From the NCBI RefSeq assembly GCF_004011865.1, contig NZ_RKLP01000004.1:124001-188000 (forward strand): a DNA stretch of 64,000 nucleotides, read 5' to 3'. Positions within the stretch are counted from its first letter, which is position 1; each line of letters begins with the position of its first letter. The notes beneath the pieces were generated by a model. That model saw only the letters and a program-made list of their open reading frames with translations. It searched no databases and was not told where the DNA came from. The position numbers and the translations under genes are program-made. Origin of the DNA: Prescottella agglutinans (GTDB taxonomy: Bacteria; Actinomycetota; Actinomycetes; Mycobacteriales; Mycobacteriaceae). Shown piece by piece: positions 1 to 64,000 of this stretch.

Positions 1-21
1 TCATCCACCTAGCCTAGAGCG

Positions 22-273
22 ATGCGGATCGACAGCAGACGTGTGTGGAAGGCCCTCGGCCTGGCCGGTGCGGTCGGGGTGGCGGCCGGCGGAGTCCTCG
101 CGGCACGGGCCGAACGGCAGCGCCGCGCCTACACCCCCGACGAGGTCCGCGACCGTCTGCACACCCGCCACGCGCAGGCGTCCGCGGCGGCCGACCGCAC
201 CACCGTCGACCTCGTCGAGGTGAAACCGTCACTGCGCCAACGCCTGTCGCGGCGGCTCCGTCGGCACCACTGA
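22..273 (+). CDS. small membrane-anchored hypothetical protein
   Basis: This 83-residue protein opens with a basic stretch followed by one hydrophobic segment (about residues 11-28, Ala/Gly/Val rich). A charged, Arg-rich remainder follows, ending in an Arg/His cluster. It looks like a small single-pass membrane protein with a cytoplasmic basic tail. I do not recognise a family. It converges on the aminotransferase gene on the other strand, leaving only about 20 bases between their stops. It lies at the window edge, so its upstream partners cannot be seen. Confidence 0.6.
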   Translation: MRIDSRRVWKALGLAGAVGVAAGGVLAARAERQRRAYTPDEVRDRLHTRHAQASAAADRTTVDLVEVKPSLRQRLSRRLRRHH

Positions 274-292
274 CCCGCAGCCGGTGCGGGGG

Positions 293-1519
293 TCACCCCA
301 GCGCCTTGGCCACCCCCGCCGCCATCTCGGCGACCTGGTCGTCGGTCATGACGAACGACGGCGAGAACTGCATCGCGCCCTGACCGGCGGCACGACCCGA
401 GATCCCGAACTCGCGCAACGCCTTCACGAACGGCAGCGCCTCGGCCGGATCGGCCAACTGCACCGCCGCGACCGCGCCGAGGCCGCTGCGCACCTCCGCG
501 ACCCGCGGGTGCGCCGCGAGCGGGGACAGGTGCTCGTGCAGCGACGCCTCCAGTCGCGCGGAGTCCGCGAGCAGGTTCTCCCGCTCGATGATGTCGAGGT
601 TCGCCATCGCCGCGGCCGCCGCCCCGGCGTGGCCGCCGTAGGTGTAGCCGTGCCGCCACCACACGCCGCCGCCGAAGAACGGCTCGGCGACCCGGGGTGC
701 GACGAAGACCGCACCCATCGGGACGTACCCGGACGTGAGCCCCTTCGCGGTGGTGACCATGTCCGGCTGCAGGTCGAAGCGGGTCGACGCGAACCACGAA
801 CCGCCGATCCGGCCGAATCCGGTGACCACCTCGTCGACGACGAACAGGATGTCGTGCTCGCGGCAGATGTCGCGGACCTCGGTCAGGTAGCCCTCGGGCG
901 GCAGATAGATTCCGCCGGCACCGATGATCGGCTCGCAGAAGAACGCGGCGATCGCGTCCGCGCCCTCCTGCTCGATCAGCTCGAGCAGCCCCTTCGCGTC
1001 GTCCCACGCGACGGTGCGGGCGTCGGACATCAGCTCGCCGTACCCCTCGCGGTTGACCGGGATGCCGGCCAGCGCGGTGCCGGCCACGTGCATCCCGTGG
1101 TACGCCTTCTGCCTGGCCACGACGAGCTTCTTCGACGGCCGACCGACCTCCGTCCAGTAGCGGCGGGCCAGCTTCGCGGCGGAGTCGACCGAGTCGGATC
1201 CGCCCGACGTGAAGAACACCTTCGACCCCGGCACCGGGGCGATCTCGGCCAGCCGGTCCGCGAGCGCGACGGTGACGTCAGAGGTGAAGTCACCGAAGTT
1301 CGAGAAGTGCGCCACCTTCGACAGCTGCGCGGCGACGGCCTCGGCGATCTCGGTGCGCCCGTGCCCGACGTTGGTGAACCACAGGCCGGCCGTCGCATCG
1401 AGGTAGCGGGTGCCGCCGTCGTCCCAGATGTAGGCGCCCTCACCGCGAGCGACGACGAACGCACCCTCGCGCTGGACCGCTCCCATGTCCGCGAACCCGT
1501 GCCACAGTGCTCCACCCAT
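293..1519 (-). CDS. class III PLP-dependent aminotransferase
   Basis: The 408-residue product is a fold-type I, class III (omega/ornithine-type) aminotransferase that moves amino groups using pyridoxal phosphate. Visible landmarks are the substrate/cofactor segment GLWFTNVGHG near residue 50, the FFTSGGSDSVDSA phosphate-binding loop, the VVDEVVTGFGRIG aspartate region that contacts the pyridine nitrogen, and the Schiff-base lysine in TTAKGLTSGY. Length is slightly below the usual 420-460. The specific substrate cannot be told from sequence; beta-alanine:pyruvate or aspartate-type transaminases are the nearest look-alikes. Upstream on the same strand, about 40 bases away, is the membrane protein gene. 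Confidence 0.85.
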   Translation of the reverse strand: MGGALWHGFADMGAVQREGAFVVARGEGAYIWDDGGTRYLDATAGLWFTNVGHGRTEIAEAVAAQLSKVAHFSNFGDFTSDVTVALADRLAEIAPVPGSKVFFTSGGSDSVDSAAKLARRYWTEVGRPSKKLVVARQKAYHGMHVAGTALAGIPVNREGYGELMSDARTVAWDDAKGLLELIEQEGADAIAAFFCEPIIGAGGIYLPPEGYLTEVRDICREHDILFVVDEVVTGFGRIGGSWFASTRFDLQPDMVTTAKGLTSGYVPMGAVFVAPRVAEPFFGGGVWWRHGYTYGGHAGAAAAAMANLDIIERENLLADSARLEASLHEHLSPLAAHPRVAEVRSGLGAVAAVQLADPAEALPFVKALREFGISGRAAGQGAMQFSPSFVMTDDQVAEMAAGVAKALG

Positions 1520-1560
1520 CAGTGCTCTCCCCTGTCCGGATCACATCGTCTCTCCGGCGA

Positions 1561-2235
1561 CTATGCCACGGGTTCGCGTTCGGCCTCGTGGCCGCGCCAC
1601 CGGCGTCCGAGGCGACCGACCGCGTTGACGGCCAGGGCCATGAGTGCCATCGCGACGAGCAACACGACCAGTCCGATCGCGAGCTGGAGGTAACCCTGGT
1701 CGCGCGGATCGATGAACGGGTACGGGTACCAGTCGACGATCGGTCCCCGGATCAGCGAGTAGACGCCGTAGACGACGGGGAACGCCAGCCACGACAGCGA
1801 CTGCCGGTCCGGGATCCGCATGCGGGGCGGCGCCACCACCCAGTCGCCCAGCAGCACCAACGGCAGGATGCGGTGCAACACGTCGTTGATCCACCGGTCC
1901 TGCAGCATGACGTCGACGTTCGCGAGCAGCACCGCGTAGACGATGCCGGTGATCACCATGTAGACCGTCGCGGCGCCGCGCACCAGCTGCCACCGCACGC
2001 CCTGCGGGTCGCGGATCGCGCCGACACCGAGCACGACCACGGCCAGCACGTTGCTCAGGATCGTGAAGTAACTGAAGTAGTTCGCCACCGAGAACGCCGG
2101 TTCGCCGATGTTGCGCAGCGGGATCCACGCGAGCGCGACGATGCCCAGCACCGCGAACGCCAGCCGGACCGCGCGATGGACGGGGTGCGTGCGTCGACCC
2201 GGACTGCCCACGGACTCCGGTGCTGCAGCGGTCAT
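1561..2235 (-). CDS. Pr6Pr family integral membrane protein
   Basis: This 224-residue polytopic protein has about six hydrophobic segments, with the pattern of the Pr6Pr (FAR-17a/AIG1-like) family. Conserved features are the first TM preceded by RAVRLAFAVLG, the NYFSYFTILSNVLA segment, and a late PYPFIDPRDQGY motif in a loop before the last TM. The reading frame is open 94 codons further upstream, but that extension is Arg/Ser-rich, not conserved in character and would overlap hrpA, so the start at MTAAAPESVG is chosen. It is divergent from hrpA with about 70 bases between. Function is unknown for the family in bacteria. Confidence 0.8.
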   Translation of the reverse strand: MTAAAPESVGSPGRRTHPVHRAVRLAFAVLGIVALAWIPLRNIGEPAFSVANYFSYFTILSNVLAVVVLGVGAIRDPQGVRWQLVRGAATVYMVITGIVYAVLLANVDVMLQDRWINDVLHRILPLVLLGDWVVAPPRMRIPDRQSLSWLAFPVVYGVYSLIRGPIVDWYPYPFIDPRDQGYLQLAIGLVVLLVAMALMALAVNAVGRLGRRWRGHEAEREPVA

Positions 2236-2308
2236 CGCCGTATGTTCCCACGCAGCGGCCGGTTCCAGCCGGATATGTCGTTGCGCGCTTCGATAGGCTG
2301 TCCGGAGC

Positions 2309-5300
2309 ATGTCGACATCACCATCAGCAGCCGAGGTCACGTTCGATCGCCGCGAGGCGAGGAAGCGGCTCGGCGCACTCACCCTTCGTGACGAGCACCG
2401 TCTGCGCCGGCGCCTCGACCGCGCCAAGTCCCCGTCCGCGCTCGCCGCCCTGGACGAGGAGATCACCGCGGCCGAGCTGCGGATCGCCGGACGCCGGGCC
2501 CAGGTTCCGCCGATCACCTACCCGGAGACACTGCCGGTCACCCAGCGCCGCGACGACATCGCGGCCGCGATCGCATCGCACCAGGTCGTGATCGTCGCCG
2601 GCGAGACCGGTTCCGGCAAGACCACCCAGATCCCCAAGATCTGCCTCGAACTCGGTCGCGGCATCCGCGGGATGATCGGGCACACCCAGCCCCGGCGCCT
2701 CGCGGCCCGCACCGTCGCCGAACGCATCGCCGAGGAGGTGGGCCGCGACCTCGGCGACACTGTCGGCTACACCGTCCGGTTCACCGACCAGGTCTCCGAC
2801 TCCACGCTCGTCAAGCTGATGACCGACGGCATCCTGCTCGCGGAGATCCAACGCGACCGGATGCTGCGCCGCTATGACACCCTCATCATCGACGAGGCCC
2901 ACGAGCGCAGCCTCAACATCGACTTCATCCTCGGCTACCTCAAGCAGCTGCTGCCGCGACGACCCGATCTCAAGGTGATCATCACCTCGGCGACGATCGA
3001 CCCCGAGCGGTTCGCCGAGCACTTCGAGGTGGACGGCGTCCCCGCGCCGATCGTCGAGGTCTCCGGGCGCACGTTCCCGGTGGAGATGCGGTACCGGCCG
3101 CTCACCGTCGAGGTCGGCGACCAGACCTTCGACCGCGATCCCGTCGACGCGGTGTGCGAGGCCGTCGACGAGCTGTCCGCGGAGGGCGACGGCGACATCC
3201 TCGTCTTCCTGTCCGGCGAGCGCGAGATCCGCGACACCGCCGACGCGCTGCGCGACCGCAAACTGCGCAACACCGAGATCGTGCCGCTGTACGCGCGCCT
3301 GTCGGCGGCCGAACAGCACAAGGTCTTCACCCCGCACACCGGTCGCTGGGTGGTGCTGTCCACGAACGTCGCCGAGACGTCGCTGACGGTGCCCGGCATC
3401 CGGTACGTCGTCGACCCCGGCACCGCCCGCATCTCGCGGTACTCGGTGCGGACGAAGGTCCAGCGCCTGCCGATCGAGCCGATCTCGCAGGCGTCGGCAC
3501 GCCAGCGTGCCGGTCGCTGCGGCCGTGTCGCCGACGGCATCTGCATCCGGCTGTACTCGGAGGACGACTTCGAGGCGCGGCCGCAGTTCACCGAGCCGGA
3601 GATCCTGCGCACCAACCTGGCGTCGGTGGTCCTGCAGATGACCGCGCTCGGACTCGGCGACATCGAGGCGTTCCCGTTCGTGGAGGCGCCCGACCCGCGC
3701 GCCATCCGCGACGGCATCTCGCTGCTCGAGGAACTCGGCGCGATCGCCTCCGGCAAGCAGCCCTCGAAGGACGACGGACAGGCGCCGGCCGGCCCGCAGC
3801 TCACCGCGACGGGACGCGAACTGGCGCAACTCCCGGTCGATCCGCGCATGGCCCGGATGCTCGTGGAGGCGCACCGCAACGGCTGCCTGCGCGAGATGCT
3901 CGTGATCGTGGCCGCGCTGTCGATCCAGGACGTCCGCGAGCGTCCGGCCGAGTTCCAGCAGGCCGCCGACGAGAAGCACGCGCGGTTCAACGTGGAGAAC
4001 TCCGACTTCCTCGCCTACCTGAAGCTGTGGGAGTACCTGCGTGAGCAGCGGAAGGAACTGAGTTCCAATCAGTTCCGCAAGATGTGCCGCAACGAGTTCC
4101 TGCACTGGCTGCGCATCCGCGAGTGGCAGGACCTGCACGGCCAGCTCCGCCAGATCACCCGCGGGCTCGGCTGGGAGGCTGCCGATTCCGGGGCGGCCCC
4201 GGCGTCCGAGACGTCGATCCACCAGTCGCTGCTCGCGGGCCTGCTCTCGCACATCGGCCTGCGCGAGGGCGAGAAGCGCGACTTCCTCGGCGCGCGCGGC
4301 AGCCGGTTCGCGATCTTCCCCGGGTCCGGGCTGTTCAAGAAGCCCCCGCGCTGGGTGATGGCGGCCGAACTGGTCGAGACGTCCCGGCTGTGGGCCCGGA
4401 TGGCCGCCCGCATCGAACCCGAGTGGGCCGAGAAGCTGGCCCCGCACCTGGTGAAGCGCACGTACTCCGAACCGCACTGGTCCACCAAGCGCGCATGCGC
4501 GATGGCCTACGAGCGGGTCACACTGTACGGCGTTCCGCTCGTCGCGGAGCGCCCCGTCACCTACAGCTCGATCGACCCCGAGGTCTCGCGTGACCTGTTC
4601 ATCCGGCACGCGCTCGTCCAGGGCGAGTGGCAGACCCAGCACAAGTTCTTCCACGCCAACCGCGCGCTGCTCGACGACGTCGAGGAACTCGAGCACCGGG
4701 CGCGGCGACGCGACATCCTCGTCGACGACGAGACCCTGTTCGAGTTCTACGACGAGCGCGTCGGCCCGGAGGCAGTGTCCGCGAGGCACTTCGACACGTG
4801 GTGGAAGAAGGCCCGCCGTGAGAACCCGGACCTGCTGAGCTTCACCACCTCCACGGTCGTCAACGCCGACTCCGCCGCCGTGCTCGAGGGCGACTACCCG
4901 GACGCCTGGCGTCAGGGCGACATCCAGTTCCCGCTCACCTACCAGTTCGAGCCGGGCAAGGAGGACGACGGCGTCACCGCTCGGATCCCGGTGGCCCTGC
5001 TCGCCGGTGTTCGCCCGGTCGGCTTCGACTGGTTGGTGCCGGGCATGCGCACCGAACTGGTGACCGCGCTGATCAAGACGCTGCCGAAGCAACTACGCCG
5101 CCAGGTGGTCCCGGCGCCGGACTTCGCCGCGGCCGCGCTCGCGGCCGTGAAACCGCGCTCGGAGTCGCTGGTGCACGCGATGGCTCGGGAACTGTCGCGG
5201 CTGGGCAACTGCCGGATCGAACCGACCGACTTCGACATCGCCTCGTTGCCGCCGCACCTGCGGATGACGTTCGCGGCGGTGGACGAGAAGGGCAAGGTCC

Positions 5301-6250
5301 TCGGGAAGGACAAGAGCCTCACCGCCCTGCGCCGCACGCTGGCGCCGCGGGTGGAAGTAGAGGTCGCCAAGGCGACGTCGAACACCGAGCGGAAGCCGGC
5401 GCTGGTGTGGACCGCGCAGACCCTCGGCACCCTGCCCGAGTCGGTGACTCGCACGATCGGCGGACAGAAGGTCACCGGGTATCCGGCGCTCGTGCCGGAG
5501 GAGTCCGGAGTGGCCGTGCGTGTCCTCACCACCCCCGCCGCCCAGCGGGCCGCGATGCGGGCCGGCACCCGCCAGCTGCTGCTGAACGCCATTCCGACCC
5601 AAGCCAAGTCGGTGACGAACGGCATGAGCAACGGCGACCGGCTCGCGCTGGGACAGAATCCGGACGGCAGCTTCGACGCCCTGCTCGACGACTGCCGGGC
5701 CTGCGCCGTCGACGAGTTGATCGCTGAGAACGGTGGGCCGGTGCAGGATCCGGCCGAGTTCGAGAAGCTGACCTTCACGGTGCGATCACAGCTGGCCACC
5801 CGGGTGGCGCGGCTGCTGCGCCTGCTGCTGCCGGCGCTCGCCGAGGCGCACCGGCTGGCCGTGCTCCTCGATCGGGCGAGCGGCGAGGCCGCCGACGACG
5901 TGCGCGAGCAGCGGGAGTCGTTGCTGTTCCCCGGATTCGTGACCGAACTCGGCTCGAGGCGGCTGAAGGACCTGCCGCGCTACCTGGCGGCGGCGTCGAT
6001 GCGGCTCGAATCGTTGCCCGCCGGCGCCCAGCGCGACCGGGTCGGCATGGACGCGCTGGACCGCGTGTACGCCGCCTACGACCGCATGCTCTCGGCCCTG
6101 CCGGAGGAGCGGCGCGGCGACGACGACGTGAACGAGATCCTCTGGAAGATCGAGGAGCTGCGGGTGAGCCTGTTCGCGCAGACCCTGGGCACCGCGATCC
6201 CGGTGTCGGAGAAGCGGGTCCTCAAGGCGATCGACGCGATCCGGCGGTAG
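2309..6250 (+). CDS. hrpA: ATP-dependent RNA helicase HrpA
   Basis: The 1313-residue product is a DEAH-box RNA helicase of the bacterial HrpA type, implicated in mRNA processing and ribosome rescue. Seen in order: Walker A GETGSGKTTQ (about residue 97), the DEAH box in IIDEAHERSLN, the SAT motif in ITSATIDP, and motif VI QRAGRCGR in the second RecA-like domain. Winged-helix/HA2 and OB-fold regions follow, then the long HrpA-specific C-terminal domain to residue 1313. The full length matches the family's usual 1280-1300. It is divergent from the Pr6Pr gene and converges on nrdR 29 bases downstream. No frameshift or missing motif was seen. Confidence 0.97.
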   Translation: MSTSPSAAEVTFDRREARKRLGALTLRDEHRLRRRLDRAKSPSALAALDEEITAAELRIAGRRAQVPPITYPETLPVTQRRDDIAAAIASHQVVIVAGETGSGKTTQIPKICLELGRGIRGMIGHTQPRRLAARTVAERIAEEVGRDLGDTVGYTVRFTDQVSDSTLVKLMTDGILLAEIQRDRMLRRYDTLIIDEAHERSLNIDFILGYLKQLLPRRPDLKVIITSATIDPERFAEHFEVDGVPAPIVEVSGRTFPVEMRYRPLTVEVGDQTFDRDPVDAVCEAVDELSAEGDGDILVFLSGEREIRDTADALRDRKLRNTEIVPLYARLSAAEQHKVFTPHTGRWVVLSTNVAETSLTVPGIRYVVDPGTARISRYSVRTKVQRLPIEPISQASARQRAGRCGRVADGICIRLYSEDDFEARPQFTEPEILRTNLASVVLQMTALGLGDIEAFPFVEAPDPRAIRDGISLLEELGAIASGKQPSKDDGQAPAGPQLTATGRELAQLPVDPRMARMLVEAHRNGCLREMLVIVAALSIQDVRERPAEFQQAADEKHARFNVENSDFLAYLKLWEYLREQRKELSSNQFRKMCRNEFLHWLRIREWQDLHGQLRQITRGLGWEAADSGAAPASETSIHQSLLAGLLSHIGLREGEKRDFLGARGSRFAIFPGSGLFKKPPRWVMAAELVETSRLWARMAARIEPEWAEKLAPHLVKRTYSEPHWSTKRACAMAYERVTLYGVPLVAERPVTYSSIDPEVSRDLFIRHALVQGEWQTQHKFFHANRALLDDVEELEHRARRRDILVDDETLFEFYDERVGPEAVSARHFDTWWKKARRENPDLLSFTTSTVVNADSAAVLEGDYPDAWRQGDIQFPLTYQFEPGKEDDGVTARIPVALLAGVRPVGFDWLVPGMRTELVTALIKTLPKQLRRQVVPAPDFAAAALAAVKPRSESLVHAMARELSRLGNCRIEPTDFDIASLPPHLRMTFAAVDEKGKVLGKDKSLTALRRTLAPRVEVEVAKATSNTERKPALVWTAQTLGTLPESVTRTIGGQKVTGYPALVPEESGVAVRVLTTPAAQRAAMRAGTRQLLLNAIPTQAKSVTNGMSNGDRLALGQNPDGSFDALLDDCRACAVDELIAENGGPVQDPAEFEKLTFTVRSQLATRVARLLRLLLPALAEAHRLAVLLDRASGEAADDVREQRESLLFPGFVTELGSRRLKDLPRYLAAASMRLESLPAGAQRDRVGMDALDRVYAAYDRMLSALPEERRGDDDVNEILWKIEELRVSLFAQTLGTAIPVSEKRVLKAIDAIRR

Positions 6251-6279
6251 CCCGCAGGCGCCGCCGGGCGCGTTGCGCG

Positions 6280-6771
6280 CTACTCGGCCGCCGAGTCGGC
6301 GTCGGCGAGTTCGGCGGCGCGGCTCTCGCGGTGCGCCCGGAGGTCCTTGATCTCCCGCTCGAAGTCCTCCGCGGAACTGAACGACCGATACACCGACGCG
6401 AAGCGCAGGTACGCCACCTCGTCGAGATCCCGCAACGGCCCGAGGATGGCCAATCCCACCTCGTGGCTGGGGATCTCGGGAGACCCGGACGCGCGCACGG
6501 CGTCCTCGACCTGCTGGGCCAGCAGGTTCAGCGCATCGTTGTCCACCTGTCGCCCCTGGCAGGCGCGCCGCACACCACGCACGACCTTCTCGCGACTGAA
6601 CGGCTCCGTGACACCGCTGCGCTTGACCACGGCGAGGACGGCGGTCTCGACGGTCGTGAACCGGCGACCGCACTCGGGGCACGAGCGTCGACGGCGGATC
6701 GCCGCGCCCTCGTCGGCCTCACGGGAATCGACCACGCGCGAATCAGGGTGCCGACAGAACGGGCAGTGCAT
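6280..6771 (-). CDS. nrdR: transcriptional repressor NrdR
   Basis: NrdR is a zinc-ribbon/ATP-cone repressor of ribonucleotide reductase genes. The start [17 protein letters not shown] is typical of the family, and the four zinc cysteines are visible as CPFC near the N-terminus and CPEC about 28 residues later. The ATP-cone domain follows ([16 protein letters not shown], then the [19 protein letters not shown] segment). The frame extends 72 codons upstream, but the family start is obvious. The length is 163 residues, slightly long because of an acidic/Ala tail. Its position beside the LysM gene and lexA is the conserved mycobacterial order. No NrdR box is expected or seen here, since its targets lie elsewhere. 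Confidence 0.95.
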
Positions 6772-7025
6772 GGTGAATCCTTCGTAGCCATCGTGGCCGC
6801 TGCGCCGCTTCTCGACCGATGCCGGTTCCAGCAGGACCGGCGCACGCAGAACAGGAACGAAATCGACGCGACCACGCGATGTGGTGTGACTGACAGGATT
6901 CGAGGATACCCGCCCCACCCACACCGGCAGTGACTCCCGGGTACCGAGACGGATCGGCGCGTGGTCCGGGCTTCGTGACAGCGTCATGATCGGACGCCCC
7001 CTCCGTTCCCGACCTACGCCGGGAT

Positions 7026-7529
7026 TCAGCGGCCGAGCGAGACCGGAGCGAGCAGGGTCTGGCCTGTCCGTACCGCCGCGCTCGACATCTCGTTCAACTC
7101 CATGATCCGGTCGACCACCTGGCCGACCGGTGCCTCCGGGGCGACCCGTGCCGCGACATCGCTGAGCGTCTCCCCACCGTGCACCCGCACGGCGGCGGTC
7201 TCCGTCGGCATCGCACCCGAGCCCGCGGTCAGGTTCGCGAGGGCGCCCAACCCCATGACGGCGCCGATCGTCACCACCGCGGCCGCGGCCACGTTGCCGA
7301 TCCCCGCCGCGAGCCGCGACCGCGGCGGACGCTGGTCGTGCGACGGTGTCGCCGCCCGCGACACCCGCGATCCGCGGGACCCGTGCCGCGGGACGAAGTC
7401 GTAGCGCACCGTGCCGGCGCGCGGACCCACCGAATCGCCACGAGTGATGCGTGTCGGCCGAATCCGGCGCGCCGCCCCGCGCTCACCGATCACGCCTGTC
7501 GAACCGTTCCCGGAAAGTGCCATACCCAT
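7026..7529 (-). CDS. LysM-domain protein divergent from lexA (Rv2719c/ChiZ-like)
   Basis: This 167-residue protein has a basic, Arg-rich N-terminal half, one hydrophobic segment ([24 protein letters not shown]) and a C-terminal LysM-like domain ([15 protein letters not shown] through TLLAPV). The corresponding mycobacterial gene, Rv2719c, is an SOS-induced cell-wall protein that delays division, so the same role is likely here. The chosen start has a GGGAGGG ribosome-binding site five bases upstream; the frame stays open further upstream, but that region holds the shared promoter. One clear and one imperfect LexA box lie between this gene and lexA. Confidence 0.85.
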
Positions 7530-7596
7530 TCGAACCCTCCCAGCGAGTCGTTTTCGCTCGTCGGACACAACACGAGTCGTCCGAACACCACCTGTT

Positions 7597-7610
7597 CGAT
7601 CACGTGTTCG
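7597..7610 (-). promoter_or_regulatory. imperfect LexA (SOS) box upstream of the LysM gene
   Basis: On the minus strand this reads CGAACACGTGATCG. It differs at one half-site base from the mycobacterial/rhodococcal LexA consensus CGAAC-N4-GTTCG. It sits about 68 bases before the LysM gene start, where it could repress that gene independently of the perfect-spacing box nearer lexA. It is weaker than the other sites and could be chance in a TCGAAC-rich stretch. Confidence 0.4.
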
Positions 7611-7674
7611 ATAGAACACATATTCGATTCTTACCACGCGGCCCGGACAAAGTCAGCACCTTCTCCGAGAAATC

Positions 7675-7690
7675 TCGAACAGATGTTTGA
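7675..7690 (+). promoter_or_regulatory. LexA (SOS) box upstream of lexA
   Basis: The site reads TCGAACAGATGTTTGA, matching the actinobacterial SOS consensus TCGAAC-N4-GTTYGA with correct spacing. It lies 109 bases before the lexA start and 146 bases from the divergent LysM gene, so LexA bound here would autoregulate lexA and probably affect both genes. Confidence 0.88.
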
Positions 7691-7798
7691 AGTCGGGGAA
7701 TGATCGGGATAGATTTGTGGCAGTACATACAGGCGGACGGCAGACCGGATGCACGAATCTGCCGCGGATGCGCGGCGGAGCCGTGAGAGGGGAACGGC

Positions 7799-8518
7799 AT
7801 GAAGGACGACAACTCGGGTACCTCCAGCGAGACCGGACGCGAGCCGTCCGTCGACGTCGCCAAGCTCACCGATCGGCAGCGCAAGGTCCTCGAGGTCATC
7901 CGCGCATCCGTCGCCGAGCGCGGCTATCCGCCGAGCATCCGCGAGATCGGCGACGCGGTGGGCCTGACCTCGACGTCGTCCGTCGCGCACCAGCTGCGCA
8001 CCCTCGAACGCAAGGGATTCCTGCGGCGCGACCCCAACCGCCCGCGCGCGGTCGACGTGCGCGGGCTGGACGTCCCGGCCGCCGGTTCCGCGGCGGGATC
8101 CGACGGCGGTTCGACGACCGTCACGTCCGCCGACGAGTTGCCCGCCCCCACGTTCGTTCCCGTGCTGGGCCGTATCGCCGCGGGCGGGCCGATCCTCGCC
8201 GAGGAGGCGGTCGAGGACGTGTTCCCGCTGCCGCGCGAACTTGTCGGGCAGGGTTCGCTGTTCCTGCTCAAGGTCGTGGGCGAGTCGATGATCGACGCCG
8301 CGATCTGCGACGGCGACTGGGTGGTGGTCCGTCAGCAGAACGTTGCCGAGAACGGCGACATCGTCGCGGCCATGATCGACGGCGAAGCCACGGTCAAGAC
8401 GTTCAAGCGCAGCGGCAAGGATGTCTGGCTCATGCCGCACAACCCGCTGTTCGACCCGATCCCCGGCAACGACGCCGCGATCCTGGGCAAGGTCGTCACC
8501 GTCATGCGCAAGCTCTGA
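7799..8518 (+). CDS. lexA: SOS repressor LexA
   Basis: LexA represses DNA-damage genes and is inactivated by RecA-stimulated self-cleavage. The 239-residue product has an N-terminal winged helix ([16 protein letters not shown], then [25 protein letters not shown]). A Ser/Gly/Ala-rich linker follows, then the cleavage site Ala-Gly in GRIAAGGPI, the catalytic Ser in [11 protein letters not shown] and the catalytic Lys in EATVKTFKR. It is longer than the E. coli protein because of an extended start and linker, as is usual in actinobacteria. The start is preceded by a GAGAGGGGAA ribosome-binding region. A strong terminator follows. Confidence 0.97.
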
Positions 8519-8528
8519 CCGCGTCGAG

Positions 8529-8567
8529 AAGGGCGGGCCCGCGGCATCGTTCCGCGGGCCCGCCCTT
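8529..8567. terminator. terminator after lexA
   Basis: A perfect 16-bp inverted repeat (AAGGGCGGGCCCGCGG paired with its complement across a 7-base loop) is followed by TCGTTT. It lies just after the lexA stop and before the end of the convergent acyl-CoA dehydrogenase, so it may terminate from both sides. Confidence 0.85.
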
Positions 8568-8581
8568 TCGTTTCGGCGTGA

Positions 8582-9727
8582 TCAGCTCAGATCGAGGCTC
8601 CGGCCGATGATCTCCTTCATGATCTCGGTCGTACCGCCGTAGATCGTCTGGACACGAGAATCCATGTACGCCTTGGCGATCGGGTATTCACGCATGTAGC
8701 CGTAGCCTCCGTGCAGCTGCAGGCAGCGGTCGATGAGCTTGACCTGGGCCTCGGTCGTCCACCACTTGGCCATCGCCGCTTCCTGCACCGTGAGCTTGCC
8801 GGCATTCAACTGCTCGACGAACCGGTCGGTCAGCACGCGCACCGCGGTGGTCTCGGTGGCCAGTTCCGCGAGCACGAACCGGGTGTTCTGGAAGCTGCCG
8901 ATGGACTTGCCGAACGCCTTGCGGTCCCGGCAGTACTGGATCGTCATGTCCAGGCACGATTCCATGGCGGCCGCGGCGACGACGGCGATGGACATGCGCT
9001 CCTGCGGCAGGTTCTGCATCAGGTAGATGAAGCCCATGCCCTCCTCGCCGAGGAGGTTCTCGGCGGGCACCCGCACGTCCGTGAAGCTGAGTTCGGCGGT
9101 GTCCTGGGCCTTGAGGCCGATCTTGTCGAGGTTGCGGCCGCGTTCGAAGCCCTCCGTGCCGCGTTCGACGACGAACAGCGAGAAGCCCTGGGCACCCTTG
9201 TCCGGGTCGGTGCACGCGACGACGATGACCAGATCGGCGTTGATGCCGTTGGTGATGAAGGTCTTGGCGCCGTTGAGGATCCAGTGGTCACCGTCGCGCA
9301 CGGCGCGGGTCTTGATGTTCTGGAGGTCGCTGCCCGTGCCGGGCTCGGTCATCGCGATCGCGGTGATGAGCTCACCGGAACAGAAGCCGGGCAGCCACCG
9401 CTGCTTCTGCTCCTCGTCGGCGAGCTTGATCAGGTACGGCGCCACGACGTCGTTGTGCAGCATGAAACCGATGCCGCTGTACCCACCGCGGGTCGTCTCC
9501 TCGGTGACGATCATGTTGTAGCGGAAGTCGTCCACTCCCCCGCCGCCGTACTCCTCCGGGACGGCCATACCGAGGAAGCCCTGTTTGCCGGCCTCGACCC
9601 ACACCGACCTGTCGACGATGTTCCGCTCCTCCCACTGGTCGTGGAAGGGTGCGACGTGCTGGTCGAGGAACTTGCGGTAGGACTCCCGGAACAGGTCGTG
9701 CTCGGGTTCGAACAGGGTGCGCTCCAC
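8582..9727 (-). CDS. acyl-CoA dehydrogenase (FadE20-like, long-chain type)
   Basis: This 381-residue flavoprotein should introduce the alpha-beta double bond in acyl-CoA during beta-oxidation. The FAD/substrate signatures are AIAMTEPGTGSDL (about residues 121-133), the GAKTFITNG loop, the RDRKAFGKSI helix, the QLHGGYGYM motif and the C-terminal YGGTTEIMKEIIGR. The usual C-terminal catalytic Glu position (YEGT in medium-chain enzymes) is Gly here. The candidate base is instead the Glu in NLPQERMSIAV, as in long-chain and isovaleryl-CoA dehydrogenases. Its place between lexA and hflX matches fadE20 of mycobacteria. Confidence 0.93.
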   Translation of the reverse strand: MERTLFEPEHDLFRESYRKFLDQHVAPFHDQWEERNIVDRSVWVEAGKQGFLGMAVPEEYGGGGVDDFRYNMIVTEETTRGGYSGIGFMLHNDVVAPYLIKLADEEQKQRWLPGFCSGELITAIAMTEPGTGSDLQNIKTRAVRDGDHWILNGAKTFITNGINADLVIVVACTDPDKGAQGFSLFVVERGTEGFERGRNLDKIGLKAQDTAELSFTDVRVPAENLLGEEGMGFIYLMQNLPQERMSIAVVAAAAMESCLDMTIQYCRDRKAFGKSIGSFQNTRFVLAELATETTAVRVLTDRFVEQLNAGKLTVQEAAMAKWWTTEAQVKLIDRCLQLHGGYGYMREYPIAKAYMDSRVQTIYGGTTEIMKEIIGRSLDLS

Positions 9728-9844
9728 TACGTCTCCTCAGGTCGCGATCTACAGGCGTCTGCCGGCGTCCGCGGGCACGCAGCGGCCGACATGCTCCCTC
9801 GACACGACCGTAAAGCGAGGATCAGCGGGGATCCATGACCGAGA

Positions 9845-9890
9845 CGAGCACGATTCGTGACCGAGTGGTCCAGATCACGAATCGTGCTCG
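9845..9890 (-). terminator. terminator of the uracil permease gene
   Basis: A perfect 16-bp inverted repeat (CGAGCACGATTCGTGA, with its complement at 9875-9890) encloses a 14-base loop. It begins five bases past the permease stop codon on the minus strand. There is no clear U-tract. Confidence 0.75.
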
Positions 9891-9894
9891 GCGG

Positions 9895-11187
9895 CTAGTC
9901 GCGGCGCAGCGTACTGAGCCAGCGCATCACCGGGTAGGCGACGAGGATGCCGACCGAACCCCACGCGATACCGCCCAGCTCGACCGAACCGATCGACAGC
10001 GTGAGATTGCCGATGCCGGCGACCAGGGCCGTCGCGACGACAGTCAGGTTGACGGGATCGGTGAAGTCCACCTTGGCGTCCATCCAGATGCGGACGCCGA
10101 GGACGCCGATCAGGCCGTAGAGCACCATCGTCGCGCCGCCGATCACGCCGTCGGGCACGGTGAACACGAGCGCGCCGAACTTCGGCGAGAAAGACAGGAC
10201 GACGGCGGTGGCAGCGGCGACCCAGTAGGCCGCGGTCGAGTACACGCGGGTCGCGGCCATGACACCGATGTTCTCGGCGTAGGTCGTGGTGCCCGAACCA
10301 CCGCCGATACCGGCGATCGTCGTGGCGAGACCGTCGGCGAACAGCGCGTTGCCGGCGAGGTCGTCGAGCGAACGCCCGGTCATCGCCGAGACGGCCTTGA
10401 CGTGTCCGACGTTCTCGGCGATCAGCACGATGACGACGGGCAGCGCCAGCAGGATCACCGACAGTTCGAACGTCGGCGCCCGCAGTTCAGGGACCCCGAA
10501 CCACGCCGCGTCCCGCAGCGCGTCGACGCGCTCGTCGGCCAGGCCACCCGTCAGAGCGGCGAAGACCCAACCGACGACGACGCCGATCAGGATGCCGAGG
10601 CGGCCGATGATGCCCGGGCCGATCACGGTGGCCAGCAGGATGCCCAGCAACGTCACCGCCGCGATCAGCGGCTGCGCCTGGAAGGACCCCGCCGCCGTGG
10701 GCGCGAGGTTGAGGCCGATCAACGTGACCACCGCACCGGTGACGACCGGCGGCATCACCGCGTCGATGACGCGGGCGCCGATCGCCTTCACGAGCGCACC
10801 GACGAGCATGAGCACCACGCCGGCCGCGACGACGCCGCCGAGCTGCGCGGCGGGCCCTTCGCCCGCGGACGCGCTCAGCGGAGCGATGAACGCGAACGAC
10901 GAACCGAGATAGCTGGGGATGCGTCCGCGCGTGATGATCAGGAACAGGGCGGTGCCGATGCCGGAGAACAGCAGCGTCGTGGTGACCGGGAAGCCGGTGA
11001 TGGTCGGCACCAGCAAGGTGGCGCCGAACATGGCGATCACGTGCTGCATCCCGATGCCGACGGTCCGCGGCCACGACAGCCGCTCGTGGGGCGCGACAAC
11101 CGCACCGTCGTTGATTCGTCGACCGTCGCCGTGCACGGTCCAGGAGAACGCGGTCGTCCTGTCCGTTACTGCTTCCTGCTCACTCAC
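9895..11187 (-). CDS. uraA: uracil-xanthine permease (NCS2 family)
   Basis: The 430-residue membrane protein has about 14 hydrophobic segments, typical of the NCS2 nucleobase:cation symporters. Family signatures include the GIGMQHVIAMFGATLLVP start of TM1, the IGTALFLIITRGRIPSYLGSSFAF segment, and the late GIGGGSGTTTYAENIGVMAATRVYS motif that forms the substrate site. Uracil is the likeliest substrate; xanthine or uric acid carriers share these features. The frame starts at MSEQEAVTDRT, with a charged N-terminal tail. It stands alone, with its own terminator. Confidence 0.9.
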   Translation of the reverse strand: MSEQEAVTDRTTAFSWTVHGDGRRINDGAVVAPHERLSWPRTVGIGMQHVIAMFGATLLVPTITGFPVTTTLLFSGIGTALFLIITRGRIPSYLGSSFAFIAPLSASAGEGPAAQLGGVVAAGVVLMLVGALVKAIGARVIDAVMPPVVTGAVVTLIGLNLAPTAAGSFQAQPLIAAVTLLGILLATVIGPGIIGRLGILIGVVVGWVFAALTGGLADERVDALRDAAWFGVPELRAPTFELSVILLALPVVIVLIAENVGHVKAVSAMTGRSLDDLAGNALFADGLATTIAGIGGGSGTTTYAENIGVMAATRVYSTAAYWVAAATAVVLSFSPKFGALVFTVPDGVIGGATMVLYGLIGVLGVRIWMDAKVDFTDPVNLTVVATALVAGIGNLTLSIGSVELGGIAWGSVGILVAYPVMRWLSTLRRD

Positions 11188-11238
11188 AGCACGAAATAGT
11201 AGGGCCCGGCGATAACCGCCCGGACACCCGAACCCCTG

Positions 11239-12354
11239 CTAGTGGCCCTTCGACTGTGACCTGCGCCGAACCGACCAGAACGTCGCGAGCCCGGCCGCCG
11301 TACCGCCGAGGGCGAGAACCGGCACGGTCCACCGCGAGGGGGTGGCGCCCGGCGACTCGCCGGGTGACTGCTGGACGGACGCGGACAGCGTGACCGATCC
11401 CGTGGACTGCCCCTCGCTGCGCGCGAGTTCGGTTGCACCACGGAGGATCTGGATCGGCGGCAGCTTCCCGCCGGCGGCCTCCGAACCGGCGAGCAGGTCG
11501 CCGTCCGGGGTGAACGCGATCGCCTCGCCCTGCGGCTGGTTCGGCAGCGCCACCCGCACGGGCGTGGTCGACGTCATCGCGCCGACCAGGTCGCCGTCCG
11601 GGGCCGAGTACAGGTAGACGTCGGTGTAAGTGCGCAGCGCGGCCACGGTTCCGTCCGCGCTGACGGCGCCACCGGTCACCAGCGTCGACCCGCCCACCGG
11701 GACCGGGCCGCCCGGCGTCGTGGTGGGTCCCAGGCGCACCTCACCGACCCGTTCGAGCGCGGTGGGACCGGGCGAGGCGAGACCGTCGACGGTCGCTCCG
11801 CCGGCCGGCCGGTAGATGCCGCCGGCGACGAGGACTTCCTTCGTGACGATCAGCGGGACGCCGTCGCGCTGGATCAGCAGGGCCTCGGCGTCGTGGGGGC
11901 CGTCCGGATACGTGAGGCGGTGCACCTGCCCGTCCCCGGACGCCGGGTCGACGTCGATCAGCGCGATCGTCGGCCGCACGCGGTTGTTGTCGCCGGTGTC
12001 GGCGAGCCACAGCCGACCGTCCGGCCCCACGCCCATGTCCTCGATGTCGTACGGGTCGACCGGGACCGGCAGCGCGCCGGTCACCGCGCAGTCGCCGTCC
12101 GTCACGGTGACCGACTCGTCGGTGCCGCTGTCACCGATGCCGTAGGTCTTGTCCCCGGCGATCGAGAGCCCGGACAGTTCCTCGAACGCCGGATCGGTGG
12201 GGGTGCACAACTGCTCGAACGCCGCGCCGGTCACGAGCACTCCCGATCCGCTCGAACCCGCACTCTGGGCGCCCGAGGGGGCGGCGAGCAGCACCGGTCC
12301 GATCGCCACGGCCCCGGCCAGCACCACGCGGGCCGCGACGCGGGAGCTACGCAC
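11239..12354 (-). CDS. secreted, membrane-anchored beta-propeller-like protein
   Basis: I start this at a GTG that overlaps the end of hflX by 8 bases, giving 371 residues. The product then begins with a classical signal peptide (basic VRSSRVAAR, then a hydrophobic core, Ala-rich cleavage region near GAQSAG). The body contains repeats suggesting a propeller (GIGDSGTDESV, DIEDMGVGPDGRLWLADTGDNN, EAIAFTPDGDLLAGSEA). The C-terminus has a Pro/Ser linker, one TM (VPVLALGGTAAGLATFW) and an Arg-rich stop-transfer tail, so it is a type I membrane protein displayed outside the cell. Function is unknown. Translational coupling to hflX is suggested by the overlap. Confidence 0.72.
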   Translation of the reverse strand: MRSSRVAARVVLAGAVAIGPVLLAAPSGAQSAGSSGSGVLVTGAAFEQLCTPTDPAFEELSGLSIAGDKTYGIGDSGTDESVTVTDGDCAVTGALPVPVDPYDIEDMGVGPDGRLWLADTGDNNRVRPTIALIDVDPASGDGQVHRLTYPDGPHDAEALLIQRDGVPLIVTKEVLVAGGIYRPAGGATVDGLASPGPTALERVGEVRLGPTTTPGGPVPVGGSTLVTGGAVSADGTVAALRTYTDVYLYSAPDGDLVGAMTSTTPVRVALPNQPQGEAIAFTPDGDLLAGSEAAGGKLPPIQILRGATELARSEGQSTGSVTLSASVQQSPGESPGATPSRWTVPVLALGGTAAGLATFWSVRRRSQSKGH

Positions 12355-13828
12355 GCCCCGCGAACTCGACCAGCGCCGAGGCGAGTGACTCGGGCACCCG
12401 CACCCGCATTCGGGTGCCGTCCTCCTCGTGCGAGGTGTCGAGGATCTGACCGTCGGAGTGGATGCGTGCGACGAGGTCGCCTCGCGAATAGGGCACCAGA
12501 ACGTCGACCTCGACCTCCGGTCGTCGAACGATCTCGCCCAGTCGCGTGCGGAGCTCATCGATGCCCTCCCCTGTTCGGGCGGACACGAACACCGCGCCGG
12601 GCAGGAGCCCACGCAGCTGGGTCAGTACCACCGGGTCCGCAGCGTCGATCTTGTTTACCACGATCAACTCGGGCGGAGCGGGCGTATCGTTCTCGCGGAT
12701 CACCTCGGTGATCACCTCGCGGACGGCCTTGATCTGGTCGGTCGGCAGCGGATCGGACCCGTCGACGACGTGCAGCAGCAGGTCGGCGTCGGTGACCTCC
12801 TCGAGCGTCGACCGGAACGCCTCGACCAGCTGGGTCGGCAGGTGCCGCACGAACCCGACGGTGTCGGTGAGCACGTATTCGCGGCCGTCCTCGAACGACG
12901 CCTGTCGCGTCGTCGGGTCCAGCGTCGCGAACAGCGCGTTCTGCACCAGCACGCCCGACCCGGTGAGGGCGTTGAGCAGACTCGACTTGCCGGCGTTGGT
13001 GTAGCCGACGATCGCGACCGACGGGATCTCGCTGCGCAGACGGTGGCTGCGCTTGGTGTCGCGCGCCGCCTTCATGCCCTTGATCTCGCGACGCAGCTTC
13101 GCCATCCGCTCGCGGATGCGCCGTCGGTCGGTCTCGATCTTCGTCTCACCGGGACCGCGCAGACCCACGCCACCGTTGCTGCCCGCACGACCACCGGCCT
13201 GCCGGGACATCGACTCACCCCAGCCGCGCAGCCGCGGCAGCATGTACTCCATCTGCGCGAGGGCGACCTGGGCCTTGCCCTCGCGGGAGGTGGCGTGCTG
13301 GGCGAAGATGTCGAGGATCAGCGCCGTCCGGTCGATCACCTTGACCTTGACGACCTTCTCCAGCGCCGTGAGCTGGGCGGGAGTGAGTTCGCCGTCGCAG
13401 ATCACGGTGTCGGCGCCGGTCGCGAGGACCACCTGCCGCAGTTCGTCGGCCTTGCCGGAACCGATGTAGGTCGCGGCGTCGGGCTTGTCGCGCCGCTGGA
13501 CCAGGCCCTCGAGCACCTCGGACCCGGCGGTCTCGGCGAGCGCCGCGAGTTCGGCCATGCTCGCGTCGGCCTGCGCGGCGGTGCCCGACGTCCAAACGCC
13601 GACCAGCACGACGCGCTCGAGCCGCAGCTGCCGGTACTCGACCTCGGTGACGTCGGTGAGTTCGGTGGAGAGACCCTGCACACGACGCAGCGCGCTGCGC
13701 TCGTCGAGCTGCATCTCGCCGACGGAGGGGGCCGGGGAATCGTCGAAGTACTCAGCCTCGTCGGAGGCCGTGTGTCCGGTGGCTCCGTCCGCCGTGGACG
13801 GGAGATGGGTGCGATGTGATTTCGTCAT
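12347..13828 (-). CDS. hflX: ribosome-associated GTPase HflX
   Basis: HflX is a GTPase that binds the 50S subunit and splits stalled or hibernating ribosomes. The 493-residue product has the HflX N-terminal domain (LVGVWTSG...ASMAELAALAETAG), the glycine-rich GERMAKLRREI linker preceded by GVGLRGPGETKIETDRR, and the G domain with G1 GYTNAGKSSLLN, G3 DTVGFVRHLP and G4 VNKID. An extra acidic N-terminal extension of about 60 residues is common in actinobacteria. It is upstream of, and overlaps, the secreted propeller protein gene, and lies downstream of dapF on the same strand. Confidence 0.95.
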   Translation of the reverse strand: MTKSHRTHLPSTADGATGHTASDEAEYFDDSPAPSVGEMQLDERSALRRVQGLSTELTDVTEVEYRQLRLERVVLVGVWTSGTAAQADASMAELAALAETAGSEVLEGLVQRRDKPDAATYIGSGKADELRQVVLATGADTVICDGELTPAQLTALEKVVKVKVIDRTALILDIFAQHATSREGKAQVALAQMEYMLPRLRGWGESMSRQAGGRAGSNGGVGLRGPGETKIETDRRRIRERMAKLRREIKGMKAARDTKRSHRLRSEIPSVAIVGYTNAGKSSLLNALTGSGVLVQNALFATLDPTTRQASFEDGREYVLTDTVGFVRHLPTQLVEAFRSTLEEVTDADLLLHVVDGSDPLPTDQIKAVREVITEVIRENDTPAPPELIVVNKIDAADPVVLTQLRGLLPGAVFVSARTGEGIDELRTRLGEIVRRPEVEVDVLVPYSRGDLVARIHSDGQILDTSHEEDGTRMRVRVPESLASALVEFAGRA

Positions 13829-13905
13829 ACACGTTCATGGTCCCACGAAGCGCGACGGGCGTGCACGCGGATTTCCCCAGGGCGAACAGCCGCCCGGGCC
13901 GGGCA

Positions 13906-14784
13906 TCATCCCAGCTCGGTCCACCAGCGGTCGTCGATCCGGCCGGCCGCGACGAGCACCGACGGACCGCGCAGTGCCGCGCGGCCACCGTCGACGGCCA
14001 CCTGGACCCGGCCGCCGGGCACCCGCACCTCGACCTTGCCGTCGGTGTCGCCGTGCGCGCGCAACGCGGCCACCGCCGCCGCGACGGTGCCGGTGCCGCA
14101 CGAGCGGGTCTCGCCGACGCCGCGCTCGTGGACGCGCATGTCCACCGCTCCGGCGTCGAGCGGAGTGAGGATCTCGATGTTGACGCCCTCGGCGAAGAAT
14201 CCCGGATCGAAGCCGGGCGAGGCGGTGAGGTCGAGCGCGGCCAGCGCGGCCGGGGTCAGCCCCGGGTCGACGCATGCGAGGTGCGGGTTGCCGACGTCGA
14301 TGCCGATCCCCTCGAGAACGCGGCCGTCGACGGTCGCCGTCGACGTGCCGAGCTCGCGGACACGTCCCATGTCGACGGTGACGTCGCCGTACACGTGGTC
14401 TGCTTCGTGGACGGTGACCGGGCGGGCACCGGCGCGGCTGCCGACGACGAACTCGTCACGCAGTTCGAGCCCGGTGGCCCGCAGGTAGTGCGCGAACACG
14501 CGAACGCCGTTGCCGCACATCTCGGCAATGGACCCGTCGGCGTTGCGGTAGTCCATGAACCAGTCGTCTGCCGAGACCCCCTCGGGGAGGGCCGGCAGGA
14601 CGCCGACCGCGGTCAGGGCACCCGCGCGCGCGACCCGCAGGACACCGTCGGCGCCGAGTCCCCGGCGGCGGTCGCACAGGGCGGCGATGCGGTGCTCGGG
14701 AAGAGCAAGGTCGGCATCGGGATCCGGGAGGATCACGAAGTCGTTCTCGGTGCCGTGGCCCTTGCTGAATTCCATGGCGCCCAC
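13906..14784 (-). CDS. dapF: diaminopimelate epimerase
   Basis: DapF converts LL- to meso-diaminopimelate, the peptidoglycan cross-linking residue and lysine precursor. Both active-site cysteines are visible: the first in [15 protein letters not shown] and the second in [14 protein letters not shown]. The N-terminal [16 protein letters not shown] is a family hallmark. The length, 292 residues, is normal for actinobacteria. It follows miaA on the same strand with about 30 bases between, so the two are probably cotranscribed. Confidence 0.96.
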
Positions 14785-14814
14785 TCTAGCGAGGCGACGA
14801 TCCGTGCCCGCGCG

Positions 14815-15726
14815 TCAGATCCCGTCGACCAGCCGTAGCGCGTCGTCGACGAGATTGGGCGCGCCGCCGTCGAGCCAGTGCACCCGCGGATCCCGCCGGA
14901 ACCACGACCGCTGCCGGCGGACGTATCGGCGGGTACCGATGAACGTGCGCTCGAGCGCCTCCGTGAGGTCGTACTCGCCGTCGAACATCGCGAGCACCTG
15001 GGCATACCCGATGGCTCGTTGCGCCGTCACGCCCTCCCGCAGCCCGACCTCGACCAGACCCCGGACCTCGTCGACCAGCCCCCTGTCGAACATCGACTCG
15101 GTGCGCAGCCGAATCCGGGCGTCGAGCGCCTCTGTCTCCCGGTCGACACCGATGATGACTGTGCCCCAACGCGGTTCGCCGATCTTCGGCGCCGACGCGG
15201 CGAAGGGTTGCCCGGTGAGCTGGACGACCTCGAGTGCCCGCACGATGCGGCGACCGTCGGTCGGCAGGATCGACGCCGCCGCGTCGGGATCGACCCGGGC
15301 CAGCTCGGCGTGCACCGCCGCGACACCGCGCTCGGCGAGCACGGCCTCCCAGTGCGCACGGATCTGCGGATCGGTCGCGGGGAACGACCACTCGTCGAGC
15401 AGCGACTGCACGTACATCATCGAGCCGCCCACGATGATCGGCACCGCACCCCGACCCCGGATGTCCTCGACGTCCCGGGACGCCGACTCCTGGTAGCGGG
15501 CCACGGTGGCGGTCTCGGTCACGTCCAGGACGTCGAGCTGGTGGTGGGCGATGCCGCGCCGCTCGGCCGGCGTGAGCTTGGCCGTGCCGACATCCATCCC
15601 GCGGTAGAGCTGCATCGCGTCGATGTTGACGATCTCGCCGCCCAGCCGCTCCGCCAGGTCGAGGCCCAGGTCCGACTTGCCGGTCGCGGTGGGGCCGACG
15701 ACGGCGATCGGCGTCCGCGCGGTCAC
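14815..15726 (-). CDS. miaA: tRNA dimethylallyltransferase MiaA
   Basis: MiaA adds the dimethylallyl group to A37 of tRNAs reading UNN codons, the step before MiaB in the same pathway. The start is a GTG overlapping the upstream stop by four bases (GTGA), giving [20 protein letters not shown], where [10 protein letters not shown] is the P-loop. Other motifs are [17 protein letters not shown], the [12 protein letters not shown] segment and [10 protein letters not shown], with the tRNA-binding KTRRYVRRQ-like [14 protein letters not shown] near the C-terminus. The 303-residue length is typical. The longer open frame upstream belongs to the preceding gene's region and is rejected. Confidence 0.95.
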
Positions 15727-16475
15727 GGCCACCACATCCCCACGTCGTAGCCGACACCGTACGGCGCGCCCGCGTAGAGCGCCTCGGACTTGCTCGGGCC
15801 ACCGTTCTCGCCACCGAAGACCGCCGAAAGCGTCTGCCACGCAGCACGCCCGGACAGCCCGATCGCACTGCACAGCGCGGGTTCGAGGAGTTCGAGCGCG
15901 CCGCAGTCGCCGTCGGCGAGCGCGGTGTCCAGCATCGACTGCACGTCGGCCGATCGGGCGTCGAACGCGCCGGGAGCCTTGTCGGTCAAGGTGTTCGCGC
16001 CGTCGGCGACCACGAGGAGGGCCTGGGGCGTCGGGCGCGCGTCGAGCTCACGGCGCAGTGCCGCCCCCAGCCGCGCGCACTCGTCGGCCGGGGTGTCGGG
16101 AGCCAGCATCCGCACCCGCAGCCGACTCTCGGGCGCCGCCTGATCACGCAACCAGCCCGCGATCAGGGCCGTCAGCGGCATCGCGCGGTCGACGGCGCCG
16201 CGGTCGGATGCGTCCGGCGACAAACACACTCGGACGTCCACGCCGAATCCCGCGAACGTGCCGCACGATTCGGGATCGACGTCGGCGACGAACGGCATCC
16301 CGGGCTCGGCGACGCCGACCACCGTCCACTCCGCGCACGAGACACCCAGGCGGGTCGACACATCGAGCGCCGCCCTGCGCAACCGGTCGGTTTCCGATGC
16401 TGCGGCACCGGCCAACTGGGGCACGAGCAGTGGCGGCGAGGGTACGAAAGCAGCGGCGGTCAACACACTGCGCAA
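15723..16475 (-). CDS. LigB-like (class III extradiol dioxygenase fold) protein, Rv2728c-like
   Basis: The 250-residue product resembles the class III extradiol dioxygenase superfamily fold, with [14 protein letters not shown] at the N-terminus and [21 protein letters not shown] in the second half. The usual metal-binding His residues of true dioxygenases are not obvious, so it is probably not an active ring-cleaving enzyme. A homologue sits between miaA and the DUF349 gene in mycobacteria (Rv2728c), where its role is unknown. Its stop overlaps the miaA start by four bases, indicating translational coupling and a possible link to tRNA modification or lysine synthesis genes downstream. Confidence 0.75.
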
Positions 16476-16633
16476 CGGTAGTCGACCCGAGGTGACGCCT
16501 TCTCGGGGTCATACCTGTTTCAATAGTCTTGAACAGTCGCTGCGCCGCTCCCGTTCCGAACGACCGGTCGGGAGTGAACAGGGAGGCGACAGTGCGATCA
16601 GGCAGCCGTGACGCGCGGCAGAGACGAGGAGCT

Positions 16634-17986
16634 ATGACCGAGAGCAACGCACCCAAGCCGGGTACCCCGAAGCCGGGCGTCCCGAAGCCCGGCGCCAAGC
16701 CCGGTGCTGTGAAATCCGGCTCACCCAAGCCCGGTCCGGCTCCGAGCCACACCGTCCCGGCGGCCGCCCCGAGCGACCCGAGCCTCTTCGGCCGCGTCGA
16801 CGACGACGGCACCGCGTGGGTCAAGACGGCCGACGGCGAGCGTCAGATCGGATCGTGGCAGGCCGGTGACGCGGCCGAGGGCCTCGCCCACTTCGGACGC
16901 CGCTACGACGACCTGGCGACCGAGGTGTCGCTGCTCGAGACCCGACTGGCCTCCGGCGCAGGTGATGCGAAGAAGACCCGGGCGGCGGCCCGCGCTATCG
17001 CCGACTCGCTCCCGACGGCCGCGGTGATCGGTGACATCGACGCCCTCAGCGCCCGGCTGACGGTGATCATCGAGGGGTCGGAGCAGGCCGAGGAGCAGGC
17101 CAAGCACGACAAGGAACAGACCCGCAAGGAGCAGACCGCCCGCAAGGAGGCGTTGGCGGCGGAGGCCGAGCAGATCGGTGCCGAGTCCACGCAGTGGAAG
17201 GTCGCCGGCGACCGGTTGCGCGAGATCCTCGACGAGTGGAAGACCATCCGCGGGCTCGACCGCAAGACCGACGACGCCCTGTGGCGACGATTCGCGAAGG
17301 CGCGCGAGACGTTCAACCGGCGCCGTGGCACGCACTTCGCCGAACTCGATCGCGAACGGGCCACCGCCAAGACCCGCAAGGAGGATCTGGTCACCCAGGC
17401 TCAGGCCCTGTCCTCCTCCACCGACTGGGGCCCGACCGCGGCGCAGTTCCGCGACCTGCTCGCCGAGTGGAAGGCCGCCGGTCGCGCACCCCGCGAGGCC
17501 GACGACGCCCTGTGGCGGCAGTTCAAGGACGCCCAGGACGTCTTCTTCGCGGCCCGCAACGCGGCCGCGTCCGAACGCGACGCCGAGTTCACCCAGAACG
17601 CGCTGGCGAAGGACGAGCTGTTGAAGAGCGCGGAGAGCATCGATCCCGACAAGGACCTCGAAGCGGCTCGCGCGGCCCTGCGCGACCTGCAGGAGAAGTG
17701 GGACGAGATCGGTAAGGTGCCCCGCGAGCGCATGCACGACCTCGAGGGAAAGCTGCGCACGATCGAGAAGCGGGTCCGCGACGCGGCCGACTCCGAGTGG
17801 CGCCGAAGCGATCCCGAGGCGCTGGCGCGTGCCGCCCAGTTCCGCGAGCGCGTCGCGCAGTTCGAGGAGCAGGCCGCCAAGGCGACCGCCGCCGGCCGCA
17901 CCAAGGACGCGGAGAAGGCCCTCGCCCAGGCGCAGCAGTGGCGCGAGTGGGCGGAGGCCGCGGAGGGCGCCGTGAACGAGCGCTGA
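16634..17986 (+). CDS. DUF349 coiled-coil protein
   Basis: The 450-residue protein starts with a Pro/Lys/Gly-rich low-complexity tail containing repeated KPG steps. A small domain follows ([27 protein letters not shown]), then a long, highly charged helical region with several DUF349 repeats recognisable by W-x-x-I/G-x-x-x-R/D-x-x-x-D-x-x-LW-x-x-F patterns, for example [22 protein letters not shown] and [22 protein letters not shown]. These repeats are known from a family including E. coli YccF-unrelated DNA-repair-linked proteins, and no activity is established. The start is chosen for the GACGAGGAGCT site just before it; 35 upstream in-frame codons are dismissed. A strong terminator follows. 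Confidence 0.88.
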
Positions 17987-18004
17987 TCCGCCCGGCACAC
18001 GAGT

Positions 18005-18038
18005 GAGGGGTGCGACGCCATCAGGCGTCGCACCCCTC
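18005..18038. terminator. bidirectional terminator between DUF349 gene and Rv2732c-like gene
   Basis: A perfect 15-bp inverted repeat (GAGGGGTGCGACGCC with a 4-base ATCA loop) lies between two convergent genes. It has no long T-tract but a very stable stem. Confidence 0.8.
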
Positions 18039-18053
18039 GGTCGTTCGGGAGAC

Positions 18054-18659
18054 TCAGACGGTCCAGTCGCCGCGCTCGGGGTCCTCCTCGGCGGCCCTGC
18101 GCCGATCCTCCTCCGCCGCAAGCTGCATCGCGGTCCGACTCCACACCACCTTGATCCAGTGGAAGGTCAGGACGATCACCGTGATCCATCCGAGGATCAG
18201 ACCGAGCCCCGGACCGGCGCCGCCGGCCTCGGCGAGCGGAAGGGTCTGCCGCGACCAGACCGCCAGCATGCCGAACACCGCGGACACCGCGGTGCCGGCG
18301 AGCGCGATCCACGCGAGCACCCACCGTCGCGTCACGAGCGCGAGGATCGAGAAGACTCCGCCGAACACGAGCGCGAGCCACACGAAGATCCGCGACGGCA
18401 GCTTGATGTGCTCGTCGACCGCGGGCTGGGCATAGACCAGAACGTCCCAGCCGTTCGCCGATCCGGCGTGCGGCAGGGTGAACGACAGCAGCAGCACCAG
18501 CACGCACACCGCGACGACGACCGCGCGCATTCCGGGGTCGATCTCGCCGGCGATCTTCTTCTCCGCGGCCTCGAAGTCCTTCTGGTACTCCGCCATCGGG
18601 TCCGATCCGTTCCCGGCGGGCCGGTTCTCGTCGCCGGCGGCGGCGCCGCGCTCGCTCAT
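18054..18659 (-). CDS. membrane protein downstream of miaB (Rv2732c-like)
   Basis: The 201-residue product has four or so TM segments ([84 protein letters not shown]) between charged cytoplasmic ends. A conserved FTLPHAG loop follows the first TM. The start codon overlaps the miaB stop (ATGA), so it is translationally coupled to miaB. The homologue in M. tuberculosis occupies the same place. Function is unknown. Confidence 0.82.
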
Positions 18660-20173
18660 GCGTTGCATCCCATCTGTGCGGGCAGCGGAGCGGGGACGCC
18701 CACCTGGGGCAGTCCCAGCCCGACGCCGATCGGCGGGGTCTTGGGTGTGACCCCGCGTTCGAACGAGTCCCCGGCACGGGTGCGCCGGTGGGTGAGGATC
18801 GGGTCGTCGGCGACGAGGTGGTGCGGCGCGGCCGCGGTGACCACGACCGTGATCACGTCGCCGGGGCGCAGGTCGCCGTCGAGGTTGCCCTCGGGCCGGA
18901 AGTGGACGAGTCGGCCGTCACGGGCCCGACCGCTCATGCGCGCGGTCTCGGCGTTCTTGCGTCCGTCTCCCGCGGTGATGAGCAACTCGACCTCGGCGCC
19001 GACGAGCTTGCGGTTCTCGTCCAGGGTGATCTCCTCCTGGAGCGCGATGAGGCGGTCGTAGCGTTCCTGCACAACGGCTTTGGAAAGCTGACCCTCCATC
19101 TCCGCGGCGGGTGTGCCCGGGCGCTTGGAGTACTGGAACGTGAAGGCGCTGGTGAAGCGGGCCTGCCGGACGACGTCGAGCGTGGCCTGGAAGTCCTCCT
19201 CGGTCTCGCCGGGGAAGCCGACGATGATGTCGGTGGTGATGGCCGCGTGCGGCATCGCGGCGCGCACCTTCTCGATGATGCCGAGGAACTTGGTGCTGCG
19301 GTACGACCGGCGCATCGCCTTGAGCACGCGGTCCGAGCCGGACTGCAGCGGCATGTGCAGCTGCGGGCACACGTTCGGGGTGGTGGCCATCGCCTCGATG
19401 ACGTCGTCGGTGAACTCGGCCGGGTGCGGCGAGGTGAAGCGCACGCGCTCGAGGCCGTCGATCCGCCCGCACGCCTGCAGCAGCTTCGCGAAGGCACCGC
19501 GATCGCGCGGAAGCTCCGGATCGGCGAAGGAGACGCCGTACGAGTTGACGTTCTGGCCCAGCAGCGTCACCTCGACCACGCCCTCGTTCACGAGCGCCTG
19601 GACCTCGGCGAGGATGTCGCCGGGGCGGCGGTCCACCTCCTTGCCGCGCAGGGACGGCACGATGCAGAACGTGCACGTGTTGTTGCAGCCGACGGAGATC
19701 GACACCCAGCCCGCGTAGGCGGACTCACGCTTGGCCGGCAGCGTCGACGGGAACGCCTCGAGCGATTCGAGGATCTCGACCTCGGCCTGCTGGTTGTGGC
19801 GGGCGCGCTCGAGCAACGCGGGCAGCGACCCGATGTTGTGGGTACCGAACACGACGTCGACCCACGGCGCCTTCTTCACGACGGTGTCGCGGTCCTTCTG
19901 GGCGAGGCAGCCGCCGACGGCGATCTGCATGCCGGGACGCTCCTCCTTGACCGGCGCCAGGTGGCTGAGATTGCCGTAGAGCTTGTTGTCCGCGTTCTCG
20001 CGTACCGCGCACGTGTTGAAGACGACCAGGTCCGCCTGCTCCCCCGGCGCGGCCTTCGAGTAGCCGGCGTCCTCGAGCAGGCCCGAGAGCCGCTCGGAGT
20101 CGTGCACGTTCATCTGGCAGCCGTACGTACGGACCTCGTAGCTGCGCCCGCTGTTCTGGTCGATCGTCTCCAC
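18656..20173 (-). CDS. miaB: tRNA-2-methylthio-N6-dimethylallyladenosine synthase MiaB
   Basis: MiaB is a radical-SAM methylthiotransferase that completes ms2i6A at tRNA position 37, acting on the MiaA product. The UPF0004 N-terminal domain has its three cluster cysteines ([23 protein letters not shown]). The radical SAM motif is CNNTCTFC in [24 protein letters not shown] domain follows near [14 protein letters not shown], and a Pro-rich tail ends the protein. The GTG start gives [20 protein letters not shown] and 505 residues, the normal size; the open frame upstream lacks family sequence. Confidence 0.96.
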
Positions 20174-20316
20174 GCGTCCAGGGTACGGCCCTGCGCAAAA
20201 CCGCCTGCTGGGGCCACACATCGACCCGTCCGCGCCCACCCCCGCATCTGTATCGTTCAAGATCAGGGCGCGCTGGACCAGCAGGTACGTAATAAGTCCA
20301 GCTAGGGTTACGCGTT

Positions 20317-21090
20317 ATGACGCAGCCTGAGACCACCGGAGCGGCTACCGGAACCCAGTCGATGATCTCCATGCAGGGGGTCAACAAGCACTACGGTGAC
20401 CTGCACGTTCTCAAGGACATCGACCTGGAGATCCCGGCCGGCCAAGTGGTCGTGATGCTCGGACCGTCCGGGTCGGGCAAGTCCACCCTCTGCCGGACCA
20501 TCAACCGCCTCGAGCCCATCGATCAGGGCTCCGTCACGATCGACGGTGTGCCGGTCCCGGCCGAGGGCCGCGCGCTCGCGCGCCTGCGCTCCGATGTCGG
20601 GATGGTGTTCCAGAGCTTCAACCTGTTCGCCCACAAGACGGTGCTCGAGAACGTCATGCTCGCGCCGGTCAAGGTCCGCAAGATCGACAAGGCGCAGGCG
20701 AAGGAGCGCGCGCTGGCGCTGCTCGAGCGCGTCGGCATCGGCACCCAGGCCGACAAGTATCCGGCCCAGCTGTCCGGTGGTCAGCAGCAGCGCGTCGCCA
20801 TCGCCCGATCGCTCGCGATGGACCCCAAGGTCATGCTGTTCGACGAGCCGACGTCGGCCCTCGACCCCGAGATGGTCAACGAGGTCCTCGACGTCATGGT
20901 GAACCTGGCCAAGGAGGGCATGACGATGATCGTCGTCACCCACGAGATGGGGTTCGCACGCAAGGCCGCCGACCGGATCATCTTCATGGCGGACGGCTCG
21001 ATCCTCGAGGACACCGATCCGGACACGTTCTTCACCGCACCGAAGTCGGACCGCGCCAAGGACTTCCTCGGCAAGATCCTCGGACACTGA
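20317..21090 (+). CDS. gluA: glutamate ABC transporter ATP-binding protein GluA
   Basis: This 257-residue ATPase powers an amino-acid importer. It carries Walker [10 protein letters not shown], the Q-loop in [15 protein letters not shown], the LSGGQQQR signature, Walker [16 protein letters not shown] and the switch His in VVTHEMGFA. The four genes gluABCD run in the order known from the C. glutamicum glutamate uptake system, with 20 bases to gluB. About 140 bases separate it from miaB on the other strand and must hold the promoter; the sequence CTAGGGTTACGCGTT just before the start is the only -10-like stretch I see. Confidence 0.95.
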
Positions 21091-21110
21091 GCGGGGACGG
21101 AAGAACCATC

Positions 21111-21956
21111 ATGAGACGCATACGAATCAGATCACCCCGCATCCTCGGTGTCGTCGCGGCGTTGACGGCCGTCGTGCTCACGGCGTCCGCGTGCGGCAGC
21201 AGCGAGCCCCGCGACGTCCTCGCCGACGCCGCAGACGGGCACCTCACCATCGGCACCAAGTACGACCAGCCGGGGCTGGCGCTGCGCGAGCCGGACAAGA
21301 CCATGACCGGGTTCGACGTCGAGGTCGCCAAGTACATCGCGAACTATCTCGGTGTCCCGGAGAGCGGCATCACGTGGCGGGAGGCGCCGTCGGCGCAGCG
21401 CGAGAACCTGATCAAGAACGGTGAGGTCGACTTCGTGGTCGGCACGTACTCGATCACCGACAACCGCAAGAAGGTCGTCGACTTCGCGGGCCCGTACTAC
21501 GTCGCGGGCCAGTCGCTGCTGGTGCGCGCCGACGACGACTCGATCACCGGCGCCGATTCGCTCGAGGGCGGCAAGAAGCTGTGCTCGGTGTCGGGTTCGA
21601 CTCCCGCGCAGAAGATCAAGAAGTCGTACCCGGGCGTCCAGCTGCAGCAGTTCGACAGCTACTCGTCGTGCGTCGAGGCGCTGCACCGCGGCAAGGTCGA
21701 CGCCCTGACCACCGACGACATCATCCTGGCCGGGTACTCCGCGCAGTACCCCGGCGAGTTCAAGCTCGCCGGCCAGCCGTTCACCACCGAGCTGTACGGC
21801 GTCGGACTGCCGAAGGGCGACACAGAAGCTCGGATGAAGATCAACGACGCCATCGAGGACATGATCGCGACCGGCGCCTGGGAACGGGCCTTGCAAGAGA
21901 CCATGGGCGAGTCGGGTTATGCGCTGCCGGCGCCCCCGACCGTCGACCGGTACTGA
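21111..21956 (+). CDS. gluB: glutamate-binding lipoprotein GluB
   Basis: This 281-residue substrate-binding protein of the importer has a lipoprotein signal: a basic start (MRRIRIRSPR), a hydrophobic core and the lipobox LTASAC with Cys28. The family-3 solute-binding pattern is seen in GFDVEVAKYIANYLGV, DFVVGTYSITDNRKK, FAGPYYVAGQSLLVR and the EALHRGKVDALTTDDIILAGY segment. It would be anchored on the outer face of the membrane, delivering glutamate (possibly aspartate) to GluCD. Confidence 0.94.
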   Translation: MRRIRIRSPRILGVVAALTAVVLTASACGSSEPRDVLADAADGHLTIGTKYDQPGLALREPDKTMTGFDVEVAKYIANYLGVPESGITWREAPSAQRENLIKNGEVDFVVGTYSITDNRKKVVDFAGPYYVAGQSLLVRADDDSITGADSLEGGKKLCSVSGSTPAQKIKKSYPGVQLQQFDSYSSCVEALHRGKVDALTTDDIILAGYSAQYPGEFKLAGQPFTTELYGVGLPKGDTEARMKINDAIEDMIATGAWERALQETMGESGYALPAPPTVDRY

Positions 21957-21971
21957 TGCGGAGGAGGTGAC

Positions 21972-22655
21972 ATGGGACTTATCGATACCTACGGCGACCA
22001 GCTCGTCAGCGCGTTCTGGACTACCGTGCAGCTCACGTTCTGGTCGGCGCTCGGCTCGCTGATCTGGGGCACGATCCTCGCCGGCATGCGGGTCTCCCCC
22101 GTGCCGATCCTGCGGACCTTCGCGACCTGGTACGTCAACATCTTCCGCAACACGCCCCTGACGCTGATCATCGTGTTCTGCTCGGTGGGCCTCTACCAGA
22201 ACCTGGGCGTGCACTTCGCCCCCGAGGACTCGCCGACGTTCATCGACCAGAACAACTTCCGTCTCGCGGTGCTCGGATTCATCGTCTACACCTCGGCTTT
22301 CGTGTGCGAATCGCTGCGATCCGGCATCAACACCGTTCCCATGGGGCAGGCCGAGGCGGCCCGCTCGCTCGGTCTGACGTTCGGTCAGAGCATCCGGATG
22401 ATCGTGCTCCCGCAGGCGTTCCGAGCAGTCATCGCACCGCTCGGGAGTGTGCTGATCGCGCTGACGAAGAACACCACGATCGCGTCGGCGATCGGCGTGG
22501 CGGAGGCGTCACTGCTGATGAAGACGATGATCGAGAACGAGGCGGACAAGCTGTTCCTCGTCTTCGGAATCTTCGCGATCGGCTTCATGATCCTGACGTT
22601 GCCGGTCGGCTTCCTGTTCGGTTATCTCGGCAAGCGGTTGGCGGTGAAGCGATGA
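21972..22655 (+). CDS. gluC: glutamate ABC transporter permease GluC
   Basis: This 227-residue permease has the His/Glu/Gln-type amino acid permease topology. It opens with [22 protein letters not shown], then [14 protein letters not shown], and carries the EAA coupling motif [22 protein letters not shown] that contacts GluA. A GGAGGAGGTGAC ribosome-binding site precedes the ATG, and the stop overlaps the gluD start (ATGA). Confidence 0.94.
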
Positions 22656-23575
22656 CCCAGCAGGCGAGCGTTCTCTTCGATGCTCCCGGGCCCCGCGCCC
22701 GGGTCCGGAACCGGCTGATCGCGATCGTCTTCGGCATCGTCCTGGTCGCCGTCGCGGTGTACGTGATCAACGTCCTGGCCGACAACGGACAGCTCGAGGC
22801 CGACAAGTGGTCGCCGTTCCTGGACCACTTCACGTGGACCACGTACCTGCTGCCCGGCCTCAAGGGCACGCTGCTCGCGGCGTCCCTGTCGATCGTGTTC
22901 GCGCTGATCCTCGGCGCCGTCCTCGGCATCGGCCGCCTGTCGGACCACCGCTGGGTCCGGTGGATCAGCGGGGCGATCGTCGAGTTCTTCCGCGCGATCC
23001 CGGTGCTGATCCTGATGATCTTCGCCTACCAGGCGTTCGCGCAGTACGGCATCTTCCCGTCCAGCCAGTTGGCGCTCGCCGCGGTCGTGGTGGGCCTGAC
23101 GCTGTACAACGGCTCGGTGATCGCCGAGATCCTCCGGGCCGGCATCCTGTCGCTGCCGAAGGGGCAGACGGAGGCGGCGTCCGCGCTGGGCATGCGCAAG
23201 AACCAGATGATGCGGCTGATCCTGCTGCCGCAGGCGATCACGACCATGTTGCCGGCTCTGGTGTCGCAGATGGTTGTCGCGCTGAAGGATTCGGCGCTCG
23301 GCTACCAGATCGGCTACGTCGAGCTGATCCGCAGCGGCCAGCAGGCGGCGTCGTACTACCGCAACTTCTTCGCCGCACTGGTCGTGGTCGGCGTGATCAT
23401 GGTGGTCATCAACTTCGCGCTCACGTCGTTCGCGACGTGGCTGGAGAAGCGACTGCGCACCGGCGGCAAGAAGGGTGGCCGCCCGGCCGTCGTGCCGATC
23501 GACACCAACGAACTCGACGGCGCCCCCGGCATCGACGATTTCAGCGACACCGTGCAGTCGCGGCCGCCCCGCTGA
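22652..23575 (+). CDS. gluD: glutamate ABC transporter permease GluD
   Basis: The 307-residue second permease starts at the ATG overlapping the gluC stop; the longer in-frame extension runs through gluC and is rejected. A first TM ([21 protein letters not shown]) is followed by the permease core ([40 protein letters not shown]) and the EAA loop [21 protein letters not shown]. The charged C-terminal tail of about 45 residues is as in corynebacterial GluD. A hairpin follows. Confidence 0.94.
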
Positions 23576-23588
23576 CCTGATCGGTGAG

Positions 23589-23632
23589 CCGACGGGCTCG
23601 CGGCGGACCTCAGTCCTCCGCGAGCCCGTCGG
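23589..23632. terminator. shared terminator of gluD and recX
   Basis: A perfect 15-bp inverted repeat (CCGACGGGCTCGCGG) encloses a 14-base loop. The right arm lies inside the last codons of the convergent recX gene, so the same hairpin can terminate gluABCD and form in the recX mRNA end. A TTTC stretch follows on the plus strand. Confidence 0.75.
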
Positions 23633-24272
23633 TTTCTGCACCCAGGTTCGCCAGTTCGGTCTTCACAACGTTGAACGACAGGGACGCCGGATAGCCCCGG
23701 CGCGCGAGCATGCCGACGAGTCGTCGCATCAGCCGATCCCGGTCGTCGCGGTCCGCGATGTCCGCGGCGGTCGTCCGTGCGAGCTTCTTGCGGACCAGTT
23801 CCGCCGCCCGCTCGTGCTCGTCGTCGGCACTGATCTGCGACAGCGCCTCGGTCGAGGTCTGCTGGTCGATTCCCTTGCGGCGCAGTTCGGTTGCGAGTGC
23901 GCGCCGACCACGCCCGGAGTAGGTGTGCCGAGAGTGCACCCACTGCTCGGCGAAGGCCGCGTCGTCGACGAGCCCCACCTCGGCGAGCCGGTCGAGGACC
24001 GTGTCGATCACCGCCCGCGGGTAGCCCTTCTGCACGAGCTTCTGGTCGAGTTCCGCACGGCTGCGGGCACGCTCGGTGAGCAGCCGCAGGCACACGTCCT
24101 TCGCCCGGACCGCGAGCGTCTCCGGACTGCCCTTCAGCTCGAACGGTTCGCCGTTCTCGCCGACGGGCCGTCCACGCCCCCGATTCGAGGTGCGTCGCCG
24201 GCCGGTGGCGACGTCGTCGCTGCCGTACCGGTCGTAGTGGCTGTTGTCGTCGTGACTGAAGTCGTCGCTCAT
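23610..24272 (-). CDS. recX: regulatory protein RecX
   Basis: RecX binds RecA filaments and restrains recombinase and coprotease activity. The 220-residue product has the three-helix repeats typical of the family (VCLRLLTERARSRAELDQKLVQKGY, then VLDRLAEVGLVDDAAFAEQWV, and RRLVGMLARRGYPASLSFNVV). It also has a charged N-terminal extension of about 45 residues. It lies 62 bases downstream of recA with a hairpin between, so recX expression probably depends on partial read-through from recA. Confidence 0.93.
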   Translation of the reverse strand: MSDDFSHDDNSHYDRYGSDDVATGRRRTSNRGRGRPVGENGEPFELKGSPETLAVRAKDVCLRLLTERARSRAELDQKLVQKGYPRAVIDTVLDRLAEVGLVDDAAFAEQWVHSRHTYSGRGRRALATELRRKGIDQQTSTEALSQISADDEHERAAELVRKKLARTTAADIADRDDRDRLMRRLVGMLARRGYPASLSFNVVKTELANLGAETDGLAED

Positions 24273-24283
24273 GGCTGAGAATT

Positions 24284-24321
24284 CGCCTCCGGCCCGGCCA
24301 CTGTCGACCGGGCCGGAGGCG
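24284..24321 (-). terminator. hairpin between recA and recX (attenuator-like)
   Basis: A perfect 14-bp inverted repeat (CGCCTCCGGCCCGG with a 10-base loop) lies between the recA stop and the recX start. It is flanked by AATT and ATT rather than a full T-tract, which fits partial termination and lower recX than recA expression. Confidence 0.65.
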
Positions 24322-24334
24322 ATTCGTCGTGGGC

Positions 24335-25372
24335 CTAGAAGTCGGCCGACTCGGAATCCTCGGCGGTGAGGACCGCGCCGATGCCGAGCTTCTCCTTGAT
24401 CTTCTTCTCGATCTCGTCGCGGATGTCGGTGTTCTCGAGCAGGAACTTGCGGGCGTTCTCCTTGCCCTGGCCCAGCTGGTCGCCCTCGTACGTGTACCAG
24501 GAACCGGACTTGCGGATGAACCCGTGCTCGACGCCCATGTCGATCAGCGAGCCCTCCTTGCTGATGCCCTGGCCGTAGAGGATGTCGAACTCGGCCTGCT
24601 TGAACGGCGGCGACACCTTGTTCTTGACGACCTTGACGCGGGTGCGGTTACCGACCGCGTCGGTGCCGTCCTTGAGGGTCTCGATGCGGCGCACGTCGAG
24701 GCGGACCGAGGAGTAGAACTTGAGCGCCTTACCACCGGTCGTGGTCTCGGGCGAGCCGAACATCACGCCGATCTTCTCGCGCAGCTGGTTGATGAAGATC
24801 GCGGTGGTGCCCGAGTTGTTGAGCGCACCGGTCATCTTCCGCAGCGCCTGGCTCATCAGTCGCGCCTGCAGGCCGACGTGGCTGTCGCCCATCTCGCCCT
24901 CGATCTCGGCGCGCGGCACGAGCGCGGCCACCGAGTCGACCACGATGATGTCGAGGGCACCGGAGCGGATCAGCATGTCCGCGATCTCGAGCGCCTGCTC
25001 ACCGGTGTCAGGCTGCGAGACCAGCAGCGCGTCGGTGTCGACGCCGAGCTTGCGGGCGTACTCCGGATCGAGCGCGTGCTCGGCGTCGATGAAGGCCGCG
25101 ATACCACCGTTGGCCTGTGCGTTCGCGACCGCGTGGAGGGCGACCGTCGTCTTACCCGAGGATTCCGGGCCGTAGATCTCGACGACGCGACCACGCGGCA
25201 GACCGCCGATGCCCAGCGCCACGTCGAGCGCGATCGATCCCGTCGGGATCACGGCGATGGGCTGACGCGCCTCCTCGCCCAGGCGCATCACGGAGCCCTT
25301 GCCGAAGCTCTTGTCGATCTGAGCGAGCGCCAGTTCGAGCGCCTTGTCGCGGTCGTGTGCCTGTGGTGCCAT
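24335..25372 (-). CDS. recA: recombinase RecA
   Basis: RecA forms filaments on single-stranded DNA, drives homologous recombination and triggers LexA self-cleavage. The 345-residue product is full length and shows no intein, unlike M. tuberculosis RecA. Walker A is [12 protein letters not shown], Walker B is in IIVDSVAAL, and the DNA-binding loops L1 ([21 protein letters not shown]) and L2 ([23 protein letters not shown]) are intact. It is preceded by a LexA box and followed by recX. It also marks the left border of the accessory island. Confidence 0.98.
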
Positions 25373-25512
25373 CGTGGTCCCCTTTTCGAAGTCTCGTCAG
25401 CGATCTGAGGTTCAGGTTAGAGCCCGGTACCGACAACTTCGCCGACCCGAACGACCCGACACTGCCGCACCCAGCGGTAACTCATGGACAGCAACGGATA
25501 ACCCCAGCATAG

Positions 25513-25528
25513 GCGAACATGTGTTCGA
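25513..25528 (-). promoter_or_regulatory. LexA (SOS) box upstream of recA
   Basis: The site GCGAACATGTGTTCGA has the perfect palindromic core CGAACATGTGTTCG and lies 141 bases upstream of the recA start. It matches the actinobacterial LexA consensus exactly. Backbone sequence appears to end just beyond it. Confidence 0.9.
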
Positions 25529-26406
25529 GTCAATTGCCACCTCCTGCCAGTTGCCTGGTGCGCCGATACCAGCCCCTGCGGATCCGAAGCGGACAGCGGA
25601 GAATCGGGCCATGCCGCCGGGGAGCGTTCCGCCGCCGATGCCGGCCACGCTCGGCCAGCTGCCGGCCGGTGAGCGGTACGCCTGGGAGATGAAATGGGAT
25701 GGAAACGAGCGGGTTCGGGGATTCCAGAACGTCAGACAAGACAAACCCGCACTTTGATCCCGTCAATTCGACCCACTTCACGGCCAGTTCAATGCGACCG
25801 GATCGATGAACGGGGCATGACAGTCGAGTTGAGGCTCACGCCGTCTCGTGGAGTTGGGGTAGCGCTACAACTGAGTGCCAGTGACAAATCTGCCGCGTCG
25901 ACCGGTCAGCCGAGTGCCCCATCCGATCTTCGAGAGCACCACGCCTTCTCTGCGCTACGCAAGCGGCAGCTCTGATCGCGGCGCCTGGCCGGATAGCTTC
26001 TTCGGCTCGGCGCCTGATACTGCATCTGCCCACTGATTGGCCGTGGGAAATGGCGTGGACCGAACTGTTCACCGGAGTCTGCGGACCGCCGAACCAGATG
26101 CACGCCTGACCGCCCAGCCGAAGACTGCGTACGGCCGCCGCAGCAACTCTCGGAGCAGTGCTCGTTCTCGGCACACCAGTTGGTGTGGAAACGAGTCGAT
26201 GGAGTTCTGCCAATCAGTGGACGGCGCCAAGGACTGCTGAGGCCACTGTGTCAAGCGCTCGACGAGTTGAGATCTACGCGCGACTTCACGAGAGAACTCA
26301 ATTCCATACGGCTGCAACGTCGGTGCGTGATCTATGGGAGCAGATCACTGCGTCCACAGTCTTCCCCGCTGAATGTTTGGCGGTCGAGAGGCGACACACG
26401 AAGTGG
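25529..26406. other. stretch without a recognisable gene at the island's left border
   Basis: About 880 bases upstream of recA contain only open frames with no family resemblance, overlapping on both strands and rich in Arg/Ser. In the expected backbone order the DUF3046 gene should appear here, but it is found near 42.8 kb instead. The composition looks less GC-biased than the flanking backbone. I see no direct repeat marking the junction. Confidence 0.5.
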
Positions 26407-26508
26407 CTACGATTCGTCGGCGACAAGCCGGTAGATCACGTAGCCGACGGACCATCCCGTCAACAGGATGCAGATGACTAGAAGGATTTCGGTCGCCTGC
26501 ACCAGCAT
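26407..26508 (-). CDS. possible 33-residue single-pass membrane peptide
   Basis: The frame encodes a hydrophobic helix (about residues 7-28, ILLVICILLTGWSVGYVIYR) ending in an acidic tail. It is preceded by a good ribosome-binding site, GAGGAGG, about 11 bases before the ATG. It lies in the remnant-rich left end of the island, downstream of the sdhA fragment on the same strand. It could be the intact small partner of a lost transporter, or chance. I do not recognise a family. Confidence 0.35.
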   Translation of the reverse strand: MLVQATEILLVICILLTGWSVGYVIYRLVADES

Positions 26509-26659
26509 TCTGGGCCGCCTCCTCACATGATTGGTGAAACATGCTCGTAGAGTGGACCGACGTGCGTGTCTCCGACATTGGCACCATCGTCTATCGCAAA
26601 CCGAACCCGTCGGGGTGGTCGGGGATCGCGCCCTGAACTGGGTGATCAGCACTTTCGCA

Positions 26660-26815
26660 ATCCTCGCGGGCGTGGCCGCCGCGTGTCTCTGTGCGGTTGA
26701 GTGCGCCGACGACCGTGACCTCGGCGAGTTCGAGCAGGAAGCCCAGCTCGATGGCCTCGAGCATGTCGCTGTTATAGCGCTTGCTCTCGTCCTGAACCGT
26801 GATTCGCGTGAGCTT
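26660..26815 (-). pseudogene. fragment of succinate dehydrogenase flavoprotein subunit (sdhA)
   Basis: About 50 residues read VQDESKRYNSDMLEAIELG then FLLELAEVTVVGALNRTETRGGHARED. This is the C-terminal helical-domain segment of SdhA, including the conserved S/E-RGGHARED motif. Nothing of the rest of SdhA surrounds it, and the frame runs on into unrelated sequence. It directly abuts the resolvase remnant on the same strand, so it is a stray piece left by a rearrangement rather than a gene. Confidence 0.75.
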
Positions 26816-26825
26816 CGGAGTGGCC

Positions 26826-27135
26826 AGCCACCCATCCGGCCACGGGCACGGGCGGCGGGTCGGCCCCTCACGCGTGTGGGCCACGACCAGCTCGCGCTGC
26901 AGCTCGGCGGGCACCGATAGCGTCCCGAAAGACATCGCGCGGCCTTGGGCGGTGGCGGTGTCGATGCCCTGCTCGGGCACCGCAAAACGACACCGCGCTC
27001 TCGGAGCTGCGCCAGGGTGATCAAGTGCAGCACCGACCGGCCCAACCGGTTCAGCCGTGTGAACACAAGCTGATTCCCTTCGCGTAGCAGCGCCAGGGCC
27101 AGATCCAGCTGCAGGCGGGATCTTTCGCACCGGAT
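26826..27135 (-). pseudogene. decayed serine recombinase (resolvase/invertase)
   Basis: One frame gives LDLALALLREGNQLVFTRLNRLGRSVLHL, the helix and RLNRLGRS motif of the resolvase catalytic domain. The next frame continues GIDTATAQGRAMSFGTLSVPAELQREL, and a further shift gives RPAARARGRMGG. At least two frameshifts and the loss of both the N-terminal catalytic Ser region and the C-terminal helix-turn-helix mean it is inactive. It suggests that a Tn3-like or phage-type element once occupied this spot. Confidence 0.8.
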
Positions 27136-27276
27136 GCGTGATCGACGTGGATGTTCTCGGCACTCACCCGGACAGATCCCCGCCACCGGACAGTTCTCGT
27201 GGCCGCCAATGGGCAGTTCCTACTGGCCCTTGACAGCGATGCTAAAGTGAATTCAGTTCATCTTTGAGGAGGAAGA

Positions 27277-28167
27277 ATGTTCGAGACTTTGCTGTACTCC
27301 GTTTCGGATCAGGTGGCGACGATTACGTTGAATCGCCCCGAAGCGCTCAACACGATCGTTCCGCCGATGCCGGACGAGTTCCAAGCGGCGATCACCGAAG
27401 CAACACGAGATCCGCAGGTGAAGGTCATCGTGCTTCGTGGATCCGGTCGATCTTTCAGTGCCGGCTACGACTTCAGTGGCGGATTTCATCACTGGGACGA
27501 TCAGATCAACACCAACGGGCAGTGGGATGCGGGCAAGGACTTCGTGTTCGCGACCGCGCCGACGGCGTCGCCCACGCAGAAGTTCATGAGCATGTGGCGT
27601 TGCCCCAAGCCGGTCATCGCCCAGGTTCACGGATGGTGCGTCGGCGGCGCCAGCGAGACGGCTCTGTGTGCGGATATCGTCATCGCCTCGGAGGACGCGC
27701 GGATCGGTACGCCGTACTCGCGCATGTGGGGCTGCCACCTGTCCGGGATGTGGATCTACCGCCTCGGACTGGCCAAGGCCAAGGAGTACTCATTGCTCGG
27801 GAAGCCGGTCTCCGGCAAGGAAGCGGCCGAGATCGGATTGATCAACAAGTCCGTCCCGTTCGAGGACCTTGAGGCTGAAGTCGCGCGCACGGCAGAGAAG
27901 CTCGCCGCGATTCCGGTGTCCCAGCTGTCGGCAATGAAGCTGATCGTTAACCAGGCCTACGAGAACATGGGCTTGGCGAGCACACAGACCCTGGGGCCGA
28001 TCCTCGACGGTCTGATGCGCAACACGTCGGAGGCGCGAGAGTTCATCGACATCGCCGAGAACGAGAGCGTCGCCGCGGTCGTGGCGCGTCGTGATGGACC
28101 GTTTGGCGACTATAAGTCTGCTCCGCTGGATGAGCAGCCGAACCCGAACCATGTCATCGTCCCCTGA
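27277..28167 (+). CDS. enoyl-CoA hydratase/isomerase (crotonase) family protein
   Basis: The 296-residue product has the crotonase fold. The oxyanion-hole segments are SGRSFSAGYDFSG (about residues 57-68) and HGWCVGGASETALCADIV (118-135). Glu127 aligns with the first catalytic Glu of enoyl-CoA hydratase, but the position of the second Glu (usually in a QPE motif) reads GTPYSRMWG, so it is not a canonical hydratase. A strong GAGGAGGAAGA site precedes the ATG. TTGACA at 27230 and a TGAATTCA palindrome lie in the short leader. The downstream TetR gene overlaps its 3' end by 17 bases, so the two form an operon. Codon use is less GC3-biased than in the backbone. Confidence 0.85.
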   Translation: MFETLLYSVSDQVATITLNRPEALNTIVPPMPDEFQAAITEATRDPQVKVIVLRGSGRSFSAGYDFSGGFHHWDDQINTNGQWDAGKDFVFATAPTASPTQKFMSMWRCPKPVIAQVHGWCVGGASETALCADIVIASEDARIGTPYSRMWGCHLSGMWIYRLGLAKAKEYSLLGKPVSGKEAAEIGLINKSVPFEDLEAEVARTAEKLAAIPVSQLSAMKLIVNQAYENMGLASTQTLGPILDGLMRNTSEAREFIDIAENESVAAVVARRDGPFGDYKSAPLDEQPNPNHVIVP

Positions 28168-28780
28168 TTCGCTGACAGCGCGCGGGCGAGCCACTCGGCA
28201 GCGCTTGATCGACACAGCTCGTGCGGAGTTGTTGCACGGGGGCGGGACGTTGGAGGTCGCCGCGGTTGCCGAAGCTGCCGAGGTCTCTCCGGGACTGCTG
28301 TACCGGTACTTTGGTGCCAAGGACGGGCTCGTCTCGGCGGTCGTTCACGACTTCTACGACTCGTACAACGATGCGGTGCTGTCGGCGCACATGGCGCCGG
28401 AGGCGGACTGGGCGACTCGTGAGCGGATGCGTCTCGCCCGGGAGATCGATTTCCTCTGCGAGGAGCCGATGGCTCGAATCATCGTGGGGCGGCAGCTGCG
28501 GGAACCCGCAGCTGCCGCTGCGGATGCGGAGCGCCTCGCCGAGCACATCGATCTGGCGGCACGCAATGTCGCGTATGGCCAGCGCATTGGTCAGGTCCCG
28601 GCGTCTATCGATGCCCGCCTGGCGGCAGCCGCCTTCATGGGTGCCTTCCGCGAGCTGATGGCCGAAGCGTTGAGCCGGGAAGTCGTCCCCAGTCGGAAGA
28701 CTCTGTTGGACACGATCTGGGGCTTCGGAGGAAGTCTCGGGCTAGCGGAAGTACCTGAGTCGCGGTCGTCTCAGGCGTGA
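28151..28780 (+). CDS. TetR family transcriptional regulator
   Basis: The 209-residue regulator starts MSSSPDSLTARGRATRQRLID. It has the TetR helix-turn-helix (TLEVAAVAEAAEVSPGLLYRYFGAKDGLVSAV, about residues 33-66) and an all-helical ligand-binding C-terminus. The start is chosen within the 3' end of the crotonase gene; an upstream in-frame ATG adds 20 residues with no conserved character. By coupling it probably controls the crotonase gene, perhaps in response to an acyl-CoA. A TGAATTCA palindrome before the crotonase is a candidate operator. Confidence 0.88.
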   Translation: MSSSPDSLTARGRATRQRLIDTARAELLHGGGTLEVAAVAEAAEVSPGLLYRYFGAKDGLVSAVVHDFYDSYNDAVLSAHMAPEADWATRERMRLAREIDFLCEEPMARIIVGRQLREPAAAAADAERLAEHIDLAARNVAYGQRIGQVPASIDARLAAAAFMGAFRELMAEALSREVVPSRKTLLDTIWGFGGSLGLAEVPESRSSQA

Positions 28781-29259
28781 TGGGCGAGGCAGGCAAGCAC
28801 TCGTGGACAACACGTACGCGGACGACCGGCGCTCGACGGCCGAGTCGCTCGATCTTGCCGCAGGTGGGGGTGGTTGGGCCGGGAGTTCTTCTGCATGATC
28901 CCGAGCCGGCGCAGCACGGTTCGACACGGCCGGAGCCTCAGGCTAGCCCGTCCTCAGTCATGGATCTCCCGGGCCGCCTGTCGGGCACGTCTTGAGACAC
29001 CTGTCCGGGGTGTCCACGACCAGCACACTGCCCCTGCTACCAAATCAGGCCCGGGATTCAGTGCGAATCCCGGGCCTGAAAGCATTTGAGAATTGGTCCC
29101 TCCACCACAAACCCTCCACTTTGAGCCGGTTCGCGGAGCTCAGGGCGGACTTCTGTCCGACGCCGTACTAGCAGCACCGAACGTCACCGAAGAGTCCGGT
29201 GAACGGCGGCACACCTTGTGGTTATGAGGACAGTCGTCAATCCGTTGAACGTGCTCAGC
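28781..29259. other. gene-free stretch with one hairpin
   Basis: No coding frame here resembles a known family. The only structured element is the hairpin at 29045-29079. The stretch leads into the excisionase/integrase remnants. Confidence 0.4.
29045..29079. terminator. strong hairpin, possible terminator
   Basis: A perfect 14-bp inverted repeat (TCAGGCCCGGGATT) has a 7-base loop and is followed by AAAGCATTTG. It lies 265 bases after the TetR stop, so it could end the crotonase-tetR transcript. Confidence 0.6.
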
Positions 29260-29420
29260 CCGCTTGTCGCCGATCACCGAGCTTGCCGAGTATGTCGGCG
29301 TGCCAATCGAGAAGAGATCTACGAGTGGCGCCACGCTGGCCGAGGTCCGGTGGGCGTCCGCATCGGTTATCCCGTCTGCGTGAGATCTCGGTTCGCATGG
29401 GTTGACCAGTTCATCAAGCG
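29260..29420 (+). pseudogene. remnant of a helix-turn-helix excisionase-like protein
   Basis: One frame gives ITELAEYVGVPIEK and, after a frameshift, the next gives EEIYEWRHAGRGPVGVRIG. These are the two halves of the winged-helix domain seen in small excisionases and DNA-binding partners of integrases. The recognition wing (normally RYRxxDLxAW) is only partly present. It stands directly upstream of the integrase remnant, the usual order in integrative elements. Confidence 0.65.
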
Positions 29421-29479
29421 GCTCGCTTCGGCCGAGAGCTACAGCACGGCGAGCAGATACGAACAGTCTTGAGCCTCGC

Positions 29480-30050
29480 TCTCGGATCGGGTGTCAGGTT
29501 CTACGCGCTGCGCGAGATCCGGTTCGCGAGACGTCGCGACTGCACATGGCGCCTTCGCAGACGATGGCCCTGACCTTGGAGCAGCTGGAGGCGATCCGCC
29601 TGACGGTTCGGAGTTGGCGACCGTGGGCCCGGGGTGCCAGGTCCGCTGCCCGCCGGCCAGTTGGAGCAGATCATGAGGTCATGCTCGTACGTCCACTCGG
29701 ATTGGTGAGGTTCTGGCGATCCGACGGTGCGTTGCCGACGTCACGGTCTCGCCTGCCAGGGCGCGCATCTGCGGGGCGGTCGTCTCGCGCAGGGAAGCCG
29801 GCCCATCGGCGGCCTCACCCGAAGACGCAGAAGTCGACGGGCGTGGTGTCGGTGCCTGGTTTCGTAGCCGAGGTCCTTCGACAGCGGCTCGTAGCCGTCG
29901 ACTCTATGGAGCCGGAGCATCTGGTCTTCACTCGCAAAGGCGCGCCGCTCGCGACCACCAACATTCGAAGTCGGCTTCGGGCCGTGCTCCCGGCGGCTGG
30001 GCTCGAGAGTGGCACGCCGCATGCTTTCCGTCGGATGAATGGTCACCACG
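29480..30050 (+). pseudogene. decayed tyrosine recombinase (integrase)
   Basis: Pieces of the catalytic domain are spread over several frames: LTLEQLEAIR near 29.57 kb, then RIGEVLAIRRC near 29.70 kb with the box I Arg. Next come KTQKSTGVVSVPGFVAEVL near 29.83 kb and TPHAFRR near 30.02 kb (box II His-x-x-Arg). The N-terminal arm-binding domain and the terminal Tyr region are not recognisable. Multiple frameshifts show it is dead. It marks the island as having come in, at least partly, with an integrase-based element. Confidence 0.8.
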
Positions 30051-30083
30051 GTGCTGGACCGGACGAGCGGTCCAGCACCGTGG
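30046..30083. repeat. perfect 15-bp inverted repeat at the end of the integrase remnant
   Basis: CCACGGTGCTGGACC and its exact complement enclose an 8-base loop. It begins where the recognisable integrase sequence stops. It may be a terminator or the scar of a short inverted duplication. Confidence 0.6.
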
Positions 30084-30450
30084 CCGGGTTGCGTGGCACG
30101 CCGCCCTTCCCAGTTGACTTCTATGCGGTGTCCTTCTTCGGTGGGCTCGGATTCGCGTTCTTCAACTCGACGGCACAAGTAGTTGCCTCTTATGCTCAGG
30201 CCACCGACGACCATGCCGATCGGTGATCCTCTGTCCCGTGCCGCTAGATTCGGTGGTCTGGCCACCGCGCTGCATGACGGCCCAGGCGGACCTCCGCGCG
30301 CTTCGGAATGCACACGGCGACCGGCACAGCGCGGATTGGCCGGCGCGTCTACCCACGACCTGTGAAACTCGTGCCGCAGCGACCTGATCAGCCGCCACTC
30401 ACCTGACGAGATCGTGGAAATGAGGCGAGGGCGCTCAGCACGCCGACAGG
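30084..30450. other. stretch with no recognisable gene
   Basis: About 370 bases between the integrase remnant and the end of the acyl-CoA synthetase gene. Frames are open but carry no family signature. It probably holds the end of the synthetase transcript. Confidence 0.4.
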
Positions 30451-32082
30451 CTAGAGGTCGCTATACAGCGACTTGATCACGTCCGCGAACTTGGACTGGA
30501 CCGTGCGGCGCTTCAGCTTCAGGCTGGGAGTGAGTTCCCCGCTGTCGACGGTCCACTCCGACGGGAGTACATGGAACCGCTTGACCTGTTCGACACGCGC
30601 CAACTCCTTGTTTGCAGCGTCGACGGCTCCCTGGATTTCCTGGATCACGTGGGGATTCTGACTCAGCTCGGTGACGGAGCTGAACTCGATGCCCGCCGCC
30701 TCGGCCCACTTCTGCGCGTACTCGGGATCGAGCACTATGAGGGCGACGATGTAGCGTTCCCGGTCTCCGTAGGCCAAGGACTGACCGACCAACGGGTGCC
30801 GTGTCAACAACGCTTCGATCGCGACCGGAGCGACGTTCTTCCCGCCGGAGGTGATGATCAGCTCCTTCTTGCGGTCGATGATGTAGAGGAACCCCTCTTC
30901 GTCACACCGGCCGATGTCACCGGTGTGCATCCAGCCGTCCTCATCGGCCGCCGGTGAAACTGTGCCGTCCTCCTGCAGGTATCCGGCGCAGACGATCGGT
31001 CCCCGAATGAGGACCTCGCCGTCCTCGAGCATGCGCATCTCGTTGCCCGAGATCACTTTGCCGACCGAGCCGATGCGCAGTTCATCGGCCGGAGTCGTCG
31101 TGGCAATCCCGGTCGTCTCCGTCATTCCCCAGCCCTCGATGATGGATATGCCGGAATCCTTGAAGTACTGCTGGACATCGGCGACCAGCGGGGCTCCGGC
31201 ACTGCAGGCCCATGTGACGCGGTCGAGTCCGACATCGGCGAGTGTGCTATTCGGGTTCGACCGCAAGCCGGCGGCGATCTTCTCCCAAACGCGTGGTACC
31301 CCAAAGAACAGCGTTGGATGCACCTGGCGAAGGTGCGGGATCAGGTCGTCCAGGTTCGGGCAGAAGGTGACGTGTCCCGCCTTGACGATCGGCGTGTAGA
31401 TCGAGATGATCCGCTCGGCGATGTGTGCGAGGGGGAGGTAGCAGATGTTGCTGGAGTGCTGCGGAATCCCTGTTGCCTCATCGAGGCTCTCGACGTTGGA
31501 GATCACATTGCGATGGGTCAGGATGACGCCCTTGGGAACACCGGTGGTGCCTGAGGTGTAGATCAAGGTCGCCGGATCCTCGGAGGTTACAGCGCGCCAC
31601 TTCGACTCGAAGGCCTCCAGATCGACGTCCTCGACGACGAGTGAATCCCAGGTCCGGAAGCGCGGTTCCTCTGCGGCCGCTGCGTCTTCGTCCAGGACCA
31701 CGATGTGGCGAAGCCCCGGGAGTTGGTCGAGCAGCGGCAGCCAGCGACCGACCTGCTCCTGGCCCTCCAACACGGCCACCACGACCTTGGCGTGCTGGGC
31801 GACGAAGGCGATCTGGGACGTCGGCATCGTGCCGTAGATGGTGGTTGGAACGGCCCCGAGGTGTACAGCGGCCTGGTCGGCGAGCCATTGCTCCGGACGG
31901 TTGGACATCATCAGCGCCACGCAGTCGCCGGGGCCGACGCCCAGGTCGGTGAGGCCTTGTGAGATCTGCGCGATCCTCACCTGGGCTTGTCGCCAGGTCA
32001 GTGTCACCCCCTCGAACGACAGCGCCGGAAGGTCGCCGAACTTCTCAACGTTGCGGTTGACATAGGCGGGAATCGTCAACAT
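30451..32082 (-). CDS. long-chain acyl-CoA synthetase (AMP-forming)
   Basis: The 543-residue ligase activates a carboxylic acid to its CoA thioester via an acyl-adenylate. Visible motifs: the P-loop TLIYTSGTTGVPKGVILTHRN, the GWGMTETTG adenine-binding motif, WMHTGDIGRCDEEGFLYIIDRKKELI and the ITSGGKNVAPVAIE hinge. The overall pattern is the long-chain FadD15/FAA type. The C-terminal catalytic Lys is probably in SLKLKRRTV. It follows the serine hydrolase gene on the same strand with 99 bases between. That gap contains an inverted TTGAAT-N14-ATTCAA pair that might be an operator. Confidence 0.9.
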   Translation of the reverse strand: MLTIPAYVNRNVEKFGDLPALSFEGVTLTWRQAQVRIAQISQGLTDLGVGPGDCVALMMSNRPEQWLADQAAVHLGAVPTTIYGTMPTSQIAFVAQHAKVVVAVLEGQEQVGRWLPLLDQLPGLRHIVVLDEDAAAAEEPRFRTWDSLVVEDVDLEAFESKWRAVTSEDPATLIYTSGTTGVPKGVILTHRNVISNVESLDEATGIPQHSSNICYLPLAHIAERIISIYTPIVKAGHVTFCPNLDDLIPHLRQVHPTLFFGVPRVWEKIAAGLRSNPNSTLADVGLDRVTWACSAGAPLVADVQQYFKDSGISIIEGWGMTETTGIATTTPADELRIGSVGKVISGNEMRMLEDGEVLIRGPIVCAGYLQEDGTVSPAADEDGWMHTGDIGRCDEEGFLYIIDRKKELIITSGGKNVAPVAIEALLTRHPLVGQSLAYGDRERYIVALIVLDPEYAQKWAEAAGIEFSSVTELSQNPHVIQEIQGAVDAANKELARVEQVKRFHVLPSEWTVDSGELTPSLKLKRRTVQSKFADVIKSLYSDL

Positions 32083-32181
32083 CGTTAGAGCCTTTCACTT
32101 TGCAGGGGTTGAATCGGGTCGGGTGACCATTCAAGAAGCGGACGGATTAGCGCATCCGGCGAGTACCCCGAGAGTGGGAGC

Positions 32182-33300
32182 TCACAGGAGCGTGTAGATC
32201 TGGGATAGAAGGAGGCGTGCCCTCTCAGAGCCGACCAGGTCGGGCGCCATCTTGTTCATTACGTAGGCAACGACCAGGTGGTTGGCAGGGTCGATGACCA
32301 GCATCGAGCCGCCCCAGCCGCCCCAGACGCCGGCTCCTTCTGGGAGGTAGTCGAAGCTTGCTTTGGTGGCGAGCGCGAGTCCGAGTCCCCACTGCAGCGA
32401 CAGCCCGAGCACGAGGTCGGGGCCGTCGGAGTGTGCCTCGAACACGCGTGTTCGTACGGCGGGCCGCACGAGGCGGTCATCGAGGAAGGCTTCTCCTACG
32501 AGGGCCACTGAGCGCGCGTTGCCGTGGCCGTTCGCGGCGCCGATGTCGGCGTCGCGCCAGGCATCGGTGAGTGTTGCTTCGGCACTCACGCGGGGAGCGG
32601 TGAACGTCCGTTTGAACAGCGGTGGTCGGTCGTGCGCCAATGGTGGTGGTGATGCGGTCGGTGGGATCAGGGTGGCCGCCCGCGAACGCAAGGCTCTCGG
32701 GAGCCCGATGTGGATGTCGGCACCGAGTGGCTGTGCGACGTACGTGGTGACGTAGTCGCGCAGTGGCATGCCCGCCGCACGACGCAGGAGTTCGGACAGG
32801 GGTGTTCCGAATGAGGTGGCGCCGTACCCGGACGCAGTACCCGGGGTCCACCACGTTTCCTGGCTCGCGAGGCGGGATGCGGCGTAAGGGTGGTCGTAGA
32901 GATTGTCGAGAGTGAAGGGAGGGTCCCAGGCACAGACACCGCTGGAGTGGGAGAGGAGCTGGGCGAGGGTGACCGAGGCTTTGCCGCCCGCTGCGAACTC
33001 GGGCCACAAGTTCGCCACCGGCGCGTCAAGGTCGAGCAGCCCGCGATCCGCTGCGTGGAGCACCGCCAGCGTGGAGACGACCTTCGTGATCGACCAAATG
33101 TTGACGAGTGTGTCACGCTCCCAGGCATCGGCGCCCGCGGGCGCTCCGACGCGGCCTGCCCACAGGTCGGCCAGAACCCGTCCGGCCTGCCGCACGTGGA
33201 TGCTGACGCCGATCTCTTCTCCGGCGGCGAGTTGCTGGCTGAGGAGGTCTCGCAGTGGCTCGAAGGCCGGATCGGTGTGGCCGTGGACGATCTCGTTCAT
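32182..33300 (-). CDS. beta-lactamase-fold serine hydrolase (family VIII esterase-like)
   Basis: The 372-residue enzyme belongs to the class C beta-lactamase/penicillin-binding-protein fold group that includes family VIII esterases. The SxxK nucleophile motif is WSITKVVS (about residue 70), and the second motif Tyr is probably in GYGATSFG. The C-terminal GGWGGSMLVIDP matches the GWG/GGG wall of the active site. There is no signal peptide, so it is cytoplasmic. Its start overlaps the stop of the upstream acyl-CoA synthetase (ATGA), so the two are translationally coupled, suggesting that the synthetase acts on the acid released by this esterase. Substrate unknown. Confidence 0.85.
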   Translation of the reverse strand: MNEIVHGHTDPAFEPLRDLLSQQLAAGEEIGVSIHVRQAGRVLADLWAGRVGAPAGADAWERDTLVNIWSITKVVSTLAVLHAADRGLLDLDAPVANLWPEFAAGGKASVTLAQLLSHSSGVCAWDPPFTLDNLYDHPYAASRLASQETWWTPGTASGYGATSFGTPLSELLRRAAGMPLRDYVTTYVAQPLGADIHIGLPRALRSRAATLIPPTASPPPLAHDRPPLFKRTFTAPRVSAEATLTDAWRDADIGAANGHGNARSVALVGEAFLDDRLVRPAVRTRVFEAHSDGPDLVLGLSLQWGLGLALATKASFDYLPEGAGVWGGWGGSMLVIDPANHLVVAYVMNKMAPDLVGSERARLLLSQIYTLL

Positions 33301-34853
33301 TGGATCCGGCGCTCGTGGCCGGCCCAGGCCTGGTCCCGCAGGACGTACTTCTGGATCTTGCCGGTCGAAGTCTTGGGAAGGTCGGTGAATACGACGAGCT
33401 TGGGTGCCTTGTAGCGCGCGAGCCGGTCCTTGACCCACTGGGCGATCTCGTCCTCGGTCGCGGACTGCCCGGGTTTGAGGGTTACGAACGCCGCGGGCAC
33501 CTCTCCCCACATTTCGTCAGGAGTGGCGATTACCGCGACCTCCAGGACCGCGGGGTGGTCGGCGATGACTTGCTCGACCTCGACGGAGGCGATGTTCTCG
33601 CCGCCGGAGATGATGACGTCCTTGCTGCGATCGCGCAGCTCGACATAGCCGTCAGGGTGCATGACGCCCAGGTCCCCGGTGAGGAACCAGCCGTCGCGAC
33701 ATACCTCCTCGGTGGCCTGCTCGTCTTTGAGGTAGCCGAGCATGAGGTTGTTGCCACGCAGCGCGATCTCGCCGATGGTCACGCCGTCGAGTGGCACGTC
33801 CTGGCCGTTGGGAGTGATGACGCGGGCGGTACAGGCGATCATGTTGGCGACGCCCTGGCGTGCCTTAAGGCGGGCCTGTTCTTCGACGCTAAGAGCGTTC
33901 CATTCGGGGCGCCAGTCGCAGATCATGGCGGGGCCGTAGGTCTCGGTGAGCCCGTAGAGGTGGGTGACGTCGAAACCAAGTCGGCTCATCTCTCGCAAGA
34001 TCGCGGGCGAGGGCGGGGCCCCTCCGGTGGCCAGCTTGACTGAGCGGTCCAGCGGGACAGCGCCGTCGGCGTACGCGATCATCGACAGCACCGTCGGGGC
34101 TCCGCACAGGTGGGTCACGCCCTCGTCGCGAAGCAGCCGCCAGATCTCGCTCGGATCGACCTTCGGGAGACACACGTGGGTGGCTGCGGCAGCGGTGACA
34201 GCCCAGGGAAAGGTCCATCCGTTGCAGTGGAACATCGGCAGGGTCCACAGGTAGGCCGACGACGTGTTCATTCCCATGTGACCGACCATTGAGACAGCCT
34301 GCAAGAACGCGCCTCGGTGGTGGTACATGACGCCCTTGGGGCGACCGGTGGTGCCCGAGGTGTAGTTGATCGAGATGACGCTGCGCTCGTCGTGTACAGG
34401 CGTGCGGAGCGGATCGGAGCCGGTGATGAGCGCCTCATACTGCTCGCCCACCTCCACGAGTCGCAGTCCCGGAACCGCCGCGGACACCGTGGCAGCGAGG
34501 TCGGTGAAGGTGGGGTCGTAGATCAACACTGACGCTTCGGAGTGCTCGATGACGGACTGCACCTCACGCGCCGAGAGCCGGGTGTTGATCGCCACGAGCG
34601 GGACCCCCGCCCACGGCACGCCGTAGTGGGCCTCCAGCAGCACGTGCGTGTTGGGAGCGATCACAGCGATCGGGCGGCCCTCTGCCAGCGGTGCAAGCCC
34701 GCCCGCTAACCGGCCAGCTCGCTCGTAGAGTTCGTCGTAGGTCCATCGCTGGTCGCCGTCGATGACGGCGATCCGGTTGCCGTGGCTGTCCTTGGCGCGC
34801 TGGAGGTAGGACAGCGGTGTCAGTGGCTCGTAGGACATGGCCGGGTCGATCAT
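33297..34853 (-). CDS. acyl-CoA synthetase (AMP-forming), medium-chain/FadD3-like type
   Basis: The 518-residue ligase shows SINYTSGTTGRPKGVMYHHRG as the ATP P-loop, HLYGLTETYGPA, WFLTGDLGVMHPDGYVELRDRSKD, the ISGGENIASVEVE hinge and the catalytic Lys in LPKTSTGKIQKYVLR. It is of a different subgroup from the neighbouring ligase. The start at MIDPAMSYEPLTPL is chosen for the CAGGAGAACCC site before it; 26 further upstream codons are not family-like. Downstream the serine hydrolase overlaps by four bases. Its place next to a hydrolase and a monooxygenase suggests a carboxylic acid from ring or ketone cleavage as substrate. Confidence 0.9.
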   Translation of the reverse strand: MIDPAMSYEPLTPLSYLQRAKDSHGNRIAVIDGDQRWTYDELYERAGRLAGGLAPLAEGRPIAVIAPNTHVLLEAHYGVPWAGVPLVAINTRLSAREVQSVIEHSEASVLIYDPTFTDLAATVSAAVPGLRLVEVGEQYEALITGSDPLRTPVHDERSVISINYTSGTTGRPKGVMYHHRGAFLQAVSMVGHMGMNTSSAYLWTLPMFHCNGWTFPWAVTAAAATHVCLPKVDPSEIWRLLRDEGVTHLCGAPTVLSMIAYADGAVPLDRSVKLATGGAPPSPAILREMSRLGFDVTHLYGLTETYGPAMICDWRPEWNALSVEEQARLKARQGVANMIACTARVITPNGQDVPLDGVTIGEIALRGNNLMLGYLKDEQATEEVCRDGWFLTGDLGVMHPDGYVELRDRSKDVIISGGENIASVEVEQVIADHPAVLEVAVIATPDEMWGEVPAAFVTLKPGQSATEDEIAQWVKDRLARYKAPKLVVFTDLPKTSTGKIQKYVLRDQAWAGHERRIQ

Positions 34854-34924
34854 GGGTTCTCCTGAATCGTCTTGTGATCTGATCGGAGGCTTGGCAGCCG
34901 GCGGCATAGCCTGGTCACCGCGGC

Positions 34925-35190
34925 GAGCCACCTGTCGCGGTCGGCGACGCGGTCATGCTCGTGAGCGCCAGCAACATCGCGGGGCCCCAAGGGCTGCCCT
35001 GTAACGGCAAGGGTGTCTTCGGCGTTTTGGGCATCTGGGTACGGGCCGCCTGCGGACACATGCAGTGCACTGCGATGCTGTCGTCGGCGTGCGTGATAGC
35101 GAGCCATTCGGCAAGGGCCACGGTCGCCGCTCGTGAACTTCGAGCACGGCTCCTCGCGCGGTGATCGGCTCGGGCAGACGCGCACCATAT
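34925..35190 (-). pseudogene. C-terminal remnant of a short-chain dehydrogenase
   Basis: VALAEWLAITHADDSIAVHC followed by MCPQAARTQM is the segment after the YxxxK motif in SDRs (normally KHAAVALAEWLAI...VHCLCPQGVRT). A different frame continues DTLAVTGQPLGPRDVA, the usual next helix. The Rossmann half is gone. It lies upstream of the acyl-CoA synthetase and close to the intact SDR, so it may be an older homologue that was replaced. Confidence 0.7.
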
Positions 35191-35375
35191 ACCGAGAAGA
35201 CCGCCTCGCTGGATCGATCGGCGGCACGCCCCTGGCCACGCATCAACGCCGACGCGTCGACGTTTCCCGCGGTGGCGACCAGCCGACGCGTGCGCGATAT
35301 CAACGCCGATGTAGTACATGGGAGAGTGCTCCTTGCTGGGAGTTGTGCTCGGTCGTACAGAGCTGCAGATGGCGC

Positions 35376-36146
35376 TCAGCGGAAGAGTCCGGTCAGAGCG
35401 AGCCCCGCTCCACCGTCGAGGCGAAGTGTGCGGCCGGTGATGTATCCCGCGGCGGGAGAGAGCAGGAAGAGGATCGGACCGACAACCTCGTCGAGAGTTC
35501 CGGTGCGGTGCATGGGAACGCCAGCGAGCATCCGCTCACGCGCGGTGGCCGGCATGGCGAGCACTTTCGGGGTGTCGAAGAGGCCGGGCGCGACGGCGTT
35601 GACACGGATGCCATCGCTGACCCACTCGGTCGCCAGTGTGGCCGTCAGGCCGACCAGGCCGGCCTTGGCCGCGGCGTACGACGCCTGCCCGGGCAAGCCA
35701 TCGAGGCCTGCCTGGGAGGTAACGAAGGTAATGGCTGCGTTCTCGGCCTCCCGCAGGTAGGGGTAGGCCGCCTGAGCCACTCGGAACTGGCCGGTGAGGT
35801 TCACGTCGACGTCGGCCTGGAACGCTTCCCCGGGGAAAGCCGCCGCTCGGTGAATCGTGTCCACCACCCCGGCAGCGCCGACAAACGAGTCAATGCCGCC
35901 CAATCGTTCGGCGGCATCAGCGACCGCCTTGCCGACCTCGTCGCCTTTGGTCAGATCGGCCTCGATGATGACCTGACCCTCCGCTGTCGTCTCCGACACG
36001 CGGTCGATGCCGACGACGTGAGCTCCAACCTCGAGCAGCGCGGCGCTCAGAGCCTGGCCAAGTCCCCCAGCGGCGCCAGTGAGCAGAACCCGTGTGCCGG
36101 GACGAGGCAGAGGGGACCAGGTGCGCTCGGCAATGTTGTTCAGCAA
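35376..36146 (-). CDS. short-chain dehydrogenase/reductase
   Basis: The 256-residue SDR oxidises an alcohol or reduces a ketone with NAD(P). The cofactor motif is VLLTGAAGGLGQAL, with Asp in VVGIDR favouring NAD(H). NAG is replaced by GAAG (VGAAGVVD). The catalytic Ser is in ITFVTSQAG and Tyr/Lys in ASYAAAKAG. The start is a TTG (MLNNIAERTW) with GGAGG 11 bases upstream. A 22-bp palindrome shared with the monooxygenase gene lies 45 bases before the start, probably an operator for the TetR encoded next door. It is oriented away from that TetR gene. Confidence 0.88.
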   Translation of the reverse strand: MLNNIAERTWSPLPRPGTRVLLTGAAGGLGQALSAALLEVGAHVVGIDRVSETTAEGQVIIEADLTKGDEVGKAVADAAERLGGIDSFVGAAGVVDTIHRAAAFPGEAFQADVDVNLTGQFRVAQAAYPYLREAENAAITFVTSQAGLDGLPGQASYAAAKAGLVGLTATLATEWVSDGIRVNAVAPGLFDTPKVLAMPATARERMLAGVPMHRTGTLDEVVGPILFLLSPAAGYITGRTLRLDGGAGLALTGLFR

Positions 36147-36190
36147 GACGACTCAGACCTCCGCATTATCGGCCGGACCTAAGATCCAGC

Positions 36191-36212
36191 ATGTCGATCA
36201 TTTGATCGACAT
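36191..36212. promoter_or_regulatory. palindromic operator upstream of the SDR gene
   Basis: ATGTCGATCA-TT-TGATCGACAT is a perfect inverted repeat. Its core TGTCGATC-N4-GATCGACA is identical in both half-sites to the palindrome before the monooxygenase gene at 38.9 kb. It lies about 20 bp upstream of a GATAAT -10-like hexamer on the minus strand. Confidence 0.75.
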
Positions 36213-36669
36213 CACATGAAACCACTCCCTCAGCTCTGCGTCAAGGAGAAAATGTGACCGCCGCCACGGCGTGGGTTGAGGTCTGGGATTGCCGAGTGGG
36301 GCGCTCGACGAAGTGATGGGCGCCACATTCTGTCCGCGTCGCCCTTGATGTCGACCATCGATACGCACCCTGTTCGCTGACCCGTGAACGGAGTCCCGAT
36401 ACCCGCGATACCTCACAACGCATCAACCCACCTGCCGCGTAAGCTCGTGGCCGCCGGCCTTGGCGAGCCGTGCCTTGGAGGGGCATGGCCACTTCATCAG
36501 GGGCACCGCGCAGCGCTCGTCCTCGGATCCGCGTTCTTTCCCGACGCGTTGTAACAGCACCTGCTGTCCTTAGCCGCCGTCCGGCGGGCTTCATCGCCCA
36601 CCCGCTCGGCGGAGTCATCCTTGCGTCCATGGGGCGGTCGCGTCGGGGCGACACAGTGGGGGTGGTCGT
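36213..36669. other. stretch with no recognisable gene
   Basis: About 450 bases between the SDR operator and the MFS remnant. It probably contains the rest of the decayed transporter's 3' end on the minus strand, but I cannot align it. Confidence 0.35.
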
Positions 36670-36840
36670 TGTTCCGGAAGAGTGGACATGCGCCGGGAAG
36701 AGCTCGGCGATGTAGGGCGGCGGGGCTGTAGCAGACGCCCGCTGAGCCGTAGCGCACAAAGCTGGCGATACCCACCAGCACGATGTCCCCCGTGTCGCTG
36801 CACCTAGCGGCGATGGCGGCGATCGCACTCGTCTCCCGCG
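36670..36840 (-). pseudogene. remnant of an MFS (metabolite:H+ symporter) transporter
   Basis: One frame gives VLVGIASFVRYGSAGVCYSP, a TM segment. After a frameshift comes YIAELFPAHVHSSG, the conserved Y-x-AELFP-x-x-V-R-x-SG motif of the shikimate/proline/aromatic-acid MFS subfamily. No intact copy surrounds it. It suggests that an uptake transporter once accompanied the catabolic genes. Confidence 0.65.
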
Positions 36841-37121
36841 CTGCTGCTCCCGGGGGCCTACCGGAGGTCGGACTTGGCGGTTGGGGCGGCAAGTGTCGGC
36901 GAGCCACGCGAGGGTACTCTCAGCGATCGTTGAGGACGGACAGGCCATGAATCCGGCTTGGTCTGCACATCCGGGGATGCAGGCACATTCGGGACTACGT
37001 CCGCGTGCCGCGCTACCAGAGTGGCCGGCGGCCGATCGGCGCTGACGGCCCCGCGGGATAATCTGCCGAACGTCGCCGTCCGCAATCGGCAGGCGGTCGT
37101 GACGTCAGGAAAGGGGTTCGG

Positions 37122-37724
37122 GTGGCTCGCAAGCGTTCCCTGGACGAAGGACCGGTGCTGCGCGGGCAGATCATGGCGGCATCCGCCAAGCTCTTCTACG
37201 AGCGTGGATATGCTGCCACCTCCATTCGCGACATCGCAGAGGCGGTCGATATCTCGTCCTCGACGATGTACCACCATTTCAAGAACAAGCAGGAGGTTCT
37301 GCACGCCATCGTCACGCAGTTCATGACGGACTTCGTGGCGGAGATGGACGAGATCCTGCGCGACAAGACGCTAGCGCCGACCGATCGGATCCGGCAGACC
37401 GTGCGTAAGCACATCGAGTTCAGTGATGACCGGCGCCCGGAGCTTCTCGTCGGCAACCCAATTCGAAATGCCCTGGATGCGGATCAGCAGAGGGAAGGTA
37501 TCCGTCTCCAGTCCGCTTACCACGACGCTGTACGGGACACGATCAAGGATGGCGTCGACTCTGGGGAGTTCGACGTTCCTGACGTCGCCGTCGCCACCAT
37601 GGCCGTGCTCGACATGCTGAACGGTGTTCGCGAATGGTTCACCCCGCGGGGCACGCTGACCAGGGATGCGCTCGTCGAACGCTACGTCTGTCTCGTCCTG
37701 CGGTTGTTGGGCGCGGACCGGTAG
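37122..37724 (+). CDS. TetR family transcriptional regulator, candidate controller of the SDR and monooxygenase genes
   Basis: The 200-residue regulator starts at a GTG (VARKRSLDEG). It has the TetR DNA-binding domain: LFYERGYAATSIRDIAEAVDISSSTMYHHFKNKQEVLHAI (about residues 25-64), where TMYHHFKNK is the recognition helix end. The C-terminal ligand domain is helical. It lies between the divergent SDR and the monooxygenase, whose upstream regions share one palindrome, so it is the best candidate to bind it. Its own leader lacks a copy of the palindrome, so it may not be autoregulated. Confidence 0.9.
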   Translation: MARKRSLDEGPVLRGQIMAASAKLFYERGYAATSIRDIAEAVDISSSTMYHHFKNKQEVLHAIVTQFMTDFVAEMDEILRDKTLAPTDRIRQTVRKHIEFSDDRRPELLVGNPIRNALDADQQREGIRLQSAYHDAVRDTIKDGVDSGEFDVPDVAVATMAVLDMLNGVREWFTPRGTLTRDALVERYVCLVLRLLGADR

Positions 37725-37884
37725 AGGGATTCGTCCCACACGCCAACGGCGCGTAGGACGGGGCCGGCAACAGGCATCGCGGTGGCGACCTTCTTCGAGA
37801 TCGTGTCCATAGGCCCGCACTTACCTCAGCGCGCCCCGATGCGTGCCTGATCATGGTGCCACCATGGGCGTTGTCTGGCTCAGC

Positions 37885-38230
37885 TGCCGCTTCAAGATCT
37901 TGCCGCTGGCGTTCAACGGCTTCTCGTCGAGGAACTACCAATTCCACTGGCACCTTGTAGTCGGCCAGACGCTGCGCGGCTAAGGTGCTCAGCGATTCCT
38001 CAGTGGGCTGCACGCCCGGCTCAGGAACGAGCGCTACGCAGACGCGCTTGCCGAACAAGTCGTCAGGGCGACCGAATACCGCAACCCGCGCGACGTCGAG
38101 GTGCGCGGCGATGGCGCTCTCGAACTTCAGGCTGTACACGTTTCGGCCGCCGCGGATGGATCATGTCCTTGCTGCGCCCCAGTACATGCACACAGCTCTC
38201 AGCGTCCTATGGATCCGACGTCTCCGGTGC
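37885..38230 (-). pseudogene. C-terminal part of an acyl-CoA ligase
   Basis: Read on the minus strand: TGDVGSIG, then VHVLGRSKDMIH, NVYSLKFESAIAAHLDVARV, FGRPDDLFGKRVCVALVPE, LADYKVPVELVV and, after a frameshift, LDEKPLNASGKILKRQL. This is the hinge and C-terminal domain of an AMP-forming ligase with the catalytic-Lys segment. It breaks at 38,228-38,234, exactly where an IS256 fragment on the other strand begins. The preceding part of the ligase lies inverted at 38,555-38,714. Confidence 0.8.
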
Positions 38231-38505
38231 ACAGCGCCTGGAGCGAGTTCGTGCCTTCCTCGACTGCGACCCGGAAATCAGGCGAGTCATATGTAGTCCA
38301 ATGCGATCGAGAGTATCGATGCCCGCTATTGGCGTGCAATCCGGGCCCGAGAGCATTTCCCCAGCGATCAAGTGCCTGCATTTGGCGACACGGACCCTCA
38401 GCCCGACGGAAATGGGAAGAGCGCGATGGGCAGCGAGGCGGGAAGCCGACCCTGATCGTCTTCGCTGTCACGTTCGAAGACTGGACCACCCCGAGTGAAA
38501 CCTAA
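38230..38505 (+). pseudogene. C-terminal fragment of an IS256-family transposase (inverted piece)
   Basis: Frames on the plus strand give SAWSEFVP, FLDCDPEIRRVIC, IDARYWRAIRAREHFP and the ending TLIVFAVTFEDWTTPSET before a TAA. This matches the end of IS256-family transposases (normally W-x-x-AW-x-EFVPFL-x-x-x-x-EIR...NAIES-x-NAR-x-RR). Several frameshifts are present. Its N-terminal neighbour lies on the opposite strand at 38.7-38.8 kb. Confidence 0.75.
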
Positions 38506-38554
38506 ACCGATGCGCCAGAACCGGATCCACCGGATAACTGACATTCCCTCGGCC

Positions 38555-38714
38555 GCGCCGGCGACGGTGTCGAGGTGCGCGTGCGGCACGAGTTCGGCGA
38601 GCGTTTCGTCGACGAGCCGGACACGGTCGGAGAACTGTGCGTGCGTGGCCCCATCGTGACGGTCTGCTACGCGGGAGCCAGGTTGCGACCGCCACCTACT
38701 GGGATGGCTGGGCT
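38555..38714 (+). pseudogene. middle part of the same acyl-CoA ligase (inverted piece)
   Basis: On the plus strand: GDGVEVRVRHEFGERFVDEP, then DTVGELCVRGPIVTVCYAG and, in a second frame, ATATYWDGW. This is the segment of AMP-forming ligases just before the W-x-HTGD motif, and the next residues (HTGDVGSI) are found on the minus strand at 38.23 kb. Confidence 0.75.
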
Positions 38715-38830
38715 GCACAGCCGAACGATGGCGGGATATCGCAGGCCCCACTTGGTGGCGAACTCGTCGAACCGTTCGCTGGCCGCGGCCTCGGTGTAGA
38801 CGGGCATCAGATCGCGTGACAACAGCGACG
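38715..38830 (-). pseudogene. internal fragment of an IS256-family transposase
   Basis: The minus strand reads RDLMPVYTEAAASERFDEF then ATKWGLRYPAIVRL, which is the segment preceding W-x-x-AW-x-EFVPFL in IS256 transposases. The sequence breaks off after RL, and the continuation is on the plus strand from 38,230. Confidence 0.75.
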
Positions 38831-38898
38831 GCTGTCTGGCGTCGACGAGATCGTGTTGTCGTTGGAAAGGGCAGTTGCGGCAAGCCCGTCCAACGCCG

Positions 38899-38928
38899 TA
38901 GCGTGTCGATCGATTGATCGACACGCTA
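38899..38928. promoter_or_regulatory. palindromic operator upstream of the monooxygenase gene
   Basis: TAGCGTGTCGATC-GATT-GATCGACACGCTA is a perfect 13-bp inverted repeat with a 4-base centre. It ends two bases before the AGGAG ribosome-binding site of the monooxygenase gene. The core TGTCGATC-N4-GATCGACA is the same as before the SDR gene. A bound repressor here would cover the transcription start region. Confidence 0.8.
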
Positions 38929-38940
38929 TGAGGAGTCTTC

Positions 38941-40461
38941 ATGAATACCTACTCCGCGCAGTCCAGCGCAGCGCCAGCTCCCGAGACCGCCGCCACAGGA
39001 TCTGTCCTCATCATCGGGTCAGGCTTCAGCGGGCTCGCCATCGCCGCGAAGCTCGAGGAGGCCGGAATCTCCGACTGGCTGATCCTGGAGCACGCCGACC
39101 GCGTAGGCGGCACCTGGCGCGACAACACCTACCCCGGCTGCGCCTGCGACATCCCCTCGCCGCTGTACTCTTACTCCTTCGACCAGAACCCCAACTGGTC
39201 ACACCTCTTCGCTCCCCAGCCAGAGATCCTCGAGTACCTGGAGACCTTTGCCCACCGTCGCGGTCTCACCGGAAGGATCCGATTCGGCCGACGGGTAGCC
39301 GCCGCCGAATGGGACGAACGGCAACAGACATGGACCGTGACGACTGCTGACGGCGAACGATACGAGTACACCCATCTCGTCTCCGCCGTCGGACTTCTGC
39401 ACCGCCCCAAGGCTCCGGCCATCCCCGGTCTCGAGAACTTCGCCGGCACCGCCTTTCATTCGGCACAGTGGAACCACGACTACGACCTGACCGGCAAACG
39501 GATCGCGGTCATCGGCACCGGCGCGAGCGCCATCCAGTTCGTGCCAGCCATAGCCGACCAGGTCGCCTCCATGACCGTCTTCCAGCGCTCTGCCCCCTGG
39601 ATCATGCCCAAAGCTGACCGCCCTTTCGATGAGGACGAGAAGCGCAAGCTCCGCCGCTTTCCAATTCTGAAGTGGTATCGGCGCGCAAGGTTGTACTGGC
39701 AGCACGAAGAACGGGCCGAAGGGTTCACCAATGTCGCGAGCGACAACGACAAGACCGTCGCTTACGCACGAAGGCATCTTGAGCGTCAGGTTCCCGACCC
39801 CGAGCTACGCGCGAAACTAACCCCCGACTACGCCCTGGGCTGCAAGCGCCTGCTGATCTCCAGCAACTACTACCCAGCCCTGATGAAGTCGCACGTCAAC
39901 CTTGTCAACGAAGGCATCCGGGAGATCACCGCAACGTCGGTGATCACCGACACCGGTGAGGTCATCGATGCCGACTGCATCATCTTCGGCACCGGATTCG
40001 ACGCCCAAAATGCTCTCGCCGAGGTCGACATCATCGGCCGCACTGGCATGCTGCTCGACAAGGCGTGGGCCACCGGCATGAACGCCTACCTCGGCACAAC
40101 CGTGAACGGGTTTCCCAACTTCTTCATTCTCTGCGGACCCAACACCGGACTCGGGCACAACTCCCAAGTTTTCATGATCGAGCGACAGGTCCGGTACACG
40201 ATCGCCGCCATCAAGGCAGCCCGGCGCCGCGGTTCGATCGAGGTCACTGCACAGGCCCAAGGGCGGTTCCGTGCATGGTTGCACGCCCAGATGTCGCACA
40301 CCGTGTGGAACGCCGGCGGCTGCACGAGCTGGTACCTGGATCCCCGAACGGGCGAGAACACCCTGCTGTGGCCGTCATCCACCGTCGACTTCTGGAAGAA
40401 GACAGTCCGAATCAAGCCCTCCGACTACACTTTTACGAAGTCTCGCGGCATCTCTCGATAA
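38941..40461 (+). CDS. Baeyer-Villiger-type flavin monooxygenase
   Basis: The 506-residue protein is a class B flavin monooxygenase that would use NADPH, FAD and O2 to turn a ketone into an ester or lactone. The FAD Rossmann motif is GSGFSG (residues 26-31), followed by GGTWRDNTYPGCACD (56-70). The type I Baeyer-Villiger fingerprint F-x-G-x-x-x-H-x-x-x-W is FAGTAFHSAQW (167-177), followed by Asn where Pro or Asp is usual. The NADPH motif is GTGASA (192-197). AGGAG lies five bases before the ATG, and an operator palindrome just upstream. Substrate unknown; 4-hydroxyacetophenone- and cyclic-ketone-type enzymes are the nearest relatives in outline. Confidence 0.9.
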   Translation: MNTYSAQSSAAPAPETAATGSVLIIGSGFSGLAIAAKLEEAGISDWLILEHADRVGGTWRDNTYPGCACDIPSPLYSYSFDQNPNWSHLFAPQPEILEYLETFAHRRGLTGRIRFGRRVAAAEWDERQQTWTVTTADGERYEYTHLVSAVGLLHRPKAPAIPGLENFAGTAFHSAQWNHDYDLTGKRIAVIGTGASAIQFVPAIADQVASMTVFQRSAPWIMPKADRPFDEDEKRKLRRFPILKWYRRARLYWQHEERAEGFTNVASDNDKTVAYARRHLERQVPDPELRAKLTPDYALGCKRLLISSNYYPALMKSHVNLVNEGIREITATSVITDTGEVIDADCIIFGTGFDAQNALAEVDIIGRTGMLLDKAWATGMNAYLGTTVNGFPNFFILCGPNTGLGHNSQVFMIERQVRYTIAAIKAARRRGSIEVTAQAQGRFRAWLHAQMSHTVWNAGGCTSWYLDPRTGENTLLWPSSTVDFWKKTVRIKPSDYTFTKSRGISR

Positions 40462-40770
40462 CGGGAGCCCGACAAGGCGTTGAGAGCAGTGGCCGCGTCA
40501 CCTTGGACTTGGCCTTCGCCGAGCCGACGTCCTACCGCACTCCCTATCCTCAAGCTCGGTGACCACTCACCGTCACCACAGGCCGGCCAGTCAGGAGACT
40601 CTGCTTCCAGAGGGGCCGCCGACAGGGGCAGCGGGCCAACGTGGGCTGTTGATCGGACTGCTCCCGGCGAGCGTCTGCGCGGTCTTGGTACTGAGCCGTA
40701 GGTGATTCCCCGATCGCCTCGCCATGGGCCACATCGAAGCTGGCTGCCCCTCCCCGGTCGCATCGTGAGC

Positions 40771-40847
40771 TGTCAGCGTCGGTTGAAAACTGACCCCGGA
40801 GCGTCGGGGATTCTACGGAAGGGGTCAATGTTCGACCGACGCTGACA
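40771..40847. mobile_element. 77-bp miniature element made of two IS21-like terminal inverted repeats
   Basis: The 27-base sequence at 40,771-40,797 (TGTCAGCGTCGGTTGAAAAC then TGACCCC) recurs inverted at 40,821-40,847 with three mismatches. The two enclose 23 bases. The TGTCAGCG...TTGAAAACTGACCCC form resembles the ends of actinobacterial IS21-family elements. No transposase is present, so it is a miniature derivative or a collapsed insertion. Confidence 0.65.
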
Positions 40848-40926
40848 AGATCTTGCTCGCCGAATCGCCCCGTTGCACGGATTGGTGGTATCTGATCTGC
40901 GGTGCCGCGAGGCACTGTTGGCAGGA

Positions 40927-41310
40927 TGTGCACTGGGCCGAAGCCGTATCCCAAGGAGTTCTGCGACGAACGTCGTCCGCGTGGCGAGCAACCGAGAACC
41001 ACGTCAGCTCAAGTAGATCGCCACGGGTTTCGGGATCAGCGAGTCCTGCCTGACCAACTGGCTCTAGTACGCCGACGTCGAGGACGGCATCAAGCCAGGA
41101 AGCACCGTCGGCGAGAATACGGAGTTGAGCGAAAGCCCGGAAGCGTATCCGGCTGCTGAGCAGGAGAAGGAGGTCCTGCGGCGCCGCAGCCTATCTATCG
41201 TAGGCGAATCTGCCGGGAAAATGATCTACCCGCTCGTCCGTGACGCCGACGGGATCCCCGTCCACGCCGACGCGACGCACTGGCCCGCTACGCGCTCACC
41301 ACCGACGCGT
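40927..41310 (+). pseudogene. decayed IS3-family transposase OrfA (with start of OrfB)
   Basis: Pieces in three frames read PKPYPKEFCDERRP, ISESCLTNWL, YADVEDGIKPGSTVGENTEL, EQEKEVLRRRSL and GKMIYPLVRDADGIPV. These match the helix-turn-helix and leucine-zipper parts of an IS3 OrfA and the first residues of OrfB. There is an in-frame TAG after NWL at 41,065-41,067 plus several frameshifts. The catalytic DDE domain is absent. Confidence 0.8.
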
Positions 41311-41625
41311 TCTGAGCTCGGACAATGGGGCAGCCAGCGTCAGTGCGCGTGAACGAACCCGCCCGAACTCCAGTGGGCACCGTGGGATAGCCCAGGTCAC
41401 GGCAGGTCCGGTCGATTGTTCAGCCGGATCGGCGGCGACATCACCGGCTCGTACCGGAGCTGATTGACCCGATCTGCGACGCAGCCGTCGGAAGTCGGCC
41501 TGCCCGGCCGGGACTCGGAGTTCCAACTTTGTACTGCAGTATGTTTCACAGGTCAGTCGTGTCGGGGGACAGTCAGGCGTGCAGGCCTGTCCATTTCGAC
41601 GAAGCACACGTCACACGGGGGTGGC
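41311..41625. other. stretch with no recognisable gene near the island's right end
   Basis: About 310 bases follow the transposase remnant. The open frame leading into the next small gene has no conserved sequence before its ATG. No inverted end of the IS3 element could be identified. Confidence 0.35.
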
Positions 41626-41835
41626 ATGTTCGGGGATCAAGGGCGCAGACGTCGACCGTGCAACGTGAAGGCGGCGCTGCTGACGTCCGCATGGCTGGCG
41701 TGTATCGCCGTGATCGTGTTCGTTCCCGGAGCGTTCGCGATGTTGGCCGGCCTCGAAGTCTCTGTGGCCGCGACGGTCACGGCTTTCACCGGATTGTGTG
41801 TGCTGATGGCCGGGGTCCTGGTCAATCTCCGGTGA
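41626..41835 (+). CDS. small two-TM membrane protein
   Basis: The 69-residue product has a basic start (MFGDQGRRRRPCNVK) and two hydrophobic segments (ALLTSAWLACIAVIVFVPGAF and VSVAATVTAFTGLCVLMAGVLV). A start at the first ATG after the remnant region is chosen; the frame is open upstream without conserved sequence, and the GGGGGTGGC before it is only a fair ribosome-binding site. I do not recognise a family. It may be island or backbone. Confidence 0.5.
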   Translation: MFGDQGRRRRPCNVKAALLTSAWLACIAVIVFVPGAFAMLAGLEVSVAATVTAFTGLCVLMAGVLVNLR

Positions 41836-42062
41836 CACTTTCCACCGAACGGCTGCGTTCATTCGCACCGGTCCGCTGTCCGTTCACTGGAACACGACCT
41901 CCGGAAGCTCAGCGCCACTGGCACGTTCGGGCAGCCGGGCGAAATCTCCGTATCGTGGCGTACCTCACAAACCGACCCGTCTGATCGCTTTTCGTTTCGG
42001 CGGCGTGGTATTTCGAGGTACCGCCGCTGATTCGCGGCGGCGGGGACAGGGAGGATTCCCAG

Positions 42063-42410
42063 GTGGGAACCATGAAGACAGCAGTGAAGATCGCGGCCGC
42101 GGCTGCGGGGGCGTGCGCGGTTATGGCGATCGGCGCCGGGACGGCGTCGGCGTTCACGGTGCAGCCGTTCGAGGGCGGCACCACGATCGAGGTGAATCAG
42201 GCGGAGGCTGCGGCGCTCTCGCAGGCCCGGATCGCGGGTCCGCTTCTGAATCCGGTGTACCCGCACATCGCGTACACCAGCGGGCTCCGTACAGGCGACG
42301 CGGCCCAGATCTCCATCGACCGGGCGGCCGCACGGAACGGCGGTGCCGGTGCGGATATCTACGGCCCGCTGCACGCTCCCGAGTTCGTCCAGTTCTACCA
42401 CTACGGGTAG
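42063..42410 (+). CDS. small secreted protein
   Basis: The 115-residue product carries a clear signal peptide (MKTAVKIAAAAAGACAVMAI, cleavage after GTASA). The mature part of about 80 residues has no cysteine and ends with APEFVQFYHYG. The GTG at 42,063 sits eight bases after GGAGG; the ATG at 42,072 is an alternative start. A strong terminator follows. I do not recognise a family; secreted proteins of this size are common in Rhodococcus. Confidence 0.75.
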   Translation: MGTMKTAVKIAAAAAGACAVMAIGAGTASAFTVQPFEGGTTIEVNQAEAAALSQARIAGPLLNPVYPHIAYTSGLRTGDAAQISIDRAAARNGGAGADIYGPLHAPEFVQFYHYG

Positions 42411-42412
42411 CA

Positions 42413-42461
42413 GAAAACGGAGGCCCGCCCCGACGAGCTGTCGGGGCGGGCCTTTCCGTTT
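42413..42461. terminator. terminator after the secreted protein gene
   Basis: A perfect 14-bp stem (AGGCCCGCCCCGAC) with a 5-base loop is followed by TTCCGTTT and preceded by AAAACGG. It can work in both directions between this gene and the minus-strand gene at 42.5 kb. Confidence 0.85.
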
Positions 42462-42501
42462 GGTCCACTTGGTCCACTGCCTCGGGAATGTCGAAAATTC
42501 C

Positions 42502-42687
42502 CTACATTCCGTCCCGTCCGGATTCTTGGTGCGGGATCAACTCGTGGCGGCGCATCGGGAACGGGTATGCGCCGGGCGCGTTCTCCCCGACCGGCTTGAT
42601 GACGAACCGATCGGGGTCGGCCTCGTCGACGCCGTCGATCACGAAGATCGACGCTCTGTCGGGATAGATCCGGACGAGGTTTCCCAC
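42502..42687 (-). CDS. hypothetical small protein
   Basis: The 61-residue frame starts at a GTG (VGNLVRIYPDRASIFVIDGV). It has a balanced composition with alternating hydrophobic and charged residues, unlike the Arg/Pro/Ser shadow frames around it. It ends just before the bidirectional terminator. It lies 80 bases downstream of the DUF3046 gene on the same strand. No family recognised. Confidence 0.5.
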   Translation of the reverse strand: MGNLVRIYPDRASIFVIDGVDEADPDRFVIKPVGENAPGAYPFPMRRHELIPHQESGRDGM

Positions 42688-42766
42688 GAGAGCACACGAG
42701 CGAACCTCCCGGATGCCTGACGCAAGACAGCCGAGCGACGTCCGGCGATGCCGCGGCCGAGCCGCT

Positions 42767-42970
42767 CTAACGGCGCTGTGGTGGGACGTCGAACTCGTCG
42801 CACAGCGCCCGCCAGACGACGCGGGGGTCGATGCCGTCCTCGATCGCGTCGGCGGCGGTCTTGGCGCCCAGGCTGAGAATCACGTGGTCGACGAGCAGGG
42901 AGTCGCCGCGGACCTGTCCGAACTCTTCCCGGACGAGATCATGGAATTCGGTCAGTCGCACACCTGCCAC
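42767..42970 (-). CDS. DUF3046 protein (Rv2738c-like)
   Basis: The 67-residue product VRLTEFHDLVREEFGQVRGD then SLLVDHVILSLGAKTAADAI, ending DPRVVWRALCDEFDVP, is a typical DUF3046 protein. In mycobacteria this gene sits directly upstream of recA, whereas here it is 17 kb away, which defines the island. The start may be the GTG at 42,970 or the next GTG three codons in (V-R-L-T-E-F), the form most family members have. Function unknown. Confidence 0.88.
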   Translation of the reverse strand: MAGVRLTEFHDLVREEFGQVRGDSLLVDHVILSLGAKTAADAIEDGIDPRVVWRALCDEFDVPPQRR

Positions 42971-43001
42971 GGTAGCGGAGCCCGGCGTCCGGCCCGAAGG
43001 C

Positions 43002-44150
43002 TCATCCCAGCACCGCGCGACACACCGCGACCGGATCCTCGACGTCGGCCACGCCGTCCGCCGCCTTCCGTGCGGCCGCCGCGAACGACGGATCGTCGAG
43101 GACGCGGCGCACCCCGTCGCGGACGGCGTCGACGGTCAGCGGCCGGATCAGGACAGCACTGCCCTGTCGGGCGACCCGGTTCGCCACCTCCCACTGGTCG
43201 CCGCCGCCGGGCACCGTCACGAGGGGCACCCCGGCGAGCAGCCCCTTCGCGAGGACACCGTGCCCGGCGCCGCACACCAGGGCGGACGCGTGCCGCAGCA
43301 TCTCGTCCTGGCGCCCGTATCCGGCGCGCACCCAGTCGGGCAGGTCTTCGTCGGGCGCCTCGAACAGCGTCACGAGCAGCCGCACACCCAGGCCGTCGAG
43401 GGCCTGGATCGCGGTGTCGAGCATCCCGCCGGCGCCCGTGGAGGCGGTGGACGGCGCCAGGACGATCAGCGGGCCGTCGCCGGGCGGCGCTTCGAGCACG
43501 TTGTCGGCCGGCTCCCACACCAGCGGGCCGACGACGTGCGCGTTCGACGGCCAGTCCGGCCGCGGCACCTCGAGGGCCGGCAGCGTCGCGATCAGCCGGG
43601 CAGCGGGCCCGGGGTCCTCGGCCGGCAGTCCGACGCTCATCCGCGCCTCGCTGCGCTGCGCCCGGCCCTTCCGGATGGCCGGGGCGGTCATGGCGCGCAG
43701 CACCACGTCCCGGGCCCGCCCGCCCGCGCCCGTGCCGGGGGCGAGGCCGGAACCGATGGGCGGCAGGCCCTTCGACGGCAGATACAGCGGGTGCGGGGAC
43801 AGTTCCACCCACGGCACCCCCAGTCGCTCGGCCGCCATGCCGCCACCGACGGTGATGACGTCGGACACCACGAGATCCGGTGCGATGGCACGCATGTCGG
43901 GCAGCAGCGCGGTCGAGACGTGCGCGGCACGGCCGTGGATCTTGGCCCCGGAGTCGGCGTCGTCGTCGGTGTCCCGCGGCGCGAGTCCACCGAGCTTGCG
44001 GGCCTCGACGCCGATGTCGCGCGCGACGTCGAGCCACCGTCCTGCGGAGACGAACACCGGATCGTCCCCTGCGGCAACGAGTTTCCGGCACAACGCGAGG
44101 GCGGGGACGGCATGACCGGCCTCGGGCCCGGCGACGACAGCTACACGCAT
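43002..44150 (-). CDS. GT1-type glycosyltransferase (Rv2739c-like)
   Basis: The 382-residue enzyme is a GT-B glycosyltransferase of the UDP-glucuronosyl/macrolide glycosyltransferase type. The acceptor-side start is MRVAVVAGPEAGHAVPALAL. The donor-binding C-terminal part has the GAGHGVLAKGLLAGVPLVTV segment with the GGGDQWEVANRVARQGSAVLI motif. It would transfer a sugar to a lipid or small molecule. Start chosen at MRVAVVAG. It lies next to the DUF3046 gene, the conserved arrangement seen in mycobacteria. Confidence 0.88.
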   Translation of the reverse strand: MRVAVVAGPEAGHAVPALALCRKLVAAGDDPVFVSAGRWLDVARDIGVEARKLGGLAPRDTDDDADSGAKIHGRAAHVSTALLPDMRAIAPDLVVSDVITVGGGMAAERLGVPWVELSPHPLYLPSKGLPPIGSGLAPGTGAGGRARDVVLRAMTAPAIRKGRAQRSEARMSVGLPAEDPGPAARLIATLPALEVPRPDWPSNAHVVGPLVWEPADNVLEAPPGDGPLIVLAPSTASTGAGGMLDTAIQALDGLGVRLLVTLFEAPDEDLPDWVRAGYGRQDEMLRHASALVCGAGHGVLAKGLLAGVPLVTVPGGGDQWEVANRVARQGSAVLIRPLTVDAVRDGVRRVLDDPSFAAAARKAADGVADVEDPVAVCRAVLG

Positions 44151-44208
44151 CCGGACAGCGTGCCACACGACAGTGAGCCGTCACACATGCCGGCGCCGGG
44201 CGGCGGCC

Positions 44209-45192
44209 TCAGCTGCGCACGAGCGGTCCGAGCGTTCGTCCGACAAGTTCGACGACACCCGGCCGGTGCCCGTTGACGACGACATTGACGATGACGCCGT
44301 CGATACCGGGGTCGAGGACACGGGTCTTGATCTGTTCGGCCACCTCGTCGGGGTTGCCGACGAACTGACGGTCCGTCGCCGCCGCACGTTCGGCCACCGA
44401 CAGCGCCGACAGGTCGACACCCCTGGACAGCAGGAACTCGCGTTGCATCTCCCGCGCCTTGTCGCCGTCCTCGTCGATGATGACCGAGGCCAGGAAGCTC
44501 GTCTCGAGGGTCGACCGGTCGCGGCCGATCTCCTCGCAGCGCTGCGCCAGCGCCTCGAGCTTGCGCGGCAGTTCGACGGCGTTGGCGATGACGTTGAGGT
44601 GGTCGGCGTAGCGGGCAGCCAGTCCGAACGTCTTCTTCTCGCCGCCGCCACCGAGCAGGATCGGCAGGTCGTCGCGGAAGCGTGGCTCGTTGATCGCGTT
44701 CTCGACGTGGTACCACTTGCCCGCGAACGTGGGTCGCTCCCCGTGGAGCATCGGGGCGATGATCTGCAAGGCCTCGTCGAGACGCTCGAAGCGCTCGGTG
44801 ACGGTGCCGAACTCGAATCCCAGTTGCTGGTGCTCGAGTTCGAACCAACCCGCACCGATGCCCAGCACCACGCGGCCGCCGCTGACGACGTCGAGCGTGG
44901 AGACGGTCTTGGCGAGCAGCGCCGGGTTGCGGTACGTGTTGCCGGTGACGAGCGCCGACAGCTGGATCGAGTCGGTGGCCGTGGCGATCCCGGCCAGCGC
45001 CGTGTACGACTCGAGCATCGGCTCGTCGGGCTCCCCGATTCCCGGCAGCTGATAGAAGTGATCCATCACGAAGACGGCGTCGAATCCGGCCGCCTCCGCC
45101 TCACGAGCTTGGGTGATGACAGTGGGAAACAGGTCGCGCACGGGAGTCGAATAGCTGAAATTCGGAATCTGGTATCCCAGGCGAATACTCAT
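44209..45192 (-). CDS. LLM-class F420-dependent oxidoreductase
   Basis: The 327-residue protein is a TIM-barrel luciferase-like oxidoreductase of the F420 type. Signatures include the start IRLGYQIPNFSYS, AGFDAVFVMDHFYQLP, LVTGNTYRNPALLAKTVSTLDVVSGGRVVLGIGAGW and PILLGGGGEKKTFGLAARYAD. The start at MSIRLGYQ is chosen over a seven-residue longer frame. The substrate cannot be predicted. It is divergent from the SRPBCC gene with about 160 bases between. Confidence 0.9.
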   Translation of the reverse strand: MSIRLGYQIPNFSYSTPVRDLFPTVITQAREAEAAGFDAVFVMDHFYQLPGIGEPDEPMLESYTALAGIATATDSIQLSALVTGNTYRNPALLAKTVSTLDVVSGGRVVLGIGAGWFELEHQQLGFEFGTVTERFERLDEALQIIAPMLHGERPTFAGKWYHVENAINEPRFRDDLPILLGGGGEKKTFGLAARYADHLNVIANAVELPRKLEALAQRCEEIGRDRSTLETSFLASVIIDEDGDKAREMQREFLLSRGVDLSALSVAERAAATDRQFVGNPDEVAEQIKTRVLDPGIDGVIVNVVVNGHRPGVVELVGRTLGPLVRS

Positions 45193-45355
45193 GCCGTCGA
45201 CGCTACGCCGCACCGGCCGTCGCCCGGCGCGAATCGTCGCCGCAACCGTGGCGGCACGCAGTCCGGGGCGGTCCCACCGAAAGCTAGGCTGCCCCCTGAC
45301 AATCTTCGCCCGGCACGTGCGCGTCCGGGCCGCGCCACATCATCAGGGGGCAACC

Positions 45356-45823
45356 ATGGGCTACGCATCGTTCACCAACTGGCGGCGGCTGGAAGGCGAC
45401 CCGGATCTCGTCTGGCACGCCTTCACCCACCCGGAGGAGACGGTGCGGTACGAGGAGCACAAGACGGAGACCGTGCTCGGGCCCGACTTCGAGATGACCG
45501 CCGGGCACGGCTGGGACAGCAGGCACGGCGAGGAATGCGACTTCGACGTCGTGCGGTGGACCATCGTGCGGCACGTGCCGAACGAGGTGTTCGAGATCTC
45601 CGGCCGTCAGCGGGGCATCCGGCAGAACGTGGTGCTCACCATGGAACCCGCGGACGGCGGCCACATCGTGACCGAGACCATTCGCTTCCGTCCGGCGTTC
45701 GCGGGCAAACCCGGCGCACAGGTGCTGTCCTGGCTGCTCCTCGCAACCGGCCTGCTGGCCAAGTTCGGCGACGACCACGGCGAGAATCTGGATCTGCTCG
45801 AGGAGTACGTCGCAGCCAGGTAG
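45356..45823 (+). CDS. SRPBCC family (START-like) protein
   Basis: The 155-residue protein has the helix-grip pattern of SRPBCC proteins: an N-terminal strand and helix (WRRLEGDPDLVWHAFTHPEETVRYEEH), seven-stranded-sheet segments (FEMTAGHGW, FDVVRWTIV, NVVLTMEPADGGHIVTETIRF) and a long C-terminal helix ending LDLLEEYVAA. These bind hydrophobic ligands. The ATG at 45,356 follows CAGGGGGCAACC. Specific role unknown. Confidence 0.75.
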   Translation: MGYASFTNWRRLEGDPDLVWHAFTHPEETVRYEEHKTETVLGPDFEMTAGHGWDSRHGEECDFDVVRWTIVRHVPNEVFEISGRQRGIRQNVVLTMEPADGGHIVTETIRFRPAFAGKPGAQVLSWLLLATGLLAKFGDDHGENLDLLEEYVAAR

Positions 45824-45849
45824 CGGAACTCACGCCCGCACGCGCACGA

Positions 45850-47358
45850 TCAGCGCGCGCTCAACGCCCGCTCCGCCGCCGGCAGCGCCCGCTCCCGATC
45901 ACCGGGGACGAGACCGATCCGGGTACGCCGGTCCAGGAGGTCGCCGGCATCGAGCGCCCCTTCGTGGCTGACGGCGAACGCCAGTTCGGCGTGGGTGAGG
46001 TCGATACCGTCGGCGATCGGCGTCAGTTCACCGGCCGCGGCGACGAGTCCGGCCTCGCCGCCGTACCGCGCGACCAGTGCCGGCGGCAGGTTCCGCGGCG
46101 CCGTCCGCGTTCCTCCCACCGCGGGCAGGTCGGTCGTCACGCACGGACGGGCGGTGAGCCCGCCGGCCGCGACCGCGGCGTCGACCGCGTCCTGCGCCAT
46201 CTTCCGGTACGTCGTGAGCTTGCCGCCCACGACGCTCACGACACCGTTCGACGAGCGCAGCACCGCGTGGTTGCGGGAGAGGTCCGCGGTCTTTCCCTCA
46301 CCCGAGTCGAGCAGCGGGCGCAGCCCCGCGAACGTGCCGAGCACGTCGGCGCGGGTGAGCGGCGTCGCGAGCGCGGTGTTGACGGTGTCGAGCAGGAAGT
46401 CGATCTCGCCGTCCGACGCCACCGGCACGTCCGGCACCGAGTCGACGGCCTCGTCGGTCAGCCCCAGGTAGACCCGGCCGAGCTGGGCGGGAAGCGCGAA
46501 CACGAAGCGGTTGGTCTCCCCCGGGATCGGCACGGTCAGCGCCGCGGTCGGGTTGCCGAGCAGTTCCGCGGGCAGCACCAGGTGGGTGCCGCGGCTGGGC
46601 TTGAGCCGGATGTCCGGGTCCACCTGGTCGGCCCAGACGCCGGCCGCGTTCACGACGGCACGGGCGCGGATCGTCATCTCCTCGCCGGTCAGCTCGTCGC
46701 GCAAGCGGGCCGAGTCACCGGTCACGTCGTAGGCGCCGACACGGGTCAGCACGGTCGCGCCGTGCGCGGCGGCCGTGCGTGCCAGTGCCACGACCAGGCG
46801 CGCGTCGTCGACGAGCTGCCCGTCGTACGCGAGCAGGCCGCCGCGCAGCCCCTCCCTGCGGACCGCGGGCGCGAGTTGCGCGGCCTTGTCCGCCCCGACC
46901 CGCCGCGACCGTGGCAGCACCGATGACGGCGTCCGCGCCGTCAGGCGCAGCGCGTCACCCGCCAGGAAACCAGTCCGGACCAGCGTCTTCTCGAACATTC
47001 CCACCGACGGGAGCAGCGGCACCAGCTGTGGCATGGCGCGAACGAGGTGCGGGGCCGTGCGGGTCATGAGGATGCCGCGTTCGACGGCGCTCTCCCGCGC
47101 GATCCCGACATTGCCCGACGCAAGGTAGCGCAGCCCACCGTGGGCCAACTTGGAGCTCCAGCGGCTGGTTCCGAACGCGAGGTCGTGCTTGTCGACGAGG
47201 ACCGTCCGCAGGCCGCGGGACGCCGCGTCGAGGGCCGTTCCGACTCCAGTGATGCCGCCACCGATCACGAGTAGGTCGACGGTACCGCCGTCACCGAGGG
47301 CCGAGAGCTCACGGCCGCGACGGTCCGCGTTGAGCGCCGACTGCGGATTGTCCTGCAC
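45850..47358 (-). CDS. glpD: aerobic glycerol-3-phosphate dehydrogenase
   Basis: GlpD oxidises sn-glycerol-3-phosphate to dihydroxyacetone phosphate at the membrane, feeding electrons to quinone. The 502-residue product has the FAD-binding motif LVIGGGITGVGTALDAASRG, the family signatures GTSRWSSKLAHGGLRYL and VVSVVGGKLTTYRKMA, and a C-terminal domain shared by the family. It is transcribed together with, or right after, the TetR gene on the same strand (25 bases apart). The divergent oxidase and lipid kinase suggest a glycerolipid locus. Confidence 0.95.
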   Translation of the reverse strand: MQDNPQSALNADRRGRELSALGDGGTVDLLVIGGGITGVGTALDAASRGLRTVLVDKHDLAFGTSRWSSKLAHGGLRYLASGNVGIARESAVERGILMTRTAPHLVRAMPQLVPLLPSVGMFEKTLVRTGFLAGDALRLTARTPSSVLPRSRRVGADKAAQLAPAVRREGLRGGLLAYDGQLVDDARLVVALARTAAAHGATVLTRVGAYDVTGDSARLRDELTGEEMTIRARAVVNAAGVWADQVDPDIRLKPSRGTHLVLPAELLGNPTAALTVPIPGETNRFVFALPAQLGRVYLGLTDEAVDSVPDVPVASDGEIDFLLDTVNTALATPLTRADVLGTFAGLRPLLDSGEGKTADLSRNHAVLRSSNGVVSVVGGKLTTYRKMAQDAVDAAVAAGGLTARPCVTTDLPAVGGTRTAPRNLPPALVARYGGEAGLVAAAGELTPIADGIDLTHAELAFAVSHEGALDAGDLLDRRTRIGLVPGDRERALPAAERALSAR

Positions 47359-47383
47359 TGTTCCTCCTGGAATGGGTTGCTGG

Positions 47384-47971
47384 TCAGCGGGGCGCGAGGT
47401 AGGAGTCGACGGCGATCTCCAACTCGGCGGTGAGTTCGGCCGCGGGGAGCACCTCGGCGACCATGACAGACGACTGGACGGCCGACTGGGCGATCAGCAG
47501 CACCATCGCCGCGAGGTGCGTGGGGTCCCCGGCCCGGATCGATCCGTCACGCTGCCCGGCCGCGACCGCCAGCGCCACACGCTCCACGATCACCCGCTGG
47601 CTCGTGCCGAGCCGGTCGACGATGTAGGTCATGAGCAGGTCCGGGTCCGATCGCAGGATCTTCACGAACAGTGGGTGCTCGCGCATCCCGGTCGCGACGT
47701 CGACCGCCGCCCGCACCAGCTGGGCACGTGCCGGTTCGTCGCCGTCCATGTCGGGAATCGCGACACGGATCTCGCGCGTCAGCAGGTCGGCGACCACGGC
47801 CCGGGTGTCGGGCCAGCGCCGGTAGACGGTGGGCCGGCTCACCCCTGCACGGCGCGCGACCTCGGCGAGCGTCGTGCGCCGCAGCCCGAAGTCGAGCACG
47901 CACGAGCGTGTCGCGTCGAGGATCAGGTCGTCGACGGTGGGCGAATCGGAAACATCGTTACGGATAGACAT
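47384..47971 (-). CDS. TetR family regulator of the glpD / oxidase locus
   Basis: The 195-residue regulator starts MSIRNDVSDSPTVDDLIL. Its DNA-binding domain is DFGLRRTTLAEVARRAGVSRPTVYRRWPDTRAVVADLL (about residues 27-64). It lies between glpD and the divergent FAD-linked oxidase, the normal place for a local repressor. The 20-base gap to the oxidase holds TGTAACAC and TGTAACG, two related half-sites that might form the operator. Ligand unknown; a glycerol-phosphate or lipid signal is plausible. Confidence 0.87.
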   Translation of the reverse strand: MSIRNDVSDSPTVDDLILDATRSCVLDFGLRRTTLAEVARRAGVSRPTVYRRWPDTRAVVADLLTREIRVAIPDMDGDEPARAQLVRAAVDVATGMREHPLFVKILRSDPDLLMTYIVDRLGTSQRVIVERVALAVAAGQRDGSIRAGDPTHLAAMVLLIAQSAVQSSVMVAEVLPAAELTAELEIAVDSYLAPR

Positions 47972-47991
47972 CGTGTGTAACACTGTAACGC

Positions 47992-49620
47992 ATGTCCGAA
48001 GCATTCGTGCCCGAGTTCCCCGCCGCCGAAGCTCCCACCATGGAGTGGGACGCCTGGGGCGTCGCGGAGTCCCGCCGCCATCTGTCGCCCCAGGTCAAGT
48101 CCCTCCTCCAGCAGGCACTCGGAGTGTCCGCCGAGCAGTCCCCGCCGCCCACCGAAGCCGACGCGATCGTCCGCGAGACCGCGCTCGGCACCCCGCTCGT
48201 CCACGCCCTCGAGGACCTCCTCGGGCCCGACAACGTGCGCACCGACACCGCGACGCGACTGCGACACGCCGGCGGCAAGAGCACCCCGGACCTGTTGCGC
48301 CGCAAGTCCACCGGCGAGCAGGATGCGCCCGACGCGGTGCTGCTGCCCGGCTCGCACGACGAGGTGCTGGCGCTGCTGCGCTTCTGCACGGCCGAGGGCA
48401 TCGCCGTGGTGCCGTTCGGCGGCGGCACCACCGTCGTCGGCGGCGTCGATCCCGCGCGCGGCCGCTTCGGTTCCGTCGTCGCGCTCGACCTGCGCCGACT
48501 CGACGCCCTCGTCGACCTCGATCCGATCTCCGGTGTCGCGACGCTCCAGGCCGGTGTGACCGGCCCCCAGGCCGAGCAGCTTCTCGGCGCGCACGGCTTC
48601 TCGTTGGGACACTTCCCGCAGAGCTTCCAGTTCGCCACCATCGGCGGGTTCGCCGCCACCCGGTCGTCGGGCCAGGCGTCCGCCGGCTACGGCCGCTTCG
48701 ACGACATGGTGGAGTGGCTGCGCGTCGCGACCCCGTCGGGCACTCTCGAACTCGGCCGCGGTCCCGCGTCCGCCGCCGGGCCGGACCTGCGCGAGCTGTT
48801 CGTCGGCTCCGAGGGCACGCTCGGCATCATCACCGAGGTGGGCCTGCGGGTGCACCCGGTCCCCGAGCACACCGCGTACCAGGCATGGTCGTTCCCCGAC
48901 TTCGAGACCGGCGCCGCCGCCCTGCGCGCGGTGGCGCAGTCCGGGTCCGCCCCCACCGTCATGCGACTGTCCGACGAGGCCGAGACCGGCATCAACCTGG
49001 CCCTCGCCGGCGACATCGGCGGCGACAGCCCCACGTCCGGGTGCCTGGCGATCACGACGTTCGAGGGCACCGACGCCCACGTCCGGGCGCGCTACGCGGA
49101 GGCCACCGCACTGCTCGCCGCGGCGGGAGGCACCGCCCTGGGCGAGGGACCGGCGCAGTCGTGGGAACACGGCCGCTTCGACGCCCCCTATCTGCGCGAC
49201 GCCCTGCTGAACACCGGCGCGATCGCCGAGACGCTCGAAACCGCCACGCGTTGGTCCAATCTGGCGAACCTGCGGACCGCCGTGACCACCGCTCTGACCG
49301 AATCACTTGGCGCCCAGGGCACTCCGGCGCTCGTGATGTGCCACATCTCGCACACGTATCAGACGGGTGCGTCGCTGTACTTCACGGTCGTGTGCGCGCA
49401 GGCCGCGGATCCGTTGTCGCAGTGGGCCGCCGCCAAGCGAGCCGCAGGTGACGCGATCGTTGCCGCCGGCGGCACCATCACCCACCACCACGCGGTCGGC
49501 CGCGACCACCGCCCGTGGATGGCGAACGAGGTGGGCGAGCTCGGGGCGCAGGTCCTGCGCGCGGTCAAGGACGCAATCGACCCCTCCGGAATCCTCAACC
49601 CTGGCAAGCTGATCCCATGA
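47992..49620 (+). CDS. FAD-linked oxidase, alkyldihydroxyacetonephosphate-synthase-like
   Basis: The 542-residue flavoprotein has the PCMH/vanillyl-alcohol-oxidase fold. The FAD-binding stretch is GIAVVPFGGGTTVVGGV, then GFAATRSSGQASAGYGRFDDMV and VGSEGTLGIITEVGLRV. Near the C-terminus SHTYQTGASLYFTVV and THHHAVGRDHRPWM match the His-rich active site of alkyl-DHAP synthases, which make ether lipids. Whether this bacterium makes ether lipids with it is unproven. The stop overlaps the next start (ATGA). Confidence 0.88.
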   Translation: MSEAFVPEFPAAEAPTMEWDAWGVAESRRHLSPQVKSLLQQALGVSAEQSPPPTEADAIVRETALGTPLVHALEDLLGPDNVRTDTATRLRHAGGKSTPDLLRRKSTGEQDAPDAVLLPGSHDEVLALLRFCTAEGIAVVPFGGGTTVVGGVDPARGRFGSVVALDLRRLDALVDLDPISGVATLQAGVTGPQAEQLLGAHGFSLGHFPQSFQFATIGGFAATRSSGQASAGYGRFDDMVEWLRVATPSGTLELGRGPASAAGPDLRELFVGSEGTLGIITEVGLRVHPVPEHTAYQAWSFPDFETGAAALRAVAQSGSAPTVMRLSDEAETGINLALAGDIGGDSPTSGCLAITTFEGTDAHVRARYAEATALLAAAGGTALGEGPAQSWEHGRFDAPYLRDALLNTGAIAETLETATRWSNLANLRTAVTTALTESLGAQGTPALVMCHISHTYQTGASLYFTVVCAQAADPLSQWAAAKRAAGDAIVAAGGTITHHHAVGRDHRPWMANEVGELGAQVLRAVKDAIDPSGILNPGKLIP

Positions 49621-50507
49621 CGAGGTCGGTTACCGTCCTGACGAATCCCACGGCCGGTGGCGGTCACGCCCCGTGGGCGGCTGCGGCGGCCGTCACCCGC
49701 CTGCGGGAGCTCGGTGTCACAGTCACCGAGATCGAGGGCCGGACCGCCGACGAGGCCCTCGAACTCGCACGCAAGGCCGTCGCCGCGGGCACCGATGCGC
49801 TCGTCGCGGCCGGTGGCGACGGTCTCGTCAGCATCGCGTGGCAGGCATTGGCGCAGACCGGAACTCCACTCGGCATCATTCCCGGGGGCACCGGCAACGA
49901 CCATGCCCGGCTGTTCCACATCCCGGTCGACAACGCGGTCACGGCCGCCGACATCATCGCCGACGGGGAAGTCGCCACCATCGACCTGGCGAAGGTCGGG
50001 GACCGCTGGTTCGGCACCGTGCTGTCGAGCGGGTTCGATGCCCTCGTCACCGACCGCGCCAACCGGATGCGCTGGCCCCGGGGTCCGATGCGCTACAACC
50101 TCGCGATGCTGGTCGAGCTGGCGCAGCTGAAGCCGATCCCCTACCGGATCGTCCTCGACGACCGCACCGTCGAACTCGACGCGACGATGGTGTCGGTGGG
50201 CAACGGCACCTCCTACGGGGGCGGCATGCTCATCACCCCGAACGCGGTGCTCGACGACGGGCTGCTCGACGTCACGGTCGTGAAGTCCGGCGGTCGCCTC
50301 AGGCTGGTCCGCCTGTTCCCCACCGTCTACAAGGGCACCCACGTGGAGCTCGACGACGTCGAGACGTACCGCACCCGCAAGCTCCGGCTCGAGACCGGCA
50401 CCCCGGTGACCTCGTATGCCGACGGCGAATTCGTCGCGCAGCTGCCGATCGACATCGAGGCGGTGCCGGGTGCGGGCCGCGTCATCGTCGGCGCACCGCT
50501 GCGGTAG
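49617..50507 (+). CDS. diacylglycerol/lipid kinase (DagK/YegS family)
   Basis: The 296-residue kinase has TVLTNPTAGGGHAP, the nucleotide motif DALVAAGGDGLVSIAWQAL (the usual GGDGT has Leu for Thr) and LGIIPGGTGNDHARLF. A beta-sandwich C-terminal domain carries GNGTSYGGGMLITPNAVLDDGLLDV. It would phosphorylate diacylglycerol or a related lipid. It is translationally coupled to the FAD-linked oxidase by a four-base overlap, so the two likely act on the same lipid pathway. Confidence 0.9.
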   Translation: MTRSVTVLTNPTAGGGHAPWAAAAAVTRLRELGVTVTEIEGRTADEALELARKAVAAGTDALVAAGGDGLVSIAWQALAQTGTPLGIIPGGTGNDHARLFHIPVDNAVTAADIIADGEVATIDLAKVGDRWFGTVLSSGFDALVTDRANRMRWPRGPMRYNLAMLVELAQLKPIPYRIVLDDRTVELDATMVSVGNGTSYGGGMLITPNAVLDDGLLDVTVVKSGGRLRLVRLFPTVYKGTHVELDDVETYRTRKLRLETGTPVTSYADGEFVAQLPIDIEAVPGAGRVIVGAPLR

Positions 50508-50521
50508 CGACCCGGTCGCGG

Positions 50522-51235
50522 TCAGCCGCCGTAGACGAACAGCTCGAAGCCGACCGCGCGCTCGGCGTCGAATCCAGGCTTGGGCCCGGTGGACATCTCG
50601 ATCTGCCGGGCCGCCTGGTCCAGGACGGGCTCGTCGCTGAGCGCCTCCAGATAGGCGCGGTGCTCGCACAGCGACGTCACCGCCCGTTCGACCGTCGCGG
50701 TGACGTCGACGGCGTGCGTGCTCCCGAGCATCACGTTGACCGCAGCCCAGCGCACCCCCGCCCACGGCGGTTCGGTGAGTTCCGGGAAGATCCACTCGTT
50801 CGCGGCGTCGGCTACGGCATCGAGGACCGCGAGCCCGACGGCTCTGTGATCGGCGCTGTTGAGGAAGCCGGGACCCCACGTCTCGCGGTGGTTCGCGGTG
50901 ACGACCATCTCGGGGTTATGGGCACGGATCACCCGCGCGAGATCCATACGCAGCTGGGGTCCGTACTCGATCCGACCGTCGGGATAGCCGAGGAACTCGA
51001 CCTCCGTCACCCCCACGACGGCGGCCGAGCGCCGTTCCTCCTCCTCACGCAGCGGACCGCATTGTCCGGGATGCAGTCCCGCGATCCCCGCCTCGCCGCT
51101 CGTCACCAGGACGTACCGGATGTCCTTGCCCTGATCGGTCCACCGCGCCACCGCGGCTGCGGCCCCGTACTCGATGTCGTCGGGGTGGGCGACGATCACC
51201 AGCCCGCGCTGCCAGTCCTCGGGAATCGGCTCCAT
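50522..51235 (-). CDS. PIG-L family N-acetylglucosaminyl deacetylase-like protein
   Basis: The 237-residue zinc hydrolase has the hallmark AHPDD motif in LVIVAHPDDIEYGAAAAVARW, plus TANHRETWGPG and the SADHRAVG metal His. Family members deacetylate GlcNAc-containing compounds such as mycothiol precursors or act on mycothiol conjugates. It starts four bases after the stop of the MFS gene, so it is probably cotranscribed. Start chosen at MEPIPEDWQRG; the longer frame runs into the MFS gene. Confidence 0.88.
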   Translation of the reverse strand: MEPIPEDWQRGLVIVAHPDDIEYGAAAAVARWTDQGKDIRYVLVTSGEAGIAGLHPGQCGPLREEEERRSAAVVGVTEVEFLGYPDGRIEYGPQLRMDLARVIRAHNPEMVVTANHRETWGPGFLNSADHRAVGLAVLDAVADAANEWIFPELTEPPWAGVRWAAVNVMLGSTHAVDVTATVERAVTSLCEHRAYLEALSDEPVLDQAARQIEMSTGPKPGFDAERAVGFELFVYGG

Positions 51236-51239
51236 GACG

Positions 51240-52460
51240 TCAGCATGCCCCTGCAGCCGCGGTCTCGCGCGCCGAAACTCGGATATCGAGCCACCACACG
51301 AGCAGCACCCCGAGCGACAAGGCCGCACCCGCCCAGCACACACCGGCCCAGCCGTGGGTGGCCCACACCAGCGAACCCAGCGCCGATCCGGCGGCGCCAC
51401 CGACGAAGTATCCGGTCATGTACACCGCTGTGACCCTCGAGCGCGCCTGCGGCGCAAGCGCGTAGATGACACCCTGGTTGCTCACGTGCACGCACTTGAG
51501 CGCGACGTCGGAGACCAGGACCGCGAGGACGAACGCGATCAGGCTGCTCGCGCCGAGCCCGAACAGCGCCCAGGACGCCAGCAGTACGAGCGCCCCGACG
51601 CCTGCGGTGGCCCGCGCCAGGCCCCGGTCGGCGAGGCGTCCCGCGACGTTGGCCATGACGGCGCCGGCGACACCCGCGAGACCGACCAGACCGATCGCGA
51701 CGTCGTCCAGGTTGAACGGCTCGGCCGCGAGCACGAACGCCATCGCGGCGAAGACGGTGCTGGCGGCGGCGAAGCTGAGTGCGCTCATCGCCGTCGCGGT
51801 GCGCAGTCGCGGGTGGTCGCGCAGCAGCGTCCCCATCGAGGCGAGGATCGCGCCGTAGCCGAGACCGTGCCGATCGCGTGAACTCGGCAGGGCACGCCAC
51901 AGGACGACGGCGATCAGGATCATCGCGATCGCGTTGAGGCGGTACACGGTCTGCCACCCACCGAGCGGGGTGAGCAGGCCGGCGACGCTGCGGGCCAGCA
52001 GGATGCCGACCATGAGGCCGCTCATCACCGTGCCGACGGCCGTCGCTGCCCGGCCCGGTTCGGCCAGGGCGGCCGCGAACGGGACCAGCACCTGCGCGGC
52101 CACCGAGAACAGGCCGGCCATCGCGGTGCCGACCATGAGCCACCCGATCGACGGTGCGACACCGCACACGCCCTGCCCGACCGCGGCGAGCACCATCAGC
52201 CCGACGCTGAGCACCCGCCGGTCGACGAGGTCACCGAGCGGGACGAGGAACATCAGGCCGAGGCCGTAGAACACCTGCGACACGGTGACCGTCACCGCGG
52301 CCGTCGACTGGTCCACCCCGAGGGCGGTCGCGATCGAGTCCAGGAGCGGCTGGTTGAAGTAGTTGCCGCCCACGCACAGGCCCGTCGCGACGGCCATGAC
52401 GAGCAGGAGACCCGGCGACAGGGCCGGGCGAGAGGGAATTCGGGTTTCGGTGACACTCAC
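51240..52460 (-). CDS. MFS transporter
   Basis: The 406-residue protein has 12 hydrophobic segments of the drug:H+ antiporter/YdhP-type MFS. The loop 2-3 motif is GDLVDRRVLSVGLMVLAAVG, and the half-way loop is ALPSSRDRHGLGYG. The GVGALVLLASWALFG segment and a late VTAVYMTGYFVGGAAGSALGS are also visible. It is divergent from a LysR gene with a palindrome between, so it is probably under LysR control. Substrate unknown; an arabinose/amino-acid efflux-like carrier is possible. Confidence 0.88.
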   Translation of the reverse strand: MSVTETRIPSRPALSPGLLLVMAVATGLCVGGNYFNQPLLDSIATALGVDQSTAAVTVTVSQVFYGLGLMFLVPLGDLVDRRVLSVGLMVLAAVGQGVCGVAPSIGWLMVGTAMAGLFSVAAQVLVPFAAALAEPGRAATAVGTVMSGLMVGILLARSVAGLLTPLGGWQTVYRLNAIAMILIAVVLWRALPSSRDRHGLGYGAILASMGTLLRDHPRLRTATAMSALSFAAASTVFAAMAFVLAAEPFNLDDVAIGLVGLAGVAGAVMANVAGRLADRGLARATAGVGALVLLASWALFGLGASSLIAFVLAVLVSDVALKCVHVSNQGVIYALAPQARSRVTAVYMTGYFVGGAAGSALGSLVWATHGWAGVCWAGAALSLGVLLVWWLDIRVSARETAAAGAC

Positions 52461-52498
52461 ACCGAGAATTCTTTACCCCCACTAATCATCTGTCTAAC

Positions 52499-52523
52499 AT
52501 CTGAATCAGATCACACTGATCTC
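52499..52523. promoter_or_regulatory. LysR-type operator between the LysR and MFS genes
   Basis: ATCTGA-A-TCAGAT at 52,499-52,511 is a perfect palindrome. It overlaps a second interrupted one, ATCAG-N6-CTGAT at 52,505-52,520. Interrupted ATC...GAT dyads of this spacing fit LysR-type T-N11-A binding sites. They lie midway between the divergent starts. Confidence 0.65.
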
Positions 52524-52547
52524 GATTGACGATGATCGGAGGCCCCG

Positions 52548-53429
52548 ATGGAACTGCGACAACTGCGCTACGCGCTCGCCGTGGCCGAGGAACGGCACTT
52601 CACACGGGCCGCCGACCGCCTGCACGTCGCCCAGTCCGCGCTCAGCCACCAGGTCCGGCAACTCGAGCACGAACTCGGCACTCCCCTGTTCACTCGGACC
52701 AACCGCCGCGTCGAACTCACCGACGCCGGCGAGGCGTTCGTCCTCCATGCCCGTGAAGTCCTCGCCGCCACCGACCGACTGCGCGGGGAAGTGTCCGCGA
52801 GTGGGCGCACGGTCACCGGCACCCTCCGGATCGGCACGATCACGACGCTCACCCAGATCGACCTCGCCGCACTGGTCCGGGCGTTCCTCGACACCCACCC
52901 CGGCGTGGACGTGCACGTCACGTCGTCGATGAGCGAATCGATCGTCGAGCAGGTCGAGAACGGGGATCTCGACCTCGGGTTCATCGGCCTGTGGCACACC
53001 CGCCCCCGAGCCGACCTGACGGCCCGCGTCCTCGGCACCGAGCAACTCGTCGCCGTCGTCGGGCGCGACCACCCGTGGGCCGGACGCGGCACGGTCACGC
53101 TGCGCGACCTCGCGGACGTCCCCACCGTCGACTTCCCCGAGGGAACCGGCGCCCGGCGCCAGAGCGACGACGCCTTCGCCATGGCGGGTCTGCCGCGAAC
53201 GGTCGTCGCCCGGGCCGGGTCGGCGACCCTCGTCGCCGCACTCGCGGCCGCCGGCGTCGGCGTCGGATTCCTGCCCGAATCCGACGCCGTAACCCGTCCC
53301 GAACTGCACCTGCTCCGGATCGCCGACGCGCCCATCCGGACAGTGCACATGATCAGCAAGCCGACCCTGCTGACACCGCCGGGGCGCGCGTTCGCCGACC
53401 TCGTCGACCGACACCTGAGCGACGCCTAG
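52548..53429 (+). CDS. LysR family transcriptional regulator
   Basis: The 293-residue regulator has the LysR start MELRQLRYALAVAEERHFTRAADRLHVAQSALSHQVRQLE (written here only to mark the helix-turn-helix region, residues 1-40). It also has the type-2 periplasmic-binding-fold effector domain (TGTLRIGTITTLTQIDLAAL, GDLDLGFIGLW, VGFLPESDAV). It is divergent from the MFS gene and most likely controls it. Effector unknown. Confidence 0.92.
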   Translation: MELRQLRYALAVAEERHFTRAADRLHVAQSALSHQVRQLEHELGTPLFTRTNRRVELTDAGEAFVLHAREVLAATDRLRGEVSASGRTVTGTLRIGTITTLTQIDLAALVRAFLDTHPGVDVHVTSSMSESIVEQVENGDLDLGFIGLWHTRPRADLTARVLGTEQLVAVVGRDHPWAGRGTVTLRDLADVPTVDFPEGTGARRQSDDAFAMAGLPRTVVARAGSATLVAALAAAGVGVGFLPESDAVTRPELHLLRIADAPIRTVHMISKPTLLTPPGRAFADLVDRHLSDA

Positions 53430-53435
53430 CGAGCG

Positions 53436-53612
53436 CTACAGCCGGGGCTTGTCGGCCGAGTCGGAACTGCCCGACATGGCCTTCAACAGCATGTAGACGC
53501 CGAAGACGATCGCGCTCACCGCCAGGATCCAGAACAGCCCCTTCACCACGGCCCCGATCAGCGCGAACGCGATCCAGATCAGCGCCACGATGCCGACAAT
53601 CTTCCAGAACAC
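53436..53612 (-). CDS. small two-TM membrane protein
   Basis: A GTG start with AGGAGG upstream opens a 58-residue frame. It reads VFWKIVGIVALIWIAFALIG, then VVKGLFWILAVSAIVFGVYML, and a charged tail ending DKPRL. Two hydrophobic segments separated by a KGLFW turn form a pattern I have seen repeatedly in small actinobacterial membrane proteins. It converges on the LysR gene, with only six bases between stops. Function unknown. Confidence 0.75.
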   Translation of the reverse strand: MFWKIVGIVALIWIAFALIGAVVKGLFWILAVSAIVFGVYMLLKAMSGSSDSADKPRL

Positions 53613-53843
53613 GATGTGCCTCCTGCTTGATCCTCACCGTCGATCCTACGATCGCGGCCCCTCGATCGTGGCATGCGGGGACCCGGAAATCACCAGCTCA
53701 GCGGCAAGATCAGGGAAAGATGGGGGTTCACCCTGACAACCCCGGACCGGCCTGGGATGCGCTCCCGCAGGCCGGTTGACATAAGCTCGGCGGGTTGGAC
53801 AGATCCGCCCCGTTCGCGAACACACGAGGAGAAGTCGAAAGTC

Positions 53844-54455
53844 GTGCCGCCGACATCACCCACGGGCACTCCCCGCAACACCGCTCGTGATCTTGCACAG
53901 ATCGCCGTCTTCGCCGCCCTCATCATCGCGTTGGGGCTTCCCGGCACGATCAACATCGGCGGTTCCGCCGTCCCGATCACGCTGCAGACCCTCGGCGTCA
54001 TGCTCGCCGGCGCCCTCCTCGGGCCCCGCAAGGGCACCCTCGCGGTCCTCACCGTGATCGTCCTCGGACTGGCACTGCCGGTCCTTGCCGGCGGCCGCAC
54101 GTCGCTGGTGTCGCTGTCGAGCCCCACCGCCGGCTTCCTCATCGGCTGGGTGCCGGCCGTCGCGGTCATCGGCTGGCTCAGCTACCGCATGCTGCCCAAG
54201 TACAACCTGTTCGCCGGCATCGCGATCAACCTGCTCGGCGGCATCGTGGTGCTGTACGTGTTCGGTATCGCCGGCATGCTGCTCAAGACCGACATGACGG
54301 TGTCCGCGGCCTTCGCGGCCAACCTCACCTTCCTGCCCGGCGACGTCATCAAGGCGGTCGTCGCCGCCGGCGTCGCCGCCGAGGTGCACCGCGCCTACCC
54401 GGCGCTCGCAGCGTCCCGCGTTCCGACCGTGCCGGTCCGGGCCGACGCCGCGTAG
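53844..54455 (+). CDS. bioY: biotin transporter substrate-binding component BioY
   Basis: BioY is the S component of an energy-coupling-factor importer and binds biotin in the membrane. The 203-residue product has six TM segments with the family motifs LPGTINIGGSAVPITLQTLGVMLAGALLGPRKG and SPTAGFLIGWVPAV. The GTG start follows CACGAGGAGAAG; the frame is open further upstream but not conserved. It is the first gene of a bioY-bioM-bioN operon, 15 bases before the ATPase. Confidence 0.93.
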   Translation: MPPTSPTGTPRNTARDLAQIAVFAALIIALGLPGTINIGGSAVPITLQTLGVMLAGALLGPRKGTLAVLTVIVLGLALPVLAGGRTSLVSLSSPTAGFLIGWVPAVAVIGWLSYRMLPKYNLFAGIAINLLGGIVVLYVFGIAGMLLKTDMTVSAAFAANLTFLPGDVIKAVVAAGVAAEVHRAYPALAASRVPTVPVRADAA

Positions 54456-54470
54456 TCACACCCCGGCACG

Positions 54471-55151
54471 ATGAGCGAGATCCGGTTCGAGTCCGTCCAC
54501 CACGCGTACGGTGAGCGCACGGTGCTCGCCGGCATCGATCTCACGCTCACCGAGGCACGCGTCGGGATCATCGGCGCCAACGGCAGCGGCAAATCCACGC
54601 TGGCGCGGATGATCAACGGACTCGTCACCCCGACCTCCGGGGCTGTGACCGTGGACGGCGTCGACACCGCCCGCAAGGGTCGGCAGGTGCGGCGCAAGGT
54701 CGGGTTCGTCTTCACTGACCCGGATCACCAGATCGTCATGCCGACGGTGTCGGAGGACATCGCCTTCTCGCTGCGCCGCAGCTCACTGAGCAAGAGCGAA
54801 CGCGCCGACCGGGTCGCGCAGGTGCTCGCCGACTTCGGGCTGGCCGGACACGCCGACCACCCCACCCACCTGCTCTCCGGCGGCCAGAAGCAGCTGCTGG
54901 CGCTCGCCGCGGTCATGGTCACCGAACCGGACGTCATCGTCGCCGACGAGCCCACCACGCTCCTGGACCTGCGCAACGCGCGGTTGATGCGCTCGACACT
55001 GGCTGGTCTGCGACAGCAGCTCGTCGTCGTGACCCACCACCTCGATCTGCTCGACGACTTCGATCGCGTGATCGTGATCGACGGCGGCCGCGTCGCCGCC
55101 GACGGCGCCCCGGCGGACGCGATAGCGCACTATCGCGAGCTGATCGGATGA
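54471..55151 (+). CDS. bioM: energy-coupling factor ATPase BioM
   Basis: The 226-residue ATPase drives the biotin importer. Walker A GANGSGKSTLARM, the Q-loop VFTDPDHQIVMPTV, signature LLSGGQKQLLALAAVM, Walker B VIVADEPTTLLDL and switch His VVVTHHLDLLDDF are all present. There is only one ATPase gene in this operon, so it would work as a homodimer, as in dedicated bioMNY systems. Its stop overlaps the bioN start by four bases. Confidence 0.93.
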   Translation: MSEIRFESVHHAYGERTVLAGIDLTLTEARVGIIGANGSGKSTLARMINGLVTPTSGAVTVDGVDTARKGRQVRRKVGFVFTDPDHQIVMPTVSEDIAFSLRRSSLSKSERADRVAQVLADFGLAGHADHPTHLLSGGQKQLLALAAVMVTEPDVIVADEPTTLLDLRNARLMRSTLAGLRQQLVVVTHHLDLLDDFDRVIVIDGGRVAADGAPADAIAHYRELIG

Positions 55152-55753
55152 CGACGCTCGGCCTCTACACCCCCGGCACCTCGCTGCTGCACCGGATGTC
55201 GCCGGGACCGAAACTGATCGCGATGGTGCTCGCCATCCTGGCGGTGACCATCCTGGTGCGCCAGCCGTGGCAGCTGATCCCCGCCGTCGTCGCGGTCGCC
55301 GCGTGCTACGCCGTCTCCCGTATTCCGGCACGAGTCGCGTTGGCGCAGCTGCGTCCGCTGCTGTGGGCGCTGCTGCTCGTCGCGGCGTTCCAGGTCGTCT
55401 TCACCGGTTGGGCGCGGGCGCTGGTGGTGTGCGGCACGATCCTGCTCGCCGTCGCACTCGCCGCGCTCGTCACGCTGACCACGCGGGTGACCGACATGCT
55501 CGACACGATCAGCCGGGCGCTGCGGCCGCTGCGGCACGTGGGGGTGAACCCCGACCGCGCGGGTCTCGTGCTGGCGATGACGCTGCGCTGCATTCCGCTG
55601 CTCACCGGCATCGTGCAGCAGGTGTCCGACGCCCGCAAGGCCCGAGGTCTCGGGTTCTCGCTGCGCGCGCTCGCGGTTCCGGTGGTGGTGTCGGCGCTGA
55701 TGACCGCCGAGGCGATGGGCGACGCGCTCGCCGCCCGCGGCGTCGACGACTGA
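55148..55753 (+). CDS. bioN: energy-coupling factor T component BioN
   Basis: The 201-residue transmembrane coupler has the EcfT/CbiQ pattern: LYTPGTSLLHRMSPGPKLIAMV at the N-terminus, four to five TM segments, and the coupling helices with the Ala-Arg-Gly motif in DARKARGLGFSLRAL. It links BioY to BioM. It ends just before the convergent pspM-like gene. Confidence 0.92.
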   Translation: MTTLGLYTPGTSLLHRMSPGPKLIAMVLAILAVTILVRQPWQLIPAVVAVAACYAVSRIPARVALAQLRPLLWALLLVAAFQVVFTGWARALVVCGTILLAVALAALVTLTTRVTDMLDTISRALRPLRHVGVNPDRAGLVLAMTLRCIPLLTGIVQQVSDARKARGLGFSLRALAVPVVVSALMTAEAMGDALAARGVDD

Positions 55754-55756
55754 GTT

Positions 55757-56623
55757 TCAGGGGCGGAAGCGGCGGTCGATCTCGTCGACCTCGCCGAGCG
55801 CGTCGGCCCAGCCCTCGAGCCGGTCGGACGCCGACAGCAGCTCCTCCCGCTGCTGCCCGAGCAGCGTGTACGACGACGATTGCGCCGGCGCGGTCATCTT
55901 GGCCGCCGCCGTGACGAGACCCTCGTACTGCGCGACGCCGACGTCCAATTGGCCGACCGCCGAGCGAATCGAGCGTTCGAGGTGGGTCGCGGCAGCGGCG
56001 GTTCCCCGCCCGGCGCTCTCCATCGCGACGACGTCGGCGGCGACGACCCGCAAGGCCGCGGACGCGGCTCGGGCGGTTTCGCCGGTGTGATCGAGTTCCT
56101 CGACGTCGACGACGGTGGACCTGCTGAGCACACCGAGCAGCTGCTGCAGGCTGTTCTCGGCGCTCGCCAGGCGCTCCATCGGTGCGCGCGCCGCCGAGCC
56201 GCTCGGCGGCAGCGGCCGCCGCGACGCCGCCGGGGCCGGCAGCGGGGTCGCCGTCAGTTGACGGTAGGTACCGACCGCGACCACCGCGGGGATCGCGAAC
56301 AGGGCCGCAGCACCCCCGGTCGCGACCATCGTCCAATCGGGGGCCGACGCGGCGGCCAGTGACGCGGCGCCCACGACGCTCGCCCCCGACGCGATCCCGA
56401 AGCGGGTGGCGCGCTTGCGGGCGCGGCGCCGCTTGCGGAGCATCCGTTCACGCGGGTCGGACCAGCGCCGCATCGTGTCGGCGACGGTCCCGCCGACCTC
56501 ACGCAGCACGCTCTGCGCGCTGTCCATCGCCGCGGACGCGCTCGAGGCGAGACCGGAGTCACCGAAGACAGAGGCGGCCGACCGGGACTGCTTCCCGGAC
56601 CGGCCGCCTCTCGTGCTGCTCAT
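55757..56623 (-). CDS. phage-shock envelope stress protein PspM-like (Rv2743c-like)
   Basis: The 288-residue protein has a Ser/Arg-rich start (MSSTRGGRSGKQSRS). A central pair of hydrophobic segments follows (TRFGIASGASVVGAASLAAASAPDW and MVATGGAAALFAIPAVVAVG), then a long helical C-terminal domain ending VDEIDRRFRP. In mycobacteria the matching gene downstream of pspA encodes a membrane partner of PspA in the clgR-pspA-pspM system. It follows pspA with 30 bases between and is likely cotranscribed. Confidence 0.8.
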   Translation of the reverse strand: MSSTRGGRSGKQSRSAASVFGDSGLASSASAAMDSAQSVLREVGGTVADTMRRWSDPRERMLRKRRRARKRATRFGIASGASVVGAASLAAASAPDWTMVATGGAAALFAIPAVVAVGTYRQLTATPLPAPAASRRPLPPSGSAARAPMERLASAENSLQQLLGVLSRSTVVDVEELDHTGETARAASAALRVVAADVVAMESAGRGTAAAATHLERSIRSAVGQLDVGVAQYEGLVTAAAKMTAPAQSSSYTLLGQQREELLSASDRLEGWADALGEVDEIDRRFRP

Positions 56624-56653
56624 CGCACCGTTTTCGTGTCGACGTGCGGTTCG

Positions 56654-57478
56654 TTACTGCGCGGCGGTCTCGCCGTTGGACGACGTCGCCGGCGGCTCGA
56701 CGGCCGCGGCGGGCTTGGCCGGGGCGGTGGCGCTGTTGCCGGACGGCAGGGCGTCGCCCTTCATCGAGGCGCGGATCTGCTCGAGGCGGCTGTGGCCCGC
56801 CATCTGCACGCTCGCCTGCTGGACCTCCATCATGCGGCCCTGAACCGAGTTCTGGGCGAGCTCGGCGGCACCGAGTGCATTCGCGTAGCGCTGCTCGATC
56901 TTCTCGCGGACCGCGTCGAGGCTGGGCGTGTTGCCCGGCGCCGAGAGCGTCTGGTCCATCGAGCGCAGCGAGTCCGAGACACGCTCCTGCATCTTCGCCT
57001 GCTCGAGCTGGCTCAGCAGCTTGGTGCGCTCGGCCACCTTCGCCTGCAGCGTCATCGCGTTCTGCTCGACGGCCTTCTTGGCCTGCGCCGCCGCCTGCAG
57101 GGCCTGGTCGTGCAGCACCTTCAGGTCCTCGACAGACTGCTCCGCCGTCACCAGCTGCGCGGCGAAGGCCTCCGCCGCGTTGGTGTACTGGGTGGCCTTC
57201 TCCACGTCACCAGCGGTGGCGGCCTGATCGGCGAGCGTGACAGCCTGGCGCGCGTTGGCGTTGAGCTTCTCGACCTCGTCCAGCTGGCGGCTGAGCTTCA
57301 TCTCGAGCTGACGCTGGTTACCGATGACCGACGCAGCCTGCTGGGACAGGGCCTGGTGCTGACGCTGAGCGTCCTCGATCGCCTGCTGAATCTGAACCTT
57401 GGGGTCGGCCTTCTCATCAATCTTGGAATTGAAGAGCGCCATCAGGTACTTCCATCCCTTGACGAAAGGATTAGCCAT
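56654..57478 (-). CDS. pspA: phage shock protein A (35-kDa antigen homologue)
   Basis: The 274-residue PspA/Vipp1-family coiled-coil protein polymerises on stressed membranes. The N-terminal amphipathic helix region reads [20 protein letters not shown], followed by [20 protein letters not shown] and long heptad-rich helices rich in Gln/Ala. The family segment [19 protein letters not shown] is present, and the tail is Ala/Pro-rich. It lies between clgR and pspM on the same strand. The leader carries a 12-bp tandem repeat. Confidence 0.94.
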
Positions 57479-57510
57479 GGGTTGATCCTGCCTCCATCTG
57501 CTGCGCCGCG

Positions 57511-57534
57511 CGATGCGCGACCCGATGCGCGACC
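57511..57534. repeat. tandem 12-bp repeat in the pspA leader
   Basis: CGATGCGCGACC occurs twice without a gap, ending 33 bases upstream of the pspA start codon. It lies in the 185-base gap between clgR and pspA and could be a regulator binding pair or a leader structure. Confidence 0.5.
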
Positions 57535-57662
57535 GTCACGCACCGAAATCGGGTTTCTGCCCTACCTGCTCGCCCGATCACGAATTTCACCGATCGGCAT
57601 GTTCGGTGCACCCGAGATCGTTTCTTTCGAATCTATCGGTTTCCGTGGACCGCCGACACCGC

Positions 57663-58037
57663 TTACGCAGCAGCCAGCGCCCGCGCGGTGGGCGCCGGGA
57701 TCACGACCCGAGTGTCCTGCGCGATACGTCCACTCACCGGCTGGGCGCCGGCACCGACGTTCTCACGATCTGCAGTGCCTCGCGACCCGACAGCCGGCAC
57801 GGCGCCGACGGCCAGCGTCTCGCTCACGTCGACCAGCACATCGGACAACGGGACCTCGAGCGCGTCGCAGATCGCAGCCAACAACTCGCTCGACGCTTCC
57901 TTGCGCCCGCGTTCGATCTCGGACAGGTAGCCGAGACTCACCCGTGCGCTGTTCGACACCTCTCGCAGGGTTCGGCTCTGCGAAACGCGGGTGCGCCGAA
58001 GACTGTCACCGATTGCCTCACGCAATAGCAGCGCCAT
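57663..58037 (-). CDS. clgR: Clp gene/envelope stress regulator ClgR
   Basis: ClgR is a Cro/XRE-type helix-turn-helix activator of clp protease and psp genes. The 124-residue product begins [20 protein letters not shown]. Its HTH is [39 protein letters not shown], and it ends in an Ala/Val C-terminus (PTARALAAA) that resembles a Clp degradation tail. It is upstream of pspA and pspM, as in mycobacteria, where it is induced by SigE. A candidate ECF-sigma promoter lies upstream. Confidence 0.95.
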
Positions 58038-58062
58038 CTCGCTCCTCCTTCATCCGAAACCC

Positions 58063-58088
58063 CACTCGTGATTACAAACGCACGAGTG
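58063..58088. repeat. 8-bp inverted repeat upstream of clgR
   Basis: CACTCGTG and its complement CACGAGTG are separated by 10 bases. The repeat overlaps the proposed -10 region and lies 26 bases before the clgR start, so it could be an operator. Confidence 0.45.
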
Positions 58089-58104
58089 CATGTTCTTGGT
58101 TCCC
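58075..58104 (-). promoter_or_regulatory. candidate ECF-sigma (SigE-type) promoter of clgR
   Basis: On the minus strand GGGAACC is followed after 17 bases by CGTTTG, close to the actinobacterial SigE/SigH pattern GGGAAC...CGTT. The spacing is one or two bases longer than the SigE consensus I know. The position, about 40 bases before clgR, fits the known SigE control of clgR in mycobacteria. Confidence 0.5.
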
Positions 58105-58110
58105 GAAACC

Positions 58111-58599
58111 CTATCGCGACAGACGTTCGAGCAAACTCGACACCGCCGCGTGAACGCTTCCGAGTCGAATTTCCCATCGATCGCCGCGCAGTTCCAGGGC
58201 CGTGACCTCGGTGCCGTCCGGGCCGGACACGCCCAGGTACACCGTCCCGGGAGGATGCCCGTCCTGCGAGTCCGGTCCGGCCACACCGGTCAGCCCGACA
58301 CCCCAGTCCGCGACGCACCGGCGCGTCGCGCCCTCCGCGAGCTGCGCGGCGGTGCGACGCGCCACCGGCCCGTCCTCGGCCAGGACGTCGGCGTCGACGT
58401 CGGCGAGGGTGCCCTTGAGGTCGGTCGCGTAGACGATCAACCCACCGCGCAGCACGGCGCTGGCGCCTGGCACGCCGGCCAGCGTCGCCGCCAGCAGACC
58501 CGCGGTGAGCGATTCGGCTGTCGCGATCGTCTCACCACGACGAATCAGCGCCTCGATGACTTCACCGGCGGGTGCCGCATCCGTCAACGGGTCGGTCAT
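58111..58599 (-). CDS. CinA C-terminal-domain protein (nicotinamide-nucleotide amidohydrolase type)
   Basis: The 162-residue stand-alone CinA C-terminal domain is of the PncC type, which deamidates nicotinamide mononucleotide. Motifs: ETIATAESLTAGLLAATLAGVPGAS with the active-site Ser, VYATDLKGTLADV, and GVGLTGVAGPDSQDGHPPGTVYLGV. The start overlaps the pgsA stop (ATGA). The N-terminal CinA half is absent, which is common when the gene follows pgsA. Confidence 0.9.
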   Translation of the reverse strand: MTDPLTDAAPAGEVIEALIRRGETIATAESLTAGLLAATLAGVPGASAVLRGGLIVYATDLKGTLADVDADVLAEDGPVARRTAAQLAEGATRRCVADWGVGLTGVAGPDSQDGHPPGTVYLGVSGPDGTEVTALELRGDRWEIRLGSVHAAVSSLLERLSR

Positions 58600-59231
58600 G
58601 CGCCCGCGCGCTTCACACCGGCCCGGAGCCGGATCGCCTGGACGACGTAGTCCAGGCCGGTCGCGACCGTGAGAACGACCGCGAGACCCATCAGGGTGGC
58701 ACTGAACGGCGCGAATCCGTCCGGGAGCGGGATCAGGTACAGCCCGATGGCCAGCGACTGGACCAGCGTCTTGAGCTTGCCGCCGCGTCCCGCGGGAATC
58801 ACGCCGTGCCGGAGCACCGCGAACCGCATCAGTGTGATGCCCAGTTCGCGCGCCGCGATGATGCCGGTCACCCACCACGACAGATCCCCGAGCATCGACA
58901 ACCCGACCAGGGCGGCGCCGATGAGCGCCTTGTCCGCGATCGGGTCGGCCATCTTCCCGAAATCGGTGACGAGGCCGTGTTTGCGGGCCAACTGCCCGTC
59001 GATGCGGTCGGTGACCGCCGCGACCGCGAATATCGACGCGGCGGCGATCCGCCAACCGGTGGAGTGTCCGCCGTCGGCGAACAGCGCGACGAGGAACACC
59101 GGCACCAACACGATACGCAGCACCGTGAGGATGTTGGCGATGTTGACCAGCGGAACAGGGGTGTGGGGCGCGACACCGTCGGCCGGACGGGCGTCAGGAG
59201 CGGCGCTGACGTCGCGGCGCGGCGTGCTCAT
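58596..59231 (-). CDS. pgsA: CDP-diacylglycerol-glycerol-3-phosphate 3-phosphatidyltransferase PgsA
   Basis: PgsA makes phosphatidylglycerol phosphate in the membrane. The 211-residue product has the CDP-alcohol phosphotransferase motif D-x2-DG-x2-AR-x8-G-x3-D-x3-D in DRIDGQLARKHGLVTDFGKMADPIADK. It also has about five TM segments and the NIANILTVLRIVLVPVFLVAL start. The open frame continues upstream across the divergent gene, but MSTPRRDVSA is the sensible start. It corresponds to pgsA3 of mycobacteria, directly before the argA-like gene. Confidence 0.94.
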   Translation of the reverse strand: MSTPRRDVSAAPDARPADGVAPHTPVPLVNIANILTVLRIVLVPVFLVALFADGGHSTGWRIAAASIFAVAAVTDRIDGQLARKHGLVTDFGKMADPIADKALIGAALVGLSMLGDLSWWVTGIIAARELGITLMRFAVLRHGVIPAGRGGKLKTLVQSLAIGLYLIPLPDGFAPFSATLMGLAVVLTVATGLDYVVQAIRLRAGVKRAGA

Positions 59232-59354
59232 GACCGGACCGATCCGACGGTTCGCCCAGGCACACCCGAGACGAACGGGACGTGGCGTGGGGCGATGGAT
59301 CGGGGCGGCACACTGCTCACAATATCGGTTGAGCCTATGACTACTGTGCACCAC

Positions 59355-59888
59355 ATGACATCTGGGACTCCGACAGCCGGAAGGAACGAGGCCGAAGGGA
59401 TGAAGGTGCGCCGCGCGCGTACCTCGGACGTACCGGAAATCAAGCGCCTGATCGACATCTACGCCGGAAAAATCCTGCTCGAGAAGAACCTCGTGACGCT
59501 GTACGAGGCGGTGCAGGAGTTCTGGGTCGTCGAGGAGGCCGGCGCCGTGATCGGCTGCGGGGCGATGCACGTCCTGTGGTCCGACCTGGGCGAGGTCCGC
59601 ACGGTCGCGGTGGACCCGCAGGTGAAGGGCCGCGGCGCCGGCCATCTCGTCGTCGCGAAGCTCGTCGAGGTGGCCCGCGAACTCGAACTCGAGCGGCTGT
59701 TCGTCCTCACCTTCGAGGTGCCCTTCTTCGCCAAGCACGGTTTCGCCGAGATCGAGGGCACGCCCGTCACCGCGGAGGTGTACGCCGAGATGTGCCGTTC
59801 CTACGACACCGGCGTCGCCGAGTTCCTCGACCTGAGCTACGTCAAGCCGAATACGCTGGGTAATACCCGTATGCTGCTGACGCTCTGA
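59355..59888 (+). CDS. argA: amino-acid N-acetyltransferase (GNAT, mycobacterial ArgA type)
   Basis: The 177-residue GNAT protein resembles the short actinobacterial N-acetylglutamate synthase, which starts arginine synthesis. Matching segments: VRRARTSDVPEIKRLIDIYAGKILLEKNLVTLYEAV (about residues 18-53), VDPQVKGRGAGHLVV as the acetyl-CoA loop, FFAKHGFAEIEGTPVTAEVY, and the C-terminal LDLSYVKPNTLGNTRML. In-frame ATGs at 59,337, 59,355 and 59,400 are possible starts; the middle one gives the length nearest the family's. The divergent pgsA start lies about 120 bases away. Confidence 0.88.
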   Translation: MTSGTPTAGRNEAEGMKVRRARTSDVPEIKRLIDIYAGKILLEKNLVTLYEAVQEFWVVEEAGAVIGCGAMHVLWSDLGEVRTVAVDPQVKGRGAGHLVVAKLVEVARELELERLFVLTFEVPFFAKHGFAEIEGTPVTAEVYAEMCRSYDTGVAEFLDLSYVKPNTLGNTRMLLTL

Positions 59889-59917
59889 CGCCTTCCAGAA
59901 CCCGGGATCGAGGAATC

Positions 59918-60202
59918 ATGCCGCTCTTCGCCGTCCAGTACACCTACGCTCCCGAGAAGTCCGCTCTGCGCGACGACCACCGGACCGACCACCGGGCGTG
60001 GCTCGCCGATCTGGTCCGCCGCGGCGTGGTGCACTCGTCCGGCCCGTTCGCCGACGGCAGCGGCGCGTTGATGATGGTGGAGGCGGACACCGCCGCCGAC
60101 GTGGAGGACCTGTTCGATCAGGATCCGTTCGCGAAGCGCGACCTCGTGGAGCACCGCACCGTCCGCGAATGGATCCCGGTCTTCGGGGTGTTCGTCAGGT
60201 AG
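59918..60202 (+). CDS. YciI-like protein
   Basis: The 94-residue protein has the dimeric alpha+beta barrel pattern of YciI: MPLFAVQYTYAPEKSALRDDHRTDHRAWLADLV, then GPFADGSGALMMVEADTAADVEDLFDQDPFAKRDLV with the conserved DPF, and EWIPVFGVF. Family members have unclear, possibly lyase or oxygenase-like roles. It follows argA by 29 bases and may share its transcript. A hairpin follows. Confidence 0.88.
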   Translation: MPLFAVQYTYAPEKSALRDDHRTDHRAWLADLVRRGVVHSSGPFADGSGALMMVEADTAADVEDLFDQDPFAKRDLVEHRTVREWIPVFGVFVR

Positions 60203-60211
60203 ACCAGGCAC

Positions 60212-60256
60212 GCGGAACCCGCGGCACCGACGTGACGTCGGGGCCGTGGGTTCCGC
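60212..60256. terminator. hairpin between the YciI and TerC genes
   Basis: GCGGAACCC and GGGTTCCGC form an outer 9-bp stem around an imperfect inner stem (GGC...ACG with CGT...GCC). It lies between convergent stops and can serve both. Confidence 0.65.
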
Positions 60257-60265
60257 TGCTTTCGC

Positions 60266-61294
60266 CTACTTCTTCTGCGCGACGGCCGCGTCGTCGGCGG
60301 CCTCGCCGGAGCCCTTCTCGACGGGCCCGTTGCGGGTCTTGATCAGGCTCGCGACCGCGGTCACCACGAGGACGCCGATGATCACACTCAGCGACATCAC
60401 CGTCGAGATCTCGGGCACCGCGACGTGCTCGCCGCCGTTGATGAAGGGCAGCGTGTTCTCGTGCAGTGCGTGCAGCACGAGCTTCACGCCGATGAACGCC
60501 AGGATGATCGACAGCCCGTACGACAGGTAGACCAGGCGCTCGAGCAGCCCGCCGATGAGGAAGAACAGCTGACGCAGACCCATCAGCGCGAACGCGTTGG
60601 CGGTGAACACCAGGTACGGCTCCTGCGTGAGGCCGTAGATCGCGGGGATCGAGTCGAGCGCGAACAGCACGTCGGTGAAGCCGATGACGACCAGCGCCAG
60701 CAGCAGCGGCGTGACCATCCGCTTGCCGTCGACCTTGGTGATCAGCTTGTCGCCGTCGTACTCCTCGGTCGTGGGCAGGACGCGCTTGACCATCCGGACC
60801 AGCTTGTTCTCACGGTCCTGCTCGGCCTCCGGTCCGTGGCCGGCGTCCTTGATCAGCTTGGCCGCGGTGTAGATGAGGAACGCGCCGAACAGGTAGAACA
60901 CCCAGCTGTAGGTGTTGATCGCCGCAGCACCGACCGCGATGAAGGCACCACGCATCACGAGCGCCAGCACGATGCCGATCAGCAGCACCTTCTGCTGGTA
61001 TTCGCGGGGCACGGAGAACGTCGACATGACGATCACGAAGACGAACAGGTTGTCGACCGAGAGTGCCTTCTCGGTGACGAAGCCGGCGAAGTACTCGCCG
61101 CCGAACGTGGTTCCCCAGACCGCCATCACGAAGATGCCGAAGACGATCGCCAGACCGATGTAGACCGCAGACCAGAACGCCGATTCGCGGAAGGTCGGGG
61201 CGTGCGGGGTACGCACGTGCGCGAAGAAGTCGAAGATGAAGAGTCCGAGAATCACCAGGCAGGTGATGATCCAGACGAGCGGGGATACGTGCAT
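60266..61294 (-). CDS. TerC family integral membrane protein (probable Mn2+ exporter)
   Basis: The 342-residue membrane protein has eight or nine hydrophobic segments and the TerC acidic motifs: LSVDNLFVFVIVMSTF, the FGAFLIYTAAKLIKD segment, and VVIGFTDVLFALDSIPAIYGLTQEPYLVFTANAFALMGLRQLFFL. Alx/MeeY-type TerC proteins export manganese, and the Mn2+ riboswitch directly upstream supports that role. A long charged loop after TM4 and a charged C-terminal tail are cytoplasmic. The ATG lies 10 bases after the GGAGG that the riboswitch hairpin can hide. Confidence 0.93.
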   Translation of the reverse strand: MHVSPLVWIITCLVILGLFIFDFFAHVRTPHAPTFRESAFWSAVYIGLAIVFGIFVMAVWGTTFGGEYFAGFVTEKALSVDNLFVFVIVMSTFSVPREYQQKVLLIGIVLALVMRGAFIAVGAAAINTYSWVFYLFGAFLIYTAAKLIKDAGHGPEAEQDRENKLVRMVKRVLPTTEEYDGDKLITKVDGKRMVTPLLLALVVIGFTDVLFALDSIPAIYGLTQEPYLVFTANAFALMGLRQLFFLIGGLLERLVYLSYGLSIILAFIGVKLVLHALHENTLPFINGGEHVAVPEISTVMSLSVIIGVLVVTAVASLIKTRNGPVEKGSGEAADDAAVAQKK

Positions 61295-61295
61295 C

Positions 61296-61457
61296 AGCGA
61301 TAGACCTCCGGTAGGTACGACTCACCACCGGAGGTCTCTCCCACCGATCCGACGGCGCGTGCGCCGCGGCGGATCAGCCGACAGAACCGGAGCGGCAACG
61401 GTGCCGCTCGTGTTGACGAGTCTGTCGCAGGATCGGGGATACTCCCCTCCAAAAGTG
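61296..61457 (-). promoter_or_regulatory. yybP-ykoY (Mn2+) riboswitch of terC
   Basis: Read on the minus strand, the leader has the conserved aptamer parts in order: GGGGAGTA (61,440-61,447), TCGTCAACACGA (61,408-61,419) and GAGACC (61,334-61,339). The P1 stem is GGAGG at 61,446-61,450 pairing with the CCTCC after GAGACC. That same CCTCC can pair with the terC ribosome-binding site GGAGG in a perfect 11-bp hairpin (61,302-61,312 with 61,327-61,337). The arrangement fits translation off without Mn2+ and on with Mn2+. Confidence 0.88.
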
Positions 61458-61510
61458 CTTCCCATTCAACCACAGGTAGCCCTCGCCGCCCGAAAACGCT
61501 GGACGAACGG

Positions 61511-64000
61511 TCAGTCCGCGCTCTCGGCCGCGTTCGGGTCGCCGCCCCGGATCGACCACAGCAGCCCGTCGAGCTCGTCGGGCTTGACCAGCACCTCACG
61601 CGCCTTCGAACCCTCGCTGGGCCCGACGATCTCCCGCGTCTCCATCAGGTCCATCAGGCGCCCGGCCTTGGCGAACCCGACGCGCAGCTTACGCTGGAGC
61701 ATCGACGTCGAGCCGAACTGGCTCGACACCACCAGTTCCACCGCCTGCAGGAACACGTCCATGTCGTCGCCGATGTCGGGGTCGACGTCCTTCTTCTCCC
61801 CCGCCTTCGCCGCCGTGACGCCCTCGGTGTACTCGGGTTCGGCCTGGTTCTTGGTGAAGTCGACGACGGCCGCGATCTCTTCGTCGGTGATGAAGGCGCC
61901 CTGCATGCGGATCGGCTTGCCCGCACCCATCGGCAGGAACAGCCCGTCACCCATGCCGATGAGCTTCTCGGCGCCCGGCTGGTCGAGGATGACCCGGGAG
62001 TCGGTCAGCGACGACGTCGCGAAGGCCAGACGCGACGGCACGTTGGTCTTGATCAGGCCGGTGACCACGTCGACGGACGGGCGCTGTGTCGCGAGCACGA
62101 GGTGGATGCCGGCGGCTCGCGCCTTCTGCGTGATCCGGACGATCGCCTCCTCGACGTCGCGGGGCGCGGTCATCATCAGATCGGCGAGCTCGTCGACGAT
62201 CGCGAGGATGTACGGGTACGGCTTGTAGACCCGCTCGCTGCCCAGCGGTGCCGTGATGTCGCCGGACTTGACCTTCGCGTTGAAGTCGTCGATGTGGCGG
62301 ACCCGGCTGGCCTGCATGTCCTGGTAGCGCTGCTCCATCTCCTCGACCAGCCAGGCGAGGGCCGCGGCAGCCTTCTTGGGCTGCGTGATGATCGGCGTGA
62401 TCAGGTGCGGGATGCCCTCGTACGGCGTGAGCTCGACCATCTTGGGGTCGATGAGGATCATCCGGACCTCGTCCGGGGTCGCGCGGGTGAGGAGCGAGAC
62501 CAGCATCGAGTTGACGAAGCTCGACTTACCGGAACCGGTGGAACCGGCGACCAGCAGGTGCGGCATCTTCGCCAGGTTGGCGCTGACGAAGTCGCCCTCG
62601 ATGTCCTTGCCGAGACCGATCAGCAGCGGGTGGTGATCCTTGCGAGTCGACGGCGCCACGAGAACGTCCGACAGGCGCACCATCTCGCGGTCCGAGTTGG
62701 GCACCTCGATGCCGACCGCGGACTTGCCGGGGATGGGCGCCAGCAGGCGCACGTTGTCCGTCGCGACCGCGTACGCGATGTTGCGGGCCAGCGCGGTGAT
62801 CTTCTCCACCTTGACGCCCGGGCCGAGTTCCACCTCGTAGCGGGTCACCGTCGGACCGCGGGTGTAGCCGGTCACCGCCGCATCGATCTTGAACTGCTGC
62901 AGGACCTCGGTGATCGCCTCGATCATCGCGTCGTTGGCCTTGCTGCCGAGCTTCGGCGGATCGCCCTCGACCAGCAGCGACAACGGCGGCAGCGCGTAGT
63001 CGCCCTCCACGACCCGGTCGGGGACGAAGGCGTCCTCGTCGGCGGGCGGGGCCGGCTCCGGCGCGGGCGTCGGCGCGACGCGCGCCCGCGGCTTCGGACG
63101 GACGGGCGCGGCAGGTTCCGGTTCCGGAGTGGGCTCGGGTTCGGGTTCCGGCGGTGCCGGGGCGTGGTCGGGATCGCCCGGATCCCACAGCCCGAGCACC
63201 TCGGTGGCCGTGTCGACGTGAACCTCGTCGGTCGGGTAGTTCTGCTCCGGTGTGCCGCGCCGACCGCGGGGCGTGCGCCGCGCAGGCCGGGCCGGGGCGG
63301 CGCCCTCGCTCGGGTAGCCGTCCGCGTCGAACAGGGTCGGGTCGTAGTCGTCGGATCCGTAGTCGTCGTGGTCGTCGTGGAAGTCGGGGTCGTCGGCGTG
63401 GTCGTACGCGTAGTCGTCGTCGTACGGGGTGCCGAACCAGGACCGCAGCCGGTCGGGCACCTCGCGCACCGTGGTCCCGGTCAGCAGCAGGATGCCGAAG
63501 AACATCGCCAGGAGCAGCAGCGGAACCGACAGCCATTCCGTCACGCCGTCGGTGAGCGGACCGGCGACGATGTACCCGACGACACCGGCGCCCGAGGGCC
63601 ACCCGTTCGAGGTGGCCGGTGAACCGGACGCGATGTGCCACAGGCCGACGGCGGGCAGCCCGACGAGCAGGGAACCGAGGATCAGGCGAGGCCGGATCTC
63701 GGGTTTGGGTTCGGTCCGCATCAGCACGACCGCGATCGCGACGCCCAGGATCGGCAGCACCGCCGCCACGGCACCGACGACGGCGCGCACCGCCGACTCG
63801 ATCCACTCCCCCACTGGGCCGCCGGCAGAGAACCACATGCCGCCGGCGATCACGACGCTGACGGCGATCAGCCCGAGGGCGATGCCGTCGCGTCGGTGGC
63901 CGTGCTCGATGTCGGCGGCCTTGCCCATCGTCCGTGTGGTGGCGCCCACACCCTTGGCGACCATCGACCAGCCGGCGCCGATGCCCCGGCCGACCGAGGC
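61511..64000 (-). CDS. ftsK: DNA translocase FtsK (5' end beyond the window)
   Basis: FtsK pumps chromosomal DNA through the division septum toward dif. The window holds at least 817 residues plus more in-frame sequence running off the right edge, so the start is not visible. The N-terminal part has four TM segments. The linker is very acidic, then Pro/Glu/Pro-rich. The motor domain shows Walker [19 protein letters not shown], Walker [14 protein letters not shown] and [16 protein letters not shown]. The C-terminal gamma winged helix ([23 protein letters not shown]) should read KOPS-like sites. Confidence 0.95.

Follow-up and report, generated by a model that had tools for sequence, protein, structure and literature searches.

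A putative TetR-controlled Baeyer-Villiger gene island in Prescottella agglutinans, probably for the catabolism of a secondary alcohol or ketone

Genes and gene remnants of the island

The window, that is, the whole 64-kb stretch of Prescottella agglutinans DNA analysed here, contains a 17.4-kb island (25373..42766) inserted between recA (24335-25372, minus strand) on its left and a gene on its right (42767-42961, minus strand) which we take to be of the DUF3046 type. In 9 of 13 congeners 186-222 bp separate these two neighbours, so the site is unoccupied there, and this confirms the island status. Base composition backs it only in part, the G + C content being 64.4% in the island, 71.6% in the right flank (to position 50000) and 66.6% in the left flank (20000-25372). 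The gene arrangement in the island is scrambled and fragments of IS256, IS3 and a recombinase are found inside it; the island is decaying, and the pathway described below is possibly only partly functional in this genome. Searches for tRNA genes and against Rfam gave no match. A plasmid origin was also sought by DNA similarity and was rejected, as none of the 49 records matched by megablast covered 80% of the query and the 20 listed among them each covered 2%.

All eight genes described in an earlier note on this DNA are present, belong to the families given there and are uninterrupted from start to stop. On the plus strand, a crotonase-family protein (27277-28167; NF009125/PRK12478, 530 bits against a cut-off of 347) is followed by the regulator TetR1 (28151-28780). 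The reading frame of TetR1 is open from 28091, but comparison with relatives, 65-72% identical, places its likely start near 28151, so that it overlaps the stop of the crotonase. Four minus-strand genes come next. FadD-A (30451-32082) is a FadD11-like acyl-CoA ligase with AMP-binding and AMP-binding_C_3 domains, its best model being FadD11 at 438.6 bits against an NCBIfam cut-off of 950. The esterase (32182-33300) belongs to the class C β-lactamase fold by its β-lactamase domain (PF00144, 197 bits) and its SxxK nucleophile (SITK); its closest solved chain is 7y3z, a fenoxaprop-p-ethyl hydrolase (330 bits), and it scores below the NCBIfam equivalog cut-offs of LipL (113.8 against 650) and AcmB (19.9 against 550). 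FadD-B (33297-34931) is a PRK08162-like acyl-CoA ligase, with 650 bits just below the model cut-off of 677. In keeping with the translational coupling of esterase and ligase proposed earlier, the esterase start overlaps the FadD-B stop as ATGA at 33297-33300; the esterase of pCP105, a plasmid of Rhodococcus opacus S8, is annotated with a start further in, but its homology extends back to the same ATGA overlap. The short-chain dehydrogenase/reductase (SDR, 35376-36146) has the YxxxK motif and an Asp ending strand 2, presumably the mark of an NAD-type SDR. The remaining two genes, both on the plus strand, encode the regulator TetR2 (37122-37724; TetR_C_24) and a type I Baeyer-Villiger monooxygenase (BVMO, 38941-40461).

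Type I BVMOs are recognized by the fingerprint FxGxxxHxxxW(P/D), a second motif (A/G)GxWxxxx(F/Y)P(G/M)xxxD and two Rossmann motifs. The window protein has all of these, namely FAGTAFHSAQWN, in which the last position is Asn instead of Pro or Asp (Asp or Asn in its clade relatives), GGTWRDNTYPGCACD, GSGFSG and, as the second Rossmann motif, GTGASA (GxGxxA). In the tree, the window gene groups with eight BVMO genes of seven other genomes or records (pCP105, G281, G081, G108, G153, G221 with two, and G069) in a single 100/100 clade of nine, separate from five paralogues of the window's own genome and 11 others. A first tree left out eight alignments shorter than 400 residues and identical copies, and its L112 and L113 repeated the genes of L123 and L124; a second tree of 25 rows was made without L112 and L113 and with the genes of G153, G221 (two) and G069 added. 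Matches at E 1e-165 were obtained in at least 6 of 401 family genomes, the window's own included; up to three candidates per genome were scored in this search (two, for example, in others) and the genomes were sampled, so that such counts are lower bounds. The enzyme would oxidize a ketone with NADPH and O2.

Canonical enoyl-CoA hydratases have two catalytic Glu residues. The crotonase-family protein lacks this pair: Tyr147 replaces the second Glu of its solved relative 4k29, and Tyr is found in all seven aligned sequences, including that of the window, while the first Glu is kept in the window and in the form A clusters described below and is Asp in two g29 homologues. A β-oxidation-like step was assigned to this gene earlier; plain hydration as in β-oxidation is therefore doubtful. 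An AlphaFold model of the protein (mean pLDDT 40.3) was unusable.

The earlier note also reported traces of a lost MFS transporter and of a third ligase, and both were recovered as matches to pCP105 genes. The transporter remnants lie in two orientations (36411-36634, plus; 36667-36796, minus). The ligase, intact in pCP105, is represented by a C-terminal part (37881-38157, minus) and a middle part on the opposite strand (38545-38706, plus), with an IS256-type fragment (38229-38555) between them and touching the second. Two further remnants had been missed at 34972-35306, both on the minus strand: a second SDR (SDR2, 34972-35124; 49% identity over 51 amino acids to a pCP105 gene) and a hydantoinase/oxoprolinase-type HyuA (35127-35306; 58% to residues 75-137 of pCP105 HyuA, which is 698 residues long). 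HyuA and SDR2 are whole in pCP105 and have HyuB between them; HyuB has no match within the 64-kb window.

Related clusters in other genomes

Homologues of these genes occur in two cluster forms. Form A is a compact divergent arrangement, TetR-ligase-TetR-crotonase on one side and SDR-esterase-BVMO-ligase on the other, in G081, G153 (same genus) and G221, the last with two copies, one of them without the ligase. Thus SDR, BVMO, esterase, ligase, crotonase and TetR genes stand together in three other genomes and, without the esterase and the TetR-side ligase, in G108, which agrees with the earlier view of the set as one unit; the search for the same set elsewhere, suggested along with that view, did not find the homologues always apart. 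In G069 SDR and BVMO were the only members seen together, the crotonase and BVMO being on separate contigs. SDR adjoins BVMO or is one gene away in all five of these genomes. The crotonase is 77-80% and FadD-A 61-63% identical to homologues in G081, G108, G153 and G221, FadD-A adjoining BVMO there; the form A counterparts of SDR (50-53%), TetR2 (44-45%) and the esterase (33-34%) are more distant, the esterases being so little alike that they are possibly not orthologues.

The second form is represented by pCP105, G281 and G609, which have SDR-HyuA-HyuB-ligase in common. SDR is 59-62% identical in these three, and pCP105 also carries FadD-B (70%), TetR2 (64%) and the esterase (49%). SDR and BVMO belong to a single same-strand run in G281 and are separated only by a TetR gene in pCP105; no BVMO was found within the 19 kb read in G609, and no HyuA or HyuB in the form A stretches read. 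The best matches of HyuA and HyuB are the caprolactamase α subunit, that is, a lactamase and not a carboxylase, and ApcD (186.7 bits for the relatives' HyuB), respectively, with all scores far below the equivalog cut-offs. The C-terminus of HyuB matches the acetone-carboxylase-γ-like domain PF08882 (cut-off 21) marginally, with 21.5 bits in pCP105, 22.9 in G609 and 20.8 in G894, and the G281 copy, whose frame is broken, gave no match to it. The window combines elements of both forms with a leftover.

Single members of the set are more widely distributed. Esterase relatives were found in at least 76 of 151 family genomes (own included), the best at 46% outside the own genome, and a contig search gave 38 loci, with identities of up to 44% among the best segments listed. 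The set is absent from all of these loci, although in three of them (L040, L041 and L042) a weak BVMO homologue (25-34%) adjoins the esterase. With FadD-B as anchor, nine other genomes were matched; the neighbourhoods in six of them (G250, G028, G220, G188, G236 and G017) were read, and the set is in none of these six. An MFS gene, a TetR gene (35%) and a BVMO from another branch lie close by in G250, and G220 and G236 have a 28-29% BVMO homologue. HyuB relatives in G346 and G278 (33-34%) are accompanied by Hyu genes and that in G894 (44%) by Hyu genes with other ligases, and none of these three loci gave a BVMO match. Furthermore, 67% homologues of the crotonase in the two g29 neighbourhoods read are without the remaining genes.

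Operator-like sites

The palindromic sequence TGTCGATC-N4-GATCGACA has only two perfect sites in the 64 kb, TGTCGATCATTTGATCGACA (36192-36211, plus) 45 bases before the SDR start and TGTCGATCGATTGATCGACA (38904-38923, plus) 17 bases before the BVMO start. None of 100 shuffles contained such perfect 20-bp palindromes, although at a tolerance of three mismatches two or more sites turned up in 17 of the 100. With at most one mismatch in the 14 core bases, the site precedes SDR in 7 of 10 cluster loci (the window and six other copies) and is absent there in G609, G108 and G069. As background, the other loci retrieved (1.38 Mb, partly overlapping each other) contain one such match; the window, nine cluster loci and another 21 were omitted from this background, 20 of the 21 being the window's own or overlapping a cluster and one, the paralogue locus L003, omitted needlessly. 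Two one-mismatch sites, in G081 and G108, fall within TetR1 itself, an improbable place for an operator.

A different site, TAAAGTGAATTCAGTTCA (27243-27260, plus; 2 of 18 positions off the consensus), lies 16 bases before the crotonase. A site of this type occurred in 0 of 100 shuffles, and one precedes the crotonase in all six crotonase-bearing cluster loci (the window and all five others). We infer a pairing of TetR1 and TetR2 with their putative operators, and as the operator sequence is the same for SDR and BVMO, co-induction of these two genes is predicted.

Proposed pathway, alternatives and known systems

Taken together, the locus is probably a horizontally acquired Baeyer-Villiger island under TetR control that serves to degrade a secondary alcohol or ketone; we infer each reaction, the direction of transfer and the substrate from sequence. 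SDR would oxidize the alcohol to the ketone, BVMO (FAD, NADPH, O2) would insert oxygen beside the carbonyl and so convert the ketone to an ester or lactone, hydrolysis of which would fall to the SxxK esterase, FadD-B and/or FadD-A would turn the acid into a CoA thioester, and the crotonase may act on this thioester. A TetR2-type repressor would bind upstream of the SDR-FadD-B-esterase-FadD-A run and of BVMO, and TetR1 would bind TAAAGTGAATTCACTTTA-type DNA upstream of the crotonase. Our guess for the substrate is a cyclic ketone, because hydrolysis of a lactone yields an acid ready for CoA ligation.

The ancestor would have carried, in addition, HyuA/HyuB with an acetone-carboxylase-γ-like C-terminus, its own ligase and a transporter, for an apparent ATP-dependent ketone carboxylation lost here, and HyuA/HyuB with SDR2 of the pCP105 form are a possible ketone carboxylase. 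Tentatively, one TetR operator could then have governed two competing attacks on the same ketone, the O2-dependent Baeyer-Villiger reaction and an O2-independent, ATP-dependent carboxylation by HyuA/HyuB with the fused γ-like domain, the window having discarded the carboxylating half. Baeyer-Villiger and Hyu genes form one same-strand run in G281, and pCP105 has the same operator sequence. If this were true, some actinobacteria would pair two ketone-activating chemistries under one control circuit, a pairing not found in a literature search of titles and the beginnings of abstracts.

Detoxification or lipid modification is an unlikely role, in which BVMO would act on sulfur or nitrogen compounds or on fatty carbonyls and the ligases would serve lipid remodelling instead of growth on a ketone. 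The best score of FadD-A against FadD11 is in line with it, and so are the mycobacterial BVMOs EthA and MymA, described in PMC9044951 as activators of the drug ethionamide with ties to lipid metabolism. However, an SDR linked through the operator and accompanied by esterase and ligases points to carbonyl catabolism, as do the relatives' Hyu genes, and the BVMO is rare in the family, unlike core lipid genes.

The acetophenone carboxylase pathway consists of an SDR, a carboxylase and a CoA ligase. The SDR-HyuA-HyuB-ligase order of the relatives, with ApcD as the best HyuB match, resembles it, but the relatives have two Hyu subunits only and the window keeps a 63-residue scrap of HyuA. That such a carboxylase route was ancestral, with BVMO and esterase added late and the window copy a dead remnant, would accommodate the order common to pCP105, G281 and G609, the lack of BVMO in the stretch of G609 read and the loss of HyuA/HyuB from the window; it is nonetheless quite improbable, since the form A stretches read contain BVMO but neither HyuA nor HyuB, and neutral decay would not predict that eight genes stay open and keep their catalytic motifs together with two perfect operators. 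Finally, a chance gathering of separately derived genes by insertion sequences, with no joint function, would suit the IS and recombinase fragments and the scrambled arrangement, but is rejected as very improbable because the same genes are compactly clustered in four other genomes (one partial) and the operator ties SDR to BVMO.

The catabolic reading has counterparts in known systems. In the mymA operon of Mycobacterium tuberculosis, VirS, LipR, AdhD, Tgs4 and FadD13 surround a BVMO, so that by gene list esterase, SDR and acyl-CoA synthetase share an operon with it; VirS is of the AraC type and LipR of the α/β-hydrolase type, and we know of no crotonase or Hyu genes in this operon. AcmA-AcmB of Gordonia, an acetone monooxygenase and a methyl acetate hydrolase, combine a BVMO with an ester hydrolase of the β-lactamase fold, from which the window esterase differs by its low AcmB score; to our knowledge acmAB is without ligases or crotonase. 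The lactone hydrolase MlhB of Rhodococcus erythropolis DCL14 has a fold other than β-lactamase. Limonene and carvone degradation in DCL14 uses a dehydrogenase, a BVMO, an ε-lactone hydrolase and CoA activation, as given in the part of PMC7794910 consulted. By chemistry this is the proposed order of alcohol, ketone, lactone, hydroxy acid and CoA thioester; a crotonase/TetR pair and Hyu genes are not mentioned in that part of the paper. The earlier view that no named pathway matches is corrected in one respect, as the logic of BVMO, hydrolase and CoA activation is known, for example for monoterpene ketones.

With intact clusters elsewhere, a defined putative operator and a distinct BVMO clade, the locus is now a testable regulon. 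A close likeness is pCP105, which has homologues of five intact window genes at 49-70% identity, all four remnant genes whole and the same operator; it differs in its intact HyuA, HyuB, SDR2, third ligase and MFS genes and, in the 15 kb read, is without crotonase, TetR1 and FadD-A. The R. opacus S8 genome paper, in the part consulted, lists a "cyclohexanone monooxygenase" and an SDR-family oxidoreductase on this plasmid.

Gene content and borders of the island

The stretch is a part of contig 17 in G000, a genome of 5.42 Mb. Between 27277 and 40461, the ORF, Pfam and NCBIfam calls bear out eight genes, each running uninterrupted from start to stop. The esterase has the catalytic motif SITK, the SDR has YxxxK and the Baeyer-Villiger monooxygenase (BVMO) has the fingerprint of its family; each of the acyl-CoA ligases FadD-A (FadD11-like) and FadD-B (PRK08162-like) has a YTSGTTG loop. 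FadD-B and the esterase are joined by an ATGA overlap. At least five more BVMO genes of the same family are located on contigs 1, 5 and 12 of G000.

In nine of 13 other congeners, recA and a DUF3046-type gene are 186-222 bp apart, and in three (L130, L135 and L138) 994-1312 bp; in the remaining one (L139) the DUF3046-type gene was not found within the stretch fetched. These two genes, which adjoin within the genus, are separated in the window by 17.4 kb, and this stretch is an island. Its G + C content is 64.4%, and that of the right side (42767-50000) is 71.6%. The left neighbourhood (20000-25372) has just 66.6%, so the left edge is not marked by composition alone. The third-position G + C is 0.75-0.84 for the eight island genes, 0.82-0.93 for the six ORFs listed at 20317-25372 and 0.87-0.90 for three ORFs at 43002-45823. 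The island also contains recombinase-like (26810-27161), IS256-like (38229-38555) and IS3-like (40884-41272) fragments. In addition, one forward frame at 28780-30451, a remnant judged by eye, resembles a tyrosine recombinase in its C-terminal portion and shows a HAFR-type motif.

Relationship to clusters in other genomes

A related 15-kb cluster is carried by pCP105, a plasmid of Rhodococcus opacus S8, with esterase, FadD-B, SDR2 (a second SDR), HyuB, HyuA and SDR in one group and TetR, BVMO, the third ligase and MFS in another. HyuA and HyuB are hydantoinase/oxoprolinase-type proteins. In the order, one of 397 genomes has a HyuB relative above 70% (G281; TetR in one group and SDR, HyuA, HyuB, ligase and BVMO in another), and in the class one of 394 does (G609; SDR, HyuA, HyuB and ligase, with no BVMO found within 19 kb).

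A second, compact type, form A, was reached via FadD-A (3 of 151 family genomes), crotonase (9 of 151) and BVMO (6 of 401), the own genome being counted each time. The loci of all five other BVMO-bearing genomes were read. G081, G153 and G221 have TetR, ligase, TetR1 (the regulator beside the crotonase) and crotonase in one group and SDR, esterase, BVMO and FadD-A in another, G108 lacks the esterase, the TetR-side ligase and the outer TetR, and G069 has SDR and BVMO only. The search for the same set elsewhere, proposed in the earlier note, thus found it together in three genomes and partially in a fourth. G221 has two copies (L155 and L156), of which one lies on a 775-kb contig and lacks the ligase and the other lies on a 6.0-Mb contig, and G153, of the same genus as the window, has its cluster at another site (recA at C1:862729, cluster near C1:4509593). 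Counter to linkage, however, one group (g29) supplies six of the eight other crotonase genomes, and the crotonase stands alone in both of its genomes read.

Identities to pCP105 are 49-50% for the esterase, 70% for FadD-B, 59-60% for the SDR, 64% for TetR2 (the regulator between SDR and BVMO) and 65-66% for the BVMO. Those to form A are 77-80% for crotonase, 65-72% for TetR1, 61-63% for FadD-A, 58-62% for BVMO, 50-53% for SDR, 44-45% for TetR2 and 33-34% for esterase. With SDR, TetR2, BVMO, FadD-B and esterase nearer pCP105, and crotonase, TetR1 and FadD-A common with form A, the window cluster is a hybrid of the two types. In a tree of 25 BVMOs, the window enzyme falls in one clade (100/100 support) with those of pCP105, G281, G069, G153, G081, G108 and G221 (two), the pCP105 enzyme being its sister (99/98); five G000 paralogues and 11 other BVMOs lie outside.

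Two further BVMO gene sets were observed. Plasmid p2 of Caballeronia grimmiae (L144, 855-9074) has HyuA, HyuB, an alpha/beta hydrolase, a BVMO, which lies outside the clade, and an iron-containing alcohol dehydrogenase in a row. Plasmid 3 of Tsukamurella tyrosinosolvens (L074, 3220-11593) groups an alcohol dehydrogenase, a BVMO, an alpha/beta hydrolase, a LuxR-type regulator and an AMP-binding protein.

The R. opacus S8 genome paper (PMC9229178) mentions that pCP105 bears a cyclohexanone monooxygenase and an SDR; the words "hydantoinase", "ketone" and "acetone" have no occurrences in its main text. Related literature deals with mycobacterial BVMOs (PMC9044951) and monoterpene catabolism (PMC7794910). 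Among the papers listed, judged by listing and abstract opening, none is on this gene set.

Lost genes and the proposed pathway

The traces of a lost MFS transporter and third ligase described in the earlier note were borne out, but remnants of HyuA and SDR2 had been overlooked. All that the window retains between SDR and FadD-B is a HyuA scrap of 63 residues and, after it, an SDR2 scrap of 51 residues, 0.45 kb being the counterpart of about 5.3 kb in pCP105. HyuA, HyuB and SDR2 are the most informative of the lost genes. G000 has a single other HyuA homologue, 33% identical to that of pCP105, and no HyuB match at E 1e-100 (two of seven candidates scored).

The pCP105 HyuB (769 residues) gave two NCBIfam matches at E 1e-30: acetophenone carboxylase delta, at 186.7 bits against a cut-off of 1500, and caprolactamase beta, at 163 bits against one of 1000. 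HyuA matched caprolactamase alpha best (443.5, cut-off 1000) and acetophenone carboxylase gamma second (340.5, cut-off 1500). Against the acetone carboxylase gamma family (cut-off 21 bits), the HyuB C-terminus scored 21.5 in pCP105, 22.9 in G609 and 20.8 in G894. The assignment of HyuA/HyuB leans towards a putative ketone carboxylase. In G281 (C95, L101), the HyuB frame is broken at about 3495, near its end and ahead of the gamma-like part; this genome is incomplete, and the break may stem from faulty assembly.

The simplest route would lead from an alcohol to a ketone, an ester or lactone, an acid and a CoA thioester. The Asp after strand 2 of the SDR suggests that the enzyme uses NAD and hence works in the oxidative direction. 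A cyclic ketone is the preferred guess for the substrate, because its lactone would yield a hydroxy acid directly fit for the ligase. Of the two catalytic Glu positions, the first is retained in the crotonase, whereas the second is Tyr, as in all seven aligned sequences, the window's own included; this would make isomerase or C-C cleaving chemistry as likely as hydration.

Operator-like sites

The palindrome TGTCGATC-N4-GATCGACA has two perfect copies in the 64 kb, 45 bases upstream of the SDR and 17 upstream of the BVMO, and none in 100 shuffles (mean 0.00, maximum 0). Up to three mismatches gave the same two sites only, with 0.77 expected and two or more in 17 of 100 shuffles. If up to one of the 14 core bases may differ, the SDR is preceded by a site in pCP105, G281, G081, G153 and G221 (both copies) but by none in G609, G108 and G069; pCP105 has further such sites upstream of BVMO and the third ligase. 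Two more one-mismatch sites fall within the TetR1 coding sequence, in G081 and G108, and 1.38 Mb of other fetched loci gave one match at this threshold and zero perfect ones. A second palindrome, TAAAGTGAATTCACTTTA, stands upstream of the window crotonase with two mismatches and is absent from 100 shuffles at up to three. Which regulator pairs with which putative operator is inferred from position. The five other cluster copies that have a crotonase all carry TAAAGTGAATTCACTTTA upstream of it, with 0-2 mismatches.
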